NCBI RefSeq assembly: GCF_002356555.2
Contig: NZ_AP017372.2
Location: 2,148,501-2,212,500 of the forward strand
Source of the DNA: Halorhodospira halochloris
GTDB taxonomy: Bacteria; Pseudomonadota; Gammaproteobacteria; Nitrococcales; Halorhodospiraceae
Length of the DNA: 64,000 nucleotides
Reading direction: 5' to 3'
The position numbers were made by a program, and so were the translations under genes. Position 1 is the first letter of the stretch; each line of letters begins with the position of its first letter. Of the stretch, positions 1 through 64,000 are shown in pieces. Under the pieces are notes generated by a model that was not told the origin of the DNA, made no database searches, and saw only the letters and a list, made by a program, of their open reading frames with translations.

Positions 1-1
1 C

Positions 2-244
2 TTCTGGTACTACGGCGCGAAGTGTCTCGGCTTTCTCGTCGGCGCCGAGTACCAGCACTATTACAAGTACTTCTATACAGCACTGGTGGTAGTAGGTGCA
101 GTGGCCACACTGGAGGTAGTCATCTATCTGGTTACTGCCATGTACGGGCTGATGGCCATCCCCACCATGATCGCCACCTTGCTGCTAGCACCGCGGGTGA
201 TGCGCGAGGCGCAGGACTATTTTCGGCGCCGGGATTGGCTGTGA
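2..244 (+). CDS. Sodium:alanine/glycine symporter (AGCS family), C-terminal fragment
   Basis: An open frame enters at the left edge and runs 80 codons to a TGA. It starts FWYYGAKCLGFLVG, close to the YYGEKC..YLFG segment near the end of AGCS (AlsT/AgcS) sodium-coupled amino acid carriers. A hydrophobic helix follows (TALVVVGAVATLEVVIYLVT), then a second (MYGLMAIPTMIATLLLAP) and a charged tail (REAQDYFRRRDW). The family imports alanine or glycine with Na+ across the inner membrane. Only the last two helices are visible, so the substrate cannot be judged. The gene converges with the minus-strand kinase cluster. Confidence 0.72.
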   Translation, partial: FWYYGAKCLGFLVGAEYQHYYKYFYTALVVVGAVATLEVVIYLVTAMYGLMAIPTMIATLLLAPRVMREAQDYFRRRDWL

Positions 245-245
245 A

Positions 246-266
246 GGTCTTTATCTATAAAAGACC
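246..266 (+). terminator. Possible hairpin terminator after the symporter
   Basis: A perfect 7-bp inverted repeat (GGTCTTT / AAAGACC) with a 7-base loop begins 2 bases after the symporter stop. There is no long T tract, so terminator activity is an inference from position. It could also act on transcripts arriving from the opposite strand. Confidence 0.35.
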
Positions 267-305
267 GCAATTTGCCGGTTCGGCTATGGGGCTCGCTTAG
301 GCTGG

Positions 306-383
306 TTATCCGGGATGGAGGAAGAACGGATGCCCCATAGCATCCATAGCATCGTCACAGCTAGGAGCTAGATGTGGATCCAT
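306..383 (-). pseudogene. Orphan 5' end of a PAS kinase overlapping the stop of the preceding kinase
   Basis: On the minus strand an ATG behind a GGGAGAG Shine-Dalgarno opens a 25-codon frame, MDPHLAPSCDDAMDAMGHP followed by FFLHPG and a stop. It nearly repeats the first codons of the kinase that starts at 3135 (MDPHLTPSWDDAMDAMGHP, then IFLHD). The frame overlaps the last codons of the upstream kinase, as in a translationally coupled tandem pair. Only the first ~25 codons survive, so a second kinase probably once followed here and was deleted. Confidence 0.6.
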
Positions 384-3135
384 GCGTCTCTCCCGGGGTT
401 GTGGCGGTATCGGACGGCCTCCGCGGCGCCAGCGACTCGATCCACTGTCGCAGCTCCGCGCGATCTAGCGGCTTGCTCAGAAATGCATCGAAGAGACCGG
501 CCTCAATGACCGACTCCACCTCGCTGCGGGCATAGGCGGTGTAAAGGGCAATAGGAACTCGGGTGTGTCCTTGGGCCCTCTCCTCTGATCGTATGCGCTC
601 GGCCAGCTCCTCACCATCGAATCCGGGCATGTTGCGGTCGATGATCAAAGCATCGAAAGTCCGTGTTTGCCAAGCCTCCAGAGCGCCGGCGCCGTCCTCG
701 GCCGTGGTGACCGTGCAGCCGAGTTGCTCGAGCAGGGTACGGGCCAGGAAGACATTGACCGTCTCGTCATCGGCCACCAACACATTCAGTGTGCTGGCCG
801 GAGCATCCCCGCTAAGGGGAAGGGAGGCACGGCCGCAGCCTGAGTCGGCGTTCTGGGTCGCCTCGGGCGCCGCAACCGGCGGCAACGGGAGCGTCACGCT
901 AAACGTGGAGCCCACCCCGGGTGCGCTCTGAAGAGAAACCTCCCCGCCGAAAAGCTCAGTGAGTTCGCGCACGATAGCCAGCCCCAGACCGTGGCCACTG
1001 CGCGAGCCTCGGTAGCCAGCGCGATCGAAGGCCGCGAAGATGTGCTCCTGATCCTCTGGGGAGATCCCCGGCCCGGTATCGCGTACCCGGAAGCTGATCC
1101 ATTCACCGTGGCCTGCGCTTACCGTCAGATCGACCTGGCCCTCATTGGTATACTTGATCGCGTTGCCGAGCAAATTCGACAGGATCTGGCCCAGCCGGGT
1201 GGCATCGGCCTCTACCCACTGCGGCACGCCAGGCTCGATTTCACTGGTGAACTGCAGGCCGTGCTCTTCGGCGAGGTGGCGGTGCACGGTGCACTGGCTT
1301 TCGATCGCGGCGTGCAGATCAAACGGCGCTGGCTGCAACTTGAGCCGGCCAGACTGCAACCTACCGAGATCTAGCAACGAATCGATCAGCTCCAGCAGCC
1401 GGCGACTGGCGTGGCGGCACTGCTGCACGTAGCTTTGGCGCTGCTCCTCCTCCAGATCCGATGTGGCAAGCAGCTCGACGAATCCGGTCAACGCGTTAAG
1501 CGGCGTGCGCAGGTCGTGGCCGACGGCGTTGAGGAAGGTGGTCTTGGCCGCCACTGCCTCGGCCAAATCCTGTGCCGCTCGCTTCTGATCGCTGATATCG
1601 AAGCTTACGCCAAGCATTTCCACCAGCTCGCCGCGAGAATTGGTGATAGGGTGGATCGTGAGCAGCGCCGGGAATCTACTGCCATCCCGGCGAACCAGTT
1701 CCGTCTCCATGCGGGCGGGTTGGTGCTCATGGCACAGGGGATCGACATATCCGGGTAGCCGTTCGCTGTCAGCATCAGTATGCAACAGGCTTACGTGTCG
1801 GCCGATCAGCTCCTCACGGCTGTATCCAAACAGCGCCTCAGCACCGGTGCTAGCCTCAAGGATTACCGAATTCAGATCCGTTTTAATCAGGCTGACTGAC
1901 TCGGCGGCCGCGAAGATCGCTTCGAGATCGTGCTTGCGCGCCTCAAGTTGCTCGCGCAGCTGCTGTTCAGCCTGCTCAGCACGCCGGCGCTCGGTGATGT
2001 CGTGCAAATAGCCGTGCCAGAGCGTGCTACCATCGGCCTGGCGTTCCGGCGTGGAATTCCCCTCGAGCCAGACCGTTCCCTTTGAGGGGTGGTGGATCCG
2101 AAAGCTTTGGCGCCAAGGCGTCAAGGTCTTTGCCGATCGTTCCATGCTTCGGTTAACCTCGTCCCGATCGGCCTCGTACATTAACTCAAAGACGCGATCA
2201 GGGCACTCTAGGACCGTTTGCGGCGTAACACCGTAGGTGTCCTCAACCCCACCATTGGCATAGACAAAGGCATGGCGGCCATCAGGCCAGAGCTGGCATT
2301 GATAGATGAACCCGGGCAGCTGCGCGGTGAGGTTAGCCAGCTGCTCTCGCACTTTTTCCAAAGCCTGGCGCTCGCTGATATCGCGCAGGATTCCGGCGGC
2401 ATGCCAGCGCCCGGCAATCTGCACCGGCGCCAGAGACAATTCCAGTGGGATCTCGTGCCCATCCCGGTGGACCGCCTCGACCTCCGTGTGCTCCCCCACG
2501 CGGGTCTTCCCCCCAGACTCCCGGAAATAGCGCATACCTGCCTGCATGGCCGCCCTGTGGCGCTCAGGGACGAAGCGGTCATGGAAGGGGACGCCCTCAA
2601 GTTCTTCGGCGCGATAGCCGAGCAGCTTCTCGAAGGCCGGGTTGCAGTAGACCAGCCGGTCCTCGGCATCGATCAGCACAATGGCATCGAGTGCGGCGGT
2701 GGTGATCGCCTGGAACTTGGCTTCAGCGGCCTGATGCGCCTGTTCGAGATAGCGCCTGTCGGTGATGTCTTCGAGGATATGGACGGAGTACCGGTAGGCT
2801 CCTTGTCCATCCCGGGCGACATACGAGCGTGATAGGAAAGTCCGGCCATCCGGCACAGAGAACTCCTCGGCGATCTCTGAGCAGCCGGTATCATAAACAT
2901 CGCGCTTCTCAGCCGACACCTTGGCCATGGCCGACTGACAGCCGGGCAAGGGGCCCTCGCCGCAGGGGAAGAAGTGCCAGTAGGGGTGGCCGATCACCTC
3001 TTCGAGCGTAGCGCCAGCCTCTTGGAGGTAGGCGCTGTTCGCGCGCAAGATCCGATAGTCCTGATCGTGGAGGAAGATCGGATGCCCCATGGCATCCATA
3101 GCATCGTCCCAGCTAGGAGTTAGATGTGGGTCCAT
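361..3135 (-). CDS. Soluble multi-PAS hybrid histidine kinase (4 PAS-HisKA-HATPase-REC)
   Basis: Predicted cytosolic hybrid kinase of 924 residues. Four PAS-like modules lie at about 18-125, 138-255, 265-390 and 405-530. HisKA follows, with the phospho-acceptor His in VGHDLRTPLNAL (about 538). HATPase has N-box SNLLGNAIKY, DTGPGIS and GHGLGLAI. The receiver (about 790-905) has acceptor Asp in LIIDRNMPG and Lys in LSKPLD. No membrane helix is seen. PAS1 carries two Cys in FPCGEGPLPGC, which might sense redox or bind metal. The start at 3135 is preferred over an upstream codon because GGGAGAA lies just before the ATG and the same start recurs in relics elsewhere. The tail GETHGSTSSS is read through the start region of a lost downstream kinase. 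No DNA-binding output is present, so signalling must pass to a separate Hpt or regulator. Confidence 0.9.
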   Translation of the reverse strand: MDPHLTPSWDDAMDAMGHPIFLHDQDYRILRANSAYLQEAGATLEEVIGHPYWHFFPCGEGPLPGCQSAMAKVSAEKRDVYDTGCSEIAEEFSVPDGRTFLSRSYVARDGQGAYRYSVHILEDITDRRYLEQAHQAAEAKFQAITTAALDAIVLIDAEDRLVYCNPAFEKLLGYRAEELEGVPFHDRFVPERHRAAMQAGMRYFRESGGKTRVGEHTEVEAVHRDGHEIPLELSLAPVQIAGRWHAAGILRDISERQALEKVREQLANLTAQLPGFIYQCQLWPDGRHAFVYANGGVEDTYGVTPQTVLECPDRVFELMYEADRDEVNRSMERSAKTLTPWRQSFRIHHPSKGTVWLEGNSTPERQADGSTLWHGYLHDITERRRAEQAEQQLREQLEARKHDLEAIFAAAESVSLIKTDLNSVILEASTGAEALFGYSREELIGRHVSLLHTDADSERLPGYVDPLCHEHQPARMETELVRRDGSRFPALLTIHPITNSRGELVEMLGVSFDISDQKRAAQDLAEAVAAKTTFLNAVGHDLRTPLNALTGFVELLATSDLEEEQRQSYVQQCRHASRRLLELIDSLLDLGRLQSGRLKLQPAPFDLHAAIESQCTVHRHLAEEHGLQFTSEIEPGVPQWVEADATRLGQILSNLLGNAIKYTNEGQVDLTVSAGHGEWISFRVRDTGPGISPEDQEHIFAAFDRAGYRGSRSGHGLGLAIVRELTELFGGEVSLQSAPGVGSTFSVTLPLPPVAAPEATQNADSGCGRASLPLSGDAPASTLNVLVADDETVNVFLARTLLEQLGCTVTTAEDGAGALEAWQTRTFDALIIDRNMPGFDGEELAERIRSEERAQGHTRVPIALYTAYARSEVESVIEAGLFDAFLSKPLDRAELRQWIESLAPRRPSDTATTPGETHGSTSSS

Positions 3136-3287
3136 GCGATTCTCCCGGGGTCTACGCGCTACGGCTGCACCGATCCTACCTGATAGAATACACAATTAAT
3201 GGAGCGACGGGTAGCCGCGCGACCTGGGTATCAGTAAGCCCCCATGCGCGGGCAATGTTGTTGAGGCGTCTGTCTCGGCCCCGTGAC

Positions 3288-5372
3288 TCACTGCTCATGC
3301 ACACCCCAGGATGCAAGCACATCCCGGCTGGGCATCGGAGCACTGAAGAGAAAGCCTTGACCCTGCCAGCAACCGGCGCCGAGCAGGGCCGACCGCTGAG
3401 CCTCGGTCTCGATTCCCTCAGCTAGCACCTCCATCCCGAGGCGATTACCTAGGGTTACGATCGATTCGACAACAGCCGCCTTGCGTTGGCACTCAGCGAT
3501 ATCCGCGACAAACGAGCGATCGATCTTGACTCGATCGACGGGGAGTTTGGTCAGGTAATGGAGCGACGAGTAACCGGTACCAAAGTCGTCTACTGCCACC
3601 CGCACTCCCTGCTCACGCAATTCGTTCAGATCGTTGACTATCGTCTCAGAGGGTTTAACCATGAGACGCTCGGTGATCTCTAGTTCGAGTTCATCCGGGG
3701 TCATCCCGATGCGCGCGAGTTGCTCCAGCAGTTGATCGCCCCAGCCGGGGACTTCCATCTGCGGCGCGGCGAGGTTGATTGCCAACCAGCCTGGCTCTAG
3801 ACCCTGCTCGAGCCAAACCCGGTAGTGCTCACCGGCAATGTCGAGTACTTGCTCACCAACGCAGCGGATTAGCCCCGCCCACTCAGCCACCGGGATAAAT
3901 CGCCCTGGCGAGATCCAGCCCTGTTCGGGATGGTGCCAGCGCACTAGCGCCTCAATACCGAGCCACTGACCGCTGCTCAAATCGACCTGCGGCTGGTAGT
4001 GTGCCGTCAAAACGCCTGCATCCAGGGCCCGGCGAAGCTCCGTACTCAGATAGACCTGCTCCCGTGCCCGCTGAGTGAACTCGTCACGGAAAAACTCGTA
4101 ACGCGATCCAGACCGCCTCGATTCGCGACGCGCGGCATCGGCCTGATCCATGAGCGCATCAGCAGACTCGTCCTTAGAGCATGTGAGCGTAATGCCTACC
4201 CACAAGCCAACCTGAATCGCCTCATCGGAGACCTCAAGCGGGTCACCAACCTTTTCGACAATGCGCTCGGCAAAATCGACCACTGCCTGACTGCTGCGCA
4301 GCTGAGGTAACAAAATTCCGAACAGATCTCCACCGAGGCGCCCGACAGTGGCTGTGTGGGGCAGCAACTGGCACAATCGGGCACCGACCGCTGCAAGCAC
4401 CTCGTCCCCGAAGTCTTGCCCGCGACTGCCGTTGATTACAGAGAATGTCTTGAGGTCGCAGACAATCACCGCCAGCCATGGATCACTTTGGCCCTGGAGG
4501 ATACGAGCCTGCTCGATGCGGTCATGAAAGAGCATGCGGTTGGGTAAACCGGTGATCGGATCGTGGTAAAGCAGCCGCTCTATCTCTGATTCATGTGCAT
4601 GGCGCTCAGAGAGATCCCGCATCAGAGTGGAGTAGCGCACTACCGCGCCCTGCTCGTCACGGTGGGCGATCAAGACCTGCTCCACCGGTAGGTCGGTCCC
4701 GAACCCCCTGTGCTTGAGGCGCGTCTGCCCGCGCCATAACCCGGTCTTCTCGGCCGTTGGGATGGCCTCATTCAGGAGGCATTGCAAGCTTTCATCGTCA
4801 TGGGCTTGAACAAGCCGGGCAGATAACGATTCCTCGTTGCCAACCTGCCCTTGAGCTTGACACATAGCCTCATTGTGATAGAGGAGTTGACCGCTGGCGT
4901 CAGCGATCCCGATATAATCTGGCAGCGCCTCGAGGAACTCAAGCAGTAGCTGATGCTCGCGCTCCGCGGCAAAGCGCTCCGTTTGATCTTCGATAGCAAC
5001 CAATACTTTCGGCCCGACCTTGTCCTCGCCGCTCTGTTTGACGGCGCAGCAGTAAAGTACACGGGGTTGGTGCTGTGGGTTCAGGGCGTGAAGGATATCT
5101 TCGATAGCCTCTGTTTGCGGAGGGGCGGTGCCGAGCAGCTGCTCCCAGGGCCACACCGGAGTGGGATTCTCCTGAGTAGTTTGCAAATGCCAAGCCAATT
5201 GATTTGTCAGAATCGACGCTTCGTCGCTTTGAAGCCCAACAAACTCCCGGCCAGCCGGATTGAGCGGGGTAATCCGGTGCTGTGCGTCAACGACGAGCAG
5301 GCTAACCGAGGGTGACCGCAAAGAGCCATCACTTCGCGAGCAAGGCCAAGTTCCGTTGAATCCCTCGATCAT
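3288..5372 (-). CDS. PAS-PAS-GGDEF-EAL protein, probable c-di-GMP phosphodiesterase
   Basis: This protein of about 694 residues has two PAS modules (about 20-120 and 140-250), a GGDEF domain (about 265-425) and an EAL domain (about 440-690). The GGDEF signature reads GGDLF, lacking the catalytic acidic residue, so cyclase activity is unlikely although GTP could still bind as regulator. The EAL domain looks competent: GIEALVRW, ELEITE, VDDFGTGYSSL, VKIDRSF and AEGIETEAQ are all present. The probable role is hydrolysis of c-di-GMP to pGpG under PAS control. An upstream GTG at 5387 is possible, but ATG 5372 overlaps (ATGA) the stop of a 21-codon upstream frame with a good Shine-Dalgarno, so I prefer it. 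It has no N-terminal membrane segment. Confidence 0.88.
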   Translation of the reverse strand: MIEGFNGTWPCSRSDGSLRSPSVSLLVVDAQHRITPLNPAGREFVGLQSDEASILTNQLAWHLQTTQENPTPVWPWEQLLGTAPPQTEAIEDILHALNPQHQPRVLYCCAVKQSGEDKVGPKVLVAIEDQTERFAAEREHQLLLEFLEALPDYIGIADASGQLLYHNEAMCQAQGQVGNEESLSARLVQAHDDESLQCLLNEAIPTAEKTGLWRGQTRLKHRGFGTDLPVEQVLIAHRDEQGAVVRYSTLMRDLSERHAHESEIERLLYHDPITGLPNRMLFHDRIEQARILQGQSDPWLAVIVCDLKTFSVINGSRGQDFGDEVLAAVGARLCQLLPHTATVGRLGGDLFGILLPQLRSSQAVVDFAERIVEKVGDPLEVSDEAIQVGLWVGITLTCSKDESADALMDQADAARRESRRSGSRYEFFRDEFTQRAREQVYLSTELRRALDAGVLTAHYQPQVDLSSGQWLGIEALVRWHHPEQGWISPGRFIPVAEWAGLIRCVGEQVLDIAGEHYRVWLEQGLEPGWLAINLAAPQMEVPGWGDQLLEQLARIGMTPDELELEITERLMVKPSETIVNDLNELREQGVRVAVDDFGTGYSSLHYLTKLPVDRVKIDRSFVADIAECQRKAAVVESIVTLGNRLGMEVLAEGIETEAQRSALLGAGCWQGQGFLFSAPMPSRDVLASWGVHEQ

Positions 5373-5434
5373 TGATCGATCCACCACACGCAGAGATTGA
5401 CCATGTACCAGCTAGGAGTGGAGTGCGCGTCCAT
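5369..5434 (-). other. 21-codon upstream ORF, relic of a kinase start, coupled to the phosphodiesterase
   Basis: The frame MDAHSTPSWYMVNLC... starts behind AGGAGAG and ends in a TGA overlapping the phosphodiesterase ATG (ATGA). Its first nine residues match the MDxHxxPSW start of the sibling kinases, so it looks like a kinase start reused as a translational leader. The coupling is inferred from overlap and spacing. Confidence 0.55.
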
Positions 5435-5507
5435 AGGGCTCTCCTGGGTTGATGTTGGGATCAGCAGGCGGCTGCCGCCGTACTAGTGATTCTATCCATT
5501 GACGCAG
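5412..5507 (-). pseudogene. Receiver-domain C-terminus remnant
   Basis: In a frame different from the end of the adjacent kinase, residues LRQWIESLVRRQPP followed by ADPNINPGEPYG appear. This is the tail of the LRQWIESL-type receiver found in the kinases ending at 361, 9361 and 24786. The adjacent gene ends in a different receiver type (LLAWAKKRSGKN). The two tails meet within a few codons, marking an old recombination joint. Confidence 0.6.
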
Positions 5508-8500
5508 TTTTTTCCACTTCGCTTCTTCGCCCAAGCAAGCAGGTGAGAGAGTGAATCTAACCTTACTGGCTTGGTCATATAAGTGTCGGCACCGCTCTGC
5601 AAACACTGCTCGCGAACCTCTGCGGTAGCATGCGCAGAGAGCATGGCTACTGGCGTAGCACCTCGATTTTGCTCTGCTTCAGCCTTGCGCATCTCCATTA
5701 CCGTCTGTGCCCCGTTTAATACAGGCATCTGCATATCGAGTAGGATCAAATCGAACTCCTGCTCAGCCTGCTGCCAGATATCGAGCGCTTCCTGGCCATT
5801 TTCGGCCACTGTGGCCTCCACCCCGCAGCGTTTGAGCAACGACTGAATCAGCAAGATATTTGTCGGCTCGTCCTCAGCGACGAGCACCTGCATACCGGCG
5901 ATATTCTCTTCAGCAGCTGGAGTGTTACCGGCGGGGCCCGATTCAGCTTGAGCGGAATCTGCTGTTAGCTCGCTTTTATCCCCAATGATCTCGGCAGTGA
6001 AGGAGAAGGTCGATCCTTGGCCCGGGACGCTGCGAAGCCATATTTCCCCGCCCATTAGGTTGACTAGCTGCCGGCTGATAGCTAGACCTAAACCGCTGCC
6101 TTGCAGGTGCCTAACTTCATCGGTGCCTCGATCAAATGGCTCAAATATCCGCCTTTGCAGTTCATAGGGGATGCCGGGACCATTATCCTGGATTGAGACT
6201 TGTAATCTCTTTGTATCGTAGCGGGAGAAATGGACCCGGACATAGCCGCCGTCGGTAAACTTGATAGCGTTGCTGACCAAGTTGAATAGCACTTGGCCAA
6301 AACGGGTAACGTCACCGAACAGTAGCTCCGGCAGGTTACTATCAACAGAGTACTGCAGATCTAGACCCTCATCCTTGGCCTGCTTTTCCAGTATCGGCAT
6401 TTTCTCTGCAAGAAGTTCACTTAGCAGAAACGCCTCTTTGTGCAGCGTGATTCGCCTAGCTTCTAAGCGTGACAAATCGAGCAGCGTATCAATCAGCCCT
6501 AGCAGGGTGCGACCAGCGGATTGGCACAGTTCGACGTGCCGCCGCTGCTCGGCGCTAAGCGACGACTCGGCCAACAGGTCGGTAAAGCCGATAATCGCAT
6601 TCAAGGGCGTACGCAGATCGTGGCTAACCGCGTTAAGAAAGTATGTCTTAGCTGTCACCGCTTCGGCTAAATCCTGTGCTGTACGCGTCTGCTCGCTGAT
6701 ATCGAAGCTTACACCAAGTGCCGCCACCAGTTCGCCATTAATATCGGTGATGGGGTGGATCGTAAGCAGCGCCGGGAAAGTACTACCATCCCGGCGGACC
6801 TGTTCCGTCTCCATGCGGACGGGTTGGTGCTCGCAGAAAAGCGATTCAGCATATCCGGGTAGCCGCGCACTGTCAGCATCAGTATGCAATAGGCTGATAT
6901 GTCGGCCAATCAGTTCCTCACGGTGATACCCAAACAGCGCCTCAGCGCCGGTGCTAGCCTCAAGGATTACCGAATTGAGATCAGTTTTAATCAGGCTGAC
7001 CGATTCGGCTGCCGCGAAGATCGCTTCGAGATCATGCTTGCGCGTTTCAAGTTGCTCGCGCAGCTGTTGTTCAGCCCGCTCAGCACGCCGGCGCTCGGTG
7101 ATGTCGTGCACGTACCCGTGCCAGAGCGTGCTGCCGTCAGCCAGGCGCTGCGGCGTGGAATCCCCCTCGAGCCAGACCGTTCCCTTTGAGGGGTGGTGGA
7201 TCCGGAAGCTTTGGCACCAAGGCGTCAGGGTCTGTGCCGATCGTTCAATGCTCCGGTTAACCTCTCCCCGATCGGCTTCGTAGATGACCTGATAGATGTG
7301 ATCGGGATGCTCCAAGGCCTGTTCTGGCGTGACGCCGTAGATCTGCTCAGCCCGGCCATTGGCATAGACGAAGGCGTGACGGCCGTCGGGCCAGAGCCGG
7401 TATTGATAGATGAACCCGGGCAGCTGCGCGGTGAGATTGGCCAGTTGCTCCCGCGCCCGCTCGGACTCCTGTTGAGCCCGCTTGATCTCGGTGCGATCGT
7501 CGCAGACAGCGACCACTTCGCCGGAAGAGAGCCTGAAGATCCGGTTCTCGCGCCAGCCGGTGATACGCTCATCCTGATACAAGGCCAGCGGCAATTCCTC
7601 CGGCACCCCGGTGCGGGCCACCCGTTGCAGCGCTGCCAACAGCCCCATTTCCACGACCCCTGGGAAGCAGTCGGTCAGCCTGCGACCGATGACCTCGTCG
7701 CGGGTGATCCGCTCGATGCGCTCGGATGCCGGATTGATCTCAATGCACTCGAAATCCCGTCCCTCATCCACCGGACGGAAGACGGCCACGCCACTGCCGG
7801 TCTGCTCGAAGATTCCCGCGAAGCGCTCCTTGGCTGCGGCGAGTTGCCGACGATACTCCTGCTCCGCGGTGATATCGCGGCTGATGCCCACGATGCGCTC
7901 TGGGCTACCGGAGGCATCGCAAATCACCTGGGCATGTCCGTGCAGGGTACGGCAACTGCCATCATCCGCGCGACGAATCTCCATCTGGATATCGAATGGG
8001 GTACGCGAGGCCACCGCCTCATAAGGCTCAGCGACCGCAGCTTCGCGGGACTTAGTCAGTAGTGCCTGGGCCCACTCCTCAAAGGTGTGACCGAAGACCT
8101 TGGTGTCGAGGGATTCGGACTCCGGCGCCTCGACCCAGCCTTCAGAGGCGTGACCGAAGGTGGCCGGATCAATCCCGTAGAGGCGGCACATGCCCTCATC
8201 ACACTCGAGCCGGCCGTTTTTTAGATCGTATTCCCAGATGCCGAGCTCGGCTGCCGAAGTCGCCAGGCGCAGGCGCTGCTCACAGGCAAACTGCGCCGAC
8301 GAATCGATAAATGAAAGTGCCACGCCCCAGTCCCCGGTCTCCTCGTCATGAAGCGGTGAGGCCTCGATAACTACTGAGAAGGAGTCCCCGACGCGTGGGC
8401 GCAGCCAAACCGCGGAGTCTATGGAGAGCGGTTCACCAGATACGGCAACCTGAATCAGCTGTTCGATGAACGCCGTTGCCGATGGCTCAATCCGTTCGGT

Positions 8501-8695
8501 ATCGAGCAGCGTGTCGAAGCTCGTACCAAGCAGCGCGGTTCTATCGGAGTGGCCAAGGAGACGACAGGCGGCTGAATTAAGGTAGGTTAGGCGACCGGTG
8601 GCATCCAACACACAGAGGGCTGCGGCTTGACAATCGAGCAGCTGGTGGAGAAACCCGGCCGTGATCTTGTTAGGTTTCGCCGAAGGCCCATCCAT
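5492..8695 (-). CDS. Soluble multi-PAS hybrid histidine kinase (5 PAS-HisKA-HATPase-REC)
   Basis: A protein of about 1067 residues with five PAS-like modules: about 8-125, 137-275 (SAAELGIWEYDLKNG), 285-410 ([13 protein letters not shown]), 415-540 ([14 protein letters not shown]) and 550-675 ([12 protein letters not shown]). HisKA has VSHDLRTPLNAIIGF, HATPase has NLVSNAIKFTD, DNGPGIP and GSGLGLAI, and the receiver has LILLDMQMP and MTKPVRLD. ATG 8695 is chosen because the sibling at 33407 starts identically (MDGxSAKPNK). A GTG at 8740 would read through a duplicated 37-bp block. Upstream lie a 10-codon ORF and a 21-base G run, so translation could vary with tract length. The last codons come from a junction with another receiver type. 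Confidence 0.88.
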   Translation of the reverse strand: MDGPSAKPNKITAGFLHQLLDCQAAALCVLDATGRLTYLNSAACRLLGHSDRTALLGTSFDTLLDTERIEPSATAFIEQLIQVAVSGEPLSIDSAVWLRPRVGDSFSVVIEASPLHDEETGDWGVALSFIDSSAQFACEQRLRLATSAAELGIWEYDLKNGRLECDEGMCRLYGIDPATFGHASEGWVEAPESESLDTKVFGHTFEEWAQALLTKSREAAVAEPYEAVASRTPFDIQMEIRRADDGSCRTLHGHAQVICDASGSPERIVGISRDITAEQEYRRQLAAAKERFAGIFEQTGSGVAVFRPVDEGRDFECIEINPASERIERITRDEVIGRRLTDCFPGVVEMGLLAALQRVARTGVPEELPLALYQDERITGWRENRIFRLSSGEVVAVCDDRTEIKRAQQESERAREQLANLTAQLPGFIYQYRLWPDGRHAFVYANGRAEQIYGVTPEQALEHPDHIYQVIYEADRGEVNRSIERSAQTLTPWCQSFRIHHPSKGTVWLEGDSTPQRLADGSTLWHGYVHDITERRRAERAEQQLREQLETRKHDLEAIFAAAESVSLIKTDLNSVILEASTGAEALFGYHREELIGRHISLLHTDADSARLPGYAESLFCEHQPVRMETEQVRRDGSTFPALLTIHPITDINGELVAALGVSFDISEQTRTAQDLAEAVTAKTYFLNAVSHDLRTPLNAIIGFTDLLAESSLSAEQRRHVELCQSAGRTLLGLIDTLLDLSRLEARRITLHKEAFLLSELLAEKMPILEKQAKDEGLDLQYSVDSNLPELLFGDVTRFGQVLFNLVSNAIKFTDGGYVRVHFSRYDTKRLQVSIQDNGPGIPYELQRRIFEPFDRGTDEVRHLQGSGLGLAISRQLVNLMGGEIWLRSVPGQGSTFSFTAEIIGDKSELTADSAQAESGPAGNTPAAEENIAGMQVLVAEDEPTNILLIQSLLKRCGVEATVAENGQEALDIWQQAEQEFDLILLDMQMPVLNGAQTVMEMRKAEAEQNRGATPVAMLSAHATAEVREQCLQSGADTYMTKPVRLDSLSHLLAWAKKRSGKNCVNG

Positions 8696-8743
8696 CCCTT
8701 CACCCCTTAGGTTTCGCCGAAGGCCCATCCATCCCTTCACCCC
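8670..8743. repeat. 37-bp tandem duplication over a kinase start
   Basis: Bases 8670-8706 and 8707-8743 are identical 37-bp copies carrying the kinase ATG and first eight codons on the minus strand. Since 37 is not a multiple of three, the outer copy is out of frame with the gene. Confidence 0.9.
8700..8732 (-). other. 10-codon upstream ORF created by the duplication
   Basis: The duplicated ATG at 8732 opens MDGPSAKPKG and stops (TGA) four bases before the true start at 8695. Ribosomes initiating there would need to re-initiate to make the kinase. Confidence 0.6.
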
Positions 8744-8760
8744 CCCCCCCCCCCCCCCCC
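8740..8760. repeat. Homopolymer of 21 C (G run on the coding strand)
   Basis: Twenty-one consecutive C on the plus strand sit directly upstream of the kinase start region. The homologous upstream region at 33407-33430 has instead AGGAGGG plus a six-G run, a normal Shine-Dalgarno. The tract therefore appears to have expanded within the ribosome-binding region. Confidence 0.9.
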
Positions 8761-9004
8761 TGTGTCATCCCACCACACTCAGCCAAAGGCTGTACTCTGG
8801 CGCCGCAGAATAAACCGGAGTGATTAGCAGCGAGCAGAGCAGCTATCCGGCCAATGGGGGGGAGAGGAGGGACGGACGCACTGGTGGCTTGTCTGCCTTA
8901 GCTATTTTGGTTTTAAGCTTACAACTAAAACAGCACGACAAACAAGTGAATATTTAGTGCCCTTCGGGCGCCTAAACCTGCCGGACGAACAACACCTCAG
9001 GGCG

Positions 9005-9343
9005 CTAGCGTTGCAGCCCACTAGCCACCCAGTCCAACAAGCTGCTCAAGGCGCAGCGATCAAGCGGCTTACCAAGATACGCATCGCACCCCGACTCGTT
9101 TATCAGCGACTCAACCTCGCTGTAAGCGTAGGCTGTGCGTAGGGGCACCTCCAAAAACTTCGCCGGCGCCACCACCCGCCCCGGTGTGGAGGACGCCGTG
9201 AATCCATCCCTGGAGACTTCATGGCGCCATCCCTGGCGCCAAGACCTCCACACCGGGGCGGGTGGTGGCGCCGGCGAAGTTTTTGGAGGTGCCCATAGCA
9301 CAATCCTGGTAGGCTGCCTGCCCTGATCATGTTCCTCGGCGCG
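9005..9343 (-). pseudogene. Receiver C-terminus of a lost kinase, interrupted by a MITE
   Basis: The minus strand encodes AYAYSEVESLINESGCDAY then LGKPLDR and LLDWVASGLQR, matching the end of the kinase at 33656 almost exactly. Further into the receiver the sequence continues at 9295-9343 after the 152-bp element at 9143-9294. Beyond 9343 similarity stops and the next kinase's 3' end begins. The rest of the gene is gone. Sequence between 8761 and 9005 also matches 33421-33655, so this is a duplicated locus. Confidence 0.75.
9143..9294. mobile_element. 152-bp palindromic MITE-like element, copy 1
   Basis: Terminal inverted repeats begin GGGCACCTCCAAAAACTTCG and extend about 45-50 bp through GCCGGCGCCACCACCCGCCCC. 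The core (GGCGCCA.GGATGGCGCC plus a GGAGG..CCTCC unit) is in reverse orientation relative to copies 2-4. The flanks are GTAG and ATAG, and the uninterrupted paralogue near 42150 reads ATAG once, consistent with a 4-bp target duplication. It encodes no transposase. Confidence 0.85.
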
Positions 9344-9360
9344 TATTTAGCATCAGGCGG

Positions 9361-12300
9361 TTACCGCCCTACCAGTGATTCGATCCATTGCCGCAGTTCT
9401 GTACTATCCAGCGGTTTGCCCAAAAAGGTATCAAAGAGCCCGCCCTCAAGCACCGGCTCAACCTCGCTGCGAGCGTAAGCAGTGTACAGGGCAATGGGCA
9501 CCCGAGGGCCACCCTCGACCTGCTCCTCGGTGCGGATACGCTCGGCCAGCTCAACACCATCGAGATCGGGCATGTGGCGGTCGAGCACCAGAGCGTCCAG
9601 CCGTTGCGTCCGCCACGCCTCCAAGGCAGCGGTGCCGTTTTTGGCCGTGGTGACCGTGCAACCGAACTGCTCAAGTAGGACCTGGGCCAAAAAGACATTC
9701 GTCTGTTCATCATCGGCTACCAGCACATGCAGCGTGTTCGCTGGGGTCTCTTCGCCAAGAGGCAGCGAAGCGGCTTCCATGTCGGGGGCGGCATCGCGTT
9801 CTGTCTCTGGTGCTGCGACGGGCGTTAGCGGCAGCGTCACGCTGAACGTGGAGCCCACCCCCGGCGTGCTCTCAAGCGCGAGTTCTCCGCCGAACAGCTC
9901 GGTGAGCTCGCGCACGATGGCCAGCCCTAAGCCGTGGCCGCTGCGCGAGCCCTGGTAGCCGGCGCGATCGAACGCCGCAAAGATATGTGCCTGCTGCTCT
10001 GGGGGGATCCCCGGACCGGTATCGCGCACTTGGAAGGTGATTCGGTCATCGAGCTCAGTGCATACCCTCAGATCAATTCCCCCATCTTGGGTGTATTTGA
10101 TGGCGTTGCTGAGCAGGTTCGACAGGATTTGTCCCAGCCGGGTAGCATCGGCCTCTACCCACTGCGGCACGCCGGCCTCAAGTCCACAGGTGCAGGTGAA
10201 CTCTAGGTCGTGCTCTGCGGCGAGGTGGCGGTAGACGGTGCACTGGCTCTCAATCGCTGCATGCAGATCGAAGGGCGTGGGCCGCAGTTCGAGCCGGCCC
10301 GCATGTAGCCGGCTTAGGTCGAGCAGTGAATCGATCAGCTCCAGCAGTCGGCCGCTGGCGTGGCGGCACTGCTGCACGTAGCTCTGGCGCTCCTCTTCTT
10401 CCAGATCCGGCGCGGCGAGTAGGTCGACGAAGCCGGTCAGTGCGTTGAGCGGCGAGCGCAGGTCGTGGCTGACGGCGTTGAGGAAGGTGGTCTTGGCCTT
10501 CACAGCCTCAGCCAACTCCCGCTCCGCGCGCTTCTGATCGCTGATATCGAAGCTTACGCCCAGTGTTGCCACCAACTCGCCGCGAAGATCGGTGATAGGA
10601 TGGATGGTGAACAGCGCGGGAAAACGACTGCCATCCTGATGGACTAGCTCCGTCTCCATGCGGATCGGCTCATGGTCCTTAAACAATCTCTCGACGTAAT
10701 CGGCAAGCCGCTCAATGTCCTCTGCCGTATGCAGTAAGCTGACGTGTCGGCCAATAAGTTCCTCGCGCGAATAACCGAACAGTACTTCTGCACCAGTACT
10801 GGCCTCTTCGATGACTGAATTGAGATCAGTCTTGATGAGACTGACCGAGCGGGCCGCCGCGAAGATCGCCTCGAGCTCTTTTTGCCTTGTCTCAAGCTGC
10901 TCGCGTAGCTGCTGCTCGGCCTGTTCAGCGCGCCGGCGTGCGGTGATGTCTACGCCTACCGCCTGGAAATGGCTCAGCTCCCCCGCTTCATCGAAAAAGG
11001 CCCGGCAAGTCCACATCGCCCAGAGCTGCATACCGTTCTTGCCCGGCATGCTGTTCTCGAATTGGCTAACCGGATGGCTCGGGGTGGAGCCCGCCAAGTG
11101 CGCCTCGATGTTCTCACGCTCCTCGGCAGGTAAATAGTCCAGCCAGCGCTGGCCAATCAGCGCCTCCGGCTCCACACCGAGGCAATCCCCCAGGGCAGGA
11201 TTAGCGTAGGTGACTGTGGTGTCGGGCAGGAAGCGCTCAATCATCAGCGGTTGGTTCTCGACCAGATCCCGGTAGTGCGCCTCGCGCTCGGCAAGTTCGC
11301 GCTGCAGAACCCGCTGCTCGGTGACATCCTGGGTTGTACCGCGCACTATCCGCGGCCGGCCCTGGGCATCGAACTCGGTGTATCCGCGCCCAAGCAGAAT
11401 GCGTTCGTTGCCTTGAGGAAGCCGGATGCGGTGTTCGACCTCGAAAGATTGGCCGGATAGGGCCTGCTCCAAGGATGATTGAACCTGCGAGAGGTCGGGC
11501 TTAAGGACTTGATCTAGATACGTCTCCAGATCCAGGGTTTTCGCTTGCGGATCGATCCCGAAAAGCTCGTACACCTCACCGGAACAAAATAGTTCCTGAG
11601 AATCAACATCTAGGATCCAATGCCCGAGACGGGCTATGCGCTTGACCTCGACTAAATCCCGCTCATGCTCGCGCAGTGCTTGCTCGGCCTCCTTGATCTG
11701 CTGGATATCTACATGCGTTCCCGCCATGTAGGTCGGTGAGCCATCGGCGCCACGGCGCAGGGTCTGCCCCCGGCCCTGCACCCAAAGCCAGCCACCATCG
11801 GCGCAGCGGTAACGAAGCTCGATGGTGAACGGACTGCCTGCAGCCAAATGGCTCTCAACGATGGGTTGGACCCGCTCTAGATCCTCGGGATGGACGAGCT
11901 CCTGCCAGTCGGCAAACGCCAGAGTGCCCTGCTGCGCGGGATCGTAGCCGAGCATGCGCCAGCACGCCGCGTCCCAGTAGACCTGATCAGCTGCCAGATC
12001 CCAATCCCAGACCCCGAATCCGGCCGCCTCCTGGGCCATGCGCAGACGCTGCTCATCGGCGAACTGCGCCGATAAATCGATGCAGGCAGCGATCTCGCCA
12101 ACCACCTCGCCGCGCTCATTGCGTAGCGGTGCGACACTCAGCTGGGCCCGAAAGCGCTCGCCGGTGCCGCGAATCAGCTCGCACTCCGTGGTGTAGCCTT
12201 CGCCGGTTTGCTGCAGGCGAGCGATCTTCTTCTGGACCTGAGCATGCTCGGAAGGGTCGTGGAGGATGTAGATGTTGCTGCCGATTAGCTGCTCGCGCGT

Positions 12301-12894
12301 GTACCCGAACATGTGTTCGGCGCTGTTGCTGGCCTCGCGCACCGTGCCTTCTAAATCGGTCTCGGTCAGGGCCACATCGGGAATCGCCCGGAAGATGGCC
12401 TCAATCTGCTGCCGGCGCGCCTCACTGCGCTGCAAGGCCTGGTCACGGGCCTGGCGTTGCGCCTCCAGCTCGGCAACCTGCTGCTCGAGCAGATCCGACT
12501 TGTGGCGAAGGCGCATGTGAGTGTCGACCCGAGCACGAACAATCGCCGGTGAAAACGGCTTGGTGATGTAGTCCACCGCGCCCAGACTCAGGCCGTATTC
12601 TTCATCACTGGCCGCATCACGAGCCGTGACGAAGATAATGTCGATGTTGCGCGTCTGCGAATCCGCCTTGAGGCGGCGGCAAATCTCGTAGCCATCGAGC
12701 CCCGGCATCTGGATGTCGAGGAGGATCATATCCGGTTTCGGTCGATTCGGCGCTTGTAGCATGGCCAGCGCCCCATCGCCGGAGGTAGCCACCTGGACCC
12801 GGTAATCATCTTTCAGAACATTGCCGAGAGCCTGGATGTTAGTTGGCTCGTCATCTACTACCAAAATGGTCTGGAGCGGCTCGTCGCTGCTCAT
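9361..12894 (-). CDS. REC-5 PAS-HisKA-HATPase-REC hybrid histidine kinase
   Basis: A 1177-residue soluble kinase with a receiver at both ends. The N-terminal receiver (about 8-125) has ILVVDDEP, acceptor Asp in MILLDIQMPG and ITKPF. Five PAS modules follow: about 165-275 (IPDVALTETDLEG), 280-400 (AAGFGVWDWDLA), 410-535 (ARLGHWILDVDSQ), 545-665 ([15 protein letters not shown]) and 675-800 ([12 protein letters not shown]). HisKA has VSHDLRSPLNAL, HATPase has NLLSNAIKYT and GHGLGLAI, and the final receiver has LVLDRHMPD and LGKPLD. Its ATG overlaps the stop of the upstream 1790-residue kinase by four bases (ATGA), so the pair is an operon and translationally coupled. The N-terminal receiver could accept phosphate from that partner's Hpt domain. 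Confidence 0.92.
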   Translation of the reverse strand: MSSDEPLQTILVVDDEPTNIQALGNVLKDDYRVQVATSGDGALAMLQAPNRPKPDMILLDIQMPGLDGYEICRRLKADSQTRNIDIIFVTARDAASDEEYGLSLGAVDYITKPFSPAIVRARVDTHMRLRHKSDLLEQQVAELEAQRQARDQALQRSEARRQQIEAIFRAIPDVALTETDLEGTVREASNSAEHMFGYTREQLIGSNIYILHDPSEHAQVQKKIARLQQTGEGYTTECELIRGTGERFRAQLSVAPLRNERGEVVGEIAACIDLSAQFADEQRLRMAQEAAGFGVWDWDLAADQVYWDAACWRMLGYDPAQQGTLAFADWQELVHPEDLERVQPIVESHLAAGSPFTIELRYRCADGGWLWVQGRGQTLRRGADGSPTYMAGTHVDIQQIKEAEQALREHERDLVEVKRIARLGHWILDVDSQELFCSGEVYELFGIDPQAKTLDLETYLDQVLKPDLSQVQSSLEQALSGQSFEVEHRIRLPQGNERILLGRGYTEFDAQGRPRIVRGTTQDVTEQRVLQRELAEREAHYRDLVENQPLMIERFLPDTTVTYANPALGDCLGVEPEALIGQRWLDYLPAEERENIEAHLAGSTPSHPVSQFENSMPGKNGMQLWAMWTCRAFFDEAGELSHFQAVGVDITARRRAEQAEQQLREQLETRQKELEAIFAAARSVSLIKTDLNSVIEEASTGAEVLFGYSREELIGRHVSLLHTAEDIERLADYVERLFKDHEPIRMETELVHQDGSRFPALFTIHPITDLRGELVATLGVSFDISDQKRAERELAEAVKAKTTFLNAVSHDLRSPLNALTGFVDLLAAPDLEEEERQSYVQQCRHASGRLLELIDSLLDLSRLHAGRLELRPTPFDLHAAIESQCTVYRHLAAEHDLEFTCTCGLEAGVPQWVEADATRLGQILSNLLSNAIKYTQDGGIDLRVCTELDDRITFQVRDTGPGIPPEQQAHIFAAFDRAGYQGSRSGHGLGLAIVRELTELFGGELALESTPGVGSTFSVTLPLTPVAAPETERDAAPDMEAASLPLGEETPANTLHVLVADDEQTNVFLAQVLLEQFGCTVTTAKNGTAALEAWRTQRLDALVLDRHMPDLDGVELAERIRTEEQVEGGPRVPIALYTAYARSEVEPVLEGGLFDTFLGKPLDSTELRQWIESLVGR

Positions 12895-15800
12895 GATTGT
12901 TCCCCTTGATCGCCTCGGAGCAGCCTATCGAGACTTTGCAGGGCCTCATCAAACGCGAACTGTTCAACCAACTCCTCCAGGGCGTCGTAGCCAAGTCCCT
13001 GACTACGTAAGTAGGCTAGGGCCTCCTGGAGCGTTTCCTCTTCGATAAGCTCGCAGGCCTCCAGCTTTTCACGCAGGCGTGTTACGGCCTCCGCCGACCC
13101 TTGCCAGGCTGTTTCCGGCTCTCGGGTCAGCCCATCGAGAGCCTGTTCAGTATCCTGCAAGGTCTGCTCAAGGCGCCCGATGCACTCCGCGGTGACCGCA
13201 TTTCCCGCTTTCAGGTCGTGATCGATTTGTTCCGCCTGCTGCTGCAGATCCATGGCACCCAGCGTTCCGGCCACGCCCTTGAGGGTGTGGGCGAGCCGAT
13301 TGGCCTGCTCGTTATCACCGGCGCGCAGGTGATCGATCAGCGCGGCGTAGTCGGTGGTCAGTTGGCCGCGGAACCTGCGTAGCTGCCGCAGGTAGAGAGC
13401 CTTGTCTTCGCCGAGGCGGCGAAGCCCGCGTTCAAGATCGAACCCGGGCAATTCGGCTGGCAGGATCTGGACGGCGTCGGCCGCGCCGTCGGAAACATCG
13501 GCCGGGGCCGCTGCCACAGCCTTGCCTTCGATGCGCAGGTGCTCGGTCAATGCGGCGTAAAGATCCGGGCTTTCGATCGGCTTGCCCAGGTGACCATCTG
13601 CGCCGGCCTGTGCTGCGCGCTGACGATCCTCATCCATCACGGCCGCTGAGAGGGCGAGGATGGGGCGGTCGTAGCCTTCTTCGCGCAACACCCGCATTGC
13701 CTCGTAGCCGTCCATCACCGGCATCTGCAGATCCATCAGCACCAGATCCGGCGGATTGGCGCGGATCGCCTCGACGGCCACGGCGCCATTCTCCGCGGTC
13801 TCCACGGTAGCCCCGGTCTTCTCCAGCAGTTCTGTGGCCACCTCCTGATTGATTTCGTTGTCTTCAACGAGCAGCAAACGGTGGCCGCGCAGATCCGGCG
13901 CGTGGTGGGGTGTGCGCTCATCGCCCTCTGCTTCTGCTCCCTCTCCCCGCTCAGCGCGGGCTAGCGCATCGTAGAGCGAGGAGGCGGTCAGGGGTTTGGC
14001 CAAAAAGTCAGTGACTTCGTTCTCGCCGATCTCGACCTCCTCGCGGGCGTAGGCGCTAACCATCAGGATCGGTGGCTGGGTCTGGCGCAGCTCGCCGGAT
14101 TGGCGCCGGCGTTCGACCTCGGCACAGGTCTCGGTGCCGGTCATGCCCCCGGGCATCATCCAATCGAGCAGGATGAAATCGAATGGCTCCCCGCGCTGCT
14201 CCGCCGCTACGATCCGCTCGATGGCTGCCTCGCCGCTAGCCGCCTCCTCGGTCGTGAACGCGCAGTGGTGGAGGAGTTCGCGCATGATCTCCCGGGCACT
14301 CGGCTGATCATCGACAATCAGCACGCGCTGACCGCGGGTGTTCGGGCAGGGGATGGTCGCTGCACGGTCCTCGCCCAAAGGCAGAGTGAGTGTGAAGGCA
14401 AACGTGCTGCCTTCCCCGGGGGCGGAGTCGACCGTGAGTTCACCGCCCATGGCTTCAACCAGCCGCCGGCTGATCACCAGTCCAAGGCCGGTGCCGCCAT
14501 AACGCCGGGTGGTGGAGGTATCGGCCTGGCCGAAGGCCTGAAAGATCCGGGCGATTTGCGCCTCGCTCATGCCAATGCCCGTATCACGCACGTAGAAACG
14601 CAGCGTGGCGTGGCCGGCAGGCGCCGACTCGACACTCCGTATGCCAAGCTCCACGGTGCCACCTTGCTCGGTGAACTTCGTGGCGTTGCCGAGCAGGTTG
14701 CTGAGCACCTGCGCAAGGCGCAGCGAGTCCCCGACCAGGGTCTGTGGGAGGGACGGTGGGATGTCGTAGAGCAGTTCCAGGCCGCCGGCGTGGGCCTTCT
14801 CGCCGAAGAGGGTCGCCATCTGCTCAACCACATCGAAGAGCTGGAACTCGCGGGCCTCCAGCTCCAGCTTTCCGGCCTCGATCTTGGAGAAATCGAGGAT
14901 GTCGTTGAGGATGCCGAGCAGCATCTTCGATGAGTGCTCGATCTTTTGGATCTGATCGCGCTGCTTGGCGCTCAATTCGGTTTGCGCAAGCAGCTGGCTT
15001 AGGCCGATGACCGCATTCATCGGCGTGCGGATCTCATGGCTCATGTTGGCCAGGAACTCGCTCTTGGCTTGGTTCGCGCGCTCAGCTTCCTGCCGGGCTT
15101 GTACCAGGGCCTCCTGTTGCTGCCGGCGCTCGGTGATATCGTCCTGGATACCGAAGTGGCCGGTGACGCGGCCATGTTCATCGTGCAGGCAGGTATAGTC
15201 CCCAAGAATGATCACGGGCGTGCCATCCCCTTTCTGCTCGTGCGTCACCGCATGGGCACGGCCTTGATCGAAAATCTCCCGAAGCACGGCGCGACCATGC
15301 TCGATCTGTTCGTCGGGGAAAAAGTCCCGGTAGGTGAGGCCAATGAAATCCTCACGGTCAGCGCCATATTGATCGAGCATAGCCTGATTGATCTTGGTCA
15401 TGCGGTGATTGGCCATGGCATGGCCAAGCAGCGATTCTTTCTCCGCCTCTGAGGCCGCGTGCCAGTCGATCGGCTCATCGAGCATCATGAAGAAAAAGCC
15501 CATGATCGACTGATTGAAGAATTCATCGAGCAGCGCCTTGCTCTCGTTCAACTCCTGCTCGGCCCGGACTCGGTCGGTGATATCGTTCACATACCCGTGC
15601 CAGAGGGTGCTGCCGTCAGCCAGGCGCTCCGGTGTAGCATGGCCCTCCAGCCAGACCGGCCCTTTCACGGGATGCTGGATCCGGTAGCTGTAGCGCCAGG
15701 GTGTGAGGGTCTCGGCCGATTGCTCAATGCTCCGGTAAACCCCTTCCCGGTCGGCCTCCCAGACGACTTCGAAGAGGCGATCGGCGCACTCCATGGCCTC

Positions 15801-18263
15801 TGCCGGCGTGATGCCGTAGATCTTCTCAATGCCCTCGTTGGCATAAACGAAAGCCGAGCCTCCGTCAGGCCAGAGGCGATATTGATAGATGAATCCAGGC
15901 AGCTGCGCGGCGAGGTTAGCTAGCTGCTGCCGCGCCCGCTCGGACTCCTGTTGAGCCCGCTTGATCTCGGTGCGGTCCTCGTAGACAGCGACCACTTCGC
16001 CGGAAGAGAGCTGGAAGATCCGGTTCTCGCGCCAGCCGGTAATCCGTTCGTCATGATAGGCGGCCAGGGGCAGTTCTTCGGGCACGCCGGTGTCAGCCAC
16101 CCGTTGCAGCGCCGCGAGCAGGCCCATCTCCTCGACACCCGGGAAGCATTCGGTGAGCCTCCGGCCGATGAGTTCATCGCGGGAGGTCTGATCAATGCGC
16201 TCGGATGCCGGGTTGATCTCAATGAACTCGAAATCCCGCCCCTCATCCACCGGACGGTAGACGGCCACGCCACTGCCGGTCTGCTCGAAGATCCCGGCGA
16301 AGCGTTCTTTGGCCGCCTGCAGGGCTTTCTCGGCGCGCTTCTGATCGCTGATATCGAAGCTTACGCCGAGTGTTGCCACCAACTCGCCACGAAGATCGGT
16401 GATAGGATGAACGGTGAACAGCGCCGGGAACGTGCTGCCATCCTGATGGACTAGCTCCGTCTCCATGCGGATCGGCTCATGGTCCTTAAGCATTCTCTCG
16501 ACGTAATCAGGAAGCCGCTCAATGTCCTCTGCCGTATGCAGTAAGCTGACGTGCTGACCAATAAGTTCCTCGCGCGAATAACCGAACAGTACTTCTGCAC
16601 CAGTACTGGCCTCTTCGATGACTGAATTGAGATCAGTCTTGATGAGACTGACCGAGCGGGCCGCCGCGAAGATCGCCTCGAGCTCTTTTTGCCTTGTCTC
16701 AAGCTGCTCGCGTAGCTGCTGCTCGGCCTGTTCGGCGCGCCGGCGTGCGGTGATGTCTACGCCTACCGCCTGGAAATGGCTCAACTCCCCCGCTTCATCG
16801 AAAAAGGCCCGGCAAGTCCACATCGCCCAGAGCTGCATACCGTTCTTGCCCGGCATGCTGTTCTCGAATTGGCTAACCGGATGGCTCGGAGTGGAGCCCG
16901 CCAAGTGCGCCTCGATGTTCTCGCGCTCCTCGGCAGGTAAATAGTCCAGCCAGCGCTGGCCAATCAGCGCCTCCGGCTCCACACCGATGCAATCCCCCAG
17001 GGCAGGATTAGCGTAGGTGACTGTGGTGTCGGGCAGGAAGCGCTCAATCATCAGCGGTTGGTTCTCGACCAGATCCCGGTAGTGCGCCTCGCGCTCGGCA
17101 AGTTCGCGCTGCAGAACCCGCTGCTCGGTCACATCCCGATTGACGCCCACGACCCGCACCGGGGCGCCGGAGGCATCGCAAATCACCTGGGCCTGCCCGT
17201 GCAAGGTACGGAACCTGCCATCATCCGCACGGCGGATGTCCATCTGTGTATTGAACAGGGTCCGCGAGGCCACCGCCTCTTTGAACTCCGCCGCTGTTTT
17301 CTCGCGGGACTCAGGCAACAGGGTCTCGGCCCAGTCCTCAAAGGCGTGACCGAAGGTGGCCGGGTCGATCCCGTAGAGGCGAAACATACCCTCATCCCAG
17401 TCGAGCCGACCGTTTGTCAGGTCGTAGTCCCAGATGCCGAGTCCGGCTGCCGAAGTCGCCAGGCTCAGGCGCTCCGTCAGTCTCTTTTGAGCCCGCTCGG
17501 CTTCTTTCTCAGCAGTGATATCGCGCCCAGTGCCACGGAAACCGGTCAGCCTGCCGCTTTCATTAAAAATGGGCAGGCCGCTGACCCGCTGGTAGACGAG
17601 GCTGCCATCCGGGCGCAGCGAGGCATGCTCCAGGTCTCGCCACGCACTTCTTTCATCGGCCCAAGCCTTCAGCAGGCCGCGTACCCGCTCAGCTTCGTCA
17701 TCCGGCATGAATTCGAAAGGCGAGTGCCCGATCATCGCCTCGACCGGGCGGCCAAATAGAGGTTCCGCCGGCGAAGTGATAAAGCTATAACGCCCCTCTG
17801 TGTCGATCTCCCAGATATACTCACCCGCTGCCAGGGTGACATCCCGAAAGCGCTGCTCGCTCTGCTCGAGGTCACGGAGGGCTTGCTTTTGTTCGCTGAT
17901 ATTGCGGAATACGGCCAGCAACAGGGTCCGTTCCCGGGTCGGCAGCAGCACCACCGAGACCCGCACATCGATGAGGGTGCCGTCTTTGCAACGGTGCTGG
18001 GTCTCGAAGTCGTCTTGCCCCTGTTCAAAGATGGCGCGGATGTGCGCGGTGATCTCTTCCGGCGTCTCTAGGGCCTCGTAATCGTTGATGCGGAGACTAG
18101 CGAATTCCTCGGCCGTATAGCCGAGTTGCTCATGGGCGATGCGGTTGAACCGCAGCGGCAGGCTGCTGTCGGCATCGATGAGCAGGGTAGCATCGGGATA
18201 GAGTTCAAACAGGGCGGAGTGAATCTCCTGCTCATCAAGATGCTTCCCCGTGTTGTCGTCCAC
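12891..18263 (-). CDS. Giant hybrid kinase: 8 PAS-HisKA-HATPase-REC-REC-Hpt
   Basis: About 1790 residues with no membrane helix. Eight PAS-like modules occupy about 12-1075, ending with [20 protein letters not shown]. HisKA is of the BarA/TorS type ([14 protein letters not shown], about 1095). HATPase has GNATKFT, DTGIGMS and [11 protein letters not shown]1 has [12 protein letters not shown]2 has [11 protein letters not shown] and LGKPIE, and the Hpt at about 1625-1720 has [13 protein letters not shown]. It is the only kinase here with its own Hpt, so it can run the full His-Asp-His relay. The first codon could be GTG 18332, but GTG 18263 lies nine bases after AGGAG and is preferred. It is coupled to the kinase downstream at 12894, whose N-terminal receiver is a plausible phosphate target. 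Confidence 0.9.
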
Positions 18264-18332
18264 TTCGATGCTCTCCTCTGCGGCCCTCTGCGATTGGAGT
18301 CTTGGAGCAGCAGAGAACAGACAGTCTAACAC

Positions 18333-19045
18333 GCTCCACTCAACCCGACTAACAGCGCGGATTCTACTGCTGAGAGTAGGGGTCGCTGCAACTGCTTGTC
18401 CAATCGAGCTCTGGGAGATTCCGTCCCGTGTGGTTGAGTGTATCAGGGGGAGTGGGTGTCGATCGCTACCAATCGGTGCCGATTGCTACTGATCTTTGCG
18501 TGAGTAAAGCCAGTCGCATGAGCTGGCCTGTGCGCTTATGGTGCTATGTGGGGAAGGCTTTATCTTTGAGAAACTGCGTAACCACCCGCTTCAGGTACCA
18601 TCGTCGCAGTGCATTCGATCGCTGAGAGTGCCTTCAAAGCAGTGGCTTGTGTGCGACGTGGTTGATTGTACGCGTGTGCGTTGGGTGGCGACTGGAGATT
18701 GCGTTACCGTATAGTCTTCTGGATTTCCTTAGCCTCAAAGAGTAAATTGTAGTTTTGTACGATGCCCGCTGAAGGGGACGGTCGTGGAGAGTGGAGAGTG
18801 GAGAGTGGAGAGTATAGAGGGTCGGCCGACAGGTGCGGAGTGCTCTGGTCGAATACTCTCGACACATATAGCAGTAGTCGTACCTCATCTCAATTATGCC
18901 GCGGCTAAGTTTCTGACTCAGCAAAAAGAGCTCTAAGAAACCTAATGCGGCATTGACAGCCCAAGATCACGACAGATGTGGCGTTCTGTTGTGATCTCAG
19001 GAGGGCTATAGTGACAGCGTATAAGAGGCAGACAACGGTGCGAGT
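18333..19045. other. About 700 bp without a recognisable gene
   Basis: Only short incoherent frames are present. It contains the promoter region for the 18263 operon and, at 18786-18813, four perfect copies of the heptamer GGAGAGT. I see no RNA gene. Confidence 0.5.
18786..18813. repeat. Four perfect 7-bp tandem repeats (GGAGAGT)
   Basis: Four contiguous GGAGAGT units in non-coding sequence about 500 bp upstream of the giant kinase operon. They are too short and regular for CRISPR and could vary in copy number by slippage. Confidence 0.85.
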
Positions 19046-19049
19046 AAGA

Positions 19050-19245
19050 CAGCACTGCACCTTGCCCATACCCTCTGCGCTTATCGGTGAGTTAGCCATA
19101 TACCGCGAGCATCTCGGCCTATCGCCCTACCCTGCCCCGGATAAGACGACTCCCATGCCCTTAAGCCTCTACCCTGTACGCGACGGATGGCAGCCGGTGC
19201 ATCGCAGGACTGTATACCGGATCGTAAAGCAGGTATCCACGAGAC
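19050..19245 (+). pseudogene. Tyrosine recombinase remnant, C-terminal domain start
   Basis: The frame reads HCTLPIPSALIGELAIYREHL then GLSPYPAPDKTTPMPL and HRRTVYRIVKQV. This resembles the start of the catalytic domain of a family of integrases (VPL..ALL.EL..YR..LGL...PAP.E.TPL...TLYRIVK). No HxxR box or catalytic Tyr follows, so it is a decayed piece. A complementary N-terminal piece of the same type lies at 24369-24648 on the same strand. Confidence 0.5.
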
Positions 19246-19388
19246 CGCTAAGTGCTAGCCTTCATGGGCCGCTTTGGGACATACCGCCAAATGCTGGAGA
19301 GCCGAATCCCATCACCCTAACATCCATCACCACAAAACAGAGCAACTCTCTCAAACCGGGTAGATCCCTCACAGTCCCACTTAAACCA

Positions 19389-21768
19389 CTATGCCTGCTG
19401 CTTCGCCCAGCAGAGTAATTCGACCAGTGCATCGAGGCGTATCGGTTTAGTCATGTAAGTGTCAGCCCCGTTTTGTAAGCACCTATCGCGCACCTCAGCA
19501 CTGGCATGAGCGGAGAGCATAGCGATAGGAGTGTGCCGCCGTCCCTGTTCGGCCTGGGTCTCTCGCACGGCATGCGCAACCTGCACTCCGTCGAGACGTG
19601 GCATTTGCATGTCGAGCATGATCAAGTCGAACTCCTGTTCAGCTGCTTGCCAGAGTTCTAGCGCTTGCTGACCATTTTCCGCGATGGTCTGCTGCGCACC
19701 ACAGCGTTCGAGCAGCTCCTGAATCAATATGATGTTAGTGGGGTCATCCTCGGCTACCATCACACGCATTCCAACAATTTCTTGATTATCGCTTGTTACG
19801 CTATTAGAACTGCGATCATCGCTGCCGCGATAGGCTTCCACATCCTCAGGATCGGGTATTAATGGTGCAGTAAAGAAGAAAGTAGCGCCCTCACCAGGGA
19901 CGCTATGGAGCCAAAGCCGCCCACCCATCATGTGCACCAGCTCGCGGCTGATTGCCAGGCCCAAGCCGCTACCCTGAAGCTGTTTCGCATCCGCAGTACC
20001 GCGCTCAAACGGTTCGAATATCTTCTGCTGCAGGTCCACCGGAATACCGGAACCACTGTCCTCAACCGCCACCTGTAAACACCTCTCGCTGTAACGCGAT
20101 ACGCTTACACGGATGCGGCCGCGCTCAGTGAACTTAATAGCGTTGACTACCAGATTAAAGAGTAGCTGACTGAAGCGGGTGGTATCGCCCAACATCTGAT
20201 CCGGCAGCTCGGCATCGACCGACCACTCAAGCTGCAGCCCTTTTTCTTCTGCCTGCCTTGTGAGTATAGCCATCTGCTCGGAGAGAAATGGGCGTAACTC
20301 AAAGGGGGCACTTTGGAGAACAAGGCGACCGGATTCCAGGCGCGATAGCTCAAGCAGCGTATCGATCAGACCGAGGAGATTATAGCCAGCCGCCTGACAG
20401 AGCTCGATTTGGCGGCGCTGCGTCGCGTTGAGCGGCGAATCAGCCAACAAGTCGGCAAAACCAATGATGGCGTTAAGTGGAGTGCGCAGGTCGTGGCTAA
20501 CTGCATTGAGAAAGTCGGTTTTGGCGCGGTTAGCGGCTTTGAGCTGATTTATGGCCTCTTTCTGCTCGCTAACATCGCGCAATATCGTTGACATATGTGT
20601 GATCTCACCTTTCGCATCGCGATGGCTAATCATCACTTGGGAGGTTGGGATATGTTCACCATTCGCTCCGATGACGGTTGTCTCACCTTGCCAAATGCCC
20701 TCTCTCCCGATCCTCGGGGTGGACATCTTCAAGAAAACTGTCAGCATCAGCACGAAAGAGCTCTGCAGATTGTCCCCAGATTCGCTCATAAGCAGGATTT
20801 ACATATAAGATCTGATTATCTTTTCGCAGCCAAAAGGCATCACTGATGGTGTTGGCGATTAAGCGAAAACGCTGCTCACTTTCCGCTACCTCCTGCTGAG
20901 CCCGCTTTAGATCGGAGATATCGCGGATGATCGTCGAAAATTGAACCACTTCACCGGAGTCGTTGCGGTGACCGATGATCACCTGTGAAGTTGCCACCTC
21001 TTCTCCGGCAGCGTTCCAAATGGCTGTTTCCCCTTGCCAGAAGCCGTCGCGCCGGGCGGTCGGCAAACCTTCATTGAGGAGTAATTCGGCGGCCCAAGCG
21101 GGATGGCAAAAATAGATGAACGCTCCAATAGATGGTTCGACCGGGATGGCGGTACCACACTGGCATAGCTGCCCATCACTTGCGCGTGGTATATCTGGCA
21201 CACCGAGCTTTTCCCTGCCTGCGGCATTGACATAAATCAGCTGCCCGCTAATGTCATGTAGCGCGATTATATCCGGCGTCTGATCAAGTAGTGCGATCAA
21301 CTGCTGTTGAAATTTTGTTTTGGAGTCTTGTTGAACTGAATGTATATCCTCGTCCACACACTCTTGCTGCTTTTTGCACTCGCGGAAGGTAACAACCGTA
21401 CCCGCCGTCTTTTCACCTTCACGCAGCACAGCAGCTTCAACAATTACCGCAAGGGGATCGCCATTGCGTGTTCGAAGCCAAGTTACTGACTCGAAGTTTT
21501 GTGAGGAGCCAGTTCTCGCAACCTGAATTAGCTGCTCAGTGAGCGCCAGGGCGCAAGGGTCATCCCGATAAGCGTACACCACTGATTCTAAGCGCTCTCC
21601 GAGCAACTCCTCCGGATCGGGATAACCGAGCCGTTGACAAGCAGCTGCGTTGATGTAGGTAAAACAGCCTTCTTTATCAACAACACAGACAGCACCCGGC
21701 TGACTGTCGAGGATACTTGCTAAAAATGCGAGCCTATGCCCTTCCCTTTGTGCTGCATCGTAAGTCAT
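19389..21768 (-). pseudogene. Multi-PAS hybrid histidine kinase broken by an internal deletion and frameshift
   Basis: Two overlapping minus frames make up one kinase. The 5' frame (20683-21768, 361 aa) has PAS1 (SQPGAVCVVDKEGCF), PAS2 (TPDIIALHDISGQ) and the start of PAS3 (IANTISDAFWLRKD). It goes out of frame after FLEDVHPEDR. The 3' frame (19389-20789, 466 aa) resumes inside a later PAS (REGIWQGETTVIGANG), then HisKA (VSHDLRTPLNAIIGF), HATPase (GSGLGLAI) and receiver (MLDMQMPRLDG, MTKPIRLD). The intact relative at 46360-49497 has about 150 more residues between these points, so a deletion between similar PAS modules shifted the frame. The 3' part might still be made from an internal ATG such as 20726, giving a sensor-less kinase. 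Confidence 0.8.
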
Positions 21769-22334
21769 CTTTCCCCCATTGAAGTATCAGCTCCGTCAAC
21801 CGGCGCTCGCGACTAGCGAAACTCACCGCCTTTGATTAGCGACTAGCCGACTGCCGGAGGGGGGCAAATCGCAGCTATAGGCCTGCAACAGCTGTTATAC
21901 CAACCTCCAGAGCCTCTTTTTCGCCTTTTCCAAGAAACCTTGCAAAAAATACGCCATTAGTTGGCACCAGGGCCCAGCACTACGCTGACTCAGGGCCACG
22001 TAAATACCGTCTAGACCTCTACAACAGGGTCGGTTTTCAGAGCGGCTTCACAACGTGCCGATCTGCCTGTTCCCGCCATCCAAAGCAGTGCTAGCGCTCA
22101 CTCGGTCGGCAGATCCACTCCTTGGCTCACTAGAAAGTGCTGCCCCCCCCGCTTGGCTGATTCCAAGCAACTTCGTTCGGCTACCCATGAAGTAATGTTT
22201 GGGCACGATTTCTAGCCATACCTTGAGCTCTCAAACTCGACGATAAGCTCGATTTTTACACCGGAGTAACCCAGTGGTTCAGGGGGGGCCCTTGGAGGCA
22301 CCCAGGAAGGGGATCCAAGCTGCTAGCCAGGGGT
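21769..22334. other. About 560 bp without a gene
   Basis: I see no coding frame or RNA gene. The left part should hold the promoter of the broken minus-strand kinase and the right part the region upstream of the PII promoter, where an enhancer site for NtrC might lie; I could not identify one. Confidence 0.4.
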
Positions 22335-22349
22335 GGCATATCTTATGCA
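22335..22349 (+). promoter_or_regulatory. Sigma-54 type promoter upstream of the PII gene
   Basis: The sequence TGGCATATCTTATGCA has GG (22335-22336) and GC (22347-22348) separated by 10 bases, matching the -24/-12 spacing of RpoN promoters (consensus TGGCAC-N5-TTGCA). Transcription would start near 22360, about 60 bp before the PII start. Sigma-54 control of PII genes under nitrogen limitation is well established. Confidence 0.65.
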
Positions 22350-22420
22350 ATCCCCTATATACCGCAGCTAAATTTGTGAACTGGGGGTACGAAACAAAAT
22401 CGAAACGGGGGGCATGAAGT

Positions 22421-22753
22421 ATGAAATTGTTAACGGCAATTATAAAGCCTTTCAGGCTCGACGATGTCCGGGAGGCGCTCTGCGCGATCGGTGTGCAGGG
22501 GATGACCGTCACCGAGGTAAAGGGTTTCGGGCGTCAAAGGGGGCGGACCGAGCTCTATAGCGGGGCTGAGTACGTAGTCGACTTCATACCTAAGATGAAG
22601 CTTGAGGTGGCCGTGGAGGATGGCCTAGTGGACCTTGCCTGTGATGTTATTACTAATGCTGCTAACAGCGGCAGGATCGGTGACGGCAAGATTTTCTTGT
22701 CCAACGCTGAGCAGACGATTCACATCCGCCGGCAGAGACGACTTCTAAGATAA
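22421..22753 (+). CDS. PII nitrogen regulatory protein (GlnB/GlnK type) with altered C-terminus
   Basis: A 110-residue PII signal protein. It aligns without gaps to GlnB for its first ~98 residues: [15 protein letters not shown]-loop [17 protein letters not shown] with Tyr51 (the uridylylation site), and [12 protein letters not shown] trimers bind ATP, ADP and 2-oxoglutarate and control glutamine synthetase adenylylation, NtrB or AmtB. The end is unusual: instead of RIRTGE..., it reads [10 protein letters not shown], so Arg101 of the ATP site is His and the tail is basic; a small indel near 22728 could explain it. No amtB follows, although PII genes with sigma-54 promoters are usually glnK-amtB. 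A G-rich Shine-Dalgarno (ACGGGGGG) precedes the start. Confidence 0.85.
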
Positions 22754-22822
22754 CTCTCGGATGGAGCAGGAGAGATCTGCGAAATGGATTGCTCGAAGAT
22801 GCAGGTACGTAGGTGAGGATGC

Positions 22823-23176
22823 TCATGAATCTGCCGGGTTCCACGACACTTCATCTTTCAGCGCCTTGAGCTGGGGCAAAAGTCGGGGCACGTCATCCTG
22901 GATGATGCTCCACAGAGTGTCATCGTCGATACCGAGGTGGCCGCGGATGAGGCGGTTGCGGGTGGCGATGATCATCCTCCAGGGGATTTCAGGATGCTCG
23001 TCCCGAACCTCATCCGAAATATGGGTGGCGGCTTCGCCGATCAGCTCCAGATTGCGCAGGGTGGCATCGTAAGTGAGACTACTGGCCACGAAATCCGTCT
23101 AGTCGAGGCCCTCGGTGTAGGCAAGCACCTTACCGGTGAAGCGATTTGGTAACTCTTCTTTTAGAGGGAGGGACAT
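22823..23176 (-). pseudogene. HepT-like RNase toxin with in-frame amber stop
   Basis: The remaining open frame (22823-23089) encodes YDATLRNLELIGEAATHI then ATRNRLIRGHLGIDDDTLW, typical of HepT (DUF86) with the R-x4-6-H region. HepT is the RNase or AMPylation-target toxin of HepT/MntA pairs. Reading upstream in frame, the family-like segment KVLAYTEGLD is followed by TAG and then TDFVASSL; siblings usually have a sense codon there, so CAG to TAG is likely. An ATG at 23176 opens this longer frame. No MntA nucleotidyltransferase is adjacent. The 88-residue product could still start at 23089 but would lack the first helix. Confidence 0.65.
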
Positions 23177-23298
23177 GTTACATGGCAGCTTGCAGAACAC
23201 CAGCCGACTCTGGCCATCTAGTCGGGTGAAGCAAACCCATTAGTTTTGAGTTACGTTATGTGTGCCCTCTCTGCCGAGCAATCTTGCGCTAAAAGGCT

Positions 23299-24333
23299 TT
23301 AATCTTCAGCAAAAACGTTCTCTACTCGTGCAGCATCTATGGCTCGATCAAACCAGTGATCAAGCTGTTCTAGGGAAGCATTCTCCACTCGCTCTTTATA
23401 GAGCCTTTTTGCCTGAGATCCGAATTTGCGCTCAATCAGGCGAAGAAGGTCTGATGCCTTAGCCTCTAGACGCCCTCTTTGCTGCCCTTCTTGACTTCCC
23501 TCTTTCCATCCTTCTTTACGTCCTTCTTGCCGTCCTTCTTTACGTCCCTCTTGTCTCCACTCTTCTGCCACTGCCATCGTCAACTCCTCCGCCCGCTCAC
23601 CAGAACGGTTTTGCGTCACCGCATAGTTTAGATCCGATTGCTCAATGGTATTACCATGGACTTGGATAAGATAGACCAGTAACGGCTTCTCCAGCGGATG
23701 ACCAGAGGGCAAATCCTCAAGCAGCTTCTCCAACTGATCGCGGCTGAGACTCTCGAGATATGCCCACGCCATAGCACGGAATACTGATCTGACTTGCGGG
23801 TCTTGAGAGTAAGACTCGTCCGCTTCATCGGCTCGCAGATGCCGGAGCTGATATCCAAAATGGCTTTGCAGCTGCCGAATCTGCTCATCCGCTTTAATGC
23901 AATCGAGCAAAGATAGCGGCATGTTCCACTCCCGACTACCATTGTAGATAACCAAAGGGATGATAGGCGGCAGATTACGGGCACGTTCGGCCTGTCCCTC
24001 ACGCTTATCCTCAACATAGCGAAGCCAGATGCGCTGCATATAGCCGAGTAGCTGAAGGGGGGTCTTCGGCTCTGGATCGGATTTGTGCTCGATCAAGACA
24101 TATATAAACACCGGGCAGCCATCCTGCAGCCAAGCCCTAAATAGCCGGTCGCTATACGTCTTTCTAAGATTAGGCTCGACAAAGCTGCCCGGCAGTGGCT
24201 CTGGAAGATCATCGACAAGCCGCTCTCGCACAGCTTTGGGCATATTCTCGCGAAGTACCACACTGGCTCTCTGCGGCGACTCAAGGAGCTTTTGGATCAG
24301 CGAATCATGGGGAGTCTTCGGATGATCAGCCAT
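23299..24333 (-). CDS. Rpn-family recombination-promoting nuclease / putative transposase
   Basis: A 344-residue protein with the N-terminal PD-(D/E)XK-like Rpn domain (PF04754 type): HDSLIQKLLESPQRASVVLR, DDLPEPLPGSFVEPNLRKTY, SDRLFRAWLQDG and the conserved VLIEHKSDPEPKTPLQLLGY. Residues about 255-285 are a charged EGRKEGRQEG-type repeat. A DUF4351-like tail (KASDLLRLIERKFG) follows. Family members are Mg-dependent DNA endonucleases that raise RecA-independent recombination. One within a recombining kinase cluster is a suggestive neighbour, but no functional link can be shown. The Shine-Dalgarno is weak, and the region upstream is an integrase remnant on the other strand. Confidence 0.85.
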   Translation of the reverse strand: MADHPKTPHDSLIQKLLESPQRASVVLRENMPKAVRERLVDDLPEPLPGSFVEPNLRKTYSDRLFRAWLQDGCPVFIYVLIEHKSDPEPKTPLQLLGYMQRIWLRYVEDKREGQAERARNLPPIIPLVIYNGSREWNMPLSLLDCIKADEQIRQLQSHFGYQLRHLRADEADESYSQDPQVRSVFRAMAWAYLESLSRDQLEKLLEDLPSGHPLEKPLLVYLIQVHGNTIEQSDLNYAVTQNRSGERAEELTMAVAEEWRQEGRKEGRQEGRKEGWKEGSQEGQQRGRLEAKASDLLRLIERKFGSQAKRLYKERVENASLEQLDHWFDRAIDAARVENVFAED

Positions 24334-24368
24334 CGGTATAGAGCATCTGCTTTTCTCTTTTGTGTAGG

Positions 24369-24648
24369 GAGTTTAACCGATGGCCAACCCGAACAGTATC
24401 CTGACTGGCACGGCCCGAAGGTCAATCGCTCGGATCCACACTGGCGACCCTGGACCCGTCCACTCAGCGCCCAGGCCCGCTATTACAGCCTGCGCGTAAT
24501 TCACCGGCTATATGCCTGGCTGGTTCGCCGGGGATATTTGCACTTTAACCCACTTGATACCGCCGATATCGTCGACTCAGCTCCCCGGCGCAGACAGCAG
24601 CAGTACCGCTTTCTACCAGAACAGGCCTGCAAGCATTACTTGAAGTAG
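24369..24648 (+). pseudogene. Tyrosine recombinase remnant, N-terminal core-binding domain
   Basis: The frame reads LTDGQPEQYPDWHGPK then DPHWRPWTRPLSAQARYYSL and LYAWLVRRGYLHFNPL. These match the SAM-like core-binding region of the same integrase group as the fragment at 19050-19245 (FL..PQP..W.G...DPHWRPF.GPLS..SRR). It lacks the first ~80 residues and stops before the catalytic domain. There is no functional start. Confidence 0.55.
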
Positions 24649-24700
24649 TAGATACGCCTCCTGGGGCGGCGTGTGCGTGTGGTAGCCGGGCATGGCCGCA

Positions 24701-24748
24701 TTATGCACGTAATCGCTCATCGCAGCTAGTAGTGGCGTGCGCGTCCAT
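24701..24748 (-). pseudogene. Orphan kinase start codons (MDAHATTSCDERLRA)
   Basis: Downstream of the kinase fragment ending at 24786, an AGGAGGG Shine-Dalgarno and ATG open MDAHATTSC followed by a stop after 15 codons. It matches the MDxHxxPSW starts near 3135, 5434 and 383, so it is another relic of a tandem kinase whose body has been lost. Confidence 0.55.
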
Positions 24749-24785
24749 AGGGCCCTCCTGGGTTGATGTTGGGATCAGCAGGCAT

Positions 24786-26651
24786 TTACCGCCCTACCAG
24801 TGATTTGATCCATTGCCGCAGTTCTGTACTATCCAGCGGTTTGCCCAAAAAGGTATCAAAGAGCCCGCCCTCGAGCACCGCCTCAACCTCGCTGCGGGCG
24901 TAAGCAGTGTACAGGGCGATCGGTACGCGGGGGCAGCCCTCAGTTTGCTCCTCAGCGCGGATGCGCTTGGCCAGCTCAACACCATCGAGATCGGGCATGT
25001 GGCGGTCGAGCACCAGAGCGTCCAGCCGTTGCGTCCGCCACGCCTCCAAGGCAGCGGTGCCGTTTTTGGCCGTGGTGACCGTGCAGCCGAACTGCTCAAG
25101 CAGGACCTGGGCCAAAAAGACATTCGTCTGTTCATCATCGGCTACCAGCACATGCAGCGGGCTCGTTGGGGTCTCTTCGCCAAGAGCCGGGGAAGCGGCT
25201 TTCATGTCGGTGGCGGCATCGCGTTCTGTCTCTGGTGCTACGACGGGCGTTAGTGGCAGCGTCACGCTGAACGTGGAGCCCACCCCCGGCGTGCTCTCGA
25301 GCGCGATTTTTCCGCCGAACAGCTCGGTGAGCTCGCGCACGATGGCCAGCCCTAAGCCGTGGCCGCTGCGCGACCCCTGGTAGCCGGCGCGATCGAAGGC
25401 CGCAAAGATGTGCGCTTGCTGGTCTGGAGGGATCCCCGGACCGGTATCGCGCACTTGGAAGGTGATTCGGTCATCGAGCCCAGTGCATACCCTCAGATCG
25501 ATTCCCCCCTCCTGGGTGTATTTGATGGCGTTGCTGAGCAGGTTCGACAGGATCTGGCCCAGCCGGGTGGCGTCGGCCTCCACCCACTGTGGCACGCCCG
25601 CCTCAAACAACCCACAGGTGCAGGTGAACGCTAGGCCGTGCTCGCCGGCAAGGTGGCGGTAGACGGTGCACTGGCTCTGAATCGCTGCATGCAGATCGAA
25701 AGGCGCGGGCCGCAGTTTAAGCCGGCCCGCCTGTAGCCGGCTCAGGTCGAGCAGTGAGTCGATCAGCTCCAGCAGTCGGCCGCTGGCGTGGCGGCACTGC
25801 TGCACGTAGCTCTGGCGTTGCTCTTCTTCCAAATCCGGTGCGGTGAGTAGGTCGACGAAGCCGGTCAGTGCGTTGAGTGGCGAGCGCAGGTCGTGGCTAA
25901 CGGCGTTGAGAAAGGTGGTCTTGGCCGCCACCGCCTCGGCTAGCTCCTGTGCTGCTCGCTTCTGATCGCTGATATCGAAGCTTACGCCAAGTGTCTCCAC
26001 CAGCTCGCCGCGAGAATTGGTGATGGGGTGGATCGTGAGCAGCGCCGGGAATCTACTGCCATCCCGGCGAACCAGTTCCGTCTCCATGCGGACGGGTTGG
26101 TGCTCATGGCACAGGGGATCGACATATCCGGGTAGCCGTTCGCTGTCAGCATCAGTATGCAACAGGCTTACGTGTCGGCCGATCAGCTCCTCACGGTTGT
26201 ATCCAAACAGCACCTCAGCACCGGTGCTGGCCTCAAGGATTACCGAATTCAGATCCGTTTTAATCAGGCTGACTGACTCGGCGGCCGCGAAGATCGCTTC
26301 GAGATCGTGCTTGCGCGCCTGAAGCTGCTGGCGCAGCTGTTGTTCGGCGAGTTCAGCACGCCGGCGCTCGGTGATGTCTTCTTGGACGCCGAAATGGCCG
26401 GTGATGCGGCCTTGCTCATCGTAGAGGCAGGTGTAATCCCCATTGATGATGATGGGCGTACCATCCATTCGTTGCTCATGCGTTACCGCATGGCGCTGGC
26501 CTCGATCAAAAATCTCTCTGAGTGCATCGCGAGCTTGCTCAATATGCTCATCTGGGAAAAAATCAATGAAGGTTAAACCAATTAAATCTTCTTCCTTAGC
26601 GCGGTATTGATCCAGTATGGCCTGATTGATTTTGGTGACTCTTTGATGTGT
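24786..26651 (-). pseudogene. 3' part of IS-split hybrid kinase (PAS-PAS-HisKA-HATPase-REC)
   Basis: An open frame enters from the IS21 end at 26651 (THQRVTKINQAILDQY, the second half of a PAS). It continues through [15 protein letters not shown], HisKA VSHDLRSPLNAL, HATPase DTGPGIP and GHGLGLAI, and receiver LVLDRHMPD and LGKPLD. It is in frame with the 5' part at 30117-33407 once the IS and one 6-bp duplicate are removed. As it stands it has no proper start; an internal ATG at 26468 would make a 560-residue kinase with one full PAS. Its last 1.2 kb are nearly identical to 9361-10550. Confidence 0.85.
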
Positions 26652-26754
26652 CTGTTAGCGGCTTTGGAAAACCGTACAAAATTGGCGGAGGATTCAGACA
26701 TACTAATACGTTGCTGAGATCCACCGCCATGTCCTTTTCCTTACAGGTGGTAAA

Positions 26755-27549
26755 TTAACTCTCTGCTTTGGCTTTTTTGCTCGGGGACTTGCGCTTAGCT
26801 TCTCGGGTGTTTCTGCGTTCTTGAGCTTCCTTGTAGCGATATGACTCGCCGTCTATGGCGAGCACTTCGGCGTTATGCAGCAGTCTATCGATCAGGGATA
26901 CGACACATGCAGCACTCGGGAAGACCTCGCCCCACTCGCTAAAGGGGCGATTGGTGGTGATGATAATAGAGTTCTTCTCGTACCGGCGGCTGACCAATTC
27001 GAAGAGCAGATCGGCATAACGCGTCGAGTAGGAGAGATACCCTAGCTCGTCGATGACCAGTAAGCGTGGCCTAGTGAATCGGTTAAAGCGCTGCTGGAGT
27101 AGCCTCTCACTGTCTTGTGAGGCCAGCTCGGCGAGAATGGTGCTGGCGTTGACAAAGAGCGCGGTATAGCCGGCGATCACCGCCTGGTAGGCGATATTGC
27201 GGGCTATCATGGTTTTGCCGACGCCATTACTGCCGAGCAGGACGACATTACCGGCCTCGGGGATGAATTCCAGGCTCATCAGGGCATTGATAGCGCCGCG
27301 GTCACAGCTAGTAGGCCACGACCAATCGAATTCGCTCATCGGCTTGAAACGCCCTATATGTGCTTCGCTCAGGCGGCGCTCGAGAGAGCGGCGGGTGCGC
27401 TCTTGCTCTTCCCAGCACAGCATCTGCTCGATCCACTGCTTATCCTCGATCTCTTCCCAGTGGGCGAGGATGCCATGCAAGCGCAGGGCCTTGGCCCGCT
27501 CAATCATTTGCTGCTCAGGTGTTTTCGGGGCCATTGTCGTCTTTCTCAT
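26755..27549 (-). CDS. istB: IstB-like ATP-binding transposition helper
   Basis: A 264-residue AAA+ ATPase of the IS21 family. Walker A is LLGSNGVGKTMIA, Walker B is LLVIDELGYL, and sensor-1 region SIIITTNRPFSEWGEVF is typical. IstB loads on target DNA and activates IstA. The lysine-rich tail (KRKSPSKKAKAES) may contact DNA. It overlaps the end of istA by about 35 bases, suggesting coupled translation. An internal ATG at 27534 (MAPKTPEQQ) is an equally good start. Confidence 0.93.
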   Translation of the reverse strand: MRKTTMAPKTPEQQMIERAKALRLHGILAHWEEIEDKQWIEQMLCWEEQERTRRSLERRLSEAHIGRFKPMSEFDWSWPTSCDRGAINALMSLEFIPEAGNVVLLGSNGVGKTMIARNIAYQAVIAGYTALFVNASTILAELASQDSERLLQQRFNRFTRPRLLVIDELGYLSYSTRYADLLFELVSRRYEKNSIIITTNRPFSEWGEVFPSAACVVSLIDRLLHNAEVLAIDGESYRYKEAQERRNTREAKRKSPSKKAKAES

Positions 27550-29032
27550 AGTTAGGGGTTAGGGCGTCGTAGCCATCGAGCCCGCGCAACCGGATGCTTG
27601 GCTCACGTTGACGTAGCTGCTCGGGTAAGCGCAGAGGCAGCGATGGCGGGCCAGGGGTTTGATCGCGGCGTTGTTCGAGGATCTGGCTGAGGGCATGTGG
27701 GTGGGGTACACCACGCTCGAGAGCGTGCTCAATGGCGGCATCGAGCTCGCTGGCGCCGTAGTGATCGAGCAGACGAAGTAGCGCAGCTGTGACGCTGCCG
27801 AGGCTATTGGTGCGCGTTGCCGCTTGCGAGAGAAACTCCTTGGCGCGCGGTACAGAGCTGCTAAGCCGGTCGGTGCCACGATGTAGTCGAGCAGCTTGCT
27901 TCTCTTGGGCTAGCTTATCGATATGGCGCGGGTCCTCTATTTGAGCATGGCGATCATAGCTGCGTGGATGCGAGGCTATAACGTTCTCGCCATCAAGCAC
28001 CTGGATCCTCTCCAGAGTTGCGCTGACGCTGAGTGTTTTGCGGACATATTTGTGCGGCACCGAGTAGTCGTTAAGGTCAAAGCGCACATAAGGGGTTTTG
28101 CCTACCTTTACAGGCACGTTCTCATAGCAAGGAAATGGCTCGCTGGGTAAGGCACGTAAGTAAGGCTGCTCCTCGGCAAATGCCTGGCGAACACTGCTCT
28201 TTTGCTCCTGATCGCAGCGCCGCTCGGCGGCAATGCTTACGCACCAGTGCTGCGCCTGCTCGTTCAGATCATCAAGGCAGTTAAACTGCCTACCGGGCCA
28301 GAAGCTGGAACGCACATAGCGGATTGCCCGCTCGACACGGCCCTTTTCGTTGCCTCGGGCTACGGCTACTGGCCGTGGCTCAAAGCCGTAGTGGGCGCTA
28401 AGATCGAGTAGCTGCGGATTAAAGCGGATCTGTTCGGCGTAGCGCTCCAGCACCGCGCTTTTGAGGTTATCGTAGAGCAGGCACCTGCACACCCCCTGCC
28501 AGGCCTCGAAGGCGGCGACGTGGCCACGCAAAAAGTTGGCCGTCGATGAGCCGAGGTAGAAGCGCAGAAAGATCCAGCGCGAATAGCTCAGGACCATGAC
28601 AAATGCCATCAGTGGGCGCTTAGCCCGACCTATGGGCAGTTTGCCGAAATGGCCCCAATCGACCTGTGCCTGCTCCCCGGGCAGGGTACGCAGGCGCATA
28701 TACGCCTCAGCGACCGGTTTCGGCCGGTACTGGCTTATCAGGTGGCGAAAGTGATCAGGGCCGCCCGAATAACCACGCTCGCGGGCCATGTCATAGAGCC
28801 GGCTAGCTGGTATTTTGGGGTAATCTGCCAGGGTCTGCTCGATCCAGGGTACATAGGGATCAATGATCGATCCTCGCCTAGTGCGTTGTGCACTAGGGAT
28901 ACCGGCCTTTGCCAGCACCCTATGGACGACATCGGTGTGGACATTGAGTTGTCGGGAAATGGTGCCGACGCGCCAGTGCTCGGCGTAGTGATAGCGCATG
29001 ATCTGCGCCTCAAGCTCTTTGGATATAGCCAT
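27515..29032 (-). CDS. istA: IstA transposase (DDE type)
   Basis: About 505 residues. An N-terminal helix-turn-helix (YAEHWRVGTISRQLNVHTDVV) precedes an integrase core: first Asp in EQAQVDWGHFG, second Asp in CLLYDNLKSAV, Glu in GNEKGRVERAIRYVR. The C-terminal domain (PYVRFDLNDYSVPHKYV) is typical of IS21 transposases. ATG 29032 is preferred because GGAG lies nine bases upstream; an ATG at 29047 in the same frame is possible. Full length and apparently intact. Confidence 0.93.
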   Translation of the reverse strand: MAISKELEAQIMRYHYAEHWRVGTISRQLNVHTDVVHRVLAKAGIPSAQRTRRGSIIDPYVPWIEQTLADYPKIPASRLYDMARERGYSGGPDHFRHLISQYRPKPVAEAYMRLRTLPGEQAQVDWGHFGKLPIGRAKRPLMAFVMVLSYSRWIFLRFYLGSSTANFLRGHVAAFEAWQGVCRCLLYDNLKSAVLERYAEQIRFNPQLLDLSAHYGFEPRPVAVARGNEKGRVERAIRYVRSSFWPGRQFNCLDDLNEQAQHWCVSIAAERRCDQEQKSSVRQAFAEEQPYLRALPSEPFPCYENVPVKVGKTPYVRFDLNDYSVPHKYVRKTLSVSATLERIQVLDGENVIASHPRSYDRHAQIEDPRHIDKLAQEKQAARLHRGTDRLSSSVPRAKEFLSQAATRTNSLGSVTAALLRLLDHYGASELDAAIEHALERGVPHPHALSQILEQRRDQTPGPPSLPLRLPEQLRQREPSIRLRGLDGYDALTPNYEKDDNGPENT

Positions 29033-29113
29033 ATCCTTACACTCCATATGCTCGGCGAGATGAGCGCAGAAACATGCGCCTCGGGCTTAGCGCAAGGCAA
29101 TTCTCGCCGGATC

Positions 29114-29620
29114 TCAGGGACCCGAGGGGCGCAACGGCTCGCGGCGAGAATAGCGGCGCAGGGTATTTGTGCGGACAAATACCGAGCACGGGCGAGCGCA
29201 GAAGTCACAGCGCGGGGCGCTCTCTGTGAGTCGGCGCGCTTGCTGATAATCGGGCCGCTGAACAGGCCGTGCTCGAGCTTGGTTATCTGGCTGCGAGAGC
29301 TTAAGTGAAGCATCACTATCAACAGGTGTGGAACCCTGATGCGTCACTTTTTTGTCTCGGCTTAGGGATAGGGATAGGGATAGGGGTCGAGTCCGGGCCC
29401 TGGCTCGATAACGACTCTGGCGCTCTGCATGCTTGGCTTTGCCTCGCCTAGAGTCTTGATAACGCCTACCCGCCTCGCGCAGGGACTGGCGGCGGGCAGC
29501 AGTTGCGCATTGCTGGCTACAGTAGCGATTGCCGCGATCACATTGACTGCAGATCATGACCTGTCGATTGCAGCAATCGCAAAAGAAAAGTCGGCGGGTC
29601 AATGCTTTAGGCTGGCTCAT
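29114..29620 (-). CDS. Cys-rich putative zinc-binding passenger protein of the IS
   Basis: About 168 residues upstream of istA within the element. The N-terminus has FFCDCCNRQVMICSQCDRGN and RYCSQQCA, four CxxC or CxxxC-like pairs suggesting two zinc sites. A basic stretch (RRGKAKHAERQSRYRARARTR), VTHQGS and a second cluster (CDFCARPC) follow. I recall similar hypothetical proteins next to IS21-type elements, but the function is unknown; a DNA-binding accessory role is a guess. The start at 29620 (MSQPKALTRR) avoids a non-conserved extension. Confidence 0.6.
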   Translation of the reverse strand: MSQPKALTRRLFFCDCCNRQVMICSQCDRGNRYCSQQCATAARRQSLREAGRRYQDSRRGKAKHAERQSRYRARARTRPLSLSLSLSRDKKVTHQGSTPVDSDASLKLSQPDNQARARPVQRPDYQQARRLTESAPRCDFCARPCSVFVRTNTLRRYSRREPLRPSGP

Positions 29621-29647
29621 CGGGGCGCTTATCCAGGTAAATTGCAA

Positions 29648-30071
29648 ACACTGGACAACGGCGCTAAACCCGAGGATACTGATAAGTGCCGTGTCGCAGG
29701 ACGCGGTGGGCGCGGCATCAGGAGGGTTGTCAGCCTCTGGTTACCTGATGTCGCGTCGCCCTTACTACTTGCCTACCGATTCTCACCCTCTTATAAGCAA
29801 ATCTCCAGTACTTTTAGCTGCTTAAGCAATAGCTCTGTGGACTTGTGGACGAGCGCTTCGCGCCGCCCTGAGCCCTACGGGCCGTGTGGACAGCCCGTGG
29901 ACAACCCTGCGGGTTGCCCACCGCCTGCCCACACTCTCAGGGCTCTCGCCCACAGGGCCCACAGAGCCAGTTACTGGTTTATAAGGAAAAGAAGGGACAA
30001 GCGAAAGCAGAAATCGACACAGAGCGTGGTAGTTAGTCTTAGCTTTTAACTACCCAGTAGATATGCTTATT
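29648..30071. other. Non-coding end of the IS with nested GC-rich hairpins
   Basis: I see no supported gene. Bases about 29830-29960 are rich in small inverted repeats built on GTGGAC / GTCCAC and GCCCTG..CAGGGC, such as AACCCTGCGGGTTG. They could fold into several hairpins near the IS end. The right inverted repeat follows at about 30072-30115. Confidence 0.5.
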
Positions 30072-30116
30072 CTTGAATCCTCCGCCAAATATGTACGGAT
30101 TTTGGCAGCCAACAAC

Positions 30117-33100
30117 ATGTGTCAAGGCATAGTCAAGCAGCGCCTCTTTTTGCTCCTCTGTAGCACCCTGCCAGTCAATCGGTTCATCCAGCATCATGAA
30201 GAAGAAACCGCTAATCGACTGATTAAAGAATTCTTCGAGCCGCGCTTTGCTCTGTGCCAGTTCCTGCTCGGCTCGAACCCTGTCGGTGATGTCGTGTATG
30301 TATCCGTGCCAGAGCGTGCTGCCATCGGCCAGGCGTTCCGGCATGGAATTCCCCTCAAGCCAGGCCGTTCCCTTTGAGGAGTGGTGAATCCGGAAGGTCT
30401 GGTACCACGGCGTTAAGGCCTGTGCCGATCGTTCAATGCTCCGGTAAAACTCACCCCGATCGGCCTCGTAGATGACTTCGAAAAGGTGATCGGGGTACTC
30501 GATGGCCTGTTCCGGCGTGACGCCGTAAATCTGTTCAGCCCGACCATTGGCATAGACGAAGGCGTGGCGGCCGTCGGGCCAGAGCCGGTATTGATAGATG
30601 AATCCAGGCAGCTGCGCGGTAAGATTGGCCAGCTGCTTGCGCGCCCGCTCGGACTCCTGTTGCGCCTGCTTGATCTCGGTGCGGTCGTCGTAGACCGCGA
30701 CCACTTCGCCGGAAGAGAGCCGGAAGATCCGGTTCTCACGCCAGGCAGTGATACGCTTATCCTGATACGAGGCCAGCGGCAATTCTTCCGGTACCCCGGT
30801 GCGGGCCACCCGTTGCAGCGCTGCCAAAAGCCCCATTTCCACGACCCCTGGGAAGCAGTCGGTCAGTCTGCGACCGATGACCTCGTCGCGGGTGATCTGA
30901 TCGAGGCGCTCGGATGCCGGGTTGATCTCAATGCACTCGAAATCCCGCCCCTCATCCACCGGACGGTAGACAGCCACGCCACTGCCGGTCTGCTCGAAGA
31001 TCCCGGCGAAGCGCTCCTTGGCTGCGGCGAGTTGCCGACGATACTCCTGCTCCGCGGTGATATCGCGGCTGATGCCCACGATGCGCACTGGGATACCAGA
31101 GGCATCGCAAATCACCTGGGCATGTCCGTGTAGGGTACGGCAACTGCCATCATCCGCGCGACGAATCTCCATCTGGATATCGAATGGGGTGCGCGAGGCC
31201 ACCGCCTCGTTTAGCGCAGCCACCGTGCTATCGCGGGAATCGGGTAAGAGTGTCTCGGCCCAGTCCTCAAAGGTGTTACCGAAGACCGTGGTGTCGAGGG
31301 ATTTGGACTCCGGCGCCTCGACCCAGCCTTCAGAGGCGTGACCGAAGGTGGCCGGATCAATCCCGTAGAGGCGGCACATGCACTCATCACACTCTAGCCG
31401 GCCGCTTTTTAGATCGTATTCCCAGATGCCGAGCTCGGCTGCCGAAGTCGCCAGGCGCAGGCGCTCCGTCAGTCTCTTTTGAGCCCGCTCGGCTTCTTTC
31501 TCAGCCGTGATATCGCGCCCAGTGCCACGAAAACCGGTCAGGTTGCCGTCTTCATCCAGGATGGGCAGACCGCTGACCCGCTGATGCACGAGGCTGCCAT
31601 CCGGGCGCAGCGAGACATGCTCCAGGTCTCGCCAAGCACTTCTTTCATCGGCCCAGGCCTGAAGCAGCCCATGCACACGCTCGGCTTCATCGTCCGGCAT
31701 AAAGTCGAATACCGAACATCCGATGATCGCCTCAACCGGGCGACCTAGAAGCGGTTCCGCCGGCGAAGTGATGAAAGTGTAGCGACCCTCGGGGTCTATC
31801 TCCCAGATGTACTCGCCCGCCGCCAGGGTGACATCCCGAAAGCGCTGCTCGCTTTTAGCTAACGCACGCTCAGTCTCCTTGAGCTGCTGGATCTCCACGT
31901 GCGTGCCCACCATGTAGATCGGCGAGCCATCGGCCGCGCGGCGCAGGGTCTGGCCGCGGTTTTGCACCCAAAGCCAGCTGCCATCGGCACACCGGTAACG
32001 GAACTCGATGGTAAAGGGAGTGCCCGCAGCTAGGTGGTGCTCGAATTCGGGGAGGATGCGCTCCAGATCTTCAGGGTGAACTAGGGCTTGCCACTGCGCG
32101 TAGGTCAATGTGCCCTGCTGCTCGGGATCGTAGCCGAGCATACGCCAGGAGGCCTCATCCCAGTGGGCACGATCGGTTTCAACGTCCCACTCCCAGACCC
32201 CGAAGCCGGCTGCCTCCTGCGCCATGCGCAGACGCTGCTCACGGGCGAACTGCGCCGATAAATCGATGCAGGCCCCGATTTTACCTACCACTTCGCCGCG
32301 CTCATTGAGTAGCGGTGCGACACTCAACTGGGCCCGAAAGCGCTCGCCGGTGCCGCGAATCAGTTCACATTCCACAGAGTAACCCTGAGCGGTGCGCTGC
32401 AATCTAGCGATACCCTCGCGCACCTGCGCATGCTCAGCCGGATCGTGGAGCATGTAGATGTCACTGCCGAGAAACGCCTCACGTGAGTAACCGAACATAA
32501 GCTCGGCGCTTCGGTTCAGCTCGCTCACCTTGCCCTCAAGATCCGTCTCGATTAAGGCTACATCGGGAACCGTCCGCAGAATAGCTGCGAGCCGTTGGCG
32601 CTGTGCCTCGCTACGCTCCAACGCTTTGCGCTGCTTAGTAATATCTTGGATAGTACCCTGGATGATCGACTGGCCGTTCTCGTCCTTCAAGCGCTGCGCG
32701 ATCTCACGGACCCACAGTGTACGGCCGCCAGGGTGGACGATACGGTACTCCCCTTCACAGGAGCGCCGGGAAGGATCAGCCTTGAACTGAGATTCTGCGA
32801 TCTGGCCGCGATCCGCCTCTGGGACCCGGGCGATGAACGCCCCCCAGTCCGGTTTCGATCCATCCGGGTCGAAGCCGAAAAGCTCGTAGGTCATCAACGA
32901 CCAGATCAGTTGCCCGGACTCAGGGTAATGGATCCAGTGCCCGATGGCACCGATTCGCTCGGCCTGCTCGGCGCGCTGTAGGGCTTGGTTAAGGGCGTGG
33001 TGTTGCACTGTAGCATCCCGAAAGGTGACCACCACGCCGCGCTCTTCGGTCTCGTCGCTGTTGAGCGGTGAGGCCTCAATGATTACTGGAAAGGATGTCC

Positions 33101-33407
33101 TGGCACATGGGTGCAGCCAGAGTACCGAGTATATGGAGAGCGGCTCGCCGGTTACGGCAACCGCTGTCAGCTGTTCGGTGAGTGCCGCCGCCGATGGTTC
33201 AGCCCGCTCGGTGTCGATCACCGTGTCGAAGCGCTCGCCAAGCAGCGCGGTGTCGTCGGAGTGGCCGAGTCGCCGGCAGGCCGCCGGGTTGAGGTAGGTG
33301 AAGCGGCCACCGGAATCAAGCGCGCAGACGGCTACCGCTTGAGAATCGAGCAGCTGGTGGAGAAACCCGGCCGTGAGCTTGTTAGGTTTCGCCGAAGACC
33401 CATCCAT
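30117..33407 (-). pseudogene. 5' part of IS-split hybrid kinase (8 complete PAS plus a truncated ninth)
   Basis: The ATG at 33407 follows AGGAGGGTGGGGGG. Eight PAS-like modules are complete: [92 protein letters not shown] and [15 protein letters not shown] ninth ([17 protein letters not shown]) is cut at LLDYALTH by the IS21 element. The frame then reads into IS sequence and ends at 30039 with GCQNPYIFGGGFKNKHI. Joined to 24786-26651 it would give a 1716-residue kinase with ten PAS domains. As it stands it has sensors but no kinase. Confidence 0.88.
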
Positions 33408-33835
33408 CCCCCCACCCTCCTGTGTCATCCCACCATACTCAGCCAAAGACAGTACTCCGGCGCCGCAGAATACACCGGAGAGACTGACAGCGAGCAGAGC
33501 AGCTATCCGGGCAAAAGGGGGGGGACCCACGCACTGGTGGCTCGTCTGCTTTAACAGTCCCGTTTTAAGCTTACAACTAAAACAGCACGAAAAGCAAGTG
33601 AATTTTTATTGTTCTTTGGGCGCCTAAACCTGCCGACGAACAACACCTCAGGGCGCTAGCGTTGCAGCCCACTAGCCACCCAGTCCAACAAGCTGCTCAA
33701 GGCGCTGCGATCAAGCGGCTTGCCAAGATATGCATCGCACCCCGACTCGCTTATCAGCGACTCAACCTCGCTGTAGGCGTAGGCTGTGCATAGCGCAATC
33801 CTGGTAGGCTGCCTGCCCTGCTCATGCTCCTCGGC
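33407..33835. repeat. Duplicated block: kinase start, intergenic region and receiver end
   Basis: This block matches 8695-9343 (with the MITE removed). It includes the MDGxSAKPNK start, the intergenic sequence beginning TGTGTCATCCCACCA, and the receiver end LLDWVASGLQR. Differences are a few percent plus the G run at the other copy. It shows that a kinase-kinase junction was duplicated. Confidence 0.85.
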
Positions 33836-36121
33836 GCGGACGCTTCGGGCTACCTGATCGCCATCAAGATCCGGCATCTTTAAATCAAGCAGCAACATAT
33901 CGAAATCTTCCGCCTGCCAAGCCGCTAGGGCCTCTGTGCCACTCTGCGCGCAAACAACCTCGCAACCGAGCTTGATCAGCAGCGCCTGAGCGAGCATCAC
34001 ATTGGCCGGCTCATCATCGGCGACAAGAACATTGAGGGGGCGCCGTGCTGAACTCGCAGTTGGCTCTGCATCAGACTCGCCCGCCGCTATCGAAGACTCG
34101 CCCTCAGGGCTCGGCTCACTGGCTCTGGGCAAGGGAATGGTGAAAGCAAAGGTTGAGCCTTGCCCTGGTGTACTACTCAGGGAGAGCTCGCCATCAAGCA
34201 GATTGATAAACTCGCTGACAATCGCCAACCCCAGCCCGTAACCTTGGCTAGTGCCCCTATAGCCACCGCGATCGAAGGCAGTGAAAATCTCTTTTTGCTG
34301 CTGCTCGCTTAGACCCGGCCCGGTGTCGTGGACAGCAAAACTGACTCGGGTATCGTCTACGGCACACACCTCAAGATCGACACCGCCCTGCTGGGTGTAT
34401 TTAACGGCATTACTGAGAAGATTAGAGAGCAATTGCCCGAGTCGCGTATCATCCACCTCGACCCATCTGGGGACAGCTTCAGCTATGCTGTAGTCTAGAC
34501 TTAGGCCCTTCTCACAGGCCCGGGACCTAAGCATAGCAACCTGGTTATCTATCAGTGCAGGCAACTCGGTTGCTCGTGGGCGCAGTTCCAAACGACCGGC
34601 TTCAAGGCGGGCGAGATCGAGCAGAGTCTCAATCAGGCCGAGAAGCCGTTGTGCCCCTTGCCGGCATTGCTCCATGTACTCAGAGCGTTGCTCGGGTGAA
34701 AGTTGCGGATCATCGAGCAGCTCAAGAAAGCCCATCAAGGCGTTTAGCGGCGTGCGCAGGTCGTGGCTGACGGCGCTGAGGAAGGTGTCTTTCGCGCGTA
34801 TAGCGTCGGCGAGTTCCTGCTCAACGCGCTTTTGATCGCTGATATCGAAGGAGACACCAAGAGCGGCGATGATCTGGTCATCTGCATCCAAAATCGGATG
34901 CACCGCTAGATGCGCCATAAATGTGGTGCCGTCACGCCGTCGCATTTTGGTCTCTAAGCGAATGGGCAGGCTGCTCTGGTCGAGTTGCCGAGCCTCAACG
35001 TGCTCCTGTACATGAAGCATGGAGACGTGCTGACCGATCAGCTCACTCCGCGAATAACCGAATAACGCCTCCGTGCCACAGCTAACCTCCTGGATTACTG
35101 TGTCGCGGTCAGTCTTAATCAAGCTAACGGAGCGGGCCGCCGCGAAGATCGCCTCGAGCTCTTTTTGTCTTGTCTCAAGCTGCTCGCGTAGCTGCTGCTC
35201 GGCCTGCTCGGCGCGCCGGCGTGCGGTGATATCTACGCCTACCGCCTGGAAATGGCTCAGCGTACCGCTGTCGTCAAAAAAGGCGCGGTTGGTCCAAAGA
35301 ATCCAGTACCTCAGACCGTCTGCACCTGTCAGGCTGTTCTCGAGCCGGCCCACCGGTTGCTGCGGAGTCAAGCTCGTTAAGTGTGCTTGTGCCCGTTTCT
35401 GCTCATCAACGGGAAACAAGTCGATCCAGCGTTGCCCGATCAGTCGATCCGGCTCGGTCTGGACGTAAGCCGCCAGGGCCGGATTGGCATACGTAATGGT
35501 GGTATCGGGCAGGAAGCGCTCAATCATCAGCGGCTGGTTCTCGACCAGATCCCGGTAGTGCGCCTCGCGCTCGGCAAGTTCGCGCTGCAGAACCCGCTGC
35601 TCGGTGACATCCTGGGCCGTACCGCGTAGAAGTTGCGGATTCCCGGCAGCATCAAACTCCGCATAGCCGCGGGCCTGCACAATCCGCCGACCGCCGTCCA
35701 CACTCATGAGGTGGTGCTCAAGCTCGTAGGGATCCCCCCGGTTTAGAGTGCGCTCTATGGCCTCATAGAGCTCAGGGTGATCTTCAGGCGGCACTCTGGA
35801 GAGAAAGGTGTCCCAGTCCATGGCCGTTGCTGCCGGCTCCAAACCAATAATTTCGTAGATCTCGCTCGACCAGTGGACATCCCCAGACTTTATGTCATAG
35901 AGCCAGTGACCGAGTCGGGCAATGCGCTTAGCCTCAGTGAGTTCCAACTCGCTACGGCGCAGCGCGAACTCAGTCTCCTTGAGGGTCTGGACATCAACGT
36001 GAGTTCCCACCATGTAGGTCGGTGAGCCATCGGCGCCACGGCGCAGGGTCTGCCCCCGGCCCTGCACCCAAAGCCAGTCAGCATATGCCAGAGTGCCCTT
36101 TAGTAACCCCATGGGGCGCAC
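33656..36121 (-). CDS. N-truncated hybrid histidine kinase (3 PAS-HisKA-HATPase-REC)
   Basis: An 821-residue frame that begins inside a PAS. KGTLAYADWLWVQGRGQ joins two points of a module that in siblings are about 50 residues apart (GTLAFADWQ ... SWLWVQGRGQ). Complete PAS modules follow ([42 protein letters not shown]). HisKA has VSHDLRTPLNALMGF, HATPase DTGPGLS and GYGLGLAI, and the receiver LLLDLKMPDLDG and LGKPLD. From about 33660 to 36080 it closely matches 42040-44455. The start overlaps the end of the HD-GYP gene by 22 bases, so the missing front was probably lost by deletion and expression now depends on that gene. Confidence 0.85.
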   Translation of the reverse strand: MRPMGLLKGTLAYADWLWVQGRGQTLRRGADGSPTYMVGTHVDVQTLKETEFALRRSELELTEAKRIARLGHWLYDIKSGDVHWSSEIYEIIGLEPAATAMDWDTFLSRVPPEDHPELYEAIERTLNRGDPYELEHHLMSVDGGRRIVQARGYAEFDAAGNPQLLRGTAQDVTEQRVLQRELAEREAHYRDLVENQPLMIERFLPDTTITYANPALAAYVQTEPDRLIGQRWIDLFPVDEQKRAQAHLTSLTPQQPVGRLENSLTGADGLRYWILWTNRAFFDDSGTLSHFQAVGVDITARRRAEQAEQQLREQLETRQKELEAIFAAARSVSLIKTDRDTVIQEVSCGTEALFGYSRSELIGQHVSMLHVQEHVEARQLDQSSLPIRLETKMRRRDGTTFMAHLAVHPILDADDQIIAALGVSFDISDQKRVEQELADAIRAKDTFLSAVSHDLRTPLNALMGFLELLDDPQLSPEQRSEYMEQCRQGAQRLLGLIETLLDLARLEAGRLELRPRATELPALIDNQVAMLRSRACEKGLSLDYSIAEAVPRWVEVDDTRLGQLLSNLLSNAVKYTQQGGVDLEVCAVDDTRVSFAVHDTGPGLSEQQQKEIFTAFDRGGYRGTSQGYGLGLAIVSEFINLLDGELSLSSTPGQGSTFAFTIPLPRASEPSPEGESSIAAGESDAEPTASSARRPLNVLVADDEPANVMLAQALLIKLGCEVVCAQSGTEALAAWQAEDFDMLLLDLKMPDLDGDQVARSVRAEEHEQGRQPTRIALCTAYAYSEVESLISESGCDAYLGKPLDRSALSSLLDWVASGLQR

Positions 36122-37278
36122 TCCGGAATCGGCACCTTGATGTCTTCGGGACGATAACTACGCACGATCTCTAAATCTTCTTCTGTCAGGTTGCACTCAA
36201 AGGCACGCAGCCGCCGCCCAGCGGCACGCTGCAGAGAATAAAACCAGGGCCGTGCCCACTTCCCAGCCCTGCGGGTGACCACGCCCACGTCGCCGGTTTC
36301 CAACTCGACCACCGTTCCGGGCGGATAGATACCGAGTTCCCTTACGATATACTGAGCATAATGCGCGGGGTAAAGATGATCGGCCTCGCAGAATAGTTCG
36401 CGCAGTACCTCTTTTGGGGGGCGAGCAGACCGGTGGGCCCTAGGCGTGACCATGGCCATATAAACATTAGCGACCATGAGCAGGCCCGCGATATCGCAGA
36501 CCGAATCACCACGGATACCGCGTGGGTAACCCGATCCATCCAACCGCTCATGGTGCTCCATGACGGCGCGCAACCAGTTATCATCATCCAGCCCAGCTTC
36601 GCGCAGGATCTGCGCCGAACGCTCCGGGTGCTCCACCAGCGCCTTGCGCTGAGCCTGGCTAATGTCAGTGGACTGTTGATCGAGTACGGCGCGTAACTCA
36701 AGCATGCCAATATCTGCGCTCAGCGCCGCGCCGATAAGACTATTGCGATACCCCTCGCAGCATCCAGCGGCGCGGGCAACAATATCGGCTACGATTGCCT
36801 GGCGCAGGGGCTGCAGGATATGTTCCGGATAGGCACGGCTAAGGTGCGCCACCCCCAAAGCAGCGTCAGTGTCCAAATCGATCAACCGTTGCAGACGCTC
36901 GACGACTTGCCGAAGCCGAGGCAAAAAGTCGCGCTCACCGGCTCGGATCCTTTCGTAGTTTCGCTGAAGAGCTTGAGCACAGGCATGCAACCGCTCGTGC
37001 GGGCTTAAATCTTCCTGAACGGGATTGCCACGCCGGACAGCAGGCCCGCCAGGATGCGTAAAGCGGCTATGCCCTAATTTCGAGAGCGACCGGCCGCTCA
37101 GCTCAACCCGTCCATCGTGAAAGATGCGCCGGAGCTGATTCTGGCTAAGGATCTGCTTACCACGGCGCATGAGGAGCCGCCCTTCCTCATCGTAGACATC
37201 AAAGGTCAGGCGATCCCCAACCTGTATGTTAGCCCCGAGCCCTAAGATAGCGGGTGAATCCTCGTAGCCTGCGCGCAT
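36100..37278 (-). CDS. HD-GYP domain protein, degenerate catalytic motif
   Basis: 392 residues. The N-terminal part (VGDRLTFDVYDEEGRLLMRRG) is the conserved region of many HD-GYP proteins. The HD-GYP domain spans about 130-320: SADIGML replaces the usual HDIGK (catalytic His to Ala, Lys to Met), VEHPERSAQIL keeps its His, HHERLDGSGYPRG carries HHExxDGxGYP, and ANVYMAM replaces ADxYDAM. Active HD-GYP enzymes hydrolyse c-di-GMP with a metal centre that needs these residues, so this one is probably inactive or a c-di-GMP or protein-binding relay. The gene lies just upstream of the truncated kinase with a 22-bp overlap. Confidence 0.85.
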   Translation of the reverse strand: MRAGYEDSPAILGLGANIQVGDRLTFDVYDEEGRLLMRRGKQILSQNQLRRIFHDGRVELSGRSLSKLGHSRFTHPGGPAVRRGNPVQEDLSPHERLHACAQALQRNYERIRAGERDFLPRLRQVVERLQRLIDLDTDAALGVAHLSRAYPEHILQPLRQAIVADIVARAAGCCEGYRNSLIGAALSADIGMLELRAVLDQQSTDISQAQRKALVEHPERSAQILREAGLDDDNWLRAVMEHHERLDGSGYPRGIRGDSVCDIAGLLMVANVYMAMVTPRAHRSARPPKEVLRELFCEADHLYPAHYAQYIVRELGIYPPGTVVELETGDVGVVTRRAGKWARPWFYSLQRAAGRRLRAFECNLTEEDLEIVRSYRPEDIKVPIPECAPWGY

Positions 37279-37524
37279 TGTTAACCTGCCATATAGTTTT
37301 CTTTCAGATTATGGGCAGATTAACCGATAAACATTAACTAGAAATAAACCCGGATAATTTAGTGCGCTCCAAAGGTGAGCTTCGCCAATGGAGGGAGGTT
37401 CCACCCAGATAATTAGTCAGTTTTATCTAGTGGCTACAACACCGCGCAAGGCGGACAGCGTAACCCGTAACTCCGAGGCTTTCTGCACGCAGACGACACA
37501 GTTAATAAACTATGTTCAGCGTTC

Positions 37525-40263
37525 TCAAACCCCGTATGGCCGCCCCCCAGCTTCAGCCGGATCCAAGCCGAGGCGAACTCGACTGATCAACTGCCTCAGA
37601 TGCTTTTCACGGATCGGCTTTTCCAAGAGCGCGTCAACCTCGACCAAATCGAACTCCTGCTCTATCTCTTCGCGCGAATAGGCCGTGCAGAGCACCTTCG
37701 GAACCCGCCGCACCCCCGGCCGAGCATCCTCTTCTGAGCGCAGCACTCGGGCCACCTCAATGCCGTTCAGTCCAGGCATGCTCAGATCAAGCAGAAGCAA
37801 ATCGAACACCCCTTGCCGTGCAGCTTCCAGGGCCGCATCCCCCCTCTTAACCAAGGTAACCTCGCACCCTAGGCGCTGCAGGCGCAAGGGAACCACCACC
37901 GCACTGGTCTGCTCGTCTTCGGCGACGAGCACGCGCAGCGACTGCCCAAGGGAATTCGACTCCGGCAGCTGCTCCTCGATCTTATCCTCAACCTTCTGAG
38001 CCGGTGCACAAGGCGGCAGGTGCGCGGTAAAACCGAAGGTCGAGCCTTGACCGGGGGCAGACTCGACCCAAAGGCCGTCGCCGAGACGATGAGCGAGTTC
38101 CTTTGCGATTGCCAACCCCAAGCCAGAGCCGGCAACCGGTCCATCATAACCGAGCCGATCAAAGGCATTGAACATTGTCTGCTGCTGCGCCTCGCTCAGG
38201 CCGGGGCCACTGTCCTTCACGGCGAAGCCCACCAGCTCACCGCCCTCGGCCTGAACTTCGACGCACACGCGCCCCCTGTCCGTATACTTGATAGCGTTTT
38301 CCACCAGGTTGCTCAGCACTTGGACCAGACGCGTGGGGTCGCCGATAACCCAGCCGGGGACATCTTCAGCGATCGACCACTCAAGGGTGAGTCCCTCCTC
38401 TTGCGCCCGCTGCAGCAACAACCGACATTGTTCCTCGAGCAACTGATGCAGTTCCATGGGAACCCGCTTTAGTTGGATATTACCCGATTGCAATCGCGCG
38501 ATATCCAGCAACGAGTCGATCAGCTGCGCCTGCCGCTCGCCCGCCTCCTGACAACGTTTAACAAAGTTCTGCCGTTGCTCTCTGCTTAGATCGGCGTTGC
38601 CGAGCAGTTCCACGTAACTAATCAGCGCATTTAGCGGAGTTCGCAGATCGTGACTGACGGCCCTGAGAAAGGTGGTCTTAATCCGGCTCGCATCCTCAAG
38701 CTGCTGCTGCACCGCCTTTAGATCGCTGATATCGAAAGTCACCCCCAGCGTGGCCACGACGCTGCCGTGTTCGTCCTGGATGGGGTGGATAAACAGCCGA
38801 GCTGGGAAAGACTCGCCACTCTTGCGCATCAGCCGAGTTTCGAAGTTCAGCTCCCGTTGCTCGCAAACCAAATGGCCTACCCACTTCGCAAGATCAGCTT
38901 GATCCTCCGTGATGTGCAGACAATTGACAGGCTGCCCGATCAGTTCCTCTCGGCTATATCCGAAAAGCTGCTCAGCGCCGGCACTCACGTCGATGACGCT
39001 TGATGCCAGATCTGTCTTGACCAACCCTACCGAAGTGGCCGCCTTAAAGATCCCTTCGAGTTCCTCCTGACGCTGGCGCGCTGTGGCCTGCGCCTCCTTC
39101 ATGGCCGTGATGTCCTGGATGGTACCGCGCAGGATGGGTTGCCCTTCTTCACCCTTATCACGCTGGGCAAGCTCGCGAACCCAGACTACCCGCCCGTCAG
39201 TGTGAATGATTCGGTATTCGGCCTCCGTTCGCTCACGCTGCGGCTCGCGCGCGAGCTGGGACTCAGCCACCTTGGGCCGATCTTCGGGATGGACCCGCTC
39301 TAGGAAAGCATCGAAATCCGGCGGCGATCGGCTGACATCAAAGCCGCACAGCTGGAAGGTTACGGGCGACCAGGTCAAGGTGCCCTCGTGGAGGTCGCTG
39401 ATCCAATGGCCGAGCCGCGCGATTTGCTCGGCAACCCGCAGATCGTGATTGGCTTGATAAAGCGCCTGCTCGATCTCTATCTGCGCGGTGACATCCCGCG
39501 CACTACCGACGCTGCATGCTGTGTAGCCGGCAGAAGCGAACGGTGCAGAATTGACGGCGTGCACCCAACGCACCTCGCCGTCCGGCCGCACGATCCGGTA
39601 GGTTTCATCGAATCGGACATCTCCCGCCTTGCACGCGGCCCAGGAACAAATAATCCGCTCACGATCACCCGGGTGAACCGCGTCTAGGAAGCTGTCGGGA
39701 TTCGCCATCAGCTCCTCTATGCTGCGGCCCCAGATGCGCTCATAAGAAGAGTTCACGTAGAGCATCTGGTCGCCGGCGCGCAGCCAAACCACTTCCTCCA
39801 TGGCCTCGCTGATAATCCTCGCTCGCCACTCGCTCTCTACAAGCAGCTGCTCACCGCCGGAGTAACAGGTTGCCGCCTCTGCTGCTGTGGCATCGCTGCT
39901 ACAACCCCCGTCCACAGGGTGCCCCACCGACTGGATCTCCGTAACCTCAAGATCGGGCCCGAAAAGCGCCACATCCGTCCACTGGTACGGCATTACTCCG
40001 CCATCGACCAGACAAACCTCGTGGGTATAAGTCTGGAAAGGTGCCGCTGGCCCGAGTTGCGCGAGAACCGACCACACCCGGGGACGGGCGGACACAGGCA
40101 CCCACTCGATCCAGCGCTGACCGAGCAGCGAGCCCGATCCCCCCCCGAATAGGCGCGCATAAGCTGCGTTCACGAAGGTCAGCGTCGTATCCGGTCTGAA
40201 ACGGCAGAGGGCTACATCTAAGCTTTCACCAGGATATTCTTCGTTGACGTTGAGTGTGGCCAT
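37525..40263 (-). CDS. Soluble multi-PAS hybrid histidine kinase (4 PAS-HisKA-HATPase-REC)
   Basis: About 912 residues. The PAS modules are LCRFRPDTTLTFVNAAYARL (about 15-105), SEAMEEVVWLRAGDQMLYVN (135-260), IARLGHWISDLHEGTL (275-400) and ATSVGLVKTDLASSV (415-535). HisKA has VSHDLRTPLNALISY, HATPase has NLVENAIKYTD, DSGPGLS and GSGLGLAI, and the receiver has LLLDLSMPGLNG and LEKPIR. It is more divergent from the other kinases than they are from each other. Start at 40263 (MATLNVNEE) is preferred on alignment; codons at 40302 and 40317 are also in frame. It is divergent from the Hpt and regulator genes 660 bp away, which makes it a likely partner. Confidence 0.88.
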   Translation of the reverse strand: MATLNVNEEYPGESLDVALCRFRPDTTLTFVNAAYARLFGGGSGSLLGQRWIEWVPVSARPRVWSVLAQLGPAAPFQTYTHEVCLVDGGVMPYQWTDVALFGPDLEVTEIQSVGHPVDGGCSSDATAAEAATCYSGGEQLLVESEWRARIISEAMEEVVWLRAGDQMLYVNSSYERIWGRSIEELMANPDSFLDAVHPGDRERIICSWAACKAGDVRFDETYRIVRPDGEVRWVHAVNSAPFASAGYTACSVGSARDVTAQIEIEQALYQANHDLRVAEQIARLGHWISDLHEGTLTWSPVTFQLCGFDVSRSPPDFDAFLERVHPEDRPKVAESQLAREPQRERTEAEYRIIHTDGRVVWVRELAQRDKGEEGQPILRGTIQDITAMKEAQATARQRQEELEGIFKAATSVGLVKTDLASSVIDVSAGAEQLFGYSREELIGQPVNCLHITEDQADLAKWVGHLVCEQRELNFETRLMRKSGESFPARLFIHPIQDEHGSVVATLGVTFDISDLKAVQQQLEDASRIKTTFLRAVSHDLRTPLNALISYVELLGNADLSREQRQNFVKRCQEAGERQAQLIDSLLDIARLQSGNIQLKRVPMELHQLLEEQCRLLLQRAQEEGLTLEWSIAEDVPGWVIGDPTRLVQVLSNLVENAIKYTDRGRVCVEVQAEGGELVGFAVKDSGPGLSEAQQQTMFNAFDRLGYDGPVAGSGLGLAIAKELAHRLGDGLWVESAPGQGSTFGFTAHLPPCAPAQKVEDKIEEQLPESNSLGQSLRVLVAEDEQTSAVVVPLRLQRLGCEVTLVKRGDAALEAARQGVFDLLLLDLSMPGLNGIEVARVLRSEEDARPGVRRVPKVLCTAYSREEIEQEFDLVEVDALLEKPIREKHLRQLISRVRLGLDPAEAGGRPYGV

Positions 40264-40317
40264 GGGCACAGCTACTCCGGGACGAGGACGCGAACCCACC
40301 ATAACGCCGCCGCACAA

Positions 40318-40924
40318 GGCGGCTAACTCGGCTGCGGTTGGGCAGAGGTAACCCTCACCGACCGGAGCACGCTGCAGCGGGTTTTCAATACTTTATTGTT
40401 CCAGCATCGGAGCCGCGATTTTCAGCTCAGACAGTGCACTGGGCTATATTGCAGGTAGCCTACAATGCTTCCCGCAAGTAGTATATACTATTTCATTAAA
40501 TACTATAAGGTTATTAAACTCTATACATGCATCAGTGTCACGGTAGCGCCCTCATTGAGCTTCAGCACTATGACGGCGACCATGGATTGATGTTGGAATA
40601 AGACTTGGAGTATCGTCTTTGGCTGTGGATGTGTCGGGCGAAGTTGCTTCCCTCGGTCGATTCGTCTCTTCGAAGGTACGCCATTCCGGCGCTGCTGCTA
40701 TGCTGCTTTGGTGATCGGGTCTCTCTCCTAGATTGATATCCGACAGCAGTGGGCCAGCCGATGATCGAGGGCCGGTGAAGCAAATCGAAACGGACCTCTA
40801 CCTTGTCCCATGAGCCACTGGCACTACGACTAGAGGAACCATGTACGAAAACCACAGAGATCAGGATCAGCTCGGTGCAGAGGACATAACCACCTTCAAC
40901 TAGGCTAAGCAGAGATTCGATGCC
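40318..40924. other. Divergent intergenic region between a hybrid kinase and the Hpt-regulator pair
   Basis: About 600 bp without a supported gene. It holds an AT-rich section at 40440-40530 with a perfect 12-bp palindrome at 40479-40490. Confidence 0.45.
40479..40490. promoter_or_regulatory. Perfect 12-bp palindrome, candidate operator
   Basis: TAGTATATACTA reads the same on both strands and lies in AT-rich DNA between the divergent kinase (minus) and Hpt-regulator (plus) genes. Binding by a regulator is an inference. Confidence 0.35.
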
Positions 40925-41257
40925 ATGGAAATAATCGATATCGACAGCGCGCTCGAACGGCTCGATGGGGATCGGGAGCTTTGTCGCGAGCTGCTTCTCG
41001 ATTTCTACATTGATTACTACGAGGTCGACCGGATCCTGCGCGATAGGCTTCGAGACGGTGCCACCGAAGACGCCCGGCAGCTGCTCCACAACCTGCGTGG
41101 GGCCGCGGGGAATCTGGGCATGGGAAGGCTCGAGACTGTCGCCAAAACCCTGTCGCAGCAGATCCGCCTGGGCGCGGTAGAGGTATCCGCGTTGAACAAT
41201 TTCAGCGAGGCCCTGCACCGCGTATTGAGCGAACTGGAGCACACTAAAAGACTGTGA
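40925..41257 (+). CDS. Stand-alone Hpt histidine phosphotransfer protein
   Basis: 110 residues, almost all one Hpt domain. The acceptor is His55 in LLHNLRGAAGNLGM, matching the HxLKGxxxxLG pattern. Such proteins carry phosphate from the receiver of a hybrid kinase to the receiver of a response regulator. It overlaps the following regulator by four bases (GTGA), so the two are made together. Most nearby hybrid kinases end in a receiver and lack an Hpt, which makes this the obvious shared acceptor; that link is inference. Confidence 0.85.
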   Translation: MEIIDIDSALERLDGDRELCRELLLDFYIDYYEVDRILRDRLRDGATEDARQLLHNLRGAAGNLGMGRLETVAKTLSQQIRLGAVEVSALNNFSEALHRVLSELEHTKRL

Positions 41258-41940
41258 AACCACCGCACATTCTCTTAATAGAAGACGAACGGAGCTCGCG
41301 ATCCATTTGCCTAAACGCTCTTCTTAGGGCCGAGTACCAGGCTACCGTAGCCCTAACAGCACGCGAGGGACTGCGGCTGCTGCGCAGCACTCACTTCGAC
41401 CTGGTGCTGCTCGACCTCAACTTGCCCGACGCCGACGGTCTATCCCTTGCTAGCACGCTGCACGGCAGCCATCCCGAGTTGCCGATTATTATGATGACGG
41501 TACGCACGGCAGCGGAGCAGCGCGCGGCTGGCCTCGAGGCCGGCGCAGTGGACTACTTGAGTAAGCCCTTCCATCAGACGGAGCTGATCCATCGGGTCCG
41601 TCGAGCGCTGGCCGCAGGCCCCCCGACTCCAGCCACGCAGATTACCTTCGGTCCATGGCTGCTGGAAGTAGAGCAGCGCTCACTGCACCACGCAGAAGGA
41701 TTTGAGCTTGAGCTGACCCTAGGCGAGGCGCGGCTGATCGAATTCCTGTTGCGAGCCCGGGGACGGCCGGTCAACCGCGACCAGCTCGCCGAGGCAGTGG
41801 CACGCAGCCGAGAAGGAAATCCCAAATCCGTGGACGTGCTGGTATCACGCCTGCGCCGCAAGCTGGAGGACAAAACCCGCGGTCTGCGGCACATCGTGGC
41901 CGTACCGGGTTTAGGCTACCGGATCGAAGTCGGCGAATGA
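41254..41940 (+). CDS. OmpR/PhoB-type response regulator
   Basis: 228 residues. The receiver has ILLIEDE, acceptor Asp54 in LVLLDLNLP, Thr82 in MMTVRT and Lys104 in YLSKPF. The winged-helix domain (about 128-226) has LELTLGEARLIEFLL, VDVLVSRLRRKLED and IVAVPGLGYRI. It starts with GTG overlapping the Hpt stop. It is the only DNA-binding regulator inside the kinase cluster (CpxR lies outside), so it may be its transcriptional output. Confidence 0.9.
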   Translation: MKPPHILLIEDERSSRSICLNALLRAEYQATVALTAREGLRLLRSTHFDLVLLDLNLPDADGLSLASTLHGSHPELPIIMMTVRTAAEQRAAGLEAGAVDYLSKPFHQTELIHRVRRALAAGPPTPATQITFGPWLLEVEQRSLHHAEGFELELTLGEARLIEFLLRARGRPVNRDQLAEAVARSREGNPKSVDVLVSRLRRKLEDKTRGLRHIVAVPGLGYRIEVGE

Positions 41941-42016
41941 GTCGCCGCAGTATCCACACAACGCCCCAGGCACCCCACCCGAGTACAGGCAAGACCGATT
42001 CCCGATTCTCTCAATA

Positions 42017-45000
42017 TTATTTGGCATAGCTGCTAGCCACCCAGTCCAACAAACTGCTCAAGGCGCTGCGATCAAGCGGCTTGCCAAGATACGCATCGCA
42101 ACCCGACTCGTTTATCAGCGACTCAACCTCGCTGTAGGCGTAGGCTGTGCATAGCACAATCCTGGTAGGCTGCCTGCCCTGCTCATGTTCCTCGGCGCGG
42201 ACGTTTCGGGCTACCTGATCGCCATCAAGATCCGGCATCTTTAAATCAAGCAGCAACATATCGAAATCTTCCGCCTGCCAAGCCGCTAGGGCCTCTGTGC
42301 CACTCTGCGCGCAAACAACCTCGCAACCGAGCTTGAGCAGAAGGGCCTGAGCGAGCATCACATTGGCCGGCTCATCATCGGCGACGAGAATGTTCAGTGG
42401 GCGCCGTGCTGAACTCGCAGTTGGCTCTGCATCAGACTCGCCCGCCGCTATCGAAGACTCGCCCTCAGGGCTCGGCTCACTGGCTCTGGGCAAGGGAATG
42501 GTGAAAGCAAAGGTTGAGCCTTGCCCTGGTGTACTACTCAGGGAGAGCTCGCCATCAAGCAGATTGATTAACTCGCTGACAATCGCCAACCCCAGCCCGT
42601 AACCTTGGCTAGTGCCCCTATAGCCACCACGATCGAAGGCAGTGAAAATCTCTTTTTGCTGCTGCTCAGTTAGACCCGGCCCGGTGTCGTGGACAGCAAA
42701 ACTGACTCGGGTATTGTCTACTGTTCGCACCTCAAGCTCGACACCGCCCTGCTGGGTGTATTTAACGGCATTACTGAGAAGATTAGAGAGCAATTGCCCG
42801 AGTCGCGTATCATCCACCTCGACCCATCTGGGGACAGCTTCAGCTATGCTGTAGTCTAGACTTAGGCCCTTCTCACAGGCCCGGGACCTAAGCATAGCAA
42901 CCTGGTTATCTATCAGTGCAGGCAACTCGGTTGCTCGTGGGCGCAGTTCCAAACGACCGGCTTCAAGGCGGGCGAGATCGAGCAGAGTCTCAATCAGGCC
43001 GAGAAGCCGCTGTGCTCCTTGCCGGCATTGCTCCATGTACTCAGAGCGTTGCTCGGCCGAAAGTTGCGGATCATCGAGCAGCTCAAGAAAGCCCATCAAG
43101 GCGTTTAGCGGCGTGCGCAGGTCGTGGCTGACGGCGCTGAGGAAGGTGTCTTTCGCGCGTATAGTGTCGGCGAGTTCCTGCTCAACGCGCTTTTGGGCAC
43201 TCATATCGAGACTGACGCCGAGCGTGGCCACCAACTCGCCGTGCTTATCGGTAATGGGGTGGACGGTGAACAGCGCGGGAAAACGACTACCATCCCGATG
43301 GACTAGATCCGTCTCCATGCGGATCGGCTCATGGTCCTTAAACAATCTCTCGACGTAATCGGCAAGCCGCTCAATGTCCTCTGCCGTATGCAGTAAGCTG
43401 ACGTGTCGGCCAATAAGTTCCTCGCGCGAATAACCGAACAGTACTTCTGCACCAGTACTGGCCTCTTCGATGACTGAATTGAGATCAGTCTTGATGAGAC
43501 TGACCGAGCGGGCCGCCGCGAAGATCGCCTCGAGCTCTTTTTGCCTTGTCTCAAGCTGCTCGCGTAGCTGCTGCTCGGCCTGTTCGGCGCGCCGGCGCTC
43601 GGTGATATCTACGCCTACCGATTGGAAATGGCTCAACTCCCCTTTTTCATCGAAAAAGGCCCGGTTAGTCCACATCGTCCAGAGCTGCATACCGTTCTTG
43701 CCCGGCATGCTGTTCTCGAACTGGCTAACCGGATGGCTCGGAGTGAAGCCCGCCAAGTGCGCCTCGATGTTCTCACGCTCCTCGGCAGGTAAATAATCCA
43801 GCCAGCGCTGGCCAATCAGCGCCTCCGGCTCCACACCGAGGCAATCCCCAAGGGCAGGGTTAGCGTAGGTGACCGTGGTGTCGGGCAGAAAGCGCTCAAT
43901 CATCAGCGGTTGGTTCTCTACCAGATCCCGGTAGTGCGCCTCGCGCTCGGCAAGTTCGCGCTGCAGAACCCGCTGCTCGGTGACATCCTGGGCCGTACCG
44001 CGTAGAAGTTGCGGATTCCCGGCTGCATCAAACTCCGCATAGCCACGGGCCTGCACAATCCGCCGACCGCCATCCACACTCATGAGGTGGTGCTCAAGCT
44101 CGTAGGGATCCCCCCGGTTTAGAGTGCGCTCTATGGCCTCATAGAGCTCAGGGTGATCTTCAGGCGGCACTCTGGAGAGAAAGGTGTCCCAGTCCATGGC
44201 CGTTTCCGCCGGCTCCAGACCAATAATTTCGTAGATCTCGCTCGACCAGTGGACATCCCCAGACTTTATGTCGTAGAGCCAGTGACCGAGTCGGGCTATG
44301 CGCTTAGCCTCAGTGAGTTCCAACTCGCTACGGCGCAGCGCGAACTCAGTCTCCTTGAGGGTCTGGACATCGACATGGGTACCGACCATGTAGGTCGGTG
44401 AACCATCGGCGCCACGGCGCAGGGTCTGCCCCCGGCCCTGCACCCAAAGCCAGCTACCATCGGCGCAGCGGTAGCGAAGCTCGATGGTGAACGGACTGCC
44501 TGCAGCCAAATGGCTCTCAACGATGGGTTGGACCCGCTCTAGATCCTCGGGATGGACGAATTTCTGCCAGTCGGCAAAGGTCAGAATACTCTGCTGCTCG
44601 GGATCGTAGCCGAGCATACGCCAGCACGCCTCATCCCAGTAGACCTGATCCGCCGCTAGATCCCAGTCCCAGACCCCGAAGCCGGCCGCCTCCTGGGCCA
44701 TGCGCAGGCGCTGCTCATCGGCGAACTGCGCCGATAAATCGATACAGGCCCCGATTTTACCTACCACCTCGCCGCGCTCATTGAGTAGCGGTGCGACACT
44801 CAGCTGCGCCTGAAAGCGCTCGCCGGTGCCGCGAATCAGTTCACATTCCACAGAGTAACCCTGAGCGGTGCGCTGCAATCTAGCGATACCTTCGCGCACC
44901 CGCGCATGCTCAGCCGGATCGTGGAGCATGCAGATATCACTGCCGAGCAACTCCTCACGCGAGTAGCCAAATATCCGCTCGGCGCTGCGGCTCGCCTCGC

Positions 45001-45895
45001 GAATCGTACCCTCAAGATCCGTCTCAGTTAGGGCTACATCGGGAATCGTCTCCAGGATAGCCTCAAGCCGCTGCCGGCGCGCCTCACTACGCTCCAACGC
45101 CTCGCGCTGCTCAGTGATATCCTGGATGGTCCCCTGGATGATCCACCGGCCGTTCTCGTCTTGCCAGCGATTGGCTATTTCCCGCACCCATACCACGCGC
45201 CCATTCGGGTGGACTATCCGGTATTCACCCTGGCTCTGGTCGGTGTCGGCTTTCGACTGCAGCTGATATTCGGCTACCTGATGGCGATCTTGCTCCGGTA
45301 TCCGGGCGATAAACTCTTCCCAGCCCGGCGGTTCGGCCTCGGCAGGGAAACCGCAAAGCTGATAGGTCATAGGCGACCAGATCAGCTCTCCTGTTGCAGG
45401 ATAGGAGATCCAGTGGCCCAAAGAGACTATCTCTTCAGCCCTTTGCAGCCTTTCGTGAGCTTGCTCTAGCGCCTGCTCCTGAAGTTTTTGAGCAGTAACA
45501 TCCTGTTCAAAACCAATGAGCAGACAGGGTTCACCCTGATCGTCGCGCTCGACGTGGCCACTTGAGTGCAGCCAGCACAATTGGCCATCACTGCGGTATA
45601 TCCGATATGTGAACCGCCAAGGCTGTCCGTTGGCTATGGCGGCTTGTACCTCCTCTTCTACCCATGATAGGTCTTCAGGATGCACATGCTCACGCCAAAG
45701 CGCATAGTCTGTAGCGAGGCTGCGCTCGGACTCGCTATTGTCATAACCGTATAGACTCTGGCACTGCGCATCGGCATTGACCTGCCCGGTGCACAGGTCA
45801 TATTCCCAAAAGCCGATTCCACTGACCTGCTGGAGCAGGTCCAATTTGCACTTAGCGCTTAGGCAGCCGCACTTGGAGCCTTTTTTATTTTCCAT
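42017..45895 (-). CDS. Soluble multi-PAS hybrid histidine kinase (7 PAS-HisKA-HATPase-REC)
   Basis: 1292 residues. The seven PAS modules are [83 protein letters not shown] and [12 protein letters not shown]. HisKA has VSHDLRTPLNALMGF, HATPase has NLLSNAVKYT, DTGPGLT and GYGLGLAI, and the receiver has LLLDLKMPDLDG and LGKPLD. The N-terminus has a Cys cluster (KCGCLSAKC), which could bind metal or sense redox. Its 3' 2.4 kb is nearly identical to the truncated kinase at 33656, and it probably resembles what that gene was before truncation. It is divergent from the kinase at 46360. Confidence 0.92.
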   Translation of the reverse strand: MENKKGSKCGCLSAKCKLDLLQQVSGIGFWEYDLCTGQVNADAQCQSLYGYDNSESERSLATDYALWREHVHPEDLSWVEEEVQAAIANGQPWRFTYRIYRSDGQLCWLHSSGHVERDDQGEPCLLIGFEQDVTAQKLQEQALEQAHERLQRAEEIVSLGHWISYPATGELIWSPMTYQLCGFPAEAEPPGWEEFIARIPEQDRHQVAEYQLQSKADTDQSQGEYRIVHPNGRVVWVREIANRWQDENGRWIIQGTIQDITEQREALERSEARRQRLEAILETIPDVALTETDLEGTIREASRSAERIFGYSREELLGSDICMLHDPAEHARVREGIARLQRTAQGYSVECELIRGTGERFQAQLSVAPLLNERGEVVGKIGACIDLSAQFADEQRLRMAQEAAGFGVWDWDLAADQVYWDEACWRMLGYDPEQQSILTFADWQKFVHPEDLERVQPIVESHLAAGSPFTIELRYRCADGSWLWVQGRGQTLRRGADGSPTYMVGTHVDVQTLKETEFALRRSELELTEAKRIARLGHWLYDIKSGDVHWSSEIYEIIGLEPAETAMDWDTFLSRVPPEDHPELYEAIERTLNRGDPYELEHHLMSVDGGRRIVQARGYAEFDAAGNPQLLRGTAQDVTEQRVLQRELAEREAHYRDLVENQPLMIERFLPDTTVTYANPALGDCLGVEPEALIGQRWLDYLPAEERENIEAHLAGFTPSHPVSQFENSMPGKNGMQLWTMWTNRAFFDEKGELSHFQSVGVDITERRRAEQAEQQLREQLETRQKELEAIFAAARSVSLIKTDLNSVIEEASTGAEVLFGYSREELIGRHVSLLHTAEDIERLADYVERLFKDHEPIRMETDLVHRDGSRFPALFTVHPITDKHGELVATLGVSLDMSAQKRVEQELADTIRAKDTFLSAVSHDLRTPLNALMGFLELLDDPQLSAEQRSEYMEQCRQGAQRLLGLIETLLDLARLEAGRLELRPRATELPALIDNQVAMLRSRACEKGLSLDYSIAEAVPRWVEVDDTRLGQLLSNLLSNAVKYTQQGGVELEVRTVDNTRVSFAVHDTGPGLTEQQQKEIFTAFDRGGYRGTSQGYGLGLAIVSELINLLDGELSLSSTPGQGSTFAFTIPLPRASEPSPEGESSIAAGESDAEPTASSARRPLNILVADDEPANVMLAQALLLKLGCEVVCAQSGTEALAAWQAEDFDMLLLDLKMPDLDGDQVARNVRAEEHEQGRQPTRIVLCTAYAYSEVESLINESGCDAYLGKPLDRSALSSLLDWVASSYAK

Positions 45896-46359
45896 GAGCT
45901 TAAGACCTCTCCGGGCCTGTATTTGGACCTTACGCTGTCAGCGCAAAGACTCGGGGAGTGACTGAGCAGATCCTGCGAGTAGGAGACCTGGTGATGGGTG
46001 ATGTTTGCAGGCCTATATATTGAAATAGCATGCAATTACGCCCCAACAAAAAACCCTACATGATATGCAGAATATGCATTTCTGCAGCGCGAGTCTAGCC
46101 TCCTTAGCTACCACTGCTGCATTTCCGCGCAATATAGCAGCCAGACCAGAAACGGGTGCGCGTTAACGCCACTTAAGCTCTTTTTTTGTGGTGATACTAT
46201 CGTAGCTACAGCATAAGCCGTTATAAACAAAGAATTATTTTTGATGATAAGCAATTGTTAGAGACTGCCTATCTGCGCAGCTAAAGGGGCTTGACGTAGT
46301 TAAGCCTGCGAAGTAGCGTTCGGTCGATTTTTTTCAGGAATTGAGGCGGGGGGGGATGT
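45896..46359. other. AT-rich divergent promoter region between two hybrid kinases
   Basis: About 460 bp, no gene seen. It should hold promoters for both kinases. It includes the inverted repeat at 46066-46086 and an eight-G run at 46348-46355 directly before the plus-strand start. Confidence 0.45.
46066..46086. promoter_or_regulatory. 21-bp inverted repeat, candidate operator
   Basis: TGCAGAA, a 7-base centre (TATGCAT) and TTCTGCA form a perfect dyad in the region between the divergent kinases. Its use as a regulator site is inference. Confidence 0.35.
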
Positions 46360-49300
46360 ATGGGTCGCGATAAAGTCGAGCAACGCACGTCTGATTTTTC
46401 CCAAAACTTGCTCGACAAACTGCCTGTAGCCGTCTGCAGCCTCGATTCAGCAGGCTGCTTCACCTACCTCAACACCGCCGCTTGTCAGCTGCTCGGCTAC
46501 CCCGATGAGAGTGCGCTGCTCGGTGTAAACTTTAGCGCTGTAATCGATGCCGAGCGCACTCCACTGCCAGCAGATACAGTCACGGAGCGATTAGTTGCGG
46601 CAACCGACGAACCGCTATGCGCTGACACGACGCTATGGCTGCAGCCGCGTGTAGGCGCTGCGCTCCCGGTAGAGGTTGAGGTGGCAGCGCTGCGTAGCGC
46701 AGAGACAGCCGCGGGCGAAGTGGCGGTTACACTGCGCGAGTGCAGAACGGTGCAGGATATAACCGAACAGCGCGCTCGCGAGCGTTTCCAGCAGCAGCTG
46801 GTGGCGATCCTTGATAGCACCTCAGACCTCGTCACTCTCCACGGCAGCGATGGGAGTCTGATCTACATCAATGAAGCTCTTAGGGCGCGTTTTGGCCTGC
46901 AGCAATTACCGTCCTGCCCTTCCGTTGAAGAGGCGATCCGCCGCCGCCATCCGCCTTGGGCTGCCGACCTGCTTTTGAACGAAGGGCTGCCGACAGCCCG
47001 GCGCGAAGGTCTATGGCAGGGGCAGACGGCCTTTTTAGATGCCGATGGCCAAGAGATCCCTGCCTCTCAGGTGATCATCGGTCATCGCGACTCCTCCGGC
47101 GAAGTCGTTCAACTATCAACGATCATCCGCGATATCTCCGATCTGAAGCGCACTCAGCAGGAGGCCGTAGAGAGCGAGCAGCGTTTCCGCCTGATCGCCG
47201 AGCATACCCGCGATGTTTTCTGGTTGCGTTCTGAGCAAAAGGCGCTCTATGTAAACCCCGCCTATGAGCGAATCTGGGGACAGACCCGAGAGCACTTCTA
47301 TGCCAACCCCAACAGTTTTCTTGAGAGCGTTCATCCGGAGGATCGTAAAGAGGTTGAGACTGCAATAAACCAGGCGATAGCGGCTGGCGAAGAGATTAAT
47401 ATCCGCTACCGGATTGTCCGTCCCGATGGCGATGTGCGCTGGATGGAGGCACGCAGCTCCCCCTTCAAGATCAGCGGCACAGAGGAAACGCTACGTGCCG
47501 GTGTTGCCCGCGATGTCACCGATGAAGCCCTGGCTATGAGGCGGCTCGAGCAGCTGGTGGCGATACTCGATAATACTTCGGACATCGTCGCATTACACGG
47601 CGAAGATGGGACGCTGCTTTACCTGAACGCCGCTGGCAGGGCAAAAGCCGGCATTGATAACCAGGCTGTCGACGGGATGTTGGGTATTGCGGATGATGGC
47701 TCAATGCCGCCCCTGAGTCTTGAAGAAGCGATTAGTCGGTTCCATCCACCGTGGGCGGCCGATCTGCTCCTGAACGAAGGTCTACCGACTGTCCGGCGTG
47801 AAGGGCTGTGGCAAGGCGAGACGGCGATCCTCAAGGCAGATGGGACACAGGCCCCGACCTCACAAGTGCTGATCGGCCATCGCAATAGCTACGGTGAGTT
47901 AACCTATATCTCCACAATACTGCGAGATATCTCTGATCAGAAAAAGGCTCAGCAGGAAGTGGCCGAGAGCGAGAGGCGTTTTCGGCTGATTGCCGAGAAT
48001 ATCCGCGATGCCTTTTGGCTGCGCACCGATGCCCAAACCCTATACGTCAATCCCGCCTATGAGCGAATCTGGGGACAGCCGGTAGAGAGCTTCTACGCCA
48101 ATCCCAAAGCCTTTTTGGAGAGTATCCACCCGGAAGATCGTTATGGGGTTGAGAAGGCGCTGGATCAGGCGATAAGTGAGCGCGAAGAGTTCAACGCCTT
48201 ATTCCGGATAATCCGCTCCAATAGTGAAGTTCGCTGGATTCAAATGCACAGCCTGCCGGTGCCAGGCCGTGAAAGTGAGGGCATGCGCGCCGGCATTGCC
48301 CGCGATGTGACCGAGCGTGAACAGGCATTAATCCAGCTTCGCGAGGCCAACCGGACTAAAAGTGAGTTTTTGAACGCCGTCAGCCACGACCTGCGCACCC
48401 CGCTTAACGCCATCATCGGCTTTACTGATCTGCTCGCTGACTCAGAACTCGACGCTCATCAAAGGGAGCAGGTTAAGCTATGCCAGGCCGCAGGACGCAC
48501 TCTTTTGGGGCTGATAGATACATTGCTCGATCTATCGCGCCTGAAGGCCGGGCGCATGACGCTGCAAAAAGAGGCTTTTCTGCTGCGTAAATTTCTCGCA
48601 GAGAGGATGCCGATGTTGTCTCAGCAGGCCGAGGATAAGGGTCTGAATCTGCAATGCTCAGTCGATAATGGCCTGCCGGATAGGCTTCAGGGAGATACAA
48701 CCCGCCTCTCCCAGGTGCTATTCAATCTTGTCAGCAACGCCATCAAGTTTACCGACAGCGGCTACGTCCGGGTGCATTTCTCCCGATACGATTCAAAGAG
48801 ATTACAAGTCTCGGTCCAGGATAATGGTCCCGGCATTCCGGATGAGTTTCAGGAGCGGATCTTTGAGCCGTTTGATCGAGGCACCGATGCAATCAAGCAT
48901 CTGCAAGGCAGCGGTCTGGGTCTGGCTATTAGTCGGCAGCTGGTTAATTTAATGGGTGGGGAAATATGGCTTCACAGCACCCCCGGCCAAGGATCGACCT
49001 TTTTCTTTACCGCCGAGCTTCCCGAGGATGAATCTGAGCCCGCAGTTGATCCTGCTCAAACTGCACCTGAATCTGCCAACGGAGCTCCTGCTGATAGGGA
49101 GAATGTTGCTGGCACGCGGGTGCTGGTCGCCGAGGATGAGCCGACTAATATCCTGCTGATCCAGGCGTTACTAGAGCGCTGCGGGGCGGAGGCCACAGTG
49201 GCCGAAAATGGTCAGGAGGCGCTTGATATATGGCAGCAGGCTGAGCAGGAGTTCGATTTGATCCTGCTCGATATGCAGATGCCGATACTCGATGGAGCAC

Positions 49301-49497
49301 AGACGGTAAAATCACTTCGTGAAGCTGAAGTAGCACAAAACCGAGTCTATACGCCGGTAGCCATGCTCTCTGCGCACGCCAGCACAGAGGTTCGTGAGCA
49401 GTGTTTGCAAAGCGGTGCCGATACCTATATGACGAAGCCAGTACGCTTAGATTCGCTTACTGATCTGCTCAGTTGGGCAAAGCGCAGGCAGAGATAA
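46360..49497 (+). CDS. Soluble multi-PAS hybrid histidine kinase with duplicated PAS pair
   Basis: 1045 residues. PAS1 is LPVAVCSLDSAGCF. PAS2-PAS3 (STSDLVTLHGSDGS; RFRLIAEHTRDVFWLRSEQ) and PAS4-PAS5 (NTSDIVALHGEDGT; RFRLIAENIRDAFWLRTDA) are an internal duplication of a two-PAS unit that includes the segment ADLLLNEGLPT. HisKA has VSHDLRTPLNAIIGF, HATPase has NLVSNAIKFTD and GSGLGLAI, and the receiver has LLDMQMPILDG and MTKPVRLD. The ATG at 46360 follows GAGGC plus eight G; another ATG four bases earlier is out of frame. It is the intact relative of the broken kinase at 19389-21768 and the only hybrid kinase here on the plus strand. Confidence 0.92.
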   Translation: MGRDKVEQRTSDFSQNLLDKLPVAVCSLDSAGCFTYLNTAACQLLGYPDESALLGVNFSAVIDAERTPLPADTVTERLVAATDEPLCADTTLWLQPRVGAALPVEVEVAALRSAETAAGEVAVTLRECRTVQDITEQRARERFQQQLVAILDSTSDLVTLHGSDGSLIYINEALRARFGLQQLPSCPSVEEAIRRRHPPWAADLLLNEGLPTARREGLWQGQTAFLDADGQEIPASQVIIGHRDSSGEVVQLSTIIRDISDLKRTQQEAVESEQRFRLIAEHTRDVFWLRSEQKALYVNPAYERIWGQTREHFYANPNSFLESVHPEDRKEVETAINQAIAAGEEINIRYRIVRPDGDVRWMEARSSPFKISGTEETLRAGVARDVTDEALAMRRLEQLVAILDNTSDIVALHGEDGTLLYLNAAGRAKAGIDNQAVDGMLGIADDGSMPPLSLEEAISRFHPPWAADLLLNEGLPTVRREGLWQGETAILKADGTQAPTSQVLIGHRNSYGELTYISTILRDISDQKKAQQEVAESERRFRLIAENIRDAFWLRTDAQTLYVNPAYERIWGQPVESFYANPKAFLESIHPEDRYGVEKALDQAISEREEFNALFRIIRSNSEVRWIQMHSLPVPGRESEGMRAGIARDVTEREQALIQLREANRTKSEFLNAVSHDLRTPLNAIIGFTDLLADSELDAHQREQVKLCQAAGRTLLGLIDTLLDLSRLKAGRMTLQKEAFLLRKFLAERMPMLSQQAEDKGLNLQCSVDNGLPDRLQGDTTRLSQVLFNLVSNAIKFTDSGYVRVHFSRYDSKRLQVSVQDNGPGIPDEFQERIFEPFDRGTDAIKHLQGSGLGLAISRQLVNLMGGEIWLHSTPGQGSTFFFTAELPEDESEPAVDPAQTAPESANGAPADRENVAGTRVLVAEDEPTNILLIQALLERCGAEATVAENGQEALDIWQQAEQEFDLILLDMQMPILDGAQTVKSLREAEVAQNRVYTPVAMLSAHASTEVREQCLQSGADTYMTKPVRLDSLTDLLSWAKRRQR

Positions 49498-49527
49498 CGC
49501 CGAAAGGTGAAAACATAACCAATACGG

Positions 49528-49679
49528 GGGAACCTCTAAAAACTTCGCCGGCGCCACCATCCGCCCCGGTGTGGAGGTCTTGACGCCAGGGATGGCGCCA
49601 TGAAGCCTCCAGGGATGGATTCACGGCGTCCTCCCCACCGGGGCTGATGGTGGCGCCAGCGAAGTTTTTAGAGGCACCC
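49528..49679. mobile_element. 152-bp palindromic MITE-like element, copy 2
   Basis: It has the same arms (CTAAAAACTTCGCCGGCGCC) and core as copy 1, with core orientation as copies 3 and 4. Flanks are a perfect 4-bp direct repeat ACGG (49524-49527 and 49680-49683). It lies between the convergent ends of the hybrid kinase and cpxA, where its hairpin could end transcription from both sides. Confidence 0.85.
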
Positions 49680-49763
49680 ACGGGGGATAGAGATAGAAAA
49701 ATTGAATTTTCCATGCTTCTCGAAGATGCCGTTATTCAAGCTCATTGGCTGAGCACCGAAGGC

Positions 49764-51110
49764 TCAACTTGCAGGACCTTTAAGGGGCAGCCAAAACCTA
49801 ACCTCAAGACCTCCTTGCGGACGGTTGTGAGCAGCGACGCTCCCTCCATGGGCTTGAACTGCTCGCCGGACGATAGCCAGCCCCAAACCGCAGCTACCAG
49901 AATCACGCTCGCGAGCCGCGGATAAGCGGACAAATGGCTCAAACAAATCGTTCAGCCGCTCTTCAGAAACCCCCGGGCCGCTGTCAATAACGCTCACCCA
50001 GATGCCATCTTGATCCCGTTGCCAGGCAACATTTATTACCCCGCCAGCAGGGGTATAGCGCAACGCATTACGCAACACATTCTCTAAGGCCGAACGCAGC
50101 AGGTGCCGATCACCGGTTATCTGGAGGTGCGGACCATCCTCCTTGAGCACATTACAACCACTAGCCTGGGCCTCGAACTGAGCATCTTCACAAACCTGGC
50201 CTATCAGCTCATGCAGATCAACACTCTCCATGTTTGACGCACCTGCGCCACTCTCTAATCGTGCCAGAGTCAGCAACTGACCGATGAGCTGATCCATGCG
50301 CTCGATATCATTTTCCATCTTTGCCAACGCATTGCTATCGCCGCTTGTCTCCCGGCGTGCCAATTCAAGGGCTACCTGCAAGCGCGATAGTGGCGAGCGT
50401 AGTTCATGCGATATATCCCTAAGCAACCGATTCTGCGCCTCAACAAGGGACTCCAGCCGTTCGGCCATGGCGTTGAAATCACGCCCCAGGGCGGCTATCT
50501 CATCACCCCCGCGCTCTACCACCGGCACGCGGGCGTGTAGATCGCCCGAGGCCAGGGCCTGGCTCGCCCGGCGCAATCGGCGCAGTGGACGACTTAGGTA
50601 GGCAGCCAAGCCTCCTGCTAATCCTCCGGTAACCGCCAAGGCAATGACCGCCCGCAACCAAACCGGTAGACCGCCTAGCCCCTCCACCGGATGCAGCGCG
50701 ATCAGATAGAAATCATGCGCACCGGCAAAATCAACTACGACCCTTTTGTAGAGCATGCCGTTAAGGCGGCCACGATCTTCGGCGGTATCGAGCAATATTT
50801 CCCGATCCTGTTGACTGAGCCCCCGCAACATGCGCCTCTGCATCCCCCGGGTAGCCAGCTCATCCTGGCCCAACAAGACAAAACGCAGCTTTTGATCGCG
50901 ACTCAAAGAGCGCAGATAGCCGTGCACAGCTCCCCAGCCACCCTCCTCGGCGTAGAGGTTGCTGATTTCTTCAGCAACCTGCTCTAGTTCAGCTTGCGAA
51001 GGCAGGCTGCTCGCAGGAGCCCAATGGTGCCAACTGACCACAAATGCGCCAGCTATAATGATCCCTGTTAACCAGAGCCAGAGGAAGAGTTTAAGGAAGA
51101 GACTGCCCAT
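49764..51110 (-). CDS. cpxA: CpxA-like membrane sensor histidine kinase
   Basis: 448 residues. TM1 lies at about 4-27 (LKLFLWLWLTGIIIAGAFVV), a periplasmic sensor to about 148, TM2 at about 150-172 (AVIALAVTGGLAGGLAAYL), then HAMP. HisKA has DISHELRSPLSRLQ and HATPase has NVLRNALRYTP, DSGPGV and GLGLAIVRRA. CpxA senses envelope protein misfolding and phosphorylates CpxR. Order cpxP-cpxR-cpxA on one strand supports the assignment. A nested pair of MITEs separates it from cpxR. Confidence 0.88.
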   Translation of the reverse strand: MGSLFLKLFLWLWLTGIIIAGAFVVSWHHWAPASSLPSQAELEQVAEEISNLYAEEGGWGAVHGYLRSLSRDQKLRFVLLGQDELATRGMQRRMLRGLSQQDREILLDTAEDRGRLNGMLYKRVVVDFAGAHDFYLIALHPVEGLGGLPVWLRAVIALAVTGGLAGGLAAYLSRPLRRLRRASQALASGDLHARVPVVERGGDEIAALGRDFNAMAERLESLVEAQNRLLRDISHELRSPLSRLQVALELARRETSGDSNALAKMENDIERMDQLIGQLLTLARLESGAGASNMESVDLHELIGQVCEDAQFEAQASGCNVLKEDGPHLQITGDRHLLRSALENVLRNALRYTPAGGVINVAWQRDQDGIWVSVIDSGPGVSEERLNDLFEPFVRLSAARERDSGSCGLGLAIVRRAVQAHGGSVAAHNRPQGGLEVRFWLPLKGPAS

Positions 51111-51130
51111 TAATTACTCATCTATGCGAT

Positions 51131-51422
51131 TTCTTTCAAGAACTTCTAGCTCGAAGCCATTTTGTTTCCCGGTTCGGAGGTCATGGCAACAGGGATGGCA
51201 CCATAAAAACTCTAGGGTGCCTATAAAAACTTCGCCGGCGCCACCACCCGCCCCGGTGTGGAGGTCTTGGCGCCAGGGATGGCGCCATGAAGCCTCCAGG
51301 GATGGATTCACGGCGTCCTCCACACCGGGGCGGGTGGTGGCGCCGGCGAAGTTTTAGAGGTGCCCTCTAGGGATGGATTCACGGCGTCCTCCACACCAGG
51401 ACAGTTGAATAGCACCGTAGAA
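51131..51422. mobile_element. Older, degenerate MITE copy split by copy 3
   Basis: Sequence at about 51131-51209 and 51370-51422 forms one decayed element once copy 3 is removed. GGAGGTCATGGCAACAGGG precedes the insertion and GGGATGGATTCACGGCGTCC follows it, in the same order as in intact copies. Its outer arms resemble copy 4 rather than copy 3. End points are approximate. Confidence 0.55.
51214..51365. mobile_element. 152-bp palindromic MITE-like element, copy 3 (nested)
   Basis: Begins GGGTGCCTATAAAAACTTCG and ends in the matching inverted arm. Flanks are a perfect 4-bp duplicate TCTA (51210-51213 and 51366-51369). It inserted into the core of an older copy between cpxR and cpxA. Confidence 0.9.
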
Positions 51423-51427
51423 AATTA

Positions 51428-52168
51428 TTAGAGGCTCGCCCCGGGGGAGTGTTTATATGTGCCCTTACCAGAGACATACTGATAGCCTACCCCACGCACC
51501 GTCTTGATCCGCTCACTGCCATCATCAAACGGACCCAACTTGCGGCGCAGGTTGCTGATGTGCCAATCGATGCTGCGATCGTAGGGGGTTAAGGGCCTAT
51601 TTAAGGCCTCACGACTGAGCTTATCCTTATCCACGGCCTGCCCTACCCGGCGCAGCAGGCAGGCGAGAAGATCCAGCTCCGCATCTGTCAGTTCAAGCGG
51701 GGTTATCGCAGCCGATTCGCAACCGCGCAAGGTTGCACGCCGCTGGCCTAAATCAAGGCACAGGTCACCGACCTGTAACTGCTCCGCGGAAGATGCCACC
51801 TCAGACTGCGTACGGCGCAACAGCGCCCGCAGCCGAGCCACTAGGACGCGCGGATTACAGGGCTTAGGCAGGTAGTCGTCGGCCCCGAGTTCGAGCCCCA
51901 CGACGGTATCGACATCATCTCCCCGGGCAGTAAGCATGAGTACCGGTTGATCGTGATGACTCTGGCGCAGTCGCCGCAACACCTCAAAGCCATCGTATAC
52001 CGGCAGCATTATGTCCAGAACTATTATATCCGGTCCTGCAGTATCGACCTTCTCCAGGGCCTTCTGACCATCGTAAGCAGTAACCACTTCAAACCCATCG
52101 CCAGTTAGATAATCACTAAGCATGGCGGTCAATTCTTGGTCATCATCGACAAGCAGAATCCGGGTCAA
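51428..52168 (-). CDS. cpxR: CpxR-like OmpR-family response regulator
   Basis: 246 residues. The receiver has ILLVDDDQE, acceptor Asp52 in IIVLDIMLP, MLTARG and LPKPCN. The winged helix has LTDAELDLLACLL, SIDWHISNLRRKLG and IKTVRGVGYQYV, close to CpxR/RstA. Phosphorylated CpxR activates envelope quality-control genes such as cpxP just upstream. MITEs lie on both sides of this gene, so readthrough from cpxP to cpxR and from cpxR to cpxA may be damped or processed at the hairpins. Confidence 0.88.
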   Translation of the reverse strand: MTRILLVDDDQELTAMLSDYLTGDGFEVVTAYDGQKALEKVDTAGPDIIVLDIMLPVYDGFEVLRRLRQSHHDQPVLMLTARGDDVDTVVGLELGADDYLPKPCNPRVLVARLRALLRRTQSEVASSAEQLQVGDLCLDLGQRRATLRGCESAAITPLELTDAELDLLACLLRRVGQAVDKDKLSREALNRPLTPYDRSIDWHISNLRRKLGPFDDGSERIKTVRGVGYQYVSGKGTYKHSPGASL

Positions 52169-52187
52169 ATTTGCTTTTCCTCGTTAT

Positions 52188-52350
52188 AGGGACCTCAAAA
52201 GCTCTCCCGGAGCCACTTAACTGCCCCGTTGTTGCCCCGGTGTAGAGGTCTTGGCGCCAAGGATGGCGCCATGAAGCCTCCAGGGATGGATTCACGGCGC
52301 CATCCACACCGGGTCAGTTGAGTGGCTCCGGGAGAGCTTTTGAGGTTCCA
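52188..52350. mobile_element. 163-bp MITE-like element, copy 4 (variant arms)
   Basis: It shares the core with the 152-bp copies but has different arms: CAAAAGCTCTCCCGGAGCCAC at left pairs with its own complement at right. An extra 11 bases (GTTGTTGCCCC) accounts for the greater length. Flanks are a perfect 4-bp duplicate TTAT (52184-52187 and 52351-52354). It lies between cpxP and cpxR. Confidence 0.85.
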
Positions 52351-52403
52351 TTATGGGCTCTTTGCTATAAAACCGGACTGCTTAACAGCTTATCTCACTC
52401 TCT

Positions 52404-52832
52404 TTAGTTTCCACGACCCGAGCCATCTCGGCCTGGCTCGCCTCGGCCCGATTCACCCCTGCCGAACTCGCCTCGGCCTGAATCACTTCGATTGTTCGAA
52501 CCGCTTCGGCTATCTCCTCGCCAATCTCCTCCACCTCCTTGACGCAAACGCTGTTCAGCACTTTCACGGAGATCTAAAAATTTCTCAAGCTGTTCGCCGG
52601 TGAGGACCTCTTTCATCTCTTCATGCATCTTATCGAGATGCCGATTGCGTATCTCAAGCAACTTATCGCGCTGCTCATCGCTCAGATCAAGGCGCTGAAT
52701 TATCCGTTCCTGCATAGCGCCCCTCTCCCAGCTCTGCTCAAGCTCACCTTTGCTGTCAGAAGCCAAGACTGACGGGCTAAAGAGAGCCGCTGTAAGGCAC
52801 AATATACCAGTAGAAAGGATTTGTTTACGCAT
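52404..52832 (-). CDS. cpxP: CpxP/Spy-family periplasmic protein
   Basis: 142 residues with a signal peptide (MRKQILSTGILCLTAALF, cleavage after SVLA). Two LTxxQ-like motifs (LDLSDEQRDKL, LTGEQLEKFLD) lie in a helical core, as in CpxP and Spy. The protein likely acts as a periplasmic chaperone and negative feedback on CpxA. The last ~40 residues are unusual for the family: a Gly/Arg/Ser/Glu tail with GRGESGRGEPGR-type repeats, encoded by a roughly 15-bp imperfect tandem repeat at 52410-52500. Order cpxP-cpxR-cpxA fits. Confidence 0.75.
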   Translation of the reverse strand: MRKQILSTGILCLTAALFSPSVLASDSKGELEQSWERGAMQERIIQRLDLSDEQRDKLLEIRNRHLDKMHEEMKEVLTGEQLEKFLDLRESAEQRLRQGGGGDWRGDSRSGSNNRSDSGRGEFGRGESGRGEPGRDGSGRGN

Positions 52833-52996
52833 AGCTAGCCACCTCCAGACAACAGTACAGCCAAGAACACTACTGTCGCGCTAAATTTCTACAGCGCTTA
52901 GTGGACAATTTACGCTGTCTGGATGTTAGTTTGGGTAGCCGCTATGCAAGTTTTTGTAAGGGGGATCAAAGTAACATTTAGGCCAGCCGAGCGTTG

Positions 52997-53013
52997 ATCG
53001 GCTAAAAGCCGAT
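52997..53013 (-). terminator. Possible terminator after pyruvate carboxylase
   Basis: A perfect 7-bp dyad (ATCGGCT / AGCCGAT, loop AAA) lies about 40 bp beyond the carboxylase stop. There is no strong T tract, so this is a weak call. The region 52833-52995 should hold the cpxP promoter. Confidence 0.35.
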
Positions 53014-53053
53014 GTCCAAGTTGGTAGGTCAGCACCAAAAGGCACCGACCCCC

Positions 53054-56000
53054 CTATTCTGCGAACTCAATCAGCAGATCCTTGGCTTCGATCTGACTGC
53101 CAGGCTGCACATGCACAGCCTTTATCTCTCCATCGCGCTCGGCGTGCAGACCCATCTCCATCTTCATCGCCTCGATGGTCAGCAGTAGATCCCCGGCCTT
53201 GACTCTCTGCCCCGGGGTCGCGGCCACCGCAGCCACCACTCCCGGCGTGGGGGCACCCACATGGGCTGGATTATCTGATTCAGCCTTGGGGGTCTGCACC
53301 ACCTGAGCCTTAGCCTTGCTATCCGCCACATGGACGGTACGGGGCTGGCCGTTCAGCTCAAAGAAGACACGACGATTACCGTCGTCACCCGGCTCGCTAA
53401 CGGTCATCAGCCGGATCTCCAGCGTCTTGCCGTACTCTATGTCGACGCTGATCTCCTCGCCCGGCTCCATGCCGTAGAAGAAGTTGCGCGTCGGCAGGGC
53501 GCTCACCGGACCATAGCGCTGAGAACGCCGCATGTACTCGGTAAAGACCTTCGGGTACATCAGGTAACCGTTGAGATCCTCATCGTCAATTTCGGCACCG
53601 TCGAGCGCCTCACTCGCCTGCTGCCGGGCCTCTTCCAGATCTAGCGGCTCGAGGTACTTGCCAGGGCGATCTTGCAACGGCTGCTCACCTTTGAGAACTT
53701 TCTGCTGGATGCCTTGCGGCCAACCGCCGGGCGGCTGCCCCAAATTACCGCGCAGCATGTCGATTACCGAATCCGGGAAGTTCACATCTACTGCCGGGTC
53801 TTCGACCTGCTCACGCGTTATCCCCTGGCTCACCATCATCAGCGCCATATCACCCACCACTTTAGAGGAGGGGGTAACCTTTACGATGTCACCGAAGATT
53901 TGGTTAGCGTCGGCATAGGCCTGCGCCACCTCATGCCAGCGCTCCTCCAGCCCCAATGAACGAGCCTGCGCCTTGAGGTTGGTGAACTGCCCACCCGGCA
54001 TCTCGTGGAGGTAGACCTCGGACGACGGCGACTGCTGGCCGGTCTCGAAGGCGGCGTAGTGGGCTCGCACTTGCTCCCAGTAGTTGGAGATCGCGCGCAC
54101 ATTCTCCATGTCGAAGCCGGTATCTCGCTCGGTGTGCCGCAACGCCTCGACTATGGAACCGAAGACCGGCTGCGAGGTGTTACCGGAGAAGGAATCCATG
54201 GCCACGTCGGCCACATCTACGCCAACATCGGCCGCCGCAAGAATAGTGGCGCCAGCAATGCCGCTGGTGTCGTGGGTGTGAAAGTGGATCGGCAGCCCCA
54301 CCTCCTCTTTGAGCGCCGGGAATAGCACCCGCGCCGCCTCCGGCTTGAGCAGTCCGGCCATATCCTTGACCCCAAGCATGTGGGCGCCGGCATCGCGCAG
54401 CTCTTTGCCCATCTTGACGTAATACTTGAGATCGTATTTGGCCCGCCCAGGATCGAGGATATCGCCGGTGTAGCAAATCGTCCCCTCACACACCTTGCCG
54501 GTCTCCAGCACAGCGTCCATAGCCTCACGCATGTTCTCGACCCAGTTAAGGCTATCGAAGACGCGAAAGATGTCGACGCCGCTTGCTGCGGCCTGGTGGA
54601 CGAAGGCGCGCACGACATTATCCGGATAGTTGGTGTAGCCGACACCGTTGGAGCCGCGCAGCAGCATCTGCGTCATCACATTCGGCATCGCCTCGCGGAT
54701 CTGCCGCAGCCGCTGCCAGGGACACTCCTGCAGGAAGCGATAGGCAACATCAAAGGTGGCCCCGCCCCAGCACTCGACACTGAAAAGCTGCGGTAAGTTA
54801 GCCGCATACGCCGGCGCCACCCGCACCATATCGAAGGTGCGCATGCGGGTCGCGAGCAGCGACTGGTGAGCATCGCGCATGGTGGTGTCGGTGAGCAGCA
54901 ACTCTTTACGCCCAGCCAGCCAATCTACTAGCCCCTGCGGCCCCTGCTCTTCGAGCAAGTTGCGGGTACCCGGCAGCGGCTCACCCTGGGCCTTAGGTGG
55001 TGTCGGCAGCGGAATCCCCGCCGCCGGCCGGGGGCGGTCGATGACTTCCGGGTGACCGTTGACGGTGATCTCCGCCAAATAGGTCAGCAGCCGAGTGGCC
55101 CGGTCACGGCGCTTGTCAAACTCGAAGAGCTCCGGGGTCGTGTCGATAAACTTCGTGGTATAGGTGTTGTCGAGGAAGACCGGGTGCTTGATCAGATTCT
55201 CCACGAACGGGATGTTGGTGGAGACACCACGAATGCGGAACTCGCGCAGGGCGCGATCCATCCGCGAGATTGCCTCTGTCGGCGTGGGTGCCCAGGCTGT
55301 CACTTTCACCAGCAGCGAGTCGTAATAGCGGGTGATGACACCGCCGGCGTAGGCAGTACCGCCATCAAGGCGAATCCCCATGCCGGTAGCCGAGCGGTAG
55401 GCGGTGATGCGCCCGTAATCGGGGATGAAGTTGTTCTGCGGGTCCTCAGTGGTGACCCGACACTGCATGGCATGGCCGTTTAGCCAGATCTCGCCCTGAT
55501 CGGCCTTACCCGTAGCCGCATCTAAGTGCTCGCCTTCGGAGATACGGATCTGCGCCTTAACAATGTCGATCCCCGTAACCTCTTCGGTTACGGTATGCTC
55601 GACCTGAATGCGCGGATTGACCTCAATGAAGTAGAAGGAGCCGGTGTCCATATCCATAAGGAACTCGACGGTACCGGCGTTCTGGTAGTCCACATGCCGT
55701 GCGACCTTAAGCCCCAGCTCGCAGACCTCGGCGCGCTGCTCCGGGGTAAGGTACGGCGCGGGCGCGCGCTCTACCACCTTCTGGTTGCGCCGCTGCACCG
55801 TACAGTCGCGCTCGTATAGGTGATATAGGCCACCGTGAGTATCACCCAGCACCTGCACCTCGACGTGGCGGGCCCGCTCAATCACCTTCTCAAGGTAACC
55901 TTCACCACTACCGAAGGCCGCTTCCGCCTCGCGCCGCCCCTCCAGGACCTTGGCCTCCAGCTCTTCGGGGCCAAGGATCGGGCGCATGCCGCGCCCGCCG

Positions 56001-56497
56001 CCGCCCCAGGAGGCCTTGAGCATCAGCGGGTAGCCGATCTCGTCCGCCCAGCGCCGGGCAGCCGCCATATCCTCTCCGAGAACCTCGGAGGCGGGGATCA
56101 CCGGCACGCCGGCGGCGATAGCCACGTGCCGGGCGCTCGCCTTGTCCCCGAGTGCGCGCATCGTCTCCGCGCGCGGGCCGATAAAGGTGATACCGGCGCG
56201 CTCGCAGGCGTCGACCAACCGGGGATTCTCCGAGAGCAGCCCATATCCGGGGTGCACGGCGTCCGCGCCGGCCATCTTCGCCACCCGGATGATCTCGTCG
56301 ATCGAGAGGTACGCCTCGACCGGCCCCATGCCTTCGCCGATCTGGTAGGCCTCGTCCGCCTTGAATCGGTGGAGACCGAGCTTATCCTCTTGGGCGTAGA
56401 CAGCAACGGTGCGCTTGCCGAGCTCATTCGCCGCGCGCATCACGCGAATAGCGATCTCGCCGCGATTGGCGATCAGGATTTTGTGAAACTGAGCCAT
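53054..56497 (-). CDS. pyc: Pyruvate carboxylase, single-chain form
   Basis: 1147 residues, the usual length of the single-chain enzyme. Biotin carboxylase domain (about 4-455): ILIANRGEIAIRVMRAANEL, ATP-grasp SWGGGGRGM, EVNPRIQVEHTVTEEVTG. Carboxyltransferase (about 535-800): LLLTDTTMRDAHQSLLATRM, the MKDMAGLLKP-type segment VKDMAGLLKPEAARV, HFHTHDTSG. Biotin carrier at the C-terminus, with biotinyl Lys in IEAMKMEMG. It makes oxaloacetate from pyruvate, bicarbonate and ATP to refill the citric acid cycle. A full-length palindromic element lies 89 bp upstream of the start. Confidence 0.95.
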   Translation of the reverse strand: MAQFHKILIANRGEIAIRVMRAANELGKRTVAVYAQEDKLGLHRFKADEAYQIGEGMGPVEAYLSIDEIIRVAKMAGADAVHPGYGLLSENPRLVDACERAGITFIGPRAETMRALGDKASARHVAIAAGVPVIPASEVLGEDMAAARRWADEIGYPLMLKASWGGGGRGMRPILGPEELEAKVLEGRREAEAAFGSGEGYLEKVIERARHVEVQVLGDTHGGLYHLYERDCTVQRRNQKVVERAPAPYLTPEQRAEVCELGLKVARHVDYQNAGTVEFLMDMDTGSFYFIEVNPRIQVEHTVTEEVTGIDIVKAQIRISEGEHLDAATGKADQGEIWLNGHAMQCRVTTEDPQNNFIPDYGRITAYRSATGMGIRLDGGTAYAGGVITRYYDSLLVKVTAWAPTPTEAISRMDRALREFRIRGVSTNIPFVENLIKHPVFLDNTYTTKFIDTTPELFEFDKRRDRATRLLTYLAEITVNGHPEVIDRPRPAAGIPLPTPPKAQGEPLPGTRNLLEEQGPQGLVDWLAGRKELLLTDTTMRDAHQSLLATRMRTFDMVRVAPAYAANLPQLFSVECWGGATFDVAYRFLQECPWQRLRQIREAMPNVMTQMLLRGSNGVGYTNYPDNVVRAFVHQAAASGVDIFRVFDSLNWVENMREAMDAVLETGKVCEGTICYTGDILDPGRAKYDLKYYVKMGKELRDAGAHMLGVKDMAGLLKPEAARVLFPALKEEVGLPIHFHTHDTSGIAGATILAAADVGVDVADVAMDSFSGNTSQPVFGSIVEALRHTERDTGFDMENVRAISNYWEQVRAHYAAFETGQQSPSSEVYLHEMPGGQFTNLKAQARSLGLEERWHEVAQAYADANQIFGDIVKVTPSSKVVGDMALMMVSQGITREQVEDPAVDVNFPDSVIDMLRGNLGQPPGGWPQGIQQKVLKGEQPLQDRPGKYLEPLDLEEARQQASEALDGAEIDDEDLNGYLMYPKVFTEYMRRSQRYGPVSALPTRNFFYGMEPGEEISVDIEYGKTLEIRLMTVSEPGDDGNRRVFFELNGQPRTVHVADSKAKAQVVQTPKAESDNPAHVGAPTPGVVAAVAATPGQRVKAGDLLLTIEAMKMEMGLHAERDGEIKAVHVQPGSQIEAKDLLIEFAE

Positions 56498-56548
56498 TGA
56501 TTCCCCGAGTAACTAGTGAATATCTCCCCAGTATACACCGTAGCACCT

Positions 56549-56580
56549 TGAAAAACTTCCCCGGGGCCATTAGCTGCGCT
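56549..56580. repeat. Partial MITE arm
   Basis: GAAAAACTTCCCCGGGGCCA resembles the left arm of the palindromic family but with a third variant of the GCCGGCGCC part. It ends at the next full copy. Confidence 0.5.
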
Positions 56581-56585
56581 CACTT

Positions 56586-56738
56586 GGTAACCTCAAAAAC
56601 TTCGCCGGCGCCACCATCCGCCCCGGCGTGGAGGACGCCGTGAATCCATCCCTGGAGGCTTCATGGCGCCATCCCTGGCGCCATGAAGCCTCCACACCGG
56701 GGCGGATGGTGGCGCCGGCGAAGTTGTTAGAGGCACCC
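56586..56738. mobile_element. 153-bp palindromic MITE-like element, copy 5
   Basis: Arms CTCAAAAACTTCGCCGGCGC and the core in reverse orientation, as in copy 1. No clean 4-bp direct repeat flanks it; it abuts a partial arm to the left, so it may have recombined. It lies in the upstream region of pyruvate carboxylase. Confidence 0.8.
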
Positions 56739-56742
56739 TGTA

Positions 56743-56806
56743 AACACCACCCAGCCAAGCAAGTTACCCACAGATTTTTCCATAGCTTTTGTGGACAACT
56801 GTAGAC
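56743..56806. repeat. Dispersed repeat, short form
   Basis: AACACCACCCAGCCAAGCAA then GTTA (56743-56766), followed by an imperfect dyad with CTTTTGTGGACAAC (to 56806). Both halves recur at 58640-58663 and 58844-58882, there separated by about 180 bp. Confidence 0.75.
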
Positions 56807-57144
56807 ATAGGGCGACATAATGCGCCGCTACTGACCGACGATTAGATCTTGCCAGTATCACGCACAATACAGCACTATTCCCTATAAAGATCCACAATCG
56901 CCGATAGCTAGAAGAGATGTCCGAAAGCCTCCTACGCCAGTGGACAATGCTCCAGTCTATCCCGCGCCAACCGCGCGGGATCAGTGCTCCCCAACTCCAC
57001 GAACGACTGCACTATGAAGTGCTATTCAAGCTCGCTGCGTATCATACAACGGGATCTAAACACCCTATCCAGTGAGTTTGCTTTAATCTGCGAATATCAA
57101 GGCCATGAGCAGCTAAGGCATCAATTTCTAAAGGAAAATTGCTT
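56807..57144. other. About 340 bp without a gene
   Basis: No coding frame or RNA recognised. It ends with AAGGA nine bases before the ATG of the next gene. Confidence 0.4.
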
Positions 57145-57441
57145 ATGAGCTTTCAATGGCGAACTTATACATTCGAAACCCCCTGGGAAGCCCTTGTTGG
57201 TGCTTGGGCCGAAATAAGTGATATCAATAACTTGCAAATAAGCACTGTACGCAGTCTAGCCACTGACTGTGATGCAGCTACCCGACATATTAGCCAGGAG
57301 GACGCAAACGACAGCCTGCCTCGAATTTACGACGTCGGCACCCATGCAGAGGAACAAGAGGTACCCTTTGATCCCGATGATCATATAACCGCTTTGATGG
57401 AAGCTGCTGAACGAGCTTTACACGAACTAGGAGAGGCTTAG
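57145..57441 (+). CDS. Small acidic protein of unknown function
   Basis: 98 residues starting MSFQWRTYTFETPWEALVGA, with an AAGGA Shine-Dalgarno nine bases upstream. It is acidic and has no signal peptide or membrane segment. The C-terminus DDHITALMEAAERALHELGEA is probably helical. I do not recognise the family. The codon pattern and good start signal favour a real gene. It is convergent with thpR. Confidence 0.55.
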   Translation: MSFQWRTYTFETPWEALVGAWAEISDINNLQISTVRSLATDCDAATRHISQEDANDSLPRIYDVGTHAEEQEVPFDPDDHITALMEAAERALHELGEA

Positions 57442-57477
57442 CGGCGAATAACGCGCAGGGCCTTCCTCGATGAGATC

Positions 57478-58029
57478 CTACGGCAGATCTCCAGTTCCAC
57501 TCCGGGCGTGGTCTTTGGCTGCACAATAGCTGCGCACCACTTCGTACTTAACGCCGCCCTGAGCCGGGATAGAAGAGACCAGGCAAAAGCGCTCGACCTC
57601 CCAGAGTACCGGCTCGATGGGGCCGAGATTCAGCGGCGCCTTTGGCTTGCGAACTACTGTGACATGCGGACAAAACGGTCGCGCCTCGGGCTCGAAGCCA
57701 CAAGGTTGCAGCACGGCACTCAGATCCTGGGCCAGGCGCTCCAGCGGCTCACGCGGTTTCACATTGCCTAGCCACAGCACTTTGCCATTACCGAAGCACC
57801 CCAAACCCTGCAGTTCGAATGCAAACGGCTCGAAGCGGACCGCTTGCGCCGCTTCGGCTAAGCACTCGGCATAGGCGGTGTCGGCAGCACCGATGAAGGC
57901 CAGAGTTAGGTGCAGGTTATCGCGGGCTACTGGACGTCCACCGTGCCCGGAAGGCACGCGCGAGCAAATCGCTGAGCGTAAATCGTCATCTGGCCACAGC
58001 GCGAAGAAGAGGCGTTGACGCCGATCCAT
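57478..58029 (-). CDS. thpR: RNA 2',3'-cyclic phosphodiesterase (ThpR/LigT)
   Basis: 183 residues of the 2H phosphoesterase family. Two catalytic HxTx motifs are present: HLTLAFIG (about residue 40) and HVTVVRKP (about 125). The opening RLFFALWPDDDLR is typical. The enzyme opens 2',3'-cyclic phosphate ends of RNA to 2'-phosphates and can ligate tRNA halves in vitro. Its start lies inside the 3' end of the truncated yoeB frame, so it now shares a transcript with yefM. Confidence 0.9.
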   Translation of the reverse strand: MDRRQRLFFALWPDDDLRSAICSRVPSGHGGRPVARDNLHLTLAFIGAADTAYAECLAEAAQAVRFEPFAFELQGLGCFGNGKVLWLGNVKPREPLERLAQDLSAVLQPCGFEPEARPFCPHVTVVRKPKAPLNLGPIEPVLWEVERFCLVSSIPAQGGVKYEVVRSYCAAKDHARSGTGDLP

Positions 58030-58207
58030 ATGGGTTCACACGACGCGCAGTCGAGCTGTGTTTGAGGGGCTCTGGTTTGCCAACACCTTCAAATGGTTCT
58101 CGCTTAATCTCTTTGATCAGCCTGTTGATTCGGTTAAGAATCTTTTTGTCGGTTTTCTGCCAGTACAGATAGTCCTCCCAGGCGTTCTCAGAGAAGATGA
58201 GCTTCAT
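57986..58207 (-). pseudogene. Truncated YoeB-type toxin
   Basis: The first 51 residues match YoeB very well (MKLIFSENAWEDYLYWQKTD ... EPFEGVGKPEPLKHS). YoeB is a ribosome-dependent mRNase. The normal continuation (LSGYWSRRIN..HRLVYK...CRYHY) is missing and replaced by STARRVNPYG, so catalytic Arg65 and the terminal His-Tyr are lost. The frame runs into the start of thpR. It should not be toxic. Its ATG overlaps the yefM stop (ATGA). Confidence 0.8.
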
Positions 58208-58455
58208 TCAAAAAGTGCCTTTTCTTGACCACCGCCTTGCTCCAACTCTACGACGGATTCCAGCAAACGCCGAGCGTTCTTTGGTGCGCGCAGTAGGTAT
58301 GCAGTTTCTTGCAGCGCCTCGTAATCCTCCAGGGAGATCATTACCACGGACTGCGACTTGCTCCGAGTGATGATCACAGGAGAGTGGTCTTCACAGACCT
58401 GCTCCATGGTTTTTGCTAGATTGGCTCTGGCAGCTGTGTAGCTAATGGCATCCAT
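58204..58455 (-). CDS. yefM: YefM-type antitoxin
   Basis: 83 residues of the Phd/YefM fold: MDAISYTAARANLAKTMEQV, then SPVIITRSKSQSVVMISLED and the C-terminal toxin-binding part SAYLLR-like (TAYLLRAPKNARRLLESV). YefM binds and neutralises YoeB and represses the operon. The ATG at 58455 has AGGAG eight bases upstream; the longer frame from 58527 is not conserved. Its toxin partner is broken, so it may persist as an orphan antitoxin that could neutralise related toxins. Confidence 0.85.
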   Translation of the reverse strand: MDAISYTAARANLAKTMEQVCEDHSPVIITRSKSQSVVMISLEDYEALQETAYLLRAPKNARRLLESVVELEQGGGQEKALFE

Positions 58456-58527
58456 AAGATTACTCCTGTACAGAATAACGGCCATATTCAGAGTGCCGTA
58501 CGTAAAATGATACGTCAACGCTGGCAA

Positions 58528-59099
58528 CTATCCGGCAACAGCGGCTGGTTTAGCCAACCGTACCTTAGCTCATCCTGTCTTCCCGCTGCGTTGTTGACCC
58601 ATACAGACAGTGCTTTTGACCCTTGACATTTGATTGTCAACACCACCCAGCCAAGCAAGTTATGCACAAGGCTCAATGCTTTCGATTTGAACGAATAATT
58701 AGCCTGTGATAAAGCGCAAGCACCTCTTGAATTCTCATACAGCCATCATAACTATCTGATTTTATTCTTATCACTTCTTATGTGAACAAGAACTATCCAA
58801 ACCCGCCAAATGCCCGTTCTGATTAGGCAGATGGAAATTCTCCACAGAGTTTTCCACAGCTTTTGTGGACAACTTTAGCTGTCCTTCTACCGTCAGACCT
58901 ACCCTCCGCCGAGCTAGCATCATCCCTAGCCACTTCAATGAGCATGGGTAACCAAGAAGCATCTTGCCTCTACACTACCGCCACTCTTCCCTCCTCTCTC
59001 GCCTGCTCCTTCCACCCTATCTATCTGCCATGTCCTTCCATAATCCACCTTCCCGAAACATGGACGGGTGTTGTCATGTTCGCCTAAAAGAATCTTTCA
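58528..59099. other. About 570 bp intergenic region containing the long form of a dispersed repeat
   Basis: It holds the upstream region of yefM and the two halves (58640-58663, 58844-58882) of a repeat also seen at 56743-56806. The dyad TGTGGACAAC at 58865-58874 recalls that copy. No gene supported. Confidence 0.45.
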
Positions 59100-59204
59100 C
59101 TAATTACGACCAGGCTGCTGCTTACCGATGCGTTCACCCTTGAGCAGGTACGCAGCACCGACGACGTTATGTTTCGTGAAAGTCGATTTCGGACATTCGT
59201 AATA
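59100..59204 (-). pseudogene. Possible TnpB (IS200/IS605) C-terminal remnant
   Basis: The minus strand reads YECPKSTFTKHNVVGAAYLL then KGERIGKQQPGRN. The pattern resembles the end of TnpB, where YxCPxCxFxxHRDxVGAxNIL carries the zinc finger and last RuvC Asp. Here one Cys is Ser and the HRD region is altered, so it is decayed. Assignment is tentative. Confidence 0.35.
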
Positions 59205-59432
59205 GCTGGCTACTCCTGCCCGGAACTCGGACAGAGGGCGAATATCTTCATCGGCACGGAGTCTGCGGAAATAAACATAACTGTTGACCCACAAGACGCG
59301 GCCCGCTTGTCCTGCACCGAGTAAATACGGAAACTTATCAATGCGTGAGGTTTATTAACCCAAACCACATGCATCAAGGTTTTTATCGGCAAGGGAGTGC
59401 GACCACCCAAAAGCCACTGGAGCGAGGATTTC

Positions 59433-61205
59433 ATGGACACCAGAGGCGATGAGAACAGCGCCCTACAGGTCAAAGTTCAAAGCTTCGAGGAGCTGACCGC
59501 GGCGGGTAGGGAGCTGAAACTTGACGACTACCAGCGCGGCTTTGTATGGGATGAACAGCGTGTTCGGCAGCTGATCGACGACCTCGCTGAATTCGCGAAC
59601 CAACAGCTTTCGAATAGCAAAGCGACTCAGCCGGCATACGCCTACTACATGGGTACGGTGTTACTGAGCAGGGAAAGCGAGCAGCCGGGAGAAAGAGGCA
59701 ACTCCGCGTACGTAATTGACGGTCAGCAACGGCTCGCCGCTCTTTCACTGCTCTGGAGTGCGGCTCAAGAGGGCTCGGAAGTTCCACCAGCAATGGCTTT
59801 CAGCTACCGCGACTCAAGATCCCAGGCGCAACTGCAGGCAGCGTACAAAACGATCATGACCGGACTAGACAGGACCGGTTTGAAAGCTACACACCGGACC
59901 AGGGAATTGTTCAAGGACGTCGAGCTATTCAGACACATCACTCTAACTGTGGTAACTACCGGCAGTATCGATGAGGCATTCACTTTCTTCGACAGCCAGA
60001 ATAGCCGCGGCGTCCCGCTCCATACCACTGATCTGCTCAAGGCCCACCACTTGCGGGCTATTCGCAACCACGCCCCACATCAGAGTTCTCAAGCTGAACC
60101 TATCCAGAGGGATAGCGCCCGGCGCTGGGAAGGGATGCAGCAAGCATCTAACGAGAAAAACTCGCCTGCCGGTGAAGATCCAGTGCATCGCCTGTTCAAC
60201 TACTACCTGTGGCGAGCCCGCAACTGGTTCGGACCTCTTAGCCAGCGCCCCCTCTACCCGAGCCGCAAAGCCCTGCAGAAGACATTCAAACAGAATGCCT
60301 ACCCTCCCCGGGAGCTAGAAAACCGTCTCCGGGGGCGACCTCCCGAAGCCGTCAACGGCGCCGAGGGGAATAAGCTAGCGGAAGGCGGGATCGACCGCGT
60401 GGCATGTTTCCCCTGCACAGCAAGGGTTCACCACTCGGTGGTGAAGTGGGAGCCTCACCAGAAAGAGTGGGACATGGAGGTCAGTCTGCCTTCACTGGGG
60501 ACTGCGCCACATAACTTGCCCTTCACCCTCCGTCAACCGATCGCCGAAGGGGCAGGTTTCTTTCTCTACGCACAGCGCTACGAACGACTTCTAGCGCACA
60601 TGGAAACGCCCCCACAGGTAGAGCATGTGCCAGGTCAGCGCTCTGGCGATGACTGGACCGACTTTCGCCACCTTTATCAAAAGGTTGTCCTGGAACTGTC
60701 TCACTACCTGCGCCAGGCCTTCCTCCTAGCCTCGATGCTCTACATCGACCGCTTTGGCACTTGCCGACTGTACGAATTTGCTCTCTGGCTTGAGTACATC
60801 CTTGGCGCCGAGCGGCTGATCAAGGCCTCGATTTTTCAGTCCAGTTCACGGTCGGTGCTTGAGCGTAATGATGCCGGTAGCGAAAGCATCGGCAACCTAC
60901 TCGATTTCATCGCCGTCAACGAGATACCAGATCCGGTGATTCGGGCTCTGCAGGAGGATCGAGCTGCTGACAAAGCCCTTGAGAAGGCCCTTCAGGATAA
61001 CATCAGCGAAGGTTCTTTTACCTTCGGAGAACACAGCGTCCGAGATCGCTACATTAAGGCAGTTAGCCGTTATTTCAACCAAGCGGATAAGGATAGGGAT
61101 AAGGAAAAATTGCCGGAAAATGATCAGGAACGTCGTGACTGGATCCTGGAACGCCGCAACTGGATAACGGATATGCTCAGGAGTGGAGGAATTAACCATG
61201 GGTAA
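59433..61205 (+). CDS. DUF262 (GmrS/ParB-like) protein, first gene of a GmrSD-like module
   Basis: About 590 residues. The DUF262 nucleotide-binding hallmarks are present: YQRGFVWDEQRV (about 33-44), D96GQQRL in YVIDGQQRLAAL and FFDSQNSRGVPLHTTDLLKA. The C-terminal half is helical, with no DUF1524 HNH motif that I can see. In GmrSD systems the DUF262 part uses nucleotide to control a DUF1524 nuclease against modified phage DNA. The ATG at 59433 has GAGG seven bases upstream. The stop overlaps the start of the next gene by eight bases, so the two are coupled. Confidence 0.8.
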   Translation: MDTRGDENSALQVKVQSFEELTAAGRELKLDDYQRGFVWDEQRVRQLIDDLAEFANQQLSNSKATQPAYAYYMGTVLLSRESEQPGERGNSAYVIDGQQRLAALSLLWSAAQEGSEVPPAMAFSYRDSRSQAQLQAAYKTIMTGLDRTGLKATHRTRELFKDVELFRHITLTVVTTGSIDEAFTFFDSQNSRGVPLHTTDLLKAHHLRAIRNHAPHQSSQAEPIQRDSARRWEGMQQASNEKNSPAGEDPVHRLFNYYLWRARNWFGPLSQRPLYPSRKALQKTFKQNAYPPRELENRLRGRPPEAVNGAEGNKLAEGGIDRVACFPCTARVHHSVVKWEPHQKEWDMEVSLPSLGTAPHNLPFTLRQPIAEGAGFFLYAQRYERLLAHMETPPQVEHVPGQRSGDDWTDFRHLYQKVVLELSHYLRQAFLLASMLYIDRFGTCRLYEFALWLEYILGAERLIKASIFQSSSRSVLERNDAGSESIGNLLDFIAVNEIPDPVIRALQEDRAADKALEKALQDNISEGSFTFGEHSVRDRYIKAVSRYFNQADKDRDKEKLPENDQERRDWILERRNWITDMLRSGGINHG

Positions 61206-63675
61206 CAAGCACGAGGCGCGTTCCGGCTGGCAGGATTCCAGACTCATGACCCTGAGCCAACTAGTCACTGCAACTGATAATGAGGAAACAGGGCGCAGTA
61301 TCGGCGATCCGACGGTCCGCTTCCGTGTTCCCATCTATCAGCGACTCTACGTCTGGAAAAAGGAGCAGATAGAGCGGCTTCTGAACGATATTCTTGATGC
61401 GTGGAAAGCCGGTAATGCCGACTACTACATCGGCGGAACTCTTGTGGTTGAGAGACAGAGCAGCGACCGGCAGTCGCAAGATCTTGAATTAATCGACGGC
61501 CAGCAGCGTCTGACCACTTTGCTGCTGACAGCGCTGTATCGGCTTGACGCACAAAAACAGCCTGTCGAAAGCAGTAGCTCTTACCACGACCTGCTTTTCC
61601 ATCCGGGGACTGCATCCGCAGGGCGCGACCCTAGGCTCCATTTCGAAATACGAGATAAGGCCAACATCTGGTTACATACGGCATTGAGAAAGGGCTTAAA
61701 AGAGGCACGCAAGCTTAATCTTGCTGAAGAACAGGCCCACGACAACTTTGGTATCTCTCCGCACAATGAGACTATCTCTGATGACACACCCCGGGACGGC
61801 GGTATCGTCAAGCTGGAATATGGTATCGAGATCATCGAGGAATGGTTCACTAACAATAGCACCCTTATCTCGGATCAGCCCCAAGGCCAATGCGACTTTG
61901 ACACCTACTTGCTAAACCATGTCCGCATGCTCGTAACCAGTGTTCCGGGCACTATGGACCTAAACCATCTATTTGAGACCATCAACGACCGCAGCGTTCA
62001 ACTAGAACATCATGAGGTGCTTAAAGCGCGCATGCTCAAATGGCTCAAAGGTGATGACAACGGGGAAGGCAAAGAAGGCACTTATACAGCCTGCGCCCGC
62101 ATCTGGGAGGCCTGCTCGGCCATGGATGACTACTGGGAGGACGCACTTGCGGAGGCGGCAGGAAAGAACAAGGTGAATGTTTACGAGGCAATCATTGAAC
62201 ACAAGATATGGAGATCGGGAGCTTTAGGAGGGAGTGTTCTGAGTTCTGTTGCCTTGAGCGGGAAGGCGGCTATCGATCTCTGTCGACCCAAGGATGTTGC
62301 CCAGAATTCGGATCCAGCCAAGGATGAGGTGAGCTTGGAAAAGCTTGTCAAAGATTGGGGAAATGCGAGTGATCTGCCAAGCAATACTGACAAGGCGGGT
62401 GATGGGGATCATGCAGAGAAGCAGAGTTCCGCAAGCCTGATCAGCTTCCCGATGCTCCTACTGCACACCTTGAGGATTTGGCTCCACCGTCATGGTCCCA
62501 AGGGCGCCGATCTCGAAAGATTCGATAGCTTTAAGCTGCTCGAAACCTTCGATGCCCTGCTGCTCTCAGATAACAGCATGTCCCATCCACTCCCAGATAT
62601 CCGCGAGCGGGTAAAAAGTTTCATCGAGCTTCTCTGGGAAGTCCGCTTCCTGCTAGATCAGTACATCATCCGCTGGGTTGAGTTGAAGGAAGGGGGAGAA
62701 TGGGGACACCGGATCCTCAGACTTGAGCAGAATAAGAGCACGAGTCTGCGTCGCGCTGACGCCGAGCAGTCTGGTGACAAGGAACTCTCGCTGCTCCAGA
62801 GTATGCTCTATCACAGTCAAGATATTCGCCAGTTGCTCTGGCTGACACCGCTGCTCGGGTATCTGCACTCCCGAACCTTCCCCACTGAAGAACGATCAGG
62901 ACAAACGGCTCTGGTACCGTCCGAGCAAGGCACAGAAAGCGATCTAACGGTCTTCATGCGCCACCTTGATAATGGCCTGTTCAGCAGCCCCTCGCTAGGT
63001 TCTAAAAACTCTGAAACTGAAGCAGAGTCCCTGCTGCAGCGCAGCCGCGCCTTCCTTGAAAAACCCTGGCGCTCGTTCAAAAAACCTACTATCGAGCCTC
63101 TTCACGGGGGGTTCCACGGCACCGATGACATGCCCCGAACATCCCACTACTGGTACTATAAGGCCGATTTTGTCATCTGGCGCCGTTATCAAGGGGGCTC
63201 GCAATCTAATGAGTCGTTACCGCAGCTCCAAGGCCAGAACGACGTAACCCAAGGCCAGCTTGAAGATGCGTGGCAGCATTTCCGGTTCACGGCTCGCGCC
63301 TCAGTAGAACACATCCGCCCTCAGACCTCACAAGAAGAAGGTCAGGAGAAAGAAGGCTGGGGCGATGCCCTGCACTCTTTCGGCAACCTTGCCCTAGTCT
63401 CGCGTGAACGCAACTCCGAGTTTAGCAACAAGCCATACCATGAGAAGCGAGTTAAATATTTGACGCGACTTCGACAAAAGGATCTACAATCCCCGAAGCT
63501 AGCCTTGGTGTACCTTTACGGCGGTGTGCCTGAACCTTCAGGCCTAGGCCTGAAACATGGAGAGTGGGGAGCCGAGCATGCCAAGGCACATATGGAGTGG
63601 ATAGAGAGAAGCATGGAAGAGTATTTCAGCCTTGCGGGATATTCCGGTAAAAAGATTGCGGACACCGAGCCTTAG
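61198..63675 (+). CDS. DUF262-DUF1524 (GmrSD-like) nuclease
   Basis: 825 residues. DUF262: VPIYQRLYVWKKEQIERLL (about 44-62), D100GQQRLTTL and FETINDRSVQLEHHEVLKA. DUF1524 lies near residue 700 onward, with HIRP in ASVEHIRPQT and GNLALVSRERNSEFSN, the His/Asn residues of the HNH-like nuclease. GmrSD enzymes cut glucosylated or hydroxymethylated phage DNA; BrxU is a fused example. The ATG at 61198 follows GGAGGAATTAACC. The two genes may form a complex in which one subunit has nuclease and both sense nucleotide. They could also act alone. Confidence 0.85.
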   Translation: MGNKHEARSGWQDSRLMTLSQLVTATDNEETGRSIGDPTVRFRVPIYQRLYVWKKEQIERLLNDILDAWKAGNADYYIGGTLVVERQSSDRQSQDLELIDGQQRLTTLLLTALYRLDAQKQPVESSSSYHDLLFHPGTASAGRDPRLHFEIRDKANIWLHTALRKGLKEARKLNLAEEQAHDNFGISPHNETISDDTPRDGGIVKLEYGIEIIEEWFTNNSTLISDQPQGQCDFDTYLLNHVRMLVTSVPGTMDLNHLFETINDRSVQLEHHEVLKARMLKWLKGDDNGEGKEGTYTACARIWEACSAMDDYWEDALAEAAGKNKVNVYEAIIEHKIWRSGALGGSVLSSVALSGKAAIDLCRPKDVAQNSDPAKDEVSLEKLVKDWGNASDLPSNTDKAGDGDHAEKQSSASLISFPMLLLHTLRIWLHRHGPKGADLERFDSFKLLETFDALLLSDNSMSHPLPDIRERVKSFIELLWEVRFLLDQYIIRWVELKEGGEWGHRILRLEQNKSTSLRRADAEQSGDKELSLLQSMLYHSQDIRQLLWLTPLLGYLHSRTFPTEERSGQTALVPSEQGTESDLTVFMRHLDNGLFSSPSLGSKNSETEAESLLQRSRAFLEKPWRSFKKPTIEPLHGGFHGTDDMPRTSHYWYYKADFVIWRRYQGGSQSNESLPQLQGQNDVTQGQLEDAWQHFRFTARASVEHIRPQTSQEEGQEKEGWGDALHSFGNLALVSRERNSEFSNKPYHEKRVKYLTRLRQKDLQSPKLALVYLYGGVPEPSGLGLKHGEWGAEHAKAHMEWIERSMEEYFSLAGYSGKKIADTEP

Positions 63676-64000
63676 CGGTTGCGGCAACTAGCTAGCCGGC
63701 GACACTAATGCAGCTTATCATTCCAACAAGGCAGATGGCTTCTCGCCAGCCTAATAGCGCTATGCTCCCCAGCAGCGCTGGGATTTAACATCGATATGGG
63801 TGCCACGGTAACCGAGGAGTTTCTTTACACAGGCGGGCCTGACGGCTCCAGTGAATTCGAACCTGAAAGGTCTTCAAGTACACTGTTGCCCGAGAGGAGC
63901 TTTCCTATGGATTGTTTTATCGACTCGAGCTGTAGTTCGCTCATATCACCCTAGAACACCGTGGATAACCCAGTGGTGCAGCTTAGCCGACGCTATGGAC
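63676..64000. other. Right edge; no confident gene
   Basis: No clear frame until a GTG at 63961 opens VDNPVVQLSRRYG to the edge. It might be the start of a gene, but there is no good Shine-Dalgarno and only 13 codons are visible. Confidence 0.25.

Follow-up and report, generated by a model that had tools for sequence, protein, structure and literature searches.

A stand-alone Hpt protein and an OmpR-type response regulator are encoded by overlapping genes inside an array of hybrid kinases. The best reading of the genome comparisons is that this pair would have been added in this species to an older output, common to the genus, that runs from an HptB-like Hpt to an HsbR-like regulator; the kinases are thus most likely split between the two stand-alone Hpts, or share them. 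All of the sensors may report to the pair, but the older relay protein is an equally good candidate. The window, as the whole stretch analysed is called here, comprises 64,000 nucleotides (C1:2148501-2212500) of a genome that consists of a single contig of 2,834,560 bases (genome label G000).

The hybrid kinase array

The features of the array are collected in Table 1. An earlier note on this DNA had stated that nearly all of its hybrid kinases end in a receiver with no Hpt, and this holds for nine of the ten in the window, HK4 being the exception and two of the nine (HK5 and HK6) being broken. By arithmetic performed after the fact, the array spans 49 kb, or 1.7% of the genome, with the Hpt and OmpR genes inside it.

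Table 1. Coordinates of kinases, relay genes and repeated sequences in the window.
Feature	Position	Strand	Description
HK1	361-3195	-	Hybrid kinase, PAS-HisKA-HATPase-REC, without Hpt
HK2	5492-8740	-	Hybrid kinase without Hpt
HK3	9361-12894	-	Hybrid kinase with additional N-terminal REC, without Hpt
HK4	12891-18332	-	Hybrid kinase with C-terminal REC-REC-Hpt (own Hpt)
HK5	19389-21768	-	Hybrid kinase in two overlapping frames (19389-20789, 20683-21768), without Hpt
HK6	24786-33530	-	Kinase half 24786-26468, sensor (PAS) half 30039-33530, without Hpt
HK7	33656-36121	-	Hybrid kinase without Hpt; DNA 89% identical to 3' part of HK9
HK8	37525-40317	-	Hybrid kinase without Hpt; upstream of the pair, divergent
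Stand-alone Hpt	40925-41257	+	110 aa, phospho-acceptor His55; Pfam PF01627, BarA Hpt 3iqt match, AlphaFold2 bundle
OmpR/PhoB-type response regulator	41254-41940	+	228 aa; Response_reg 93 bits, Trans_reg_C 64 bits
HK9	42017-45895	-	Hybrid kinase without Hpt; downstream of the pair, convergent
HK10	46360-49497	+	Hybrid kinase without Hpt
PAS block shared by HK3 and HK4	10522-11329 and 16329-17136		
PAS block shared by HK2 and HK6	7095-8277 and 30283-31465		
Dispersed repeat of ~150 bases	9141-9294, 49527-49680, 51214-51372, 56586-56740		Copies in the window

HK5 is probably a decaying kinase, and an apparent join between two different PAS domains is seen within it. The two parts of HK6, which was presumably a single gene once, are separated by an IS21-type element (transposase and IstB) at about 26653-30117; another copy of this element, 99.3% identical, is found at L129 10313-13771. 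The array also encodes a GGDEF-EAL protein (3288-5387) and an HD-domain (HD_5) protein (36100-37278) whose gene overlaps HK7, each a possible further output. The repeat listed in Table 1 is dispersed over many intergenic places of the genome with 93-98% identity. A YhgA-like (Transposase_31) gene lies at 23299-24333, a seemingly damaged relative of it is found near 14063-15124 in L121, and two adjoining GmrSD-type restriction genes occupy 59397-63675, one encoding GmrSD_N with DUF7834 and the other GmrSD_N and GmrSD_C.

The Hpt and OmpR genes

The central observation of the earlier note, a stand-alone Hpt with His55 whose gene overlaps that of an OmpR-type regulator in the middle of the cluster, is exact with respect to coordinates, residue and overlap. 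The OmpR gene starts inside the hpt stop codon by means of a four-base overlap (GTGA), and the pair is placed between HK8 and HK9. The Hpt protein belongs to the Pfam Hpt family with a score of 29.4 bits (cut-off 24.6, E 9.9e-7) and presents His55 within the motif HNLRGAAGNLG. AlphaFold2, run with the single sequence, predicted a helical bundle with a pLDDT of 80.5 for the best model and 68 to 48 for the other four. The BarA Hpt domain (3iqt) was the top fold match of the model in the PDB (E 0.019, with no match passing E 0.001) and also the best match by sequence (E 9.8e-5), followed by 7c1i (E 0.041). In a tree of Hpt domains, the window Hpt is found on a long branch (2.16). A frame on the opposite strand (40568-41263) was judged to be spurious.

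With a receiver and a Trans_reg_C winged helix, the second protein is a member of the OmpR/PhoB family, and its acid pair, Asp, Thr, Tyr and Lys are all present. The G+C content by codon position, 0.68/0.36/0.72 for the hpt gene and 0.72/0.45/0.69 for the OmpR gene, follows the pattern of the neighbouring genes. Scans for promoters (40280-42060), terminators and repeats gave no promoter-like match, a weak negative, and nothing usable beyond chance. The two genes may, with some reservation, be considered a translationally coupled relay output.

Sensor exchange and duplication

Two pairs of kinases share PAS blocks that are 92-97% identical on cores that are 41-45% identical, a pattern in the alignments that points to recent exchange of sensors between kinases. 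The first block is common to HK3 and HK4 (808 bases, 97.0% DNA identity; cores 41% identical) and the second to HK2 and the sensor half of HK6 (1,184 bases, 91.6% DNA identity; cores 45% identical). It had been proposed in the earlier note that convergence on one regulator would allow sensors to be shuffled without loss of output. The shuffling itself stands, since blocks have moved between kinases, but the exchange also extended to HK4, a kinase with an Hpt of its own. Shuffling therefore proceeds without the need of a shared Hpt, and sensors have crossed output types.

The divergent HK9-HK10 pair (window 42004-49520) is duplicated 0.84 Mb away (C1:1339-1346 kb; L121 5336-12095), with an identity of 94.8% over 5,485 aligned columns and 95.2% in a second block. 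The match ends at window position 42004, beside the OmpR gene, where the copy is instead flanked by a short-chain dehydrogenase. The Hpt and OmpR genes are absent from the copy, and its HK10 has a shorter sensor part. The duplicated kinases could reach the window Hpt only in trans.

A second stand-alone Hpt in the genome

Pfam matches over the cut-offs number 9 for Hpt, 54 for receiver and 31 for HisKA in the whole genome. When our own profiles were applied to stop-to-stop frames at all Pfam-matched places, 24 hybrid kinases were counted, 20 without an Hpt (9 in the window and 11 elsewhere) and 4 with one. The acid pair, Asp, Thr/Ser and Lys are kept in the receivers of all 20 that lack an Hpt. 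Only two of the nine Hpt domains over the cut-off stand alone, the window Hpt and the product of L138 6380-6823; three further Hpts are part of CheA-like proteins by our own reading, one of them without a Pfam check. Hpt-less hybrids consequently outnumber stand-alone Hpts by 20 to 2, as would be expected of a LuxU-like hub.

The best PDB match of the second stand-alone Hpt is Pseudomonas HptB (7c1i, E 3.9e-6), which identifies it as HptB-like. An HptB ortholog should match HptB best and adjoin hsbA/hsbR, a description that suits the HptB-like protein; the window Hpt was rejected as an HptB ortholog given its best match to BarA and an identity of only 26% to the HptB-like protein. The genome also encodes a protein with the layout REC-SpoIIE-HATPase, which we take to be the architecture of HsbR, and a STAS protein precedes it. 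The HptB-like gene lies outside the array, about 12-14 kb from the hsbA/hsbR-like genes; in genome G009, the HptB-like Hpt, the STAS protein (78% identical to that studied here) and the HsbR-like regulator are encoded side by side. Relatives of the HptB-like Hpt were detected by BLAST in seven of the eight other genus genomes (G002, G003, G004, G005, G007, G009 and, as a contig-end piece, G006) and were absent by BLAST from G008, a genome that is 83% complete. An HsbR-like protein is present at E 1e-30 in 12/12 family genomes (in G010 only in pieces), including 8/8 other genomes of the genus.

The proposal that a single Hpt-OmpR pair serves as the hub is not borne out by this inventory. A single hub is doubtful because the second stand-alone Hpt resembles HptB and is accompanied in the genome by proteins like HsbR and HsbA; with its HsbR-like regulator, this Hpt is conserved in the genus, unlike the window pair. 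Further evidence against it comes from relatives that have the kinase family without the pair, and from the HK9-HK10 duplicate, which also lacks it.

In the mechanism preferred here, the receivers of the Hpt-less hybrid kinases would pass phosphate to His55 of the window Hpt, which would donate it to the Asp of the DNA-binding OmpR-type regulator, while the HptB-like Hpt would be charged by the same or by other kinases. Support for this explanation comes from the order of the genes, the active sites and known precedents, and it is put forward tentatively as the best of those considered. Its individual steps differ in strength: transfer from the window Hpt to the OmpR protein is very probable, and charging of the Hpt by more than one kinase of the array is possible and somewhat doubtful. 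If the mechanism is correct, sensors would be freely recombinable because their receivers share one relay, and outputs could be swapped by the gain of one small gene.

Alternatively, the HptB-like Hpt and its HsbA/HsbR-like partner switch, as in Pseudomonas, could be where the Hpt-less hybrids mainly deliver their phosphate, leaving the window pair to act for one kinase, or for a small number located outside the array. This is rather doubtful; in its favour are the match to 7c1i, the conservation of both proteins, the gene adjacency in G009 and the presence of the same kinase family in genomes with an HptB-like Hpt. HptB of P. aeruginosa is a many-kinase hub activated by three proposed orphan hybrids that are encoded elsewhere (PMC5085249). 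In addition, the array receivers match the receiver of 7c1j (E 3.5e-14 and 1.7e-16), which is probably that of PA1611, an HptB donor, since HptB and the PA1611 receiver are reported together in PMC7467158. However, the array receivers match other hybrid receivers as well as they match 7c1j, or better, and the HptB-like gene is removed both from the array and from its presumed partner genes.

Spread of the pair and of the kinase family

With the window Hpt as query, matches were obtained in 10/12 family genomes (its own included) at E 0.01 and in 23/54 order genomes at E 0.001, none above 39% identity, and the majority are Hpt domains of long kinases. No close relative was found in the 53 other order genomes at the sensitivity of BLAST. 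Short-frame Hpt matches in G050, G041, G038, G051, G007, G003 and G031 (the last at a contig end) have no adjoining OmpR-type regulator. At the level of the class, matches at E 2e-6 were obtained in 38 of 369 genomes with a best identity of 38%, and an Hpt-OmpR pair was present in none of the eight match places inspected. When the 12 family genomes were searched with the Pfam Hpt profile, the only other comparable candidate in the genus was a 150-aa frame in G003 with a score below the cut-off. Weak matches (30-39% identity) occur in 10 of 72,556 plasmid records.

The regulator was approached in the same manner. The best 80 of 280 related OmpR loci were scanned, with an identity of 29-41% for nearly all, and a readable regulator frame was present in 79. 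A kinase frame lies within 500 bp of the regulator in 71 of these 79 loci, while the window OmpR gene lacks a dedicated partner kinase next to it; a stand-alone Hpt adjoins the regulator in none of the 79, as judged with our own Hpt profile and BLAST sensitivity.

The kinases are far more widespread. At E 1e-45, the HK9 core finds 3 to 17 matches in every one of the 11 other genomes of the family, whereas no close relative of the Hpt was found in them; the Hpt is thus not kept wherever the kinase family is. The genus offers a natural comparison, with the same kinase family found with and without the pair and with two competing stand-alone Hpts in one cell. It is also conceivable, if unlikely, that the new Hpt-OmpR pair captured a large, pre-existing family of shuffling kinases that reports elsewhere in the genus to the HptB/HsbR switch. 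Should this rewiring have occurred in nature, an output in gene expression would have been added to a whole set of sensors through the gain of one relay gene.

Receiver comparisons

Receivers were compared over helix alpha1, the docking interface and strand beta5 using domains cut with our own HMMs rather than Pfam boundaries. By similarity over alpha1 and the loop, HsbR ranked first at the median for the array receivers and OmpR ranked 18th of 31 at alpha1. In a control with five E. coli relay receivers, however, the true partners ranked only 11-14 of 31 by alpha1 and 11-26 by the wider interface, and HsbR took one of the three highest ranks for four of these receivers. The likeness of the array receivers to HsbR at alpha1 is therefore nonspecific and does not speak for the HptB-like Hpt as the main acceptor.

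Interface positions are more conserved than the rest of the domain among the array receivers (0.57 vs 0.41, in 34/36 pairs after two pairs at 85% identity or more were dropped). A similar difference applies to Hpt-less hybrids outside the array (0.43 vs 0.28, 9/11, with both the HK9 and HK10 copies left out) and to the genome's Hpt-fused receivers (0.61 vs 0.50), and its regulators gave 0.20 vs 0.24. Conservation of the interface was rejected as a mark of a common Hpt because the effect is also seen in E. coli among receivers that have five different partners (0.36 vs 0.26) and because the same face is the docking site for the DHp of the kinase itself. In HK8, the kinase nearest the pair, the receiver contact residues deviate more than in any other kinase of the array. 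This counts against the preferred mechanism, as does the outcome that none of the sequence comparisons assigned a receiver to the window Hpt.

A further possibility is that the C-terminal receivers are end points that act back on the kinase to which they belong or serve as a phosphate sink, with no need of an Hpt. An aromatic residue on beta5, which response regulators use for switching, is kept in most Hpt-less hybrid receivers, namely 16/20 in this genome and 22/27 among relatives (38/47 in total, the rows being related by descent). It is found in 1/4 of the genome's Hpt-fused receivers, 1/5 of the E. coli relay hybrids and 10/47 among relatives (12/56 in total, again with related rows), and may more generally mark receivers that function with no Hpt fused to them. 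As a sign of end points it was rejected: the presumed PA1611 receiver (7c1j), a donor to a stand-alone Hpt, has a Tyr at this position, and the residue cannot tell receivers that are end points from those that take part in a relay. A Cys occupies the position in RcsC, which is also a trans donor. The end-point explanation is improbable. That the pair is an orphan in decay or out of use is very improbable, for despite the long Hpt branch, the lack of close relatives, two broken kinases nearby and the negative promoter scan, both frames are open, the key residues are complete and the codon-position composition is normal.

Comparison with known systems

The accessible literature on Halorhodospira, searched for hybrid histidine kinases and two-component systems, yielded only papers whose titles and abstracts concern other topics. 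No description of a stand-alone Hpt/OmpR pair in a cluster of orphan hybrids was found either, most subscription papers being beyond the reach of the search. Two points of background set the window pair apart from the systems that it resembles: LuxO of Vibrio is a regulator of the NtrC type, not the OmpR type, and the hptA and arcA genes of Shewanella are not adjacent.

Many-to-one Hpt hubs and stand-alone Hpts that feed an OmpR-type regulator are both already known. In Vibrio, one stand-alone Hpt, LuxU, receives phosphate from four hybrid kinases and stands between them and one DNA-binding regulator, LuxO; convergence is proven for LuxU, whereas it is only possible for the window Hpt (PMC4398556). 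In the HptB-HsbR-HsbA system of Pseudomonas, several Hpt-less hybrids also feed a stand-alone Hpt, but the output is a phosphatase/kinase partner switch, a role that fits the other Hpt of this genome (PMC5085249). HptA of Shewanella is a separate Hpt that connects a hybrid kinase to the OmpR-type regulator ArcA, although one kinase, ArcS, is described (PMC8552667). Lastly, in fungi whose hybrid kinases have a single HPt, many receivers likewise face one HPt; unlike the window pair, this arrangement is eukaryotic with few hybrids per HPt, and transfer from several receivers is proven in vitro (PMC11224324).
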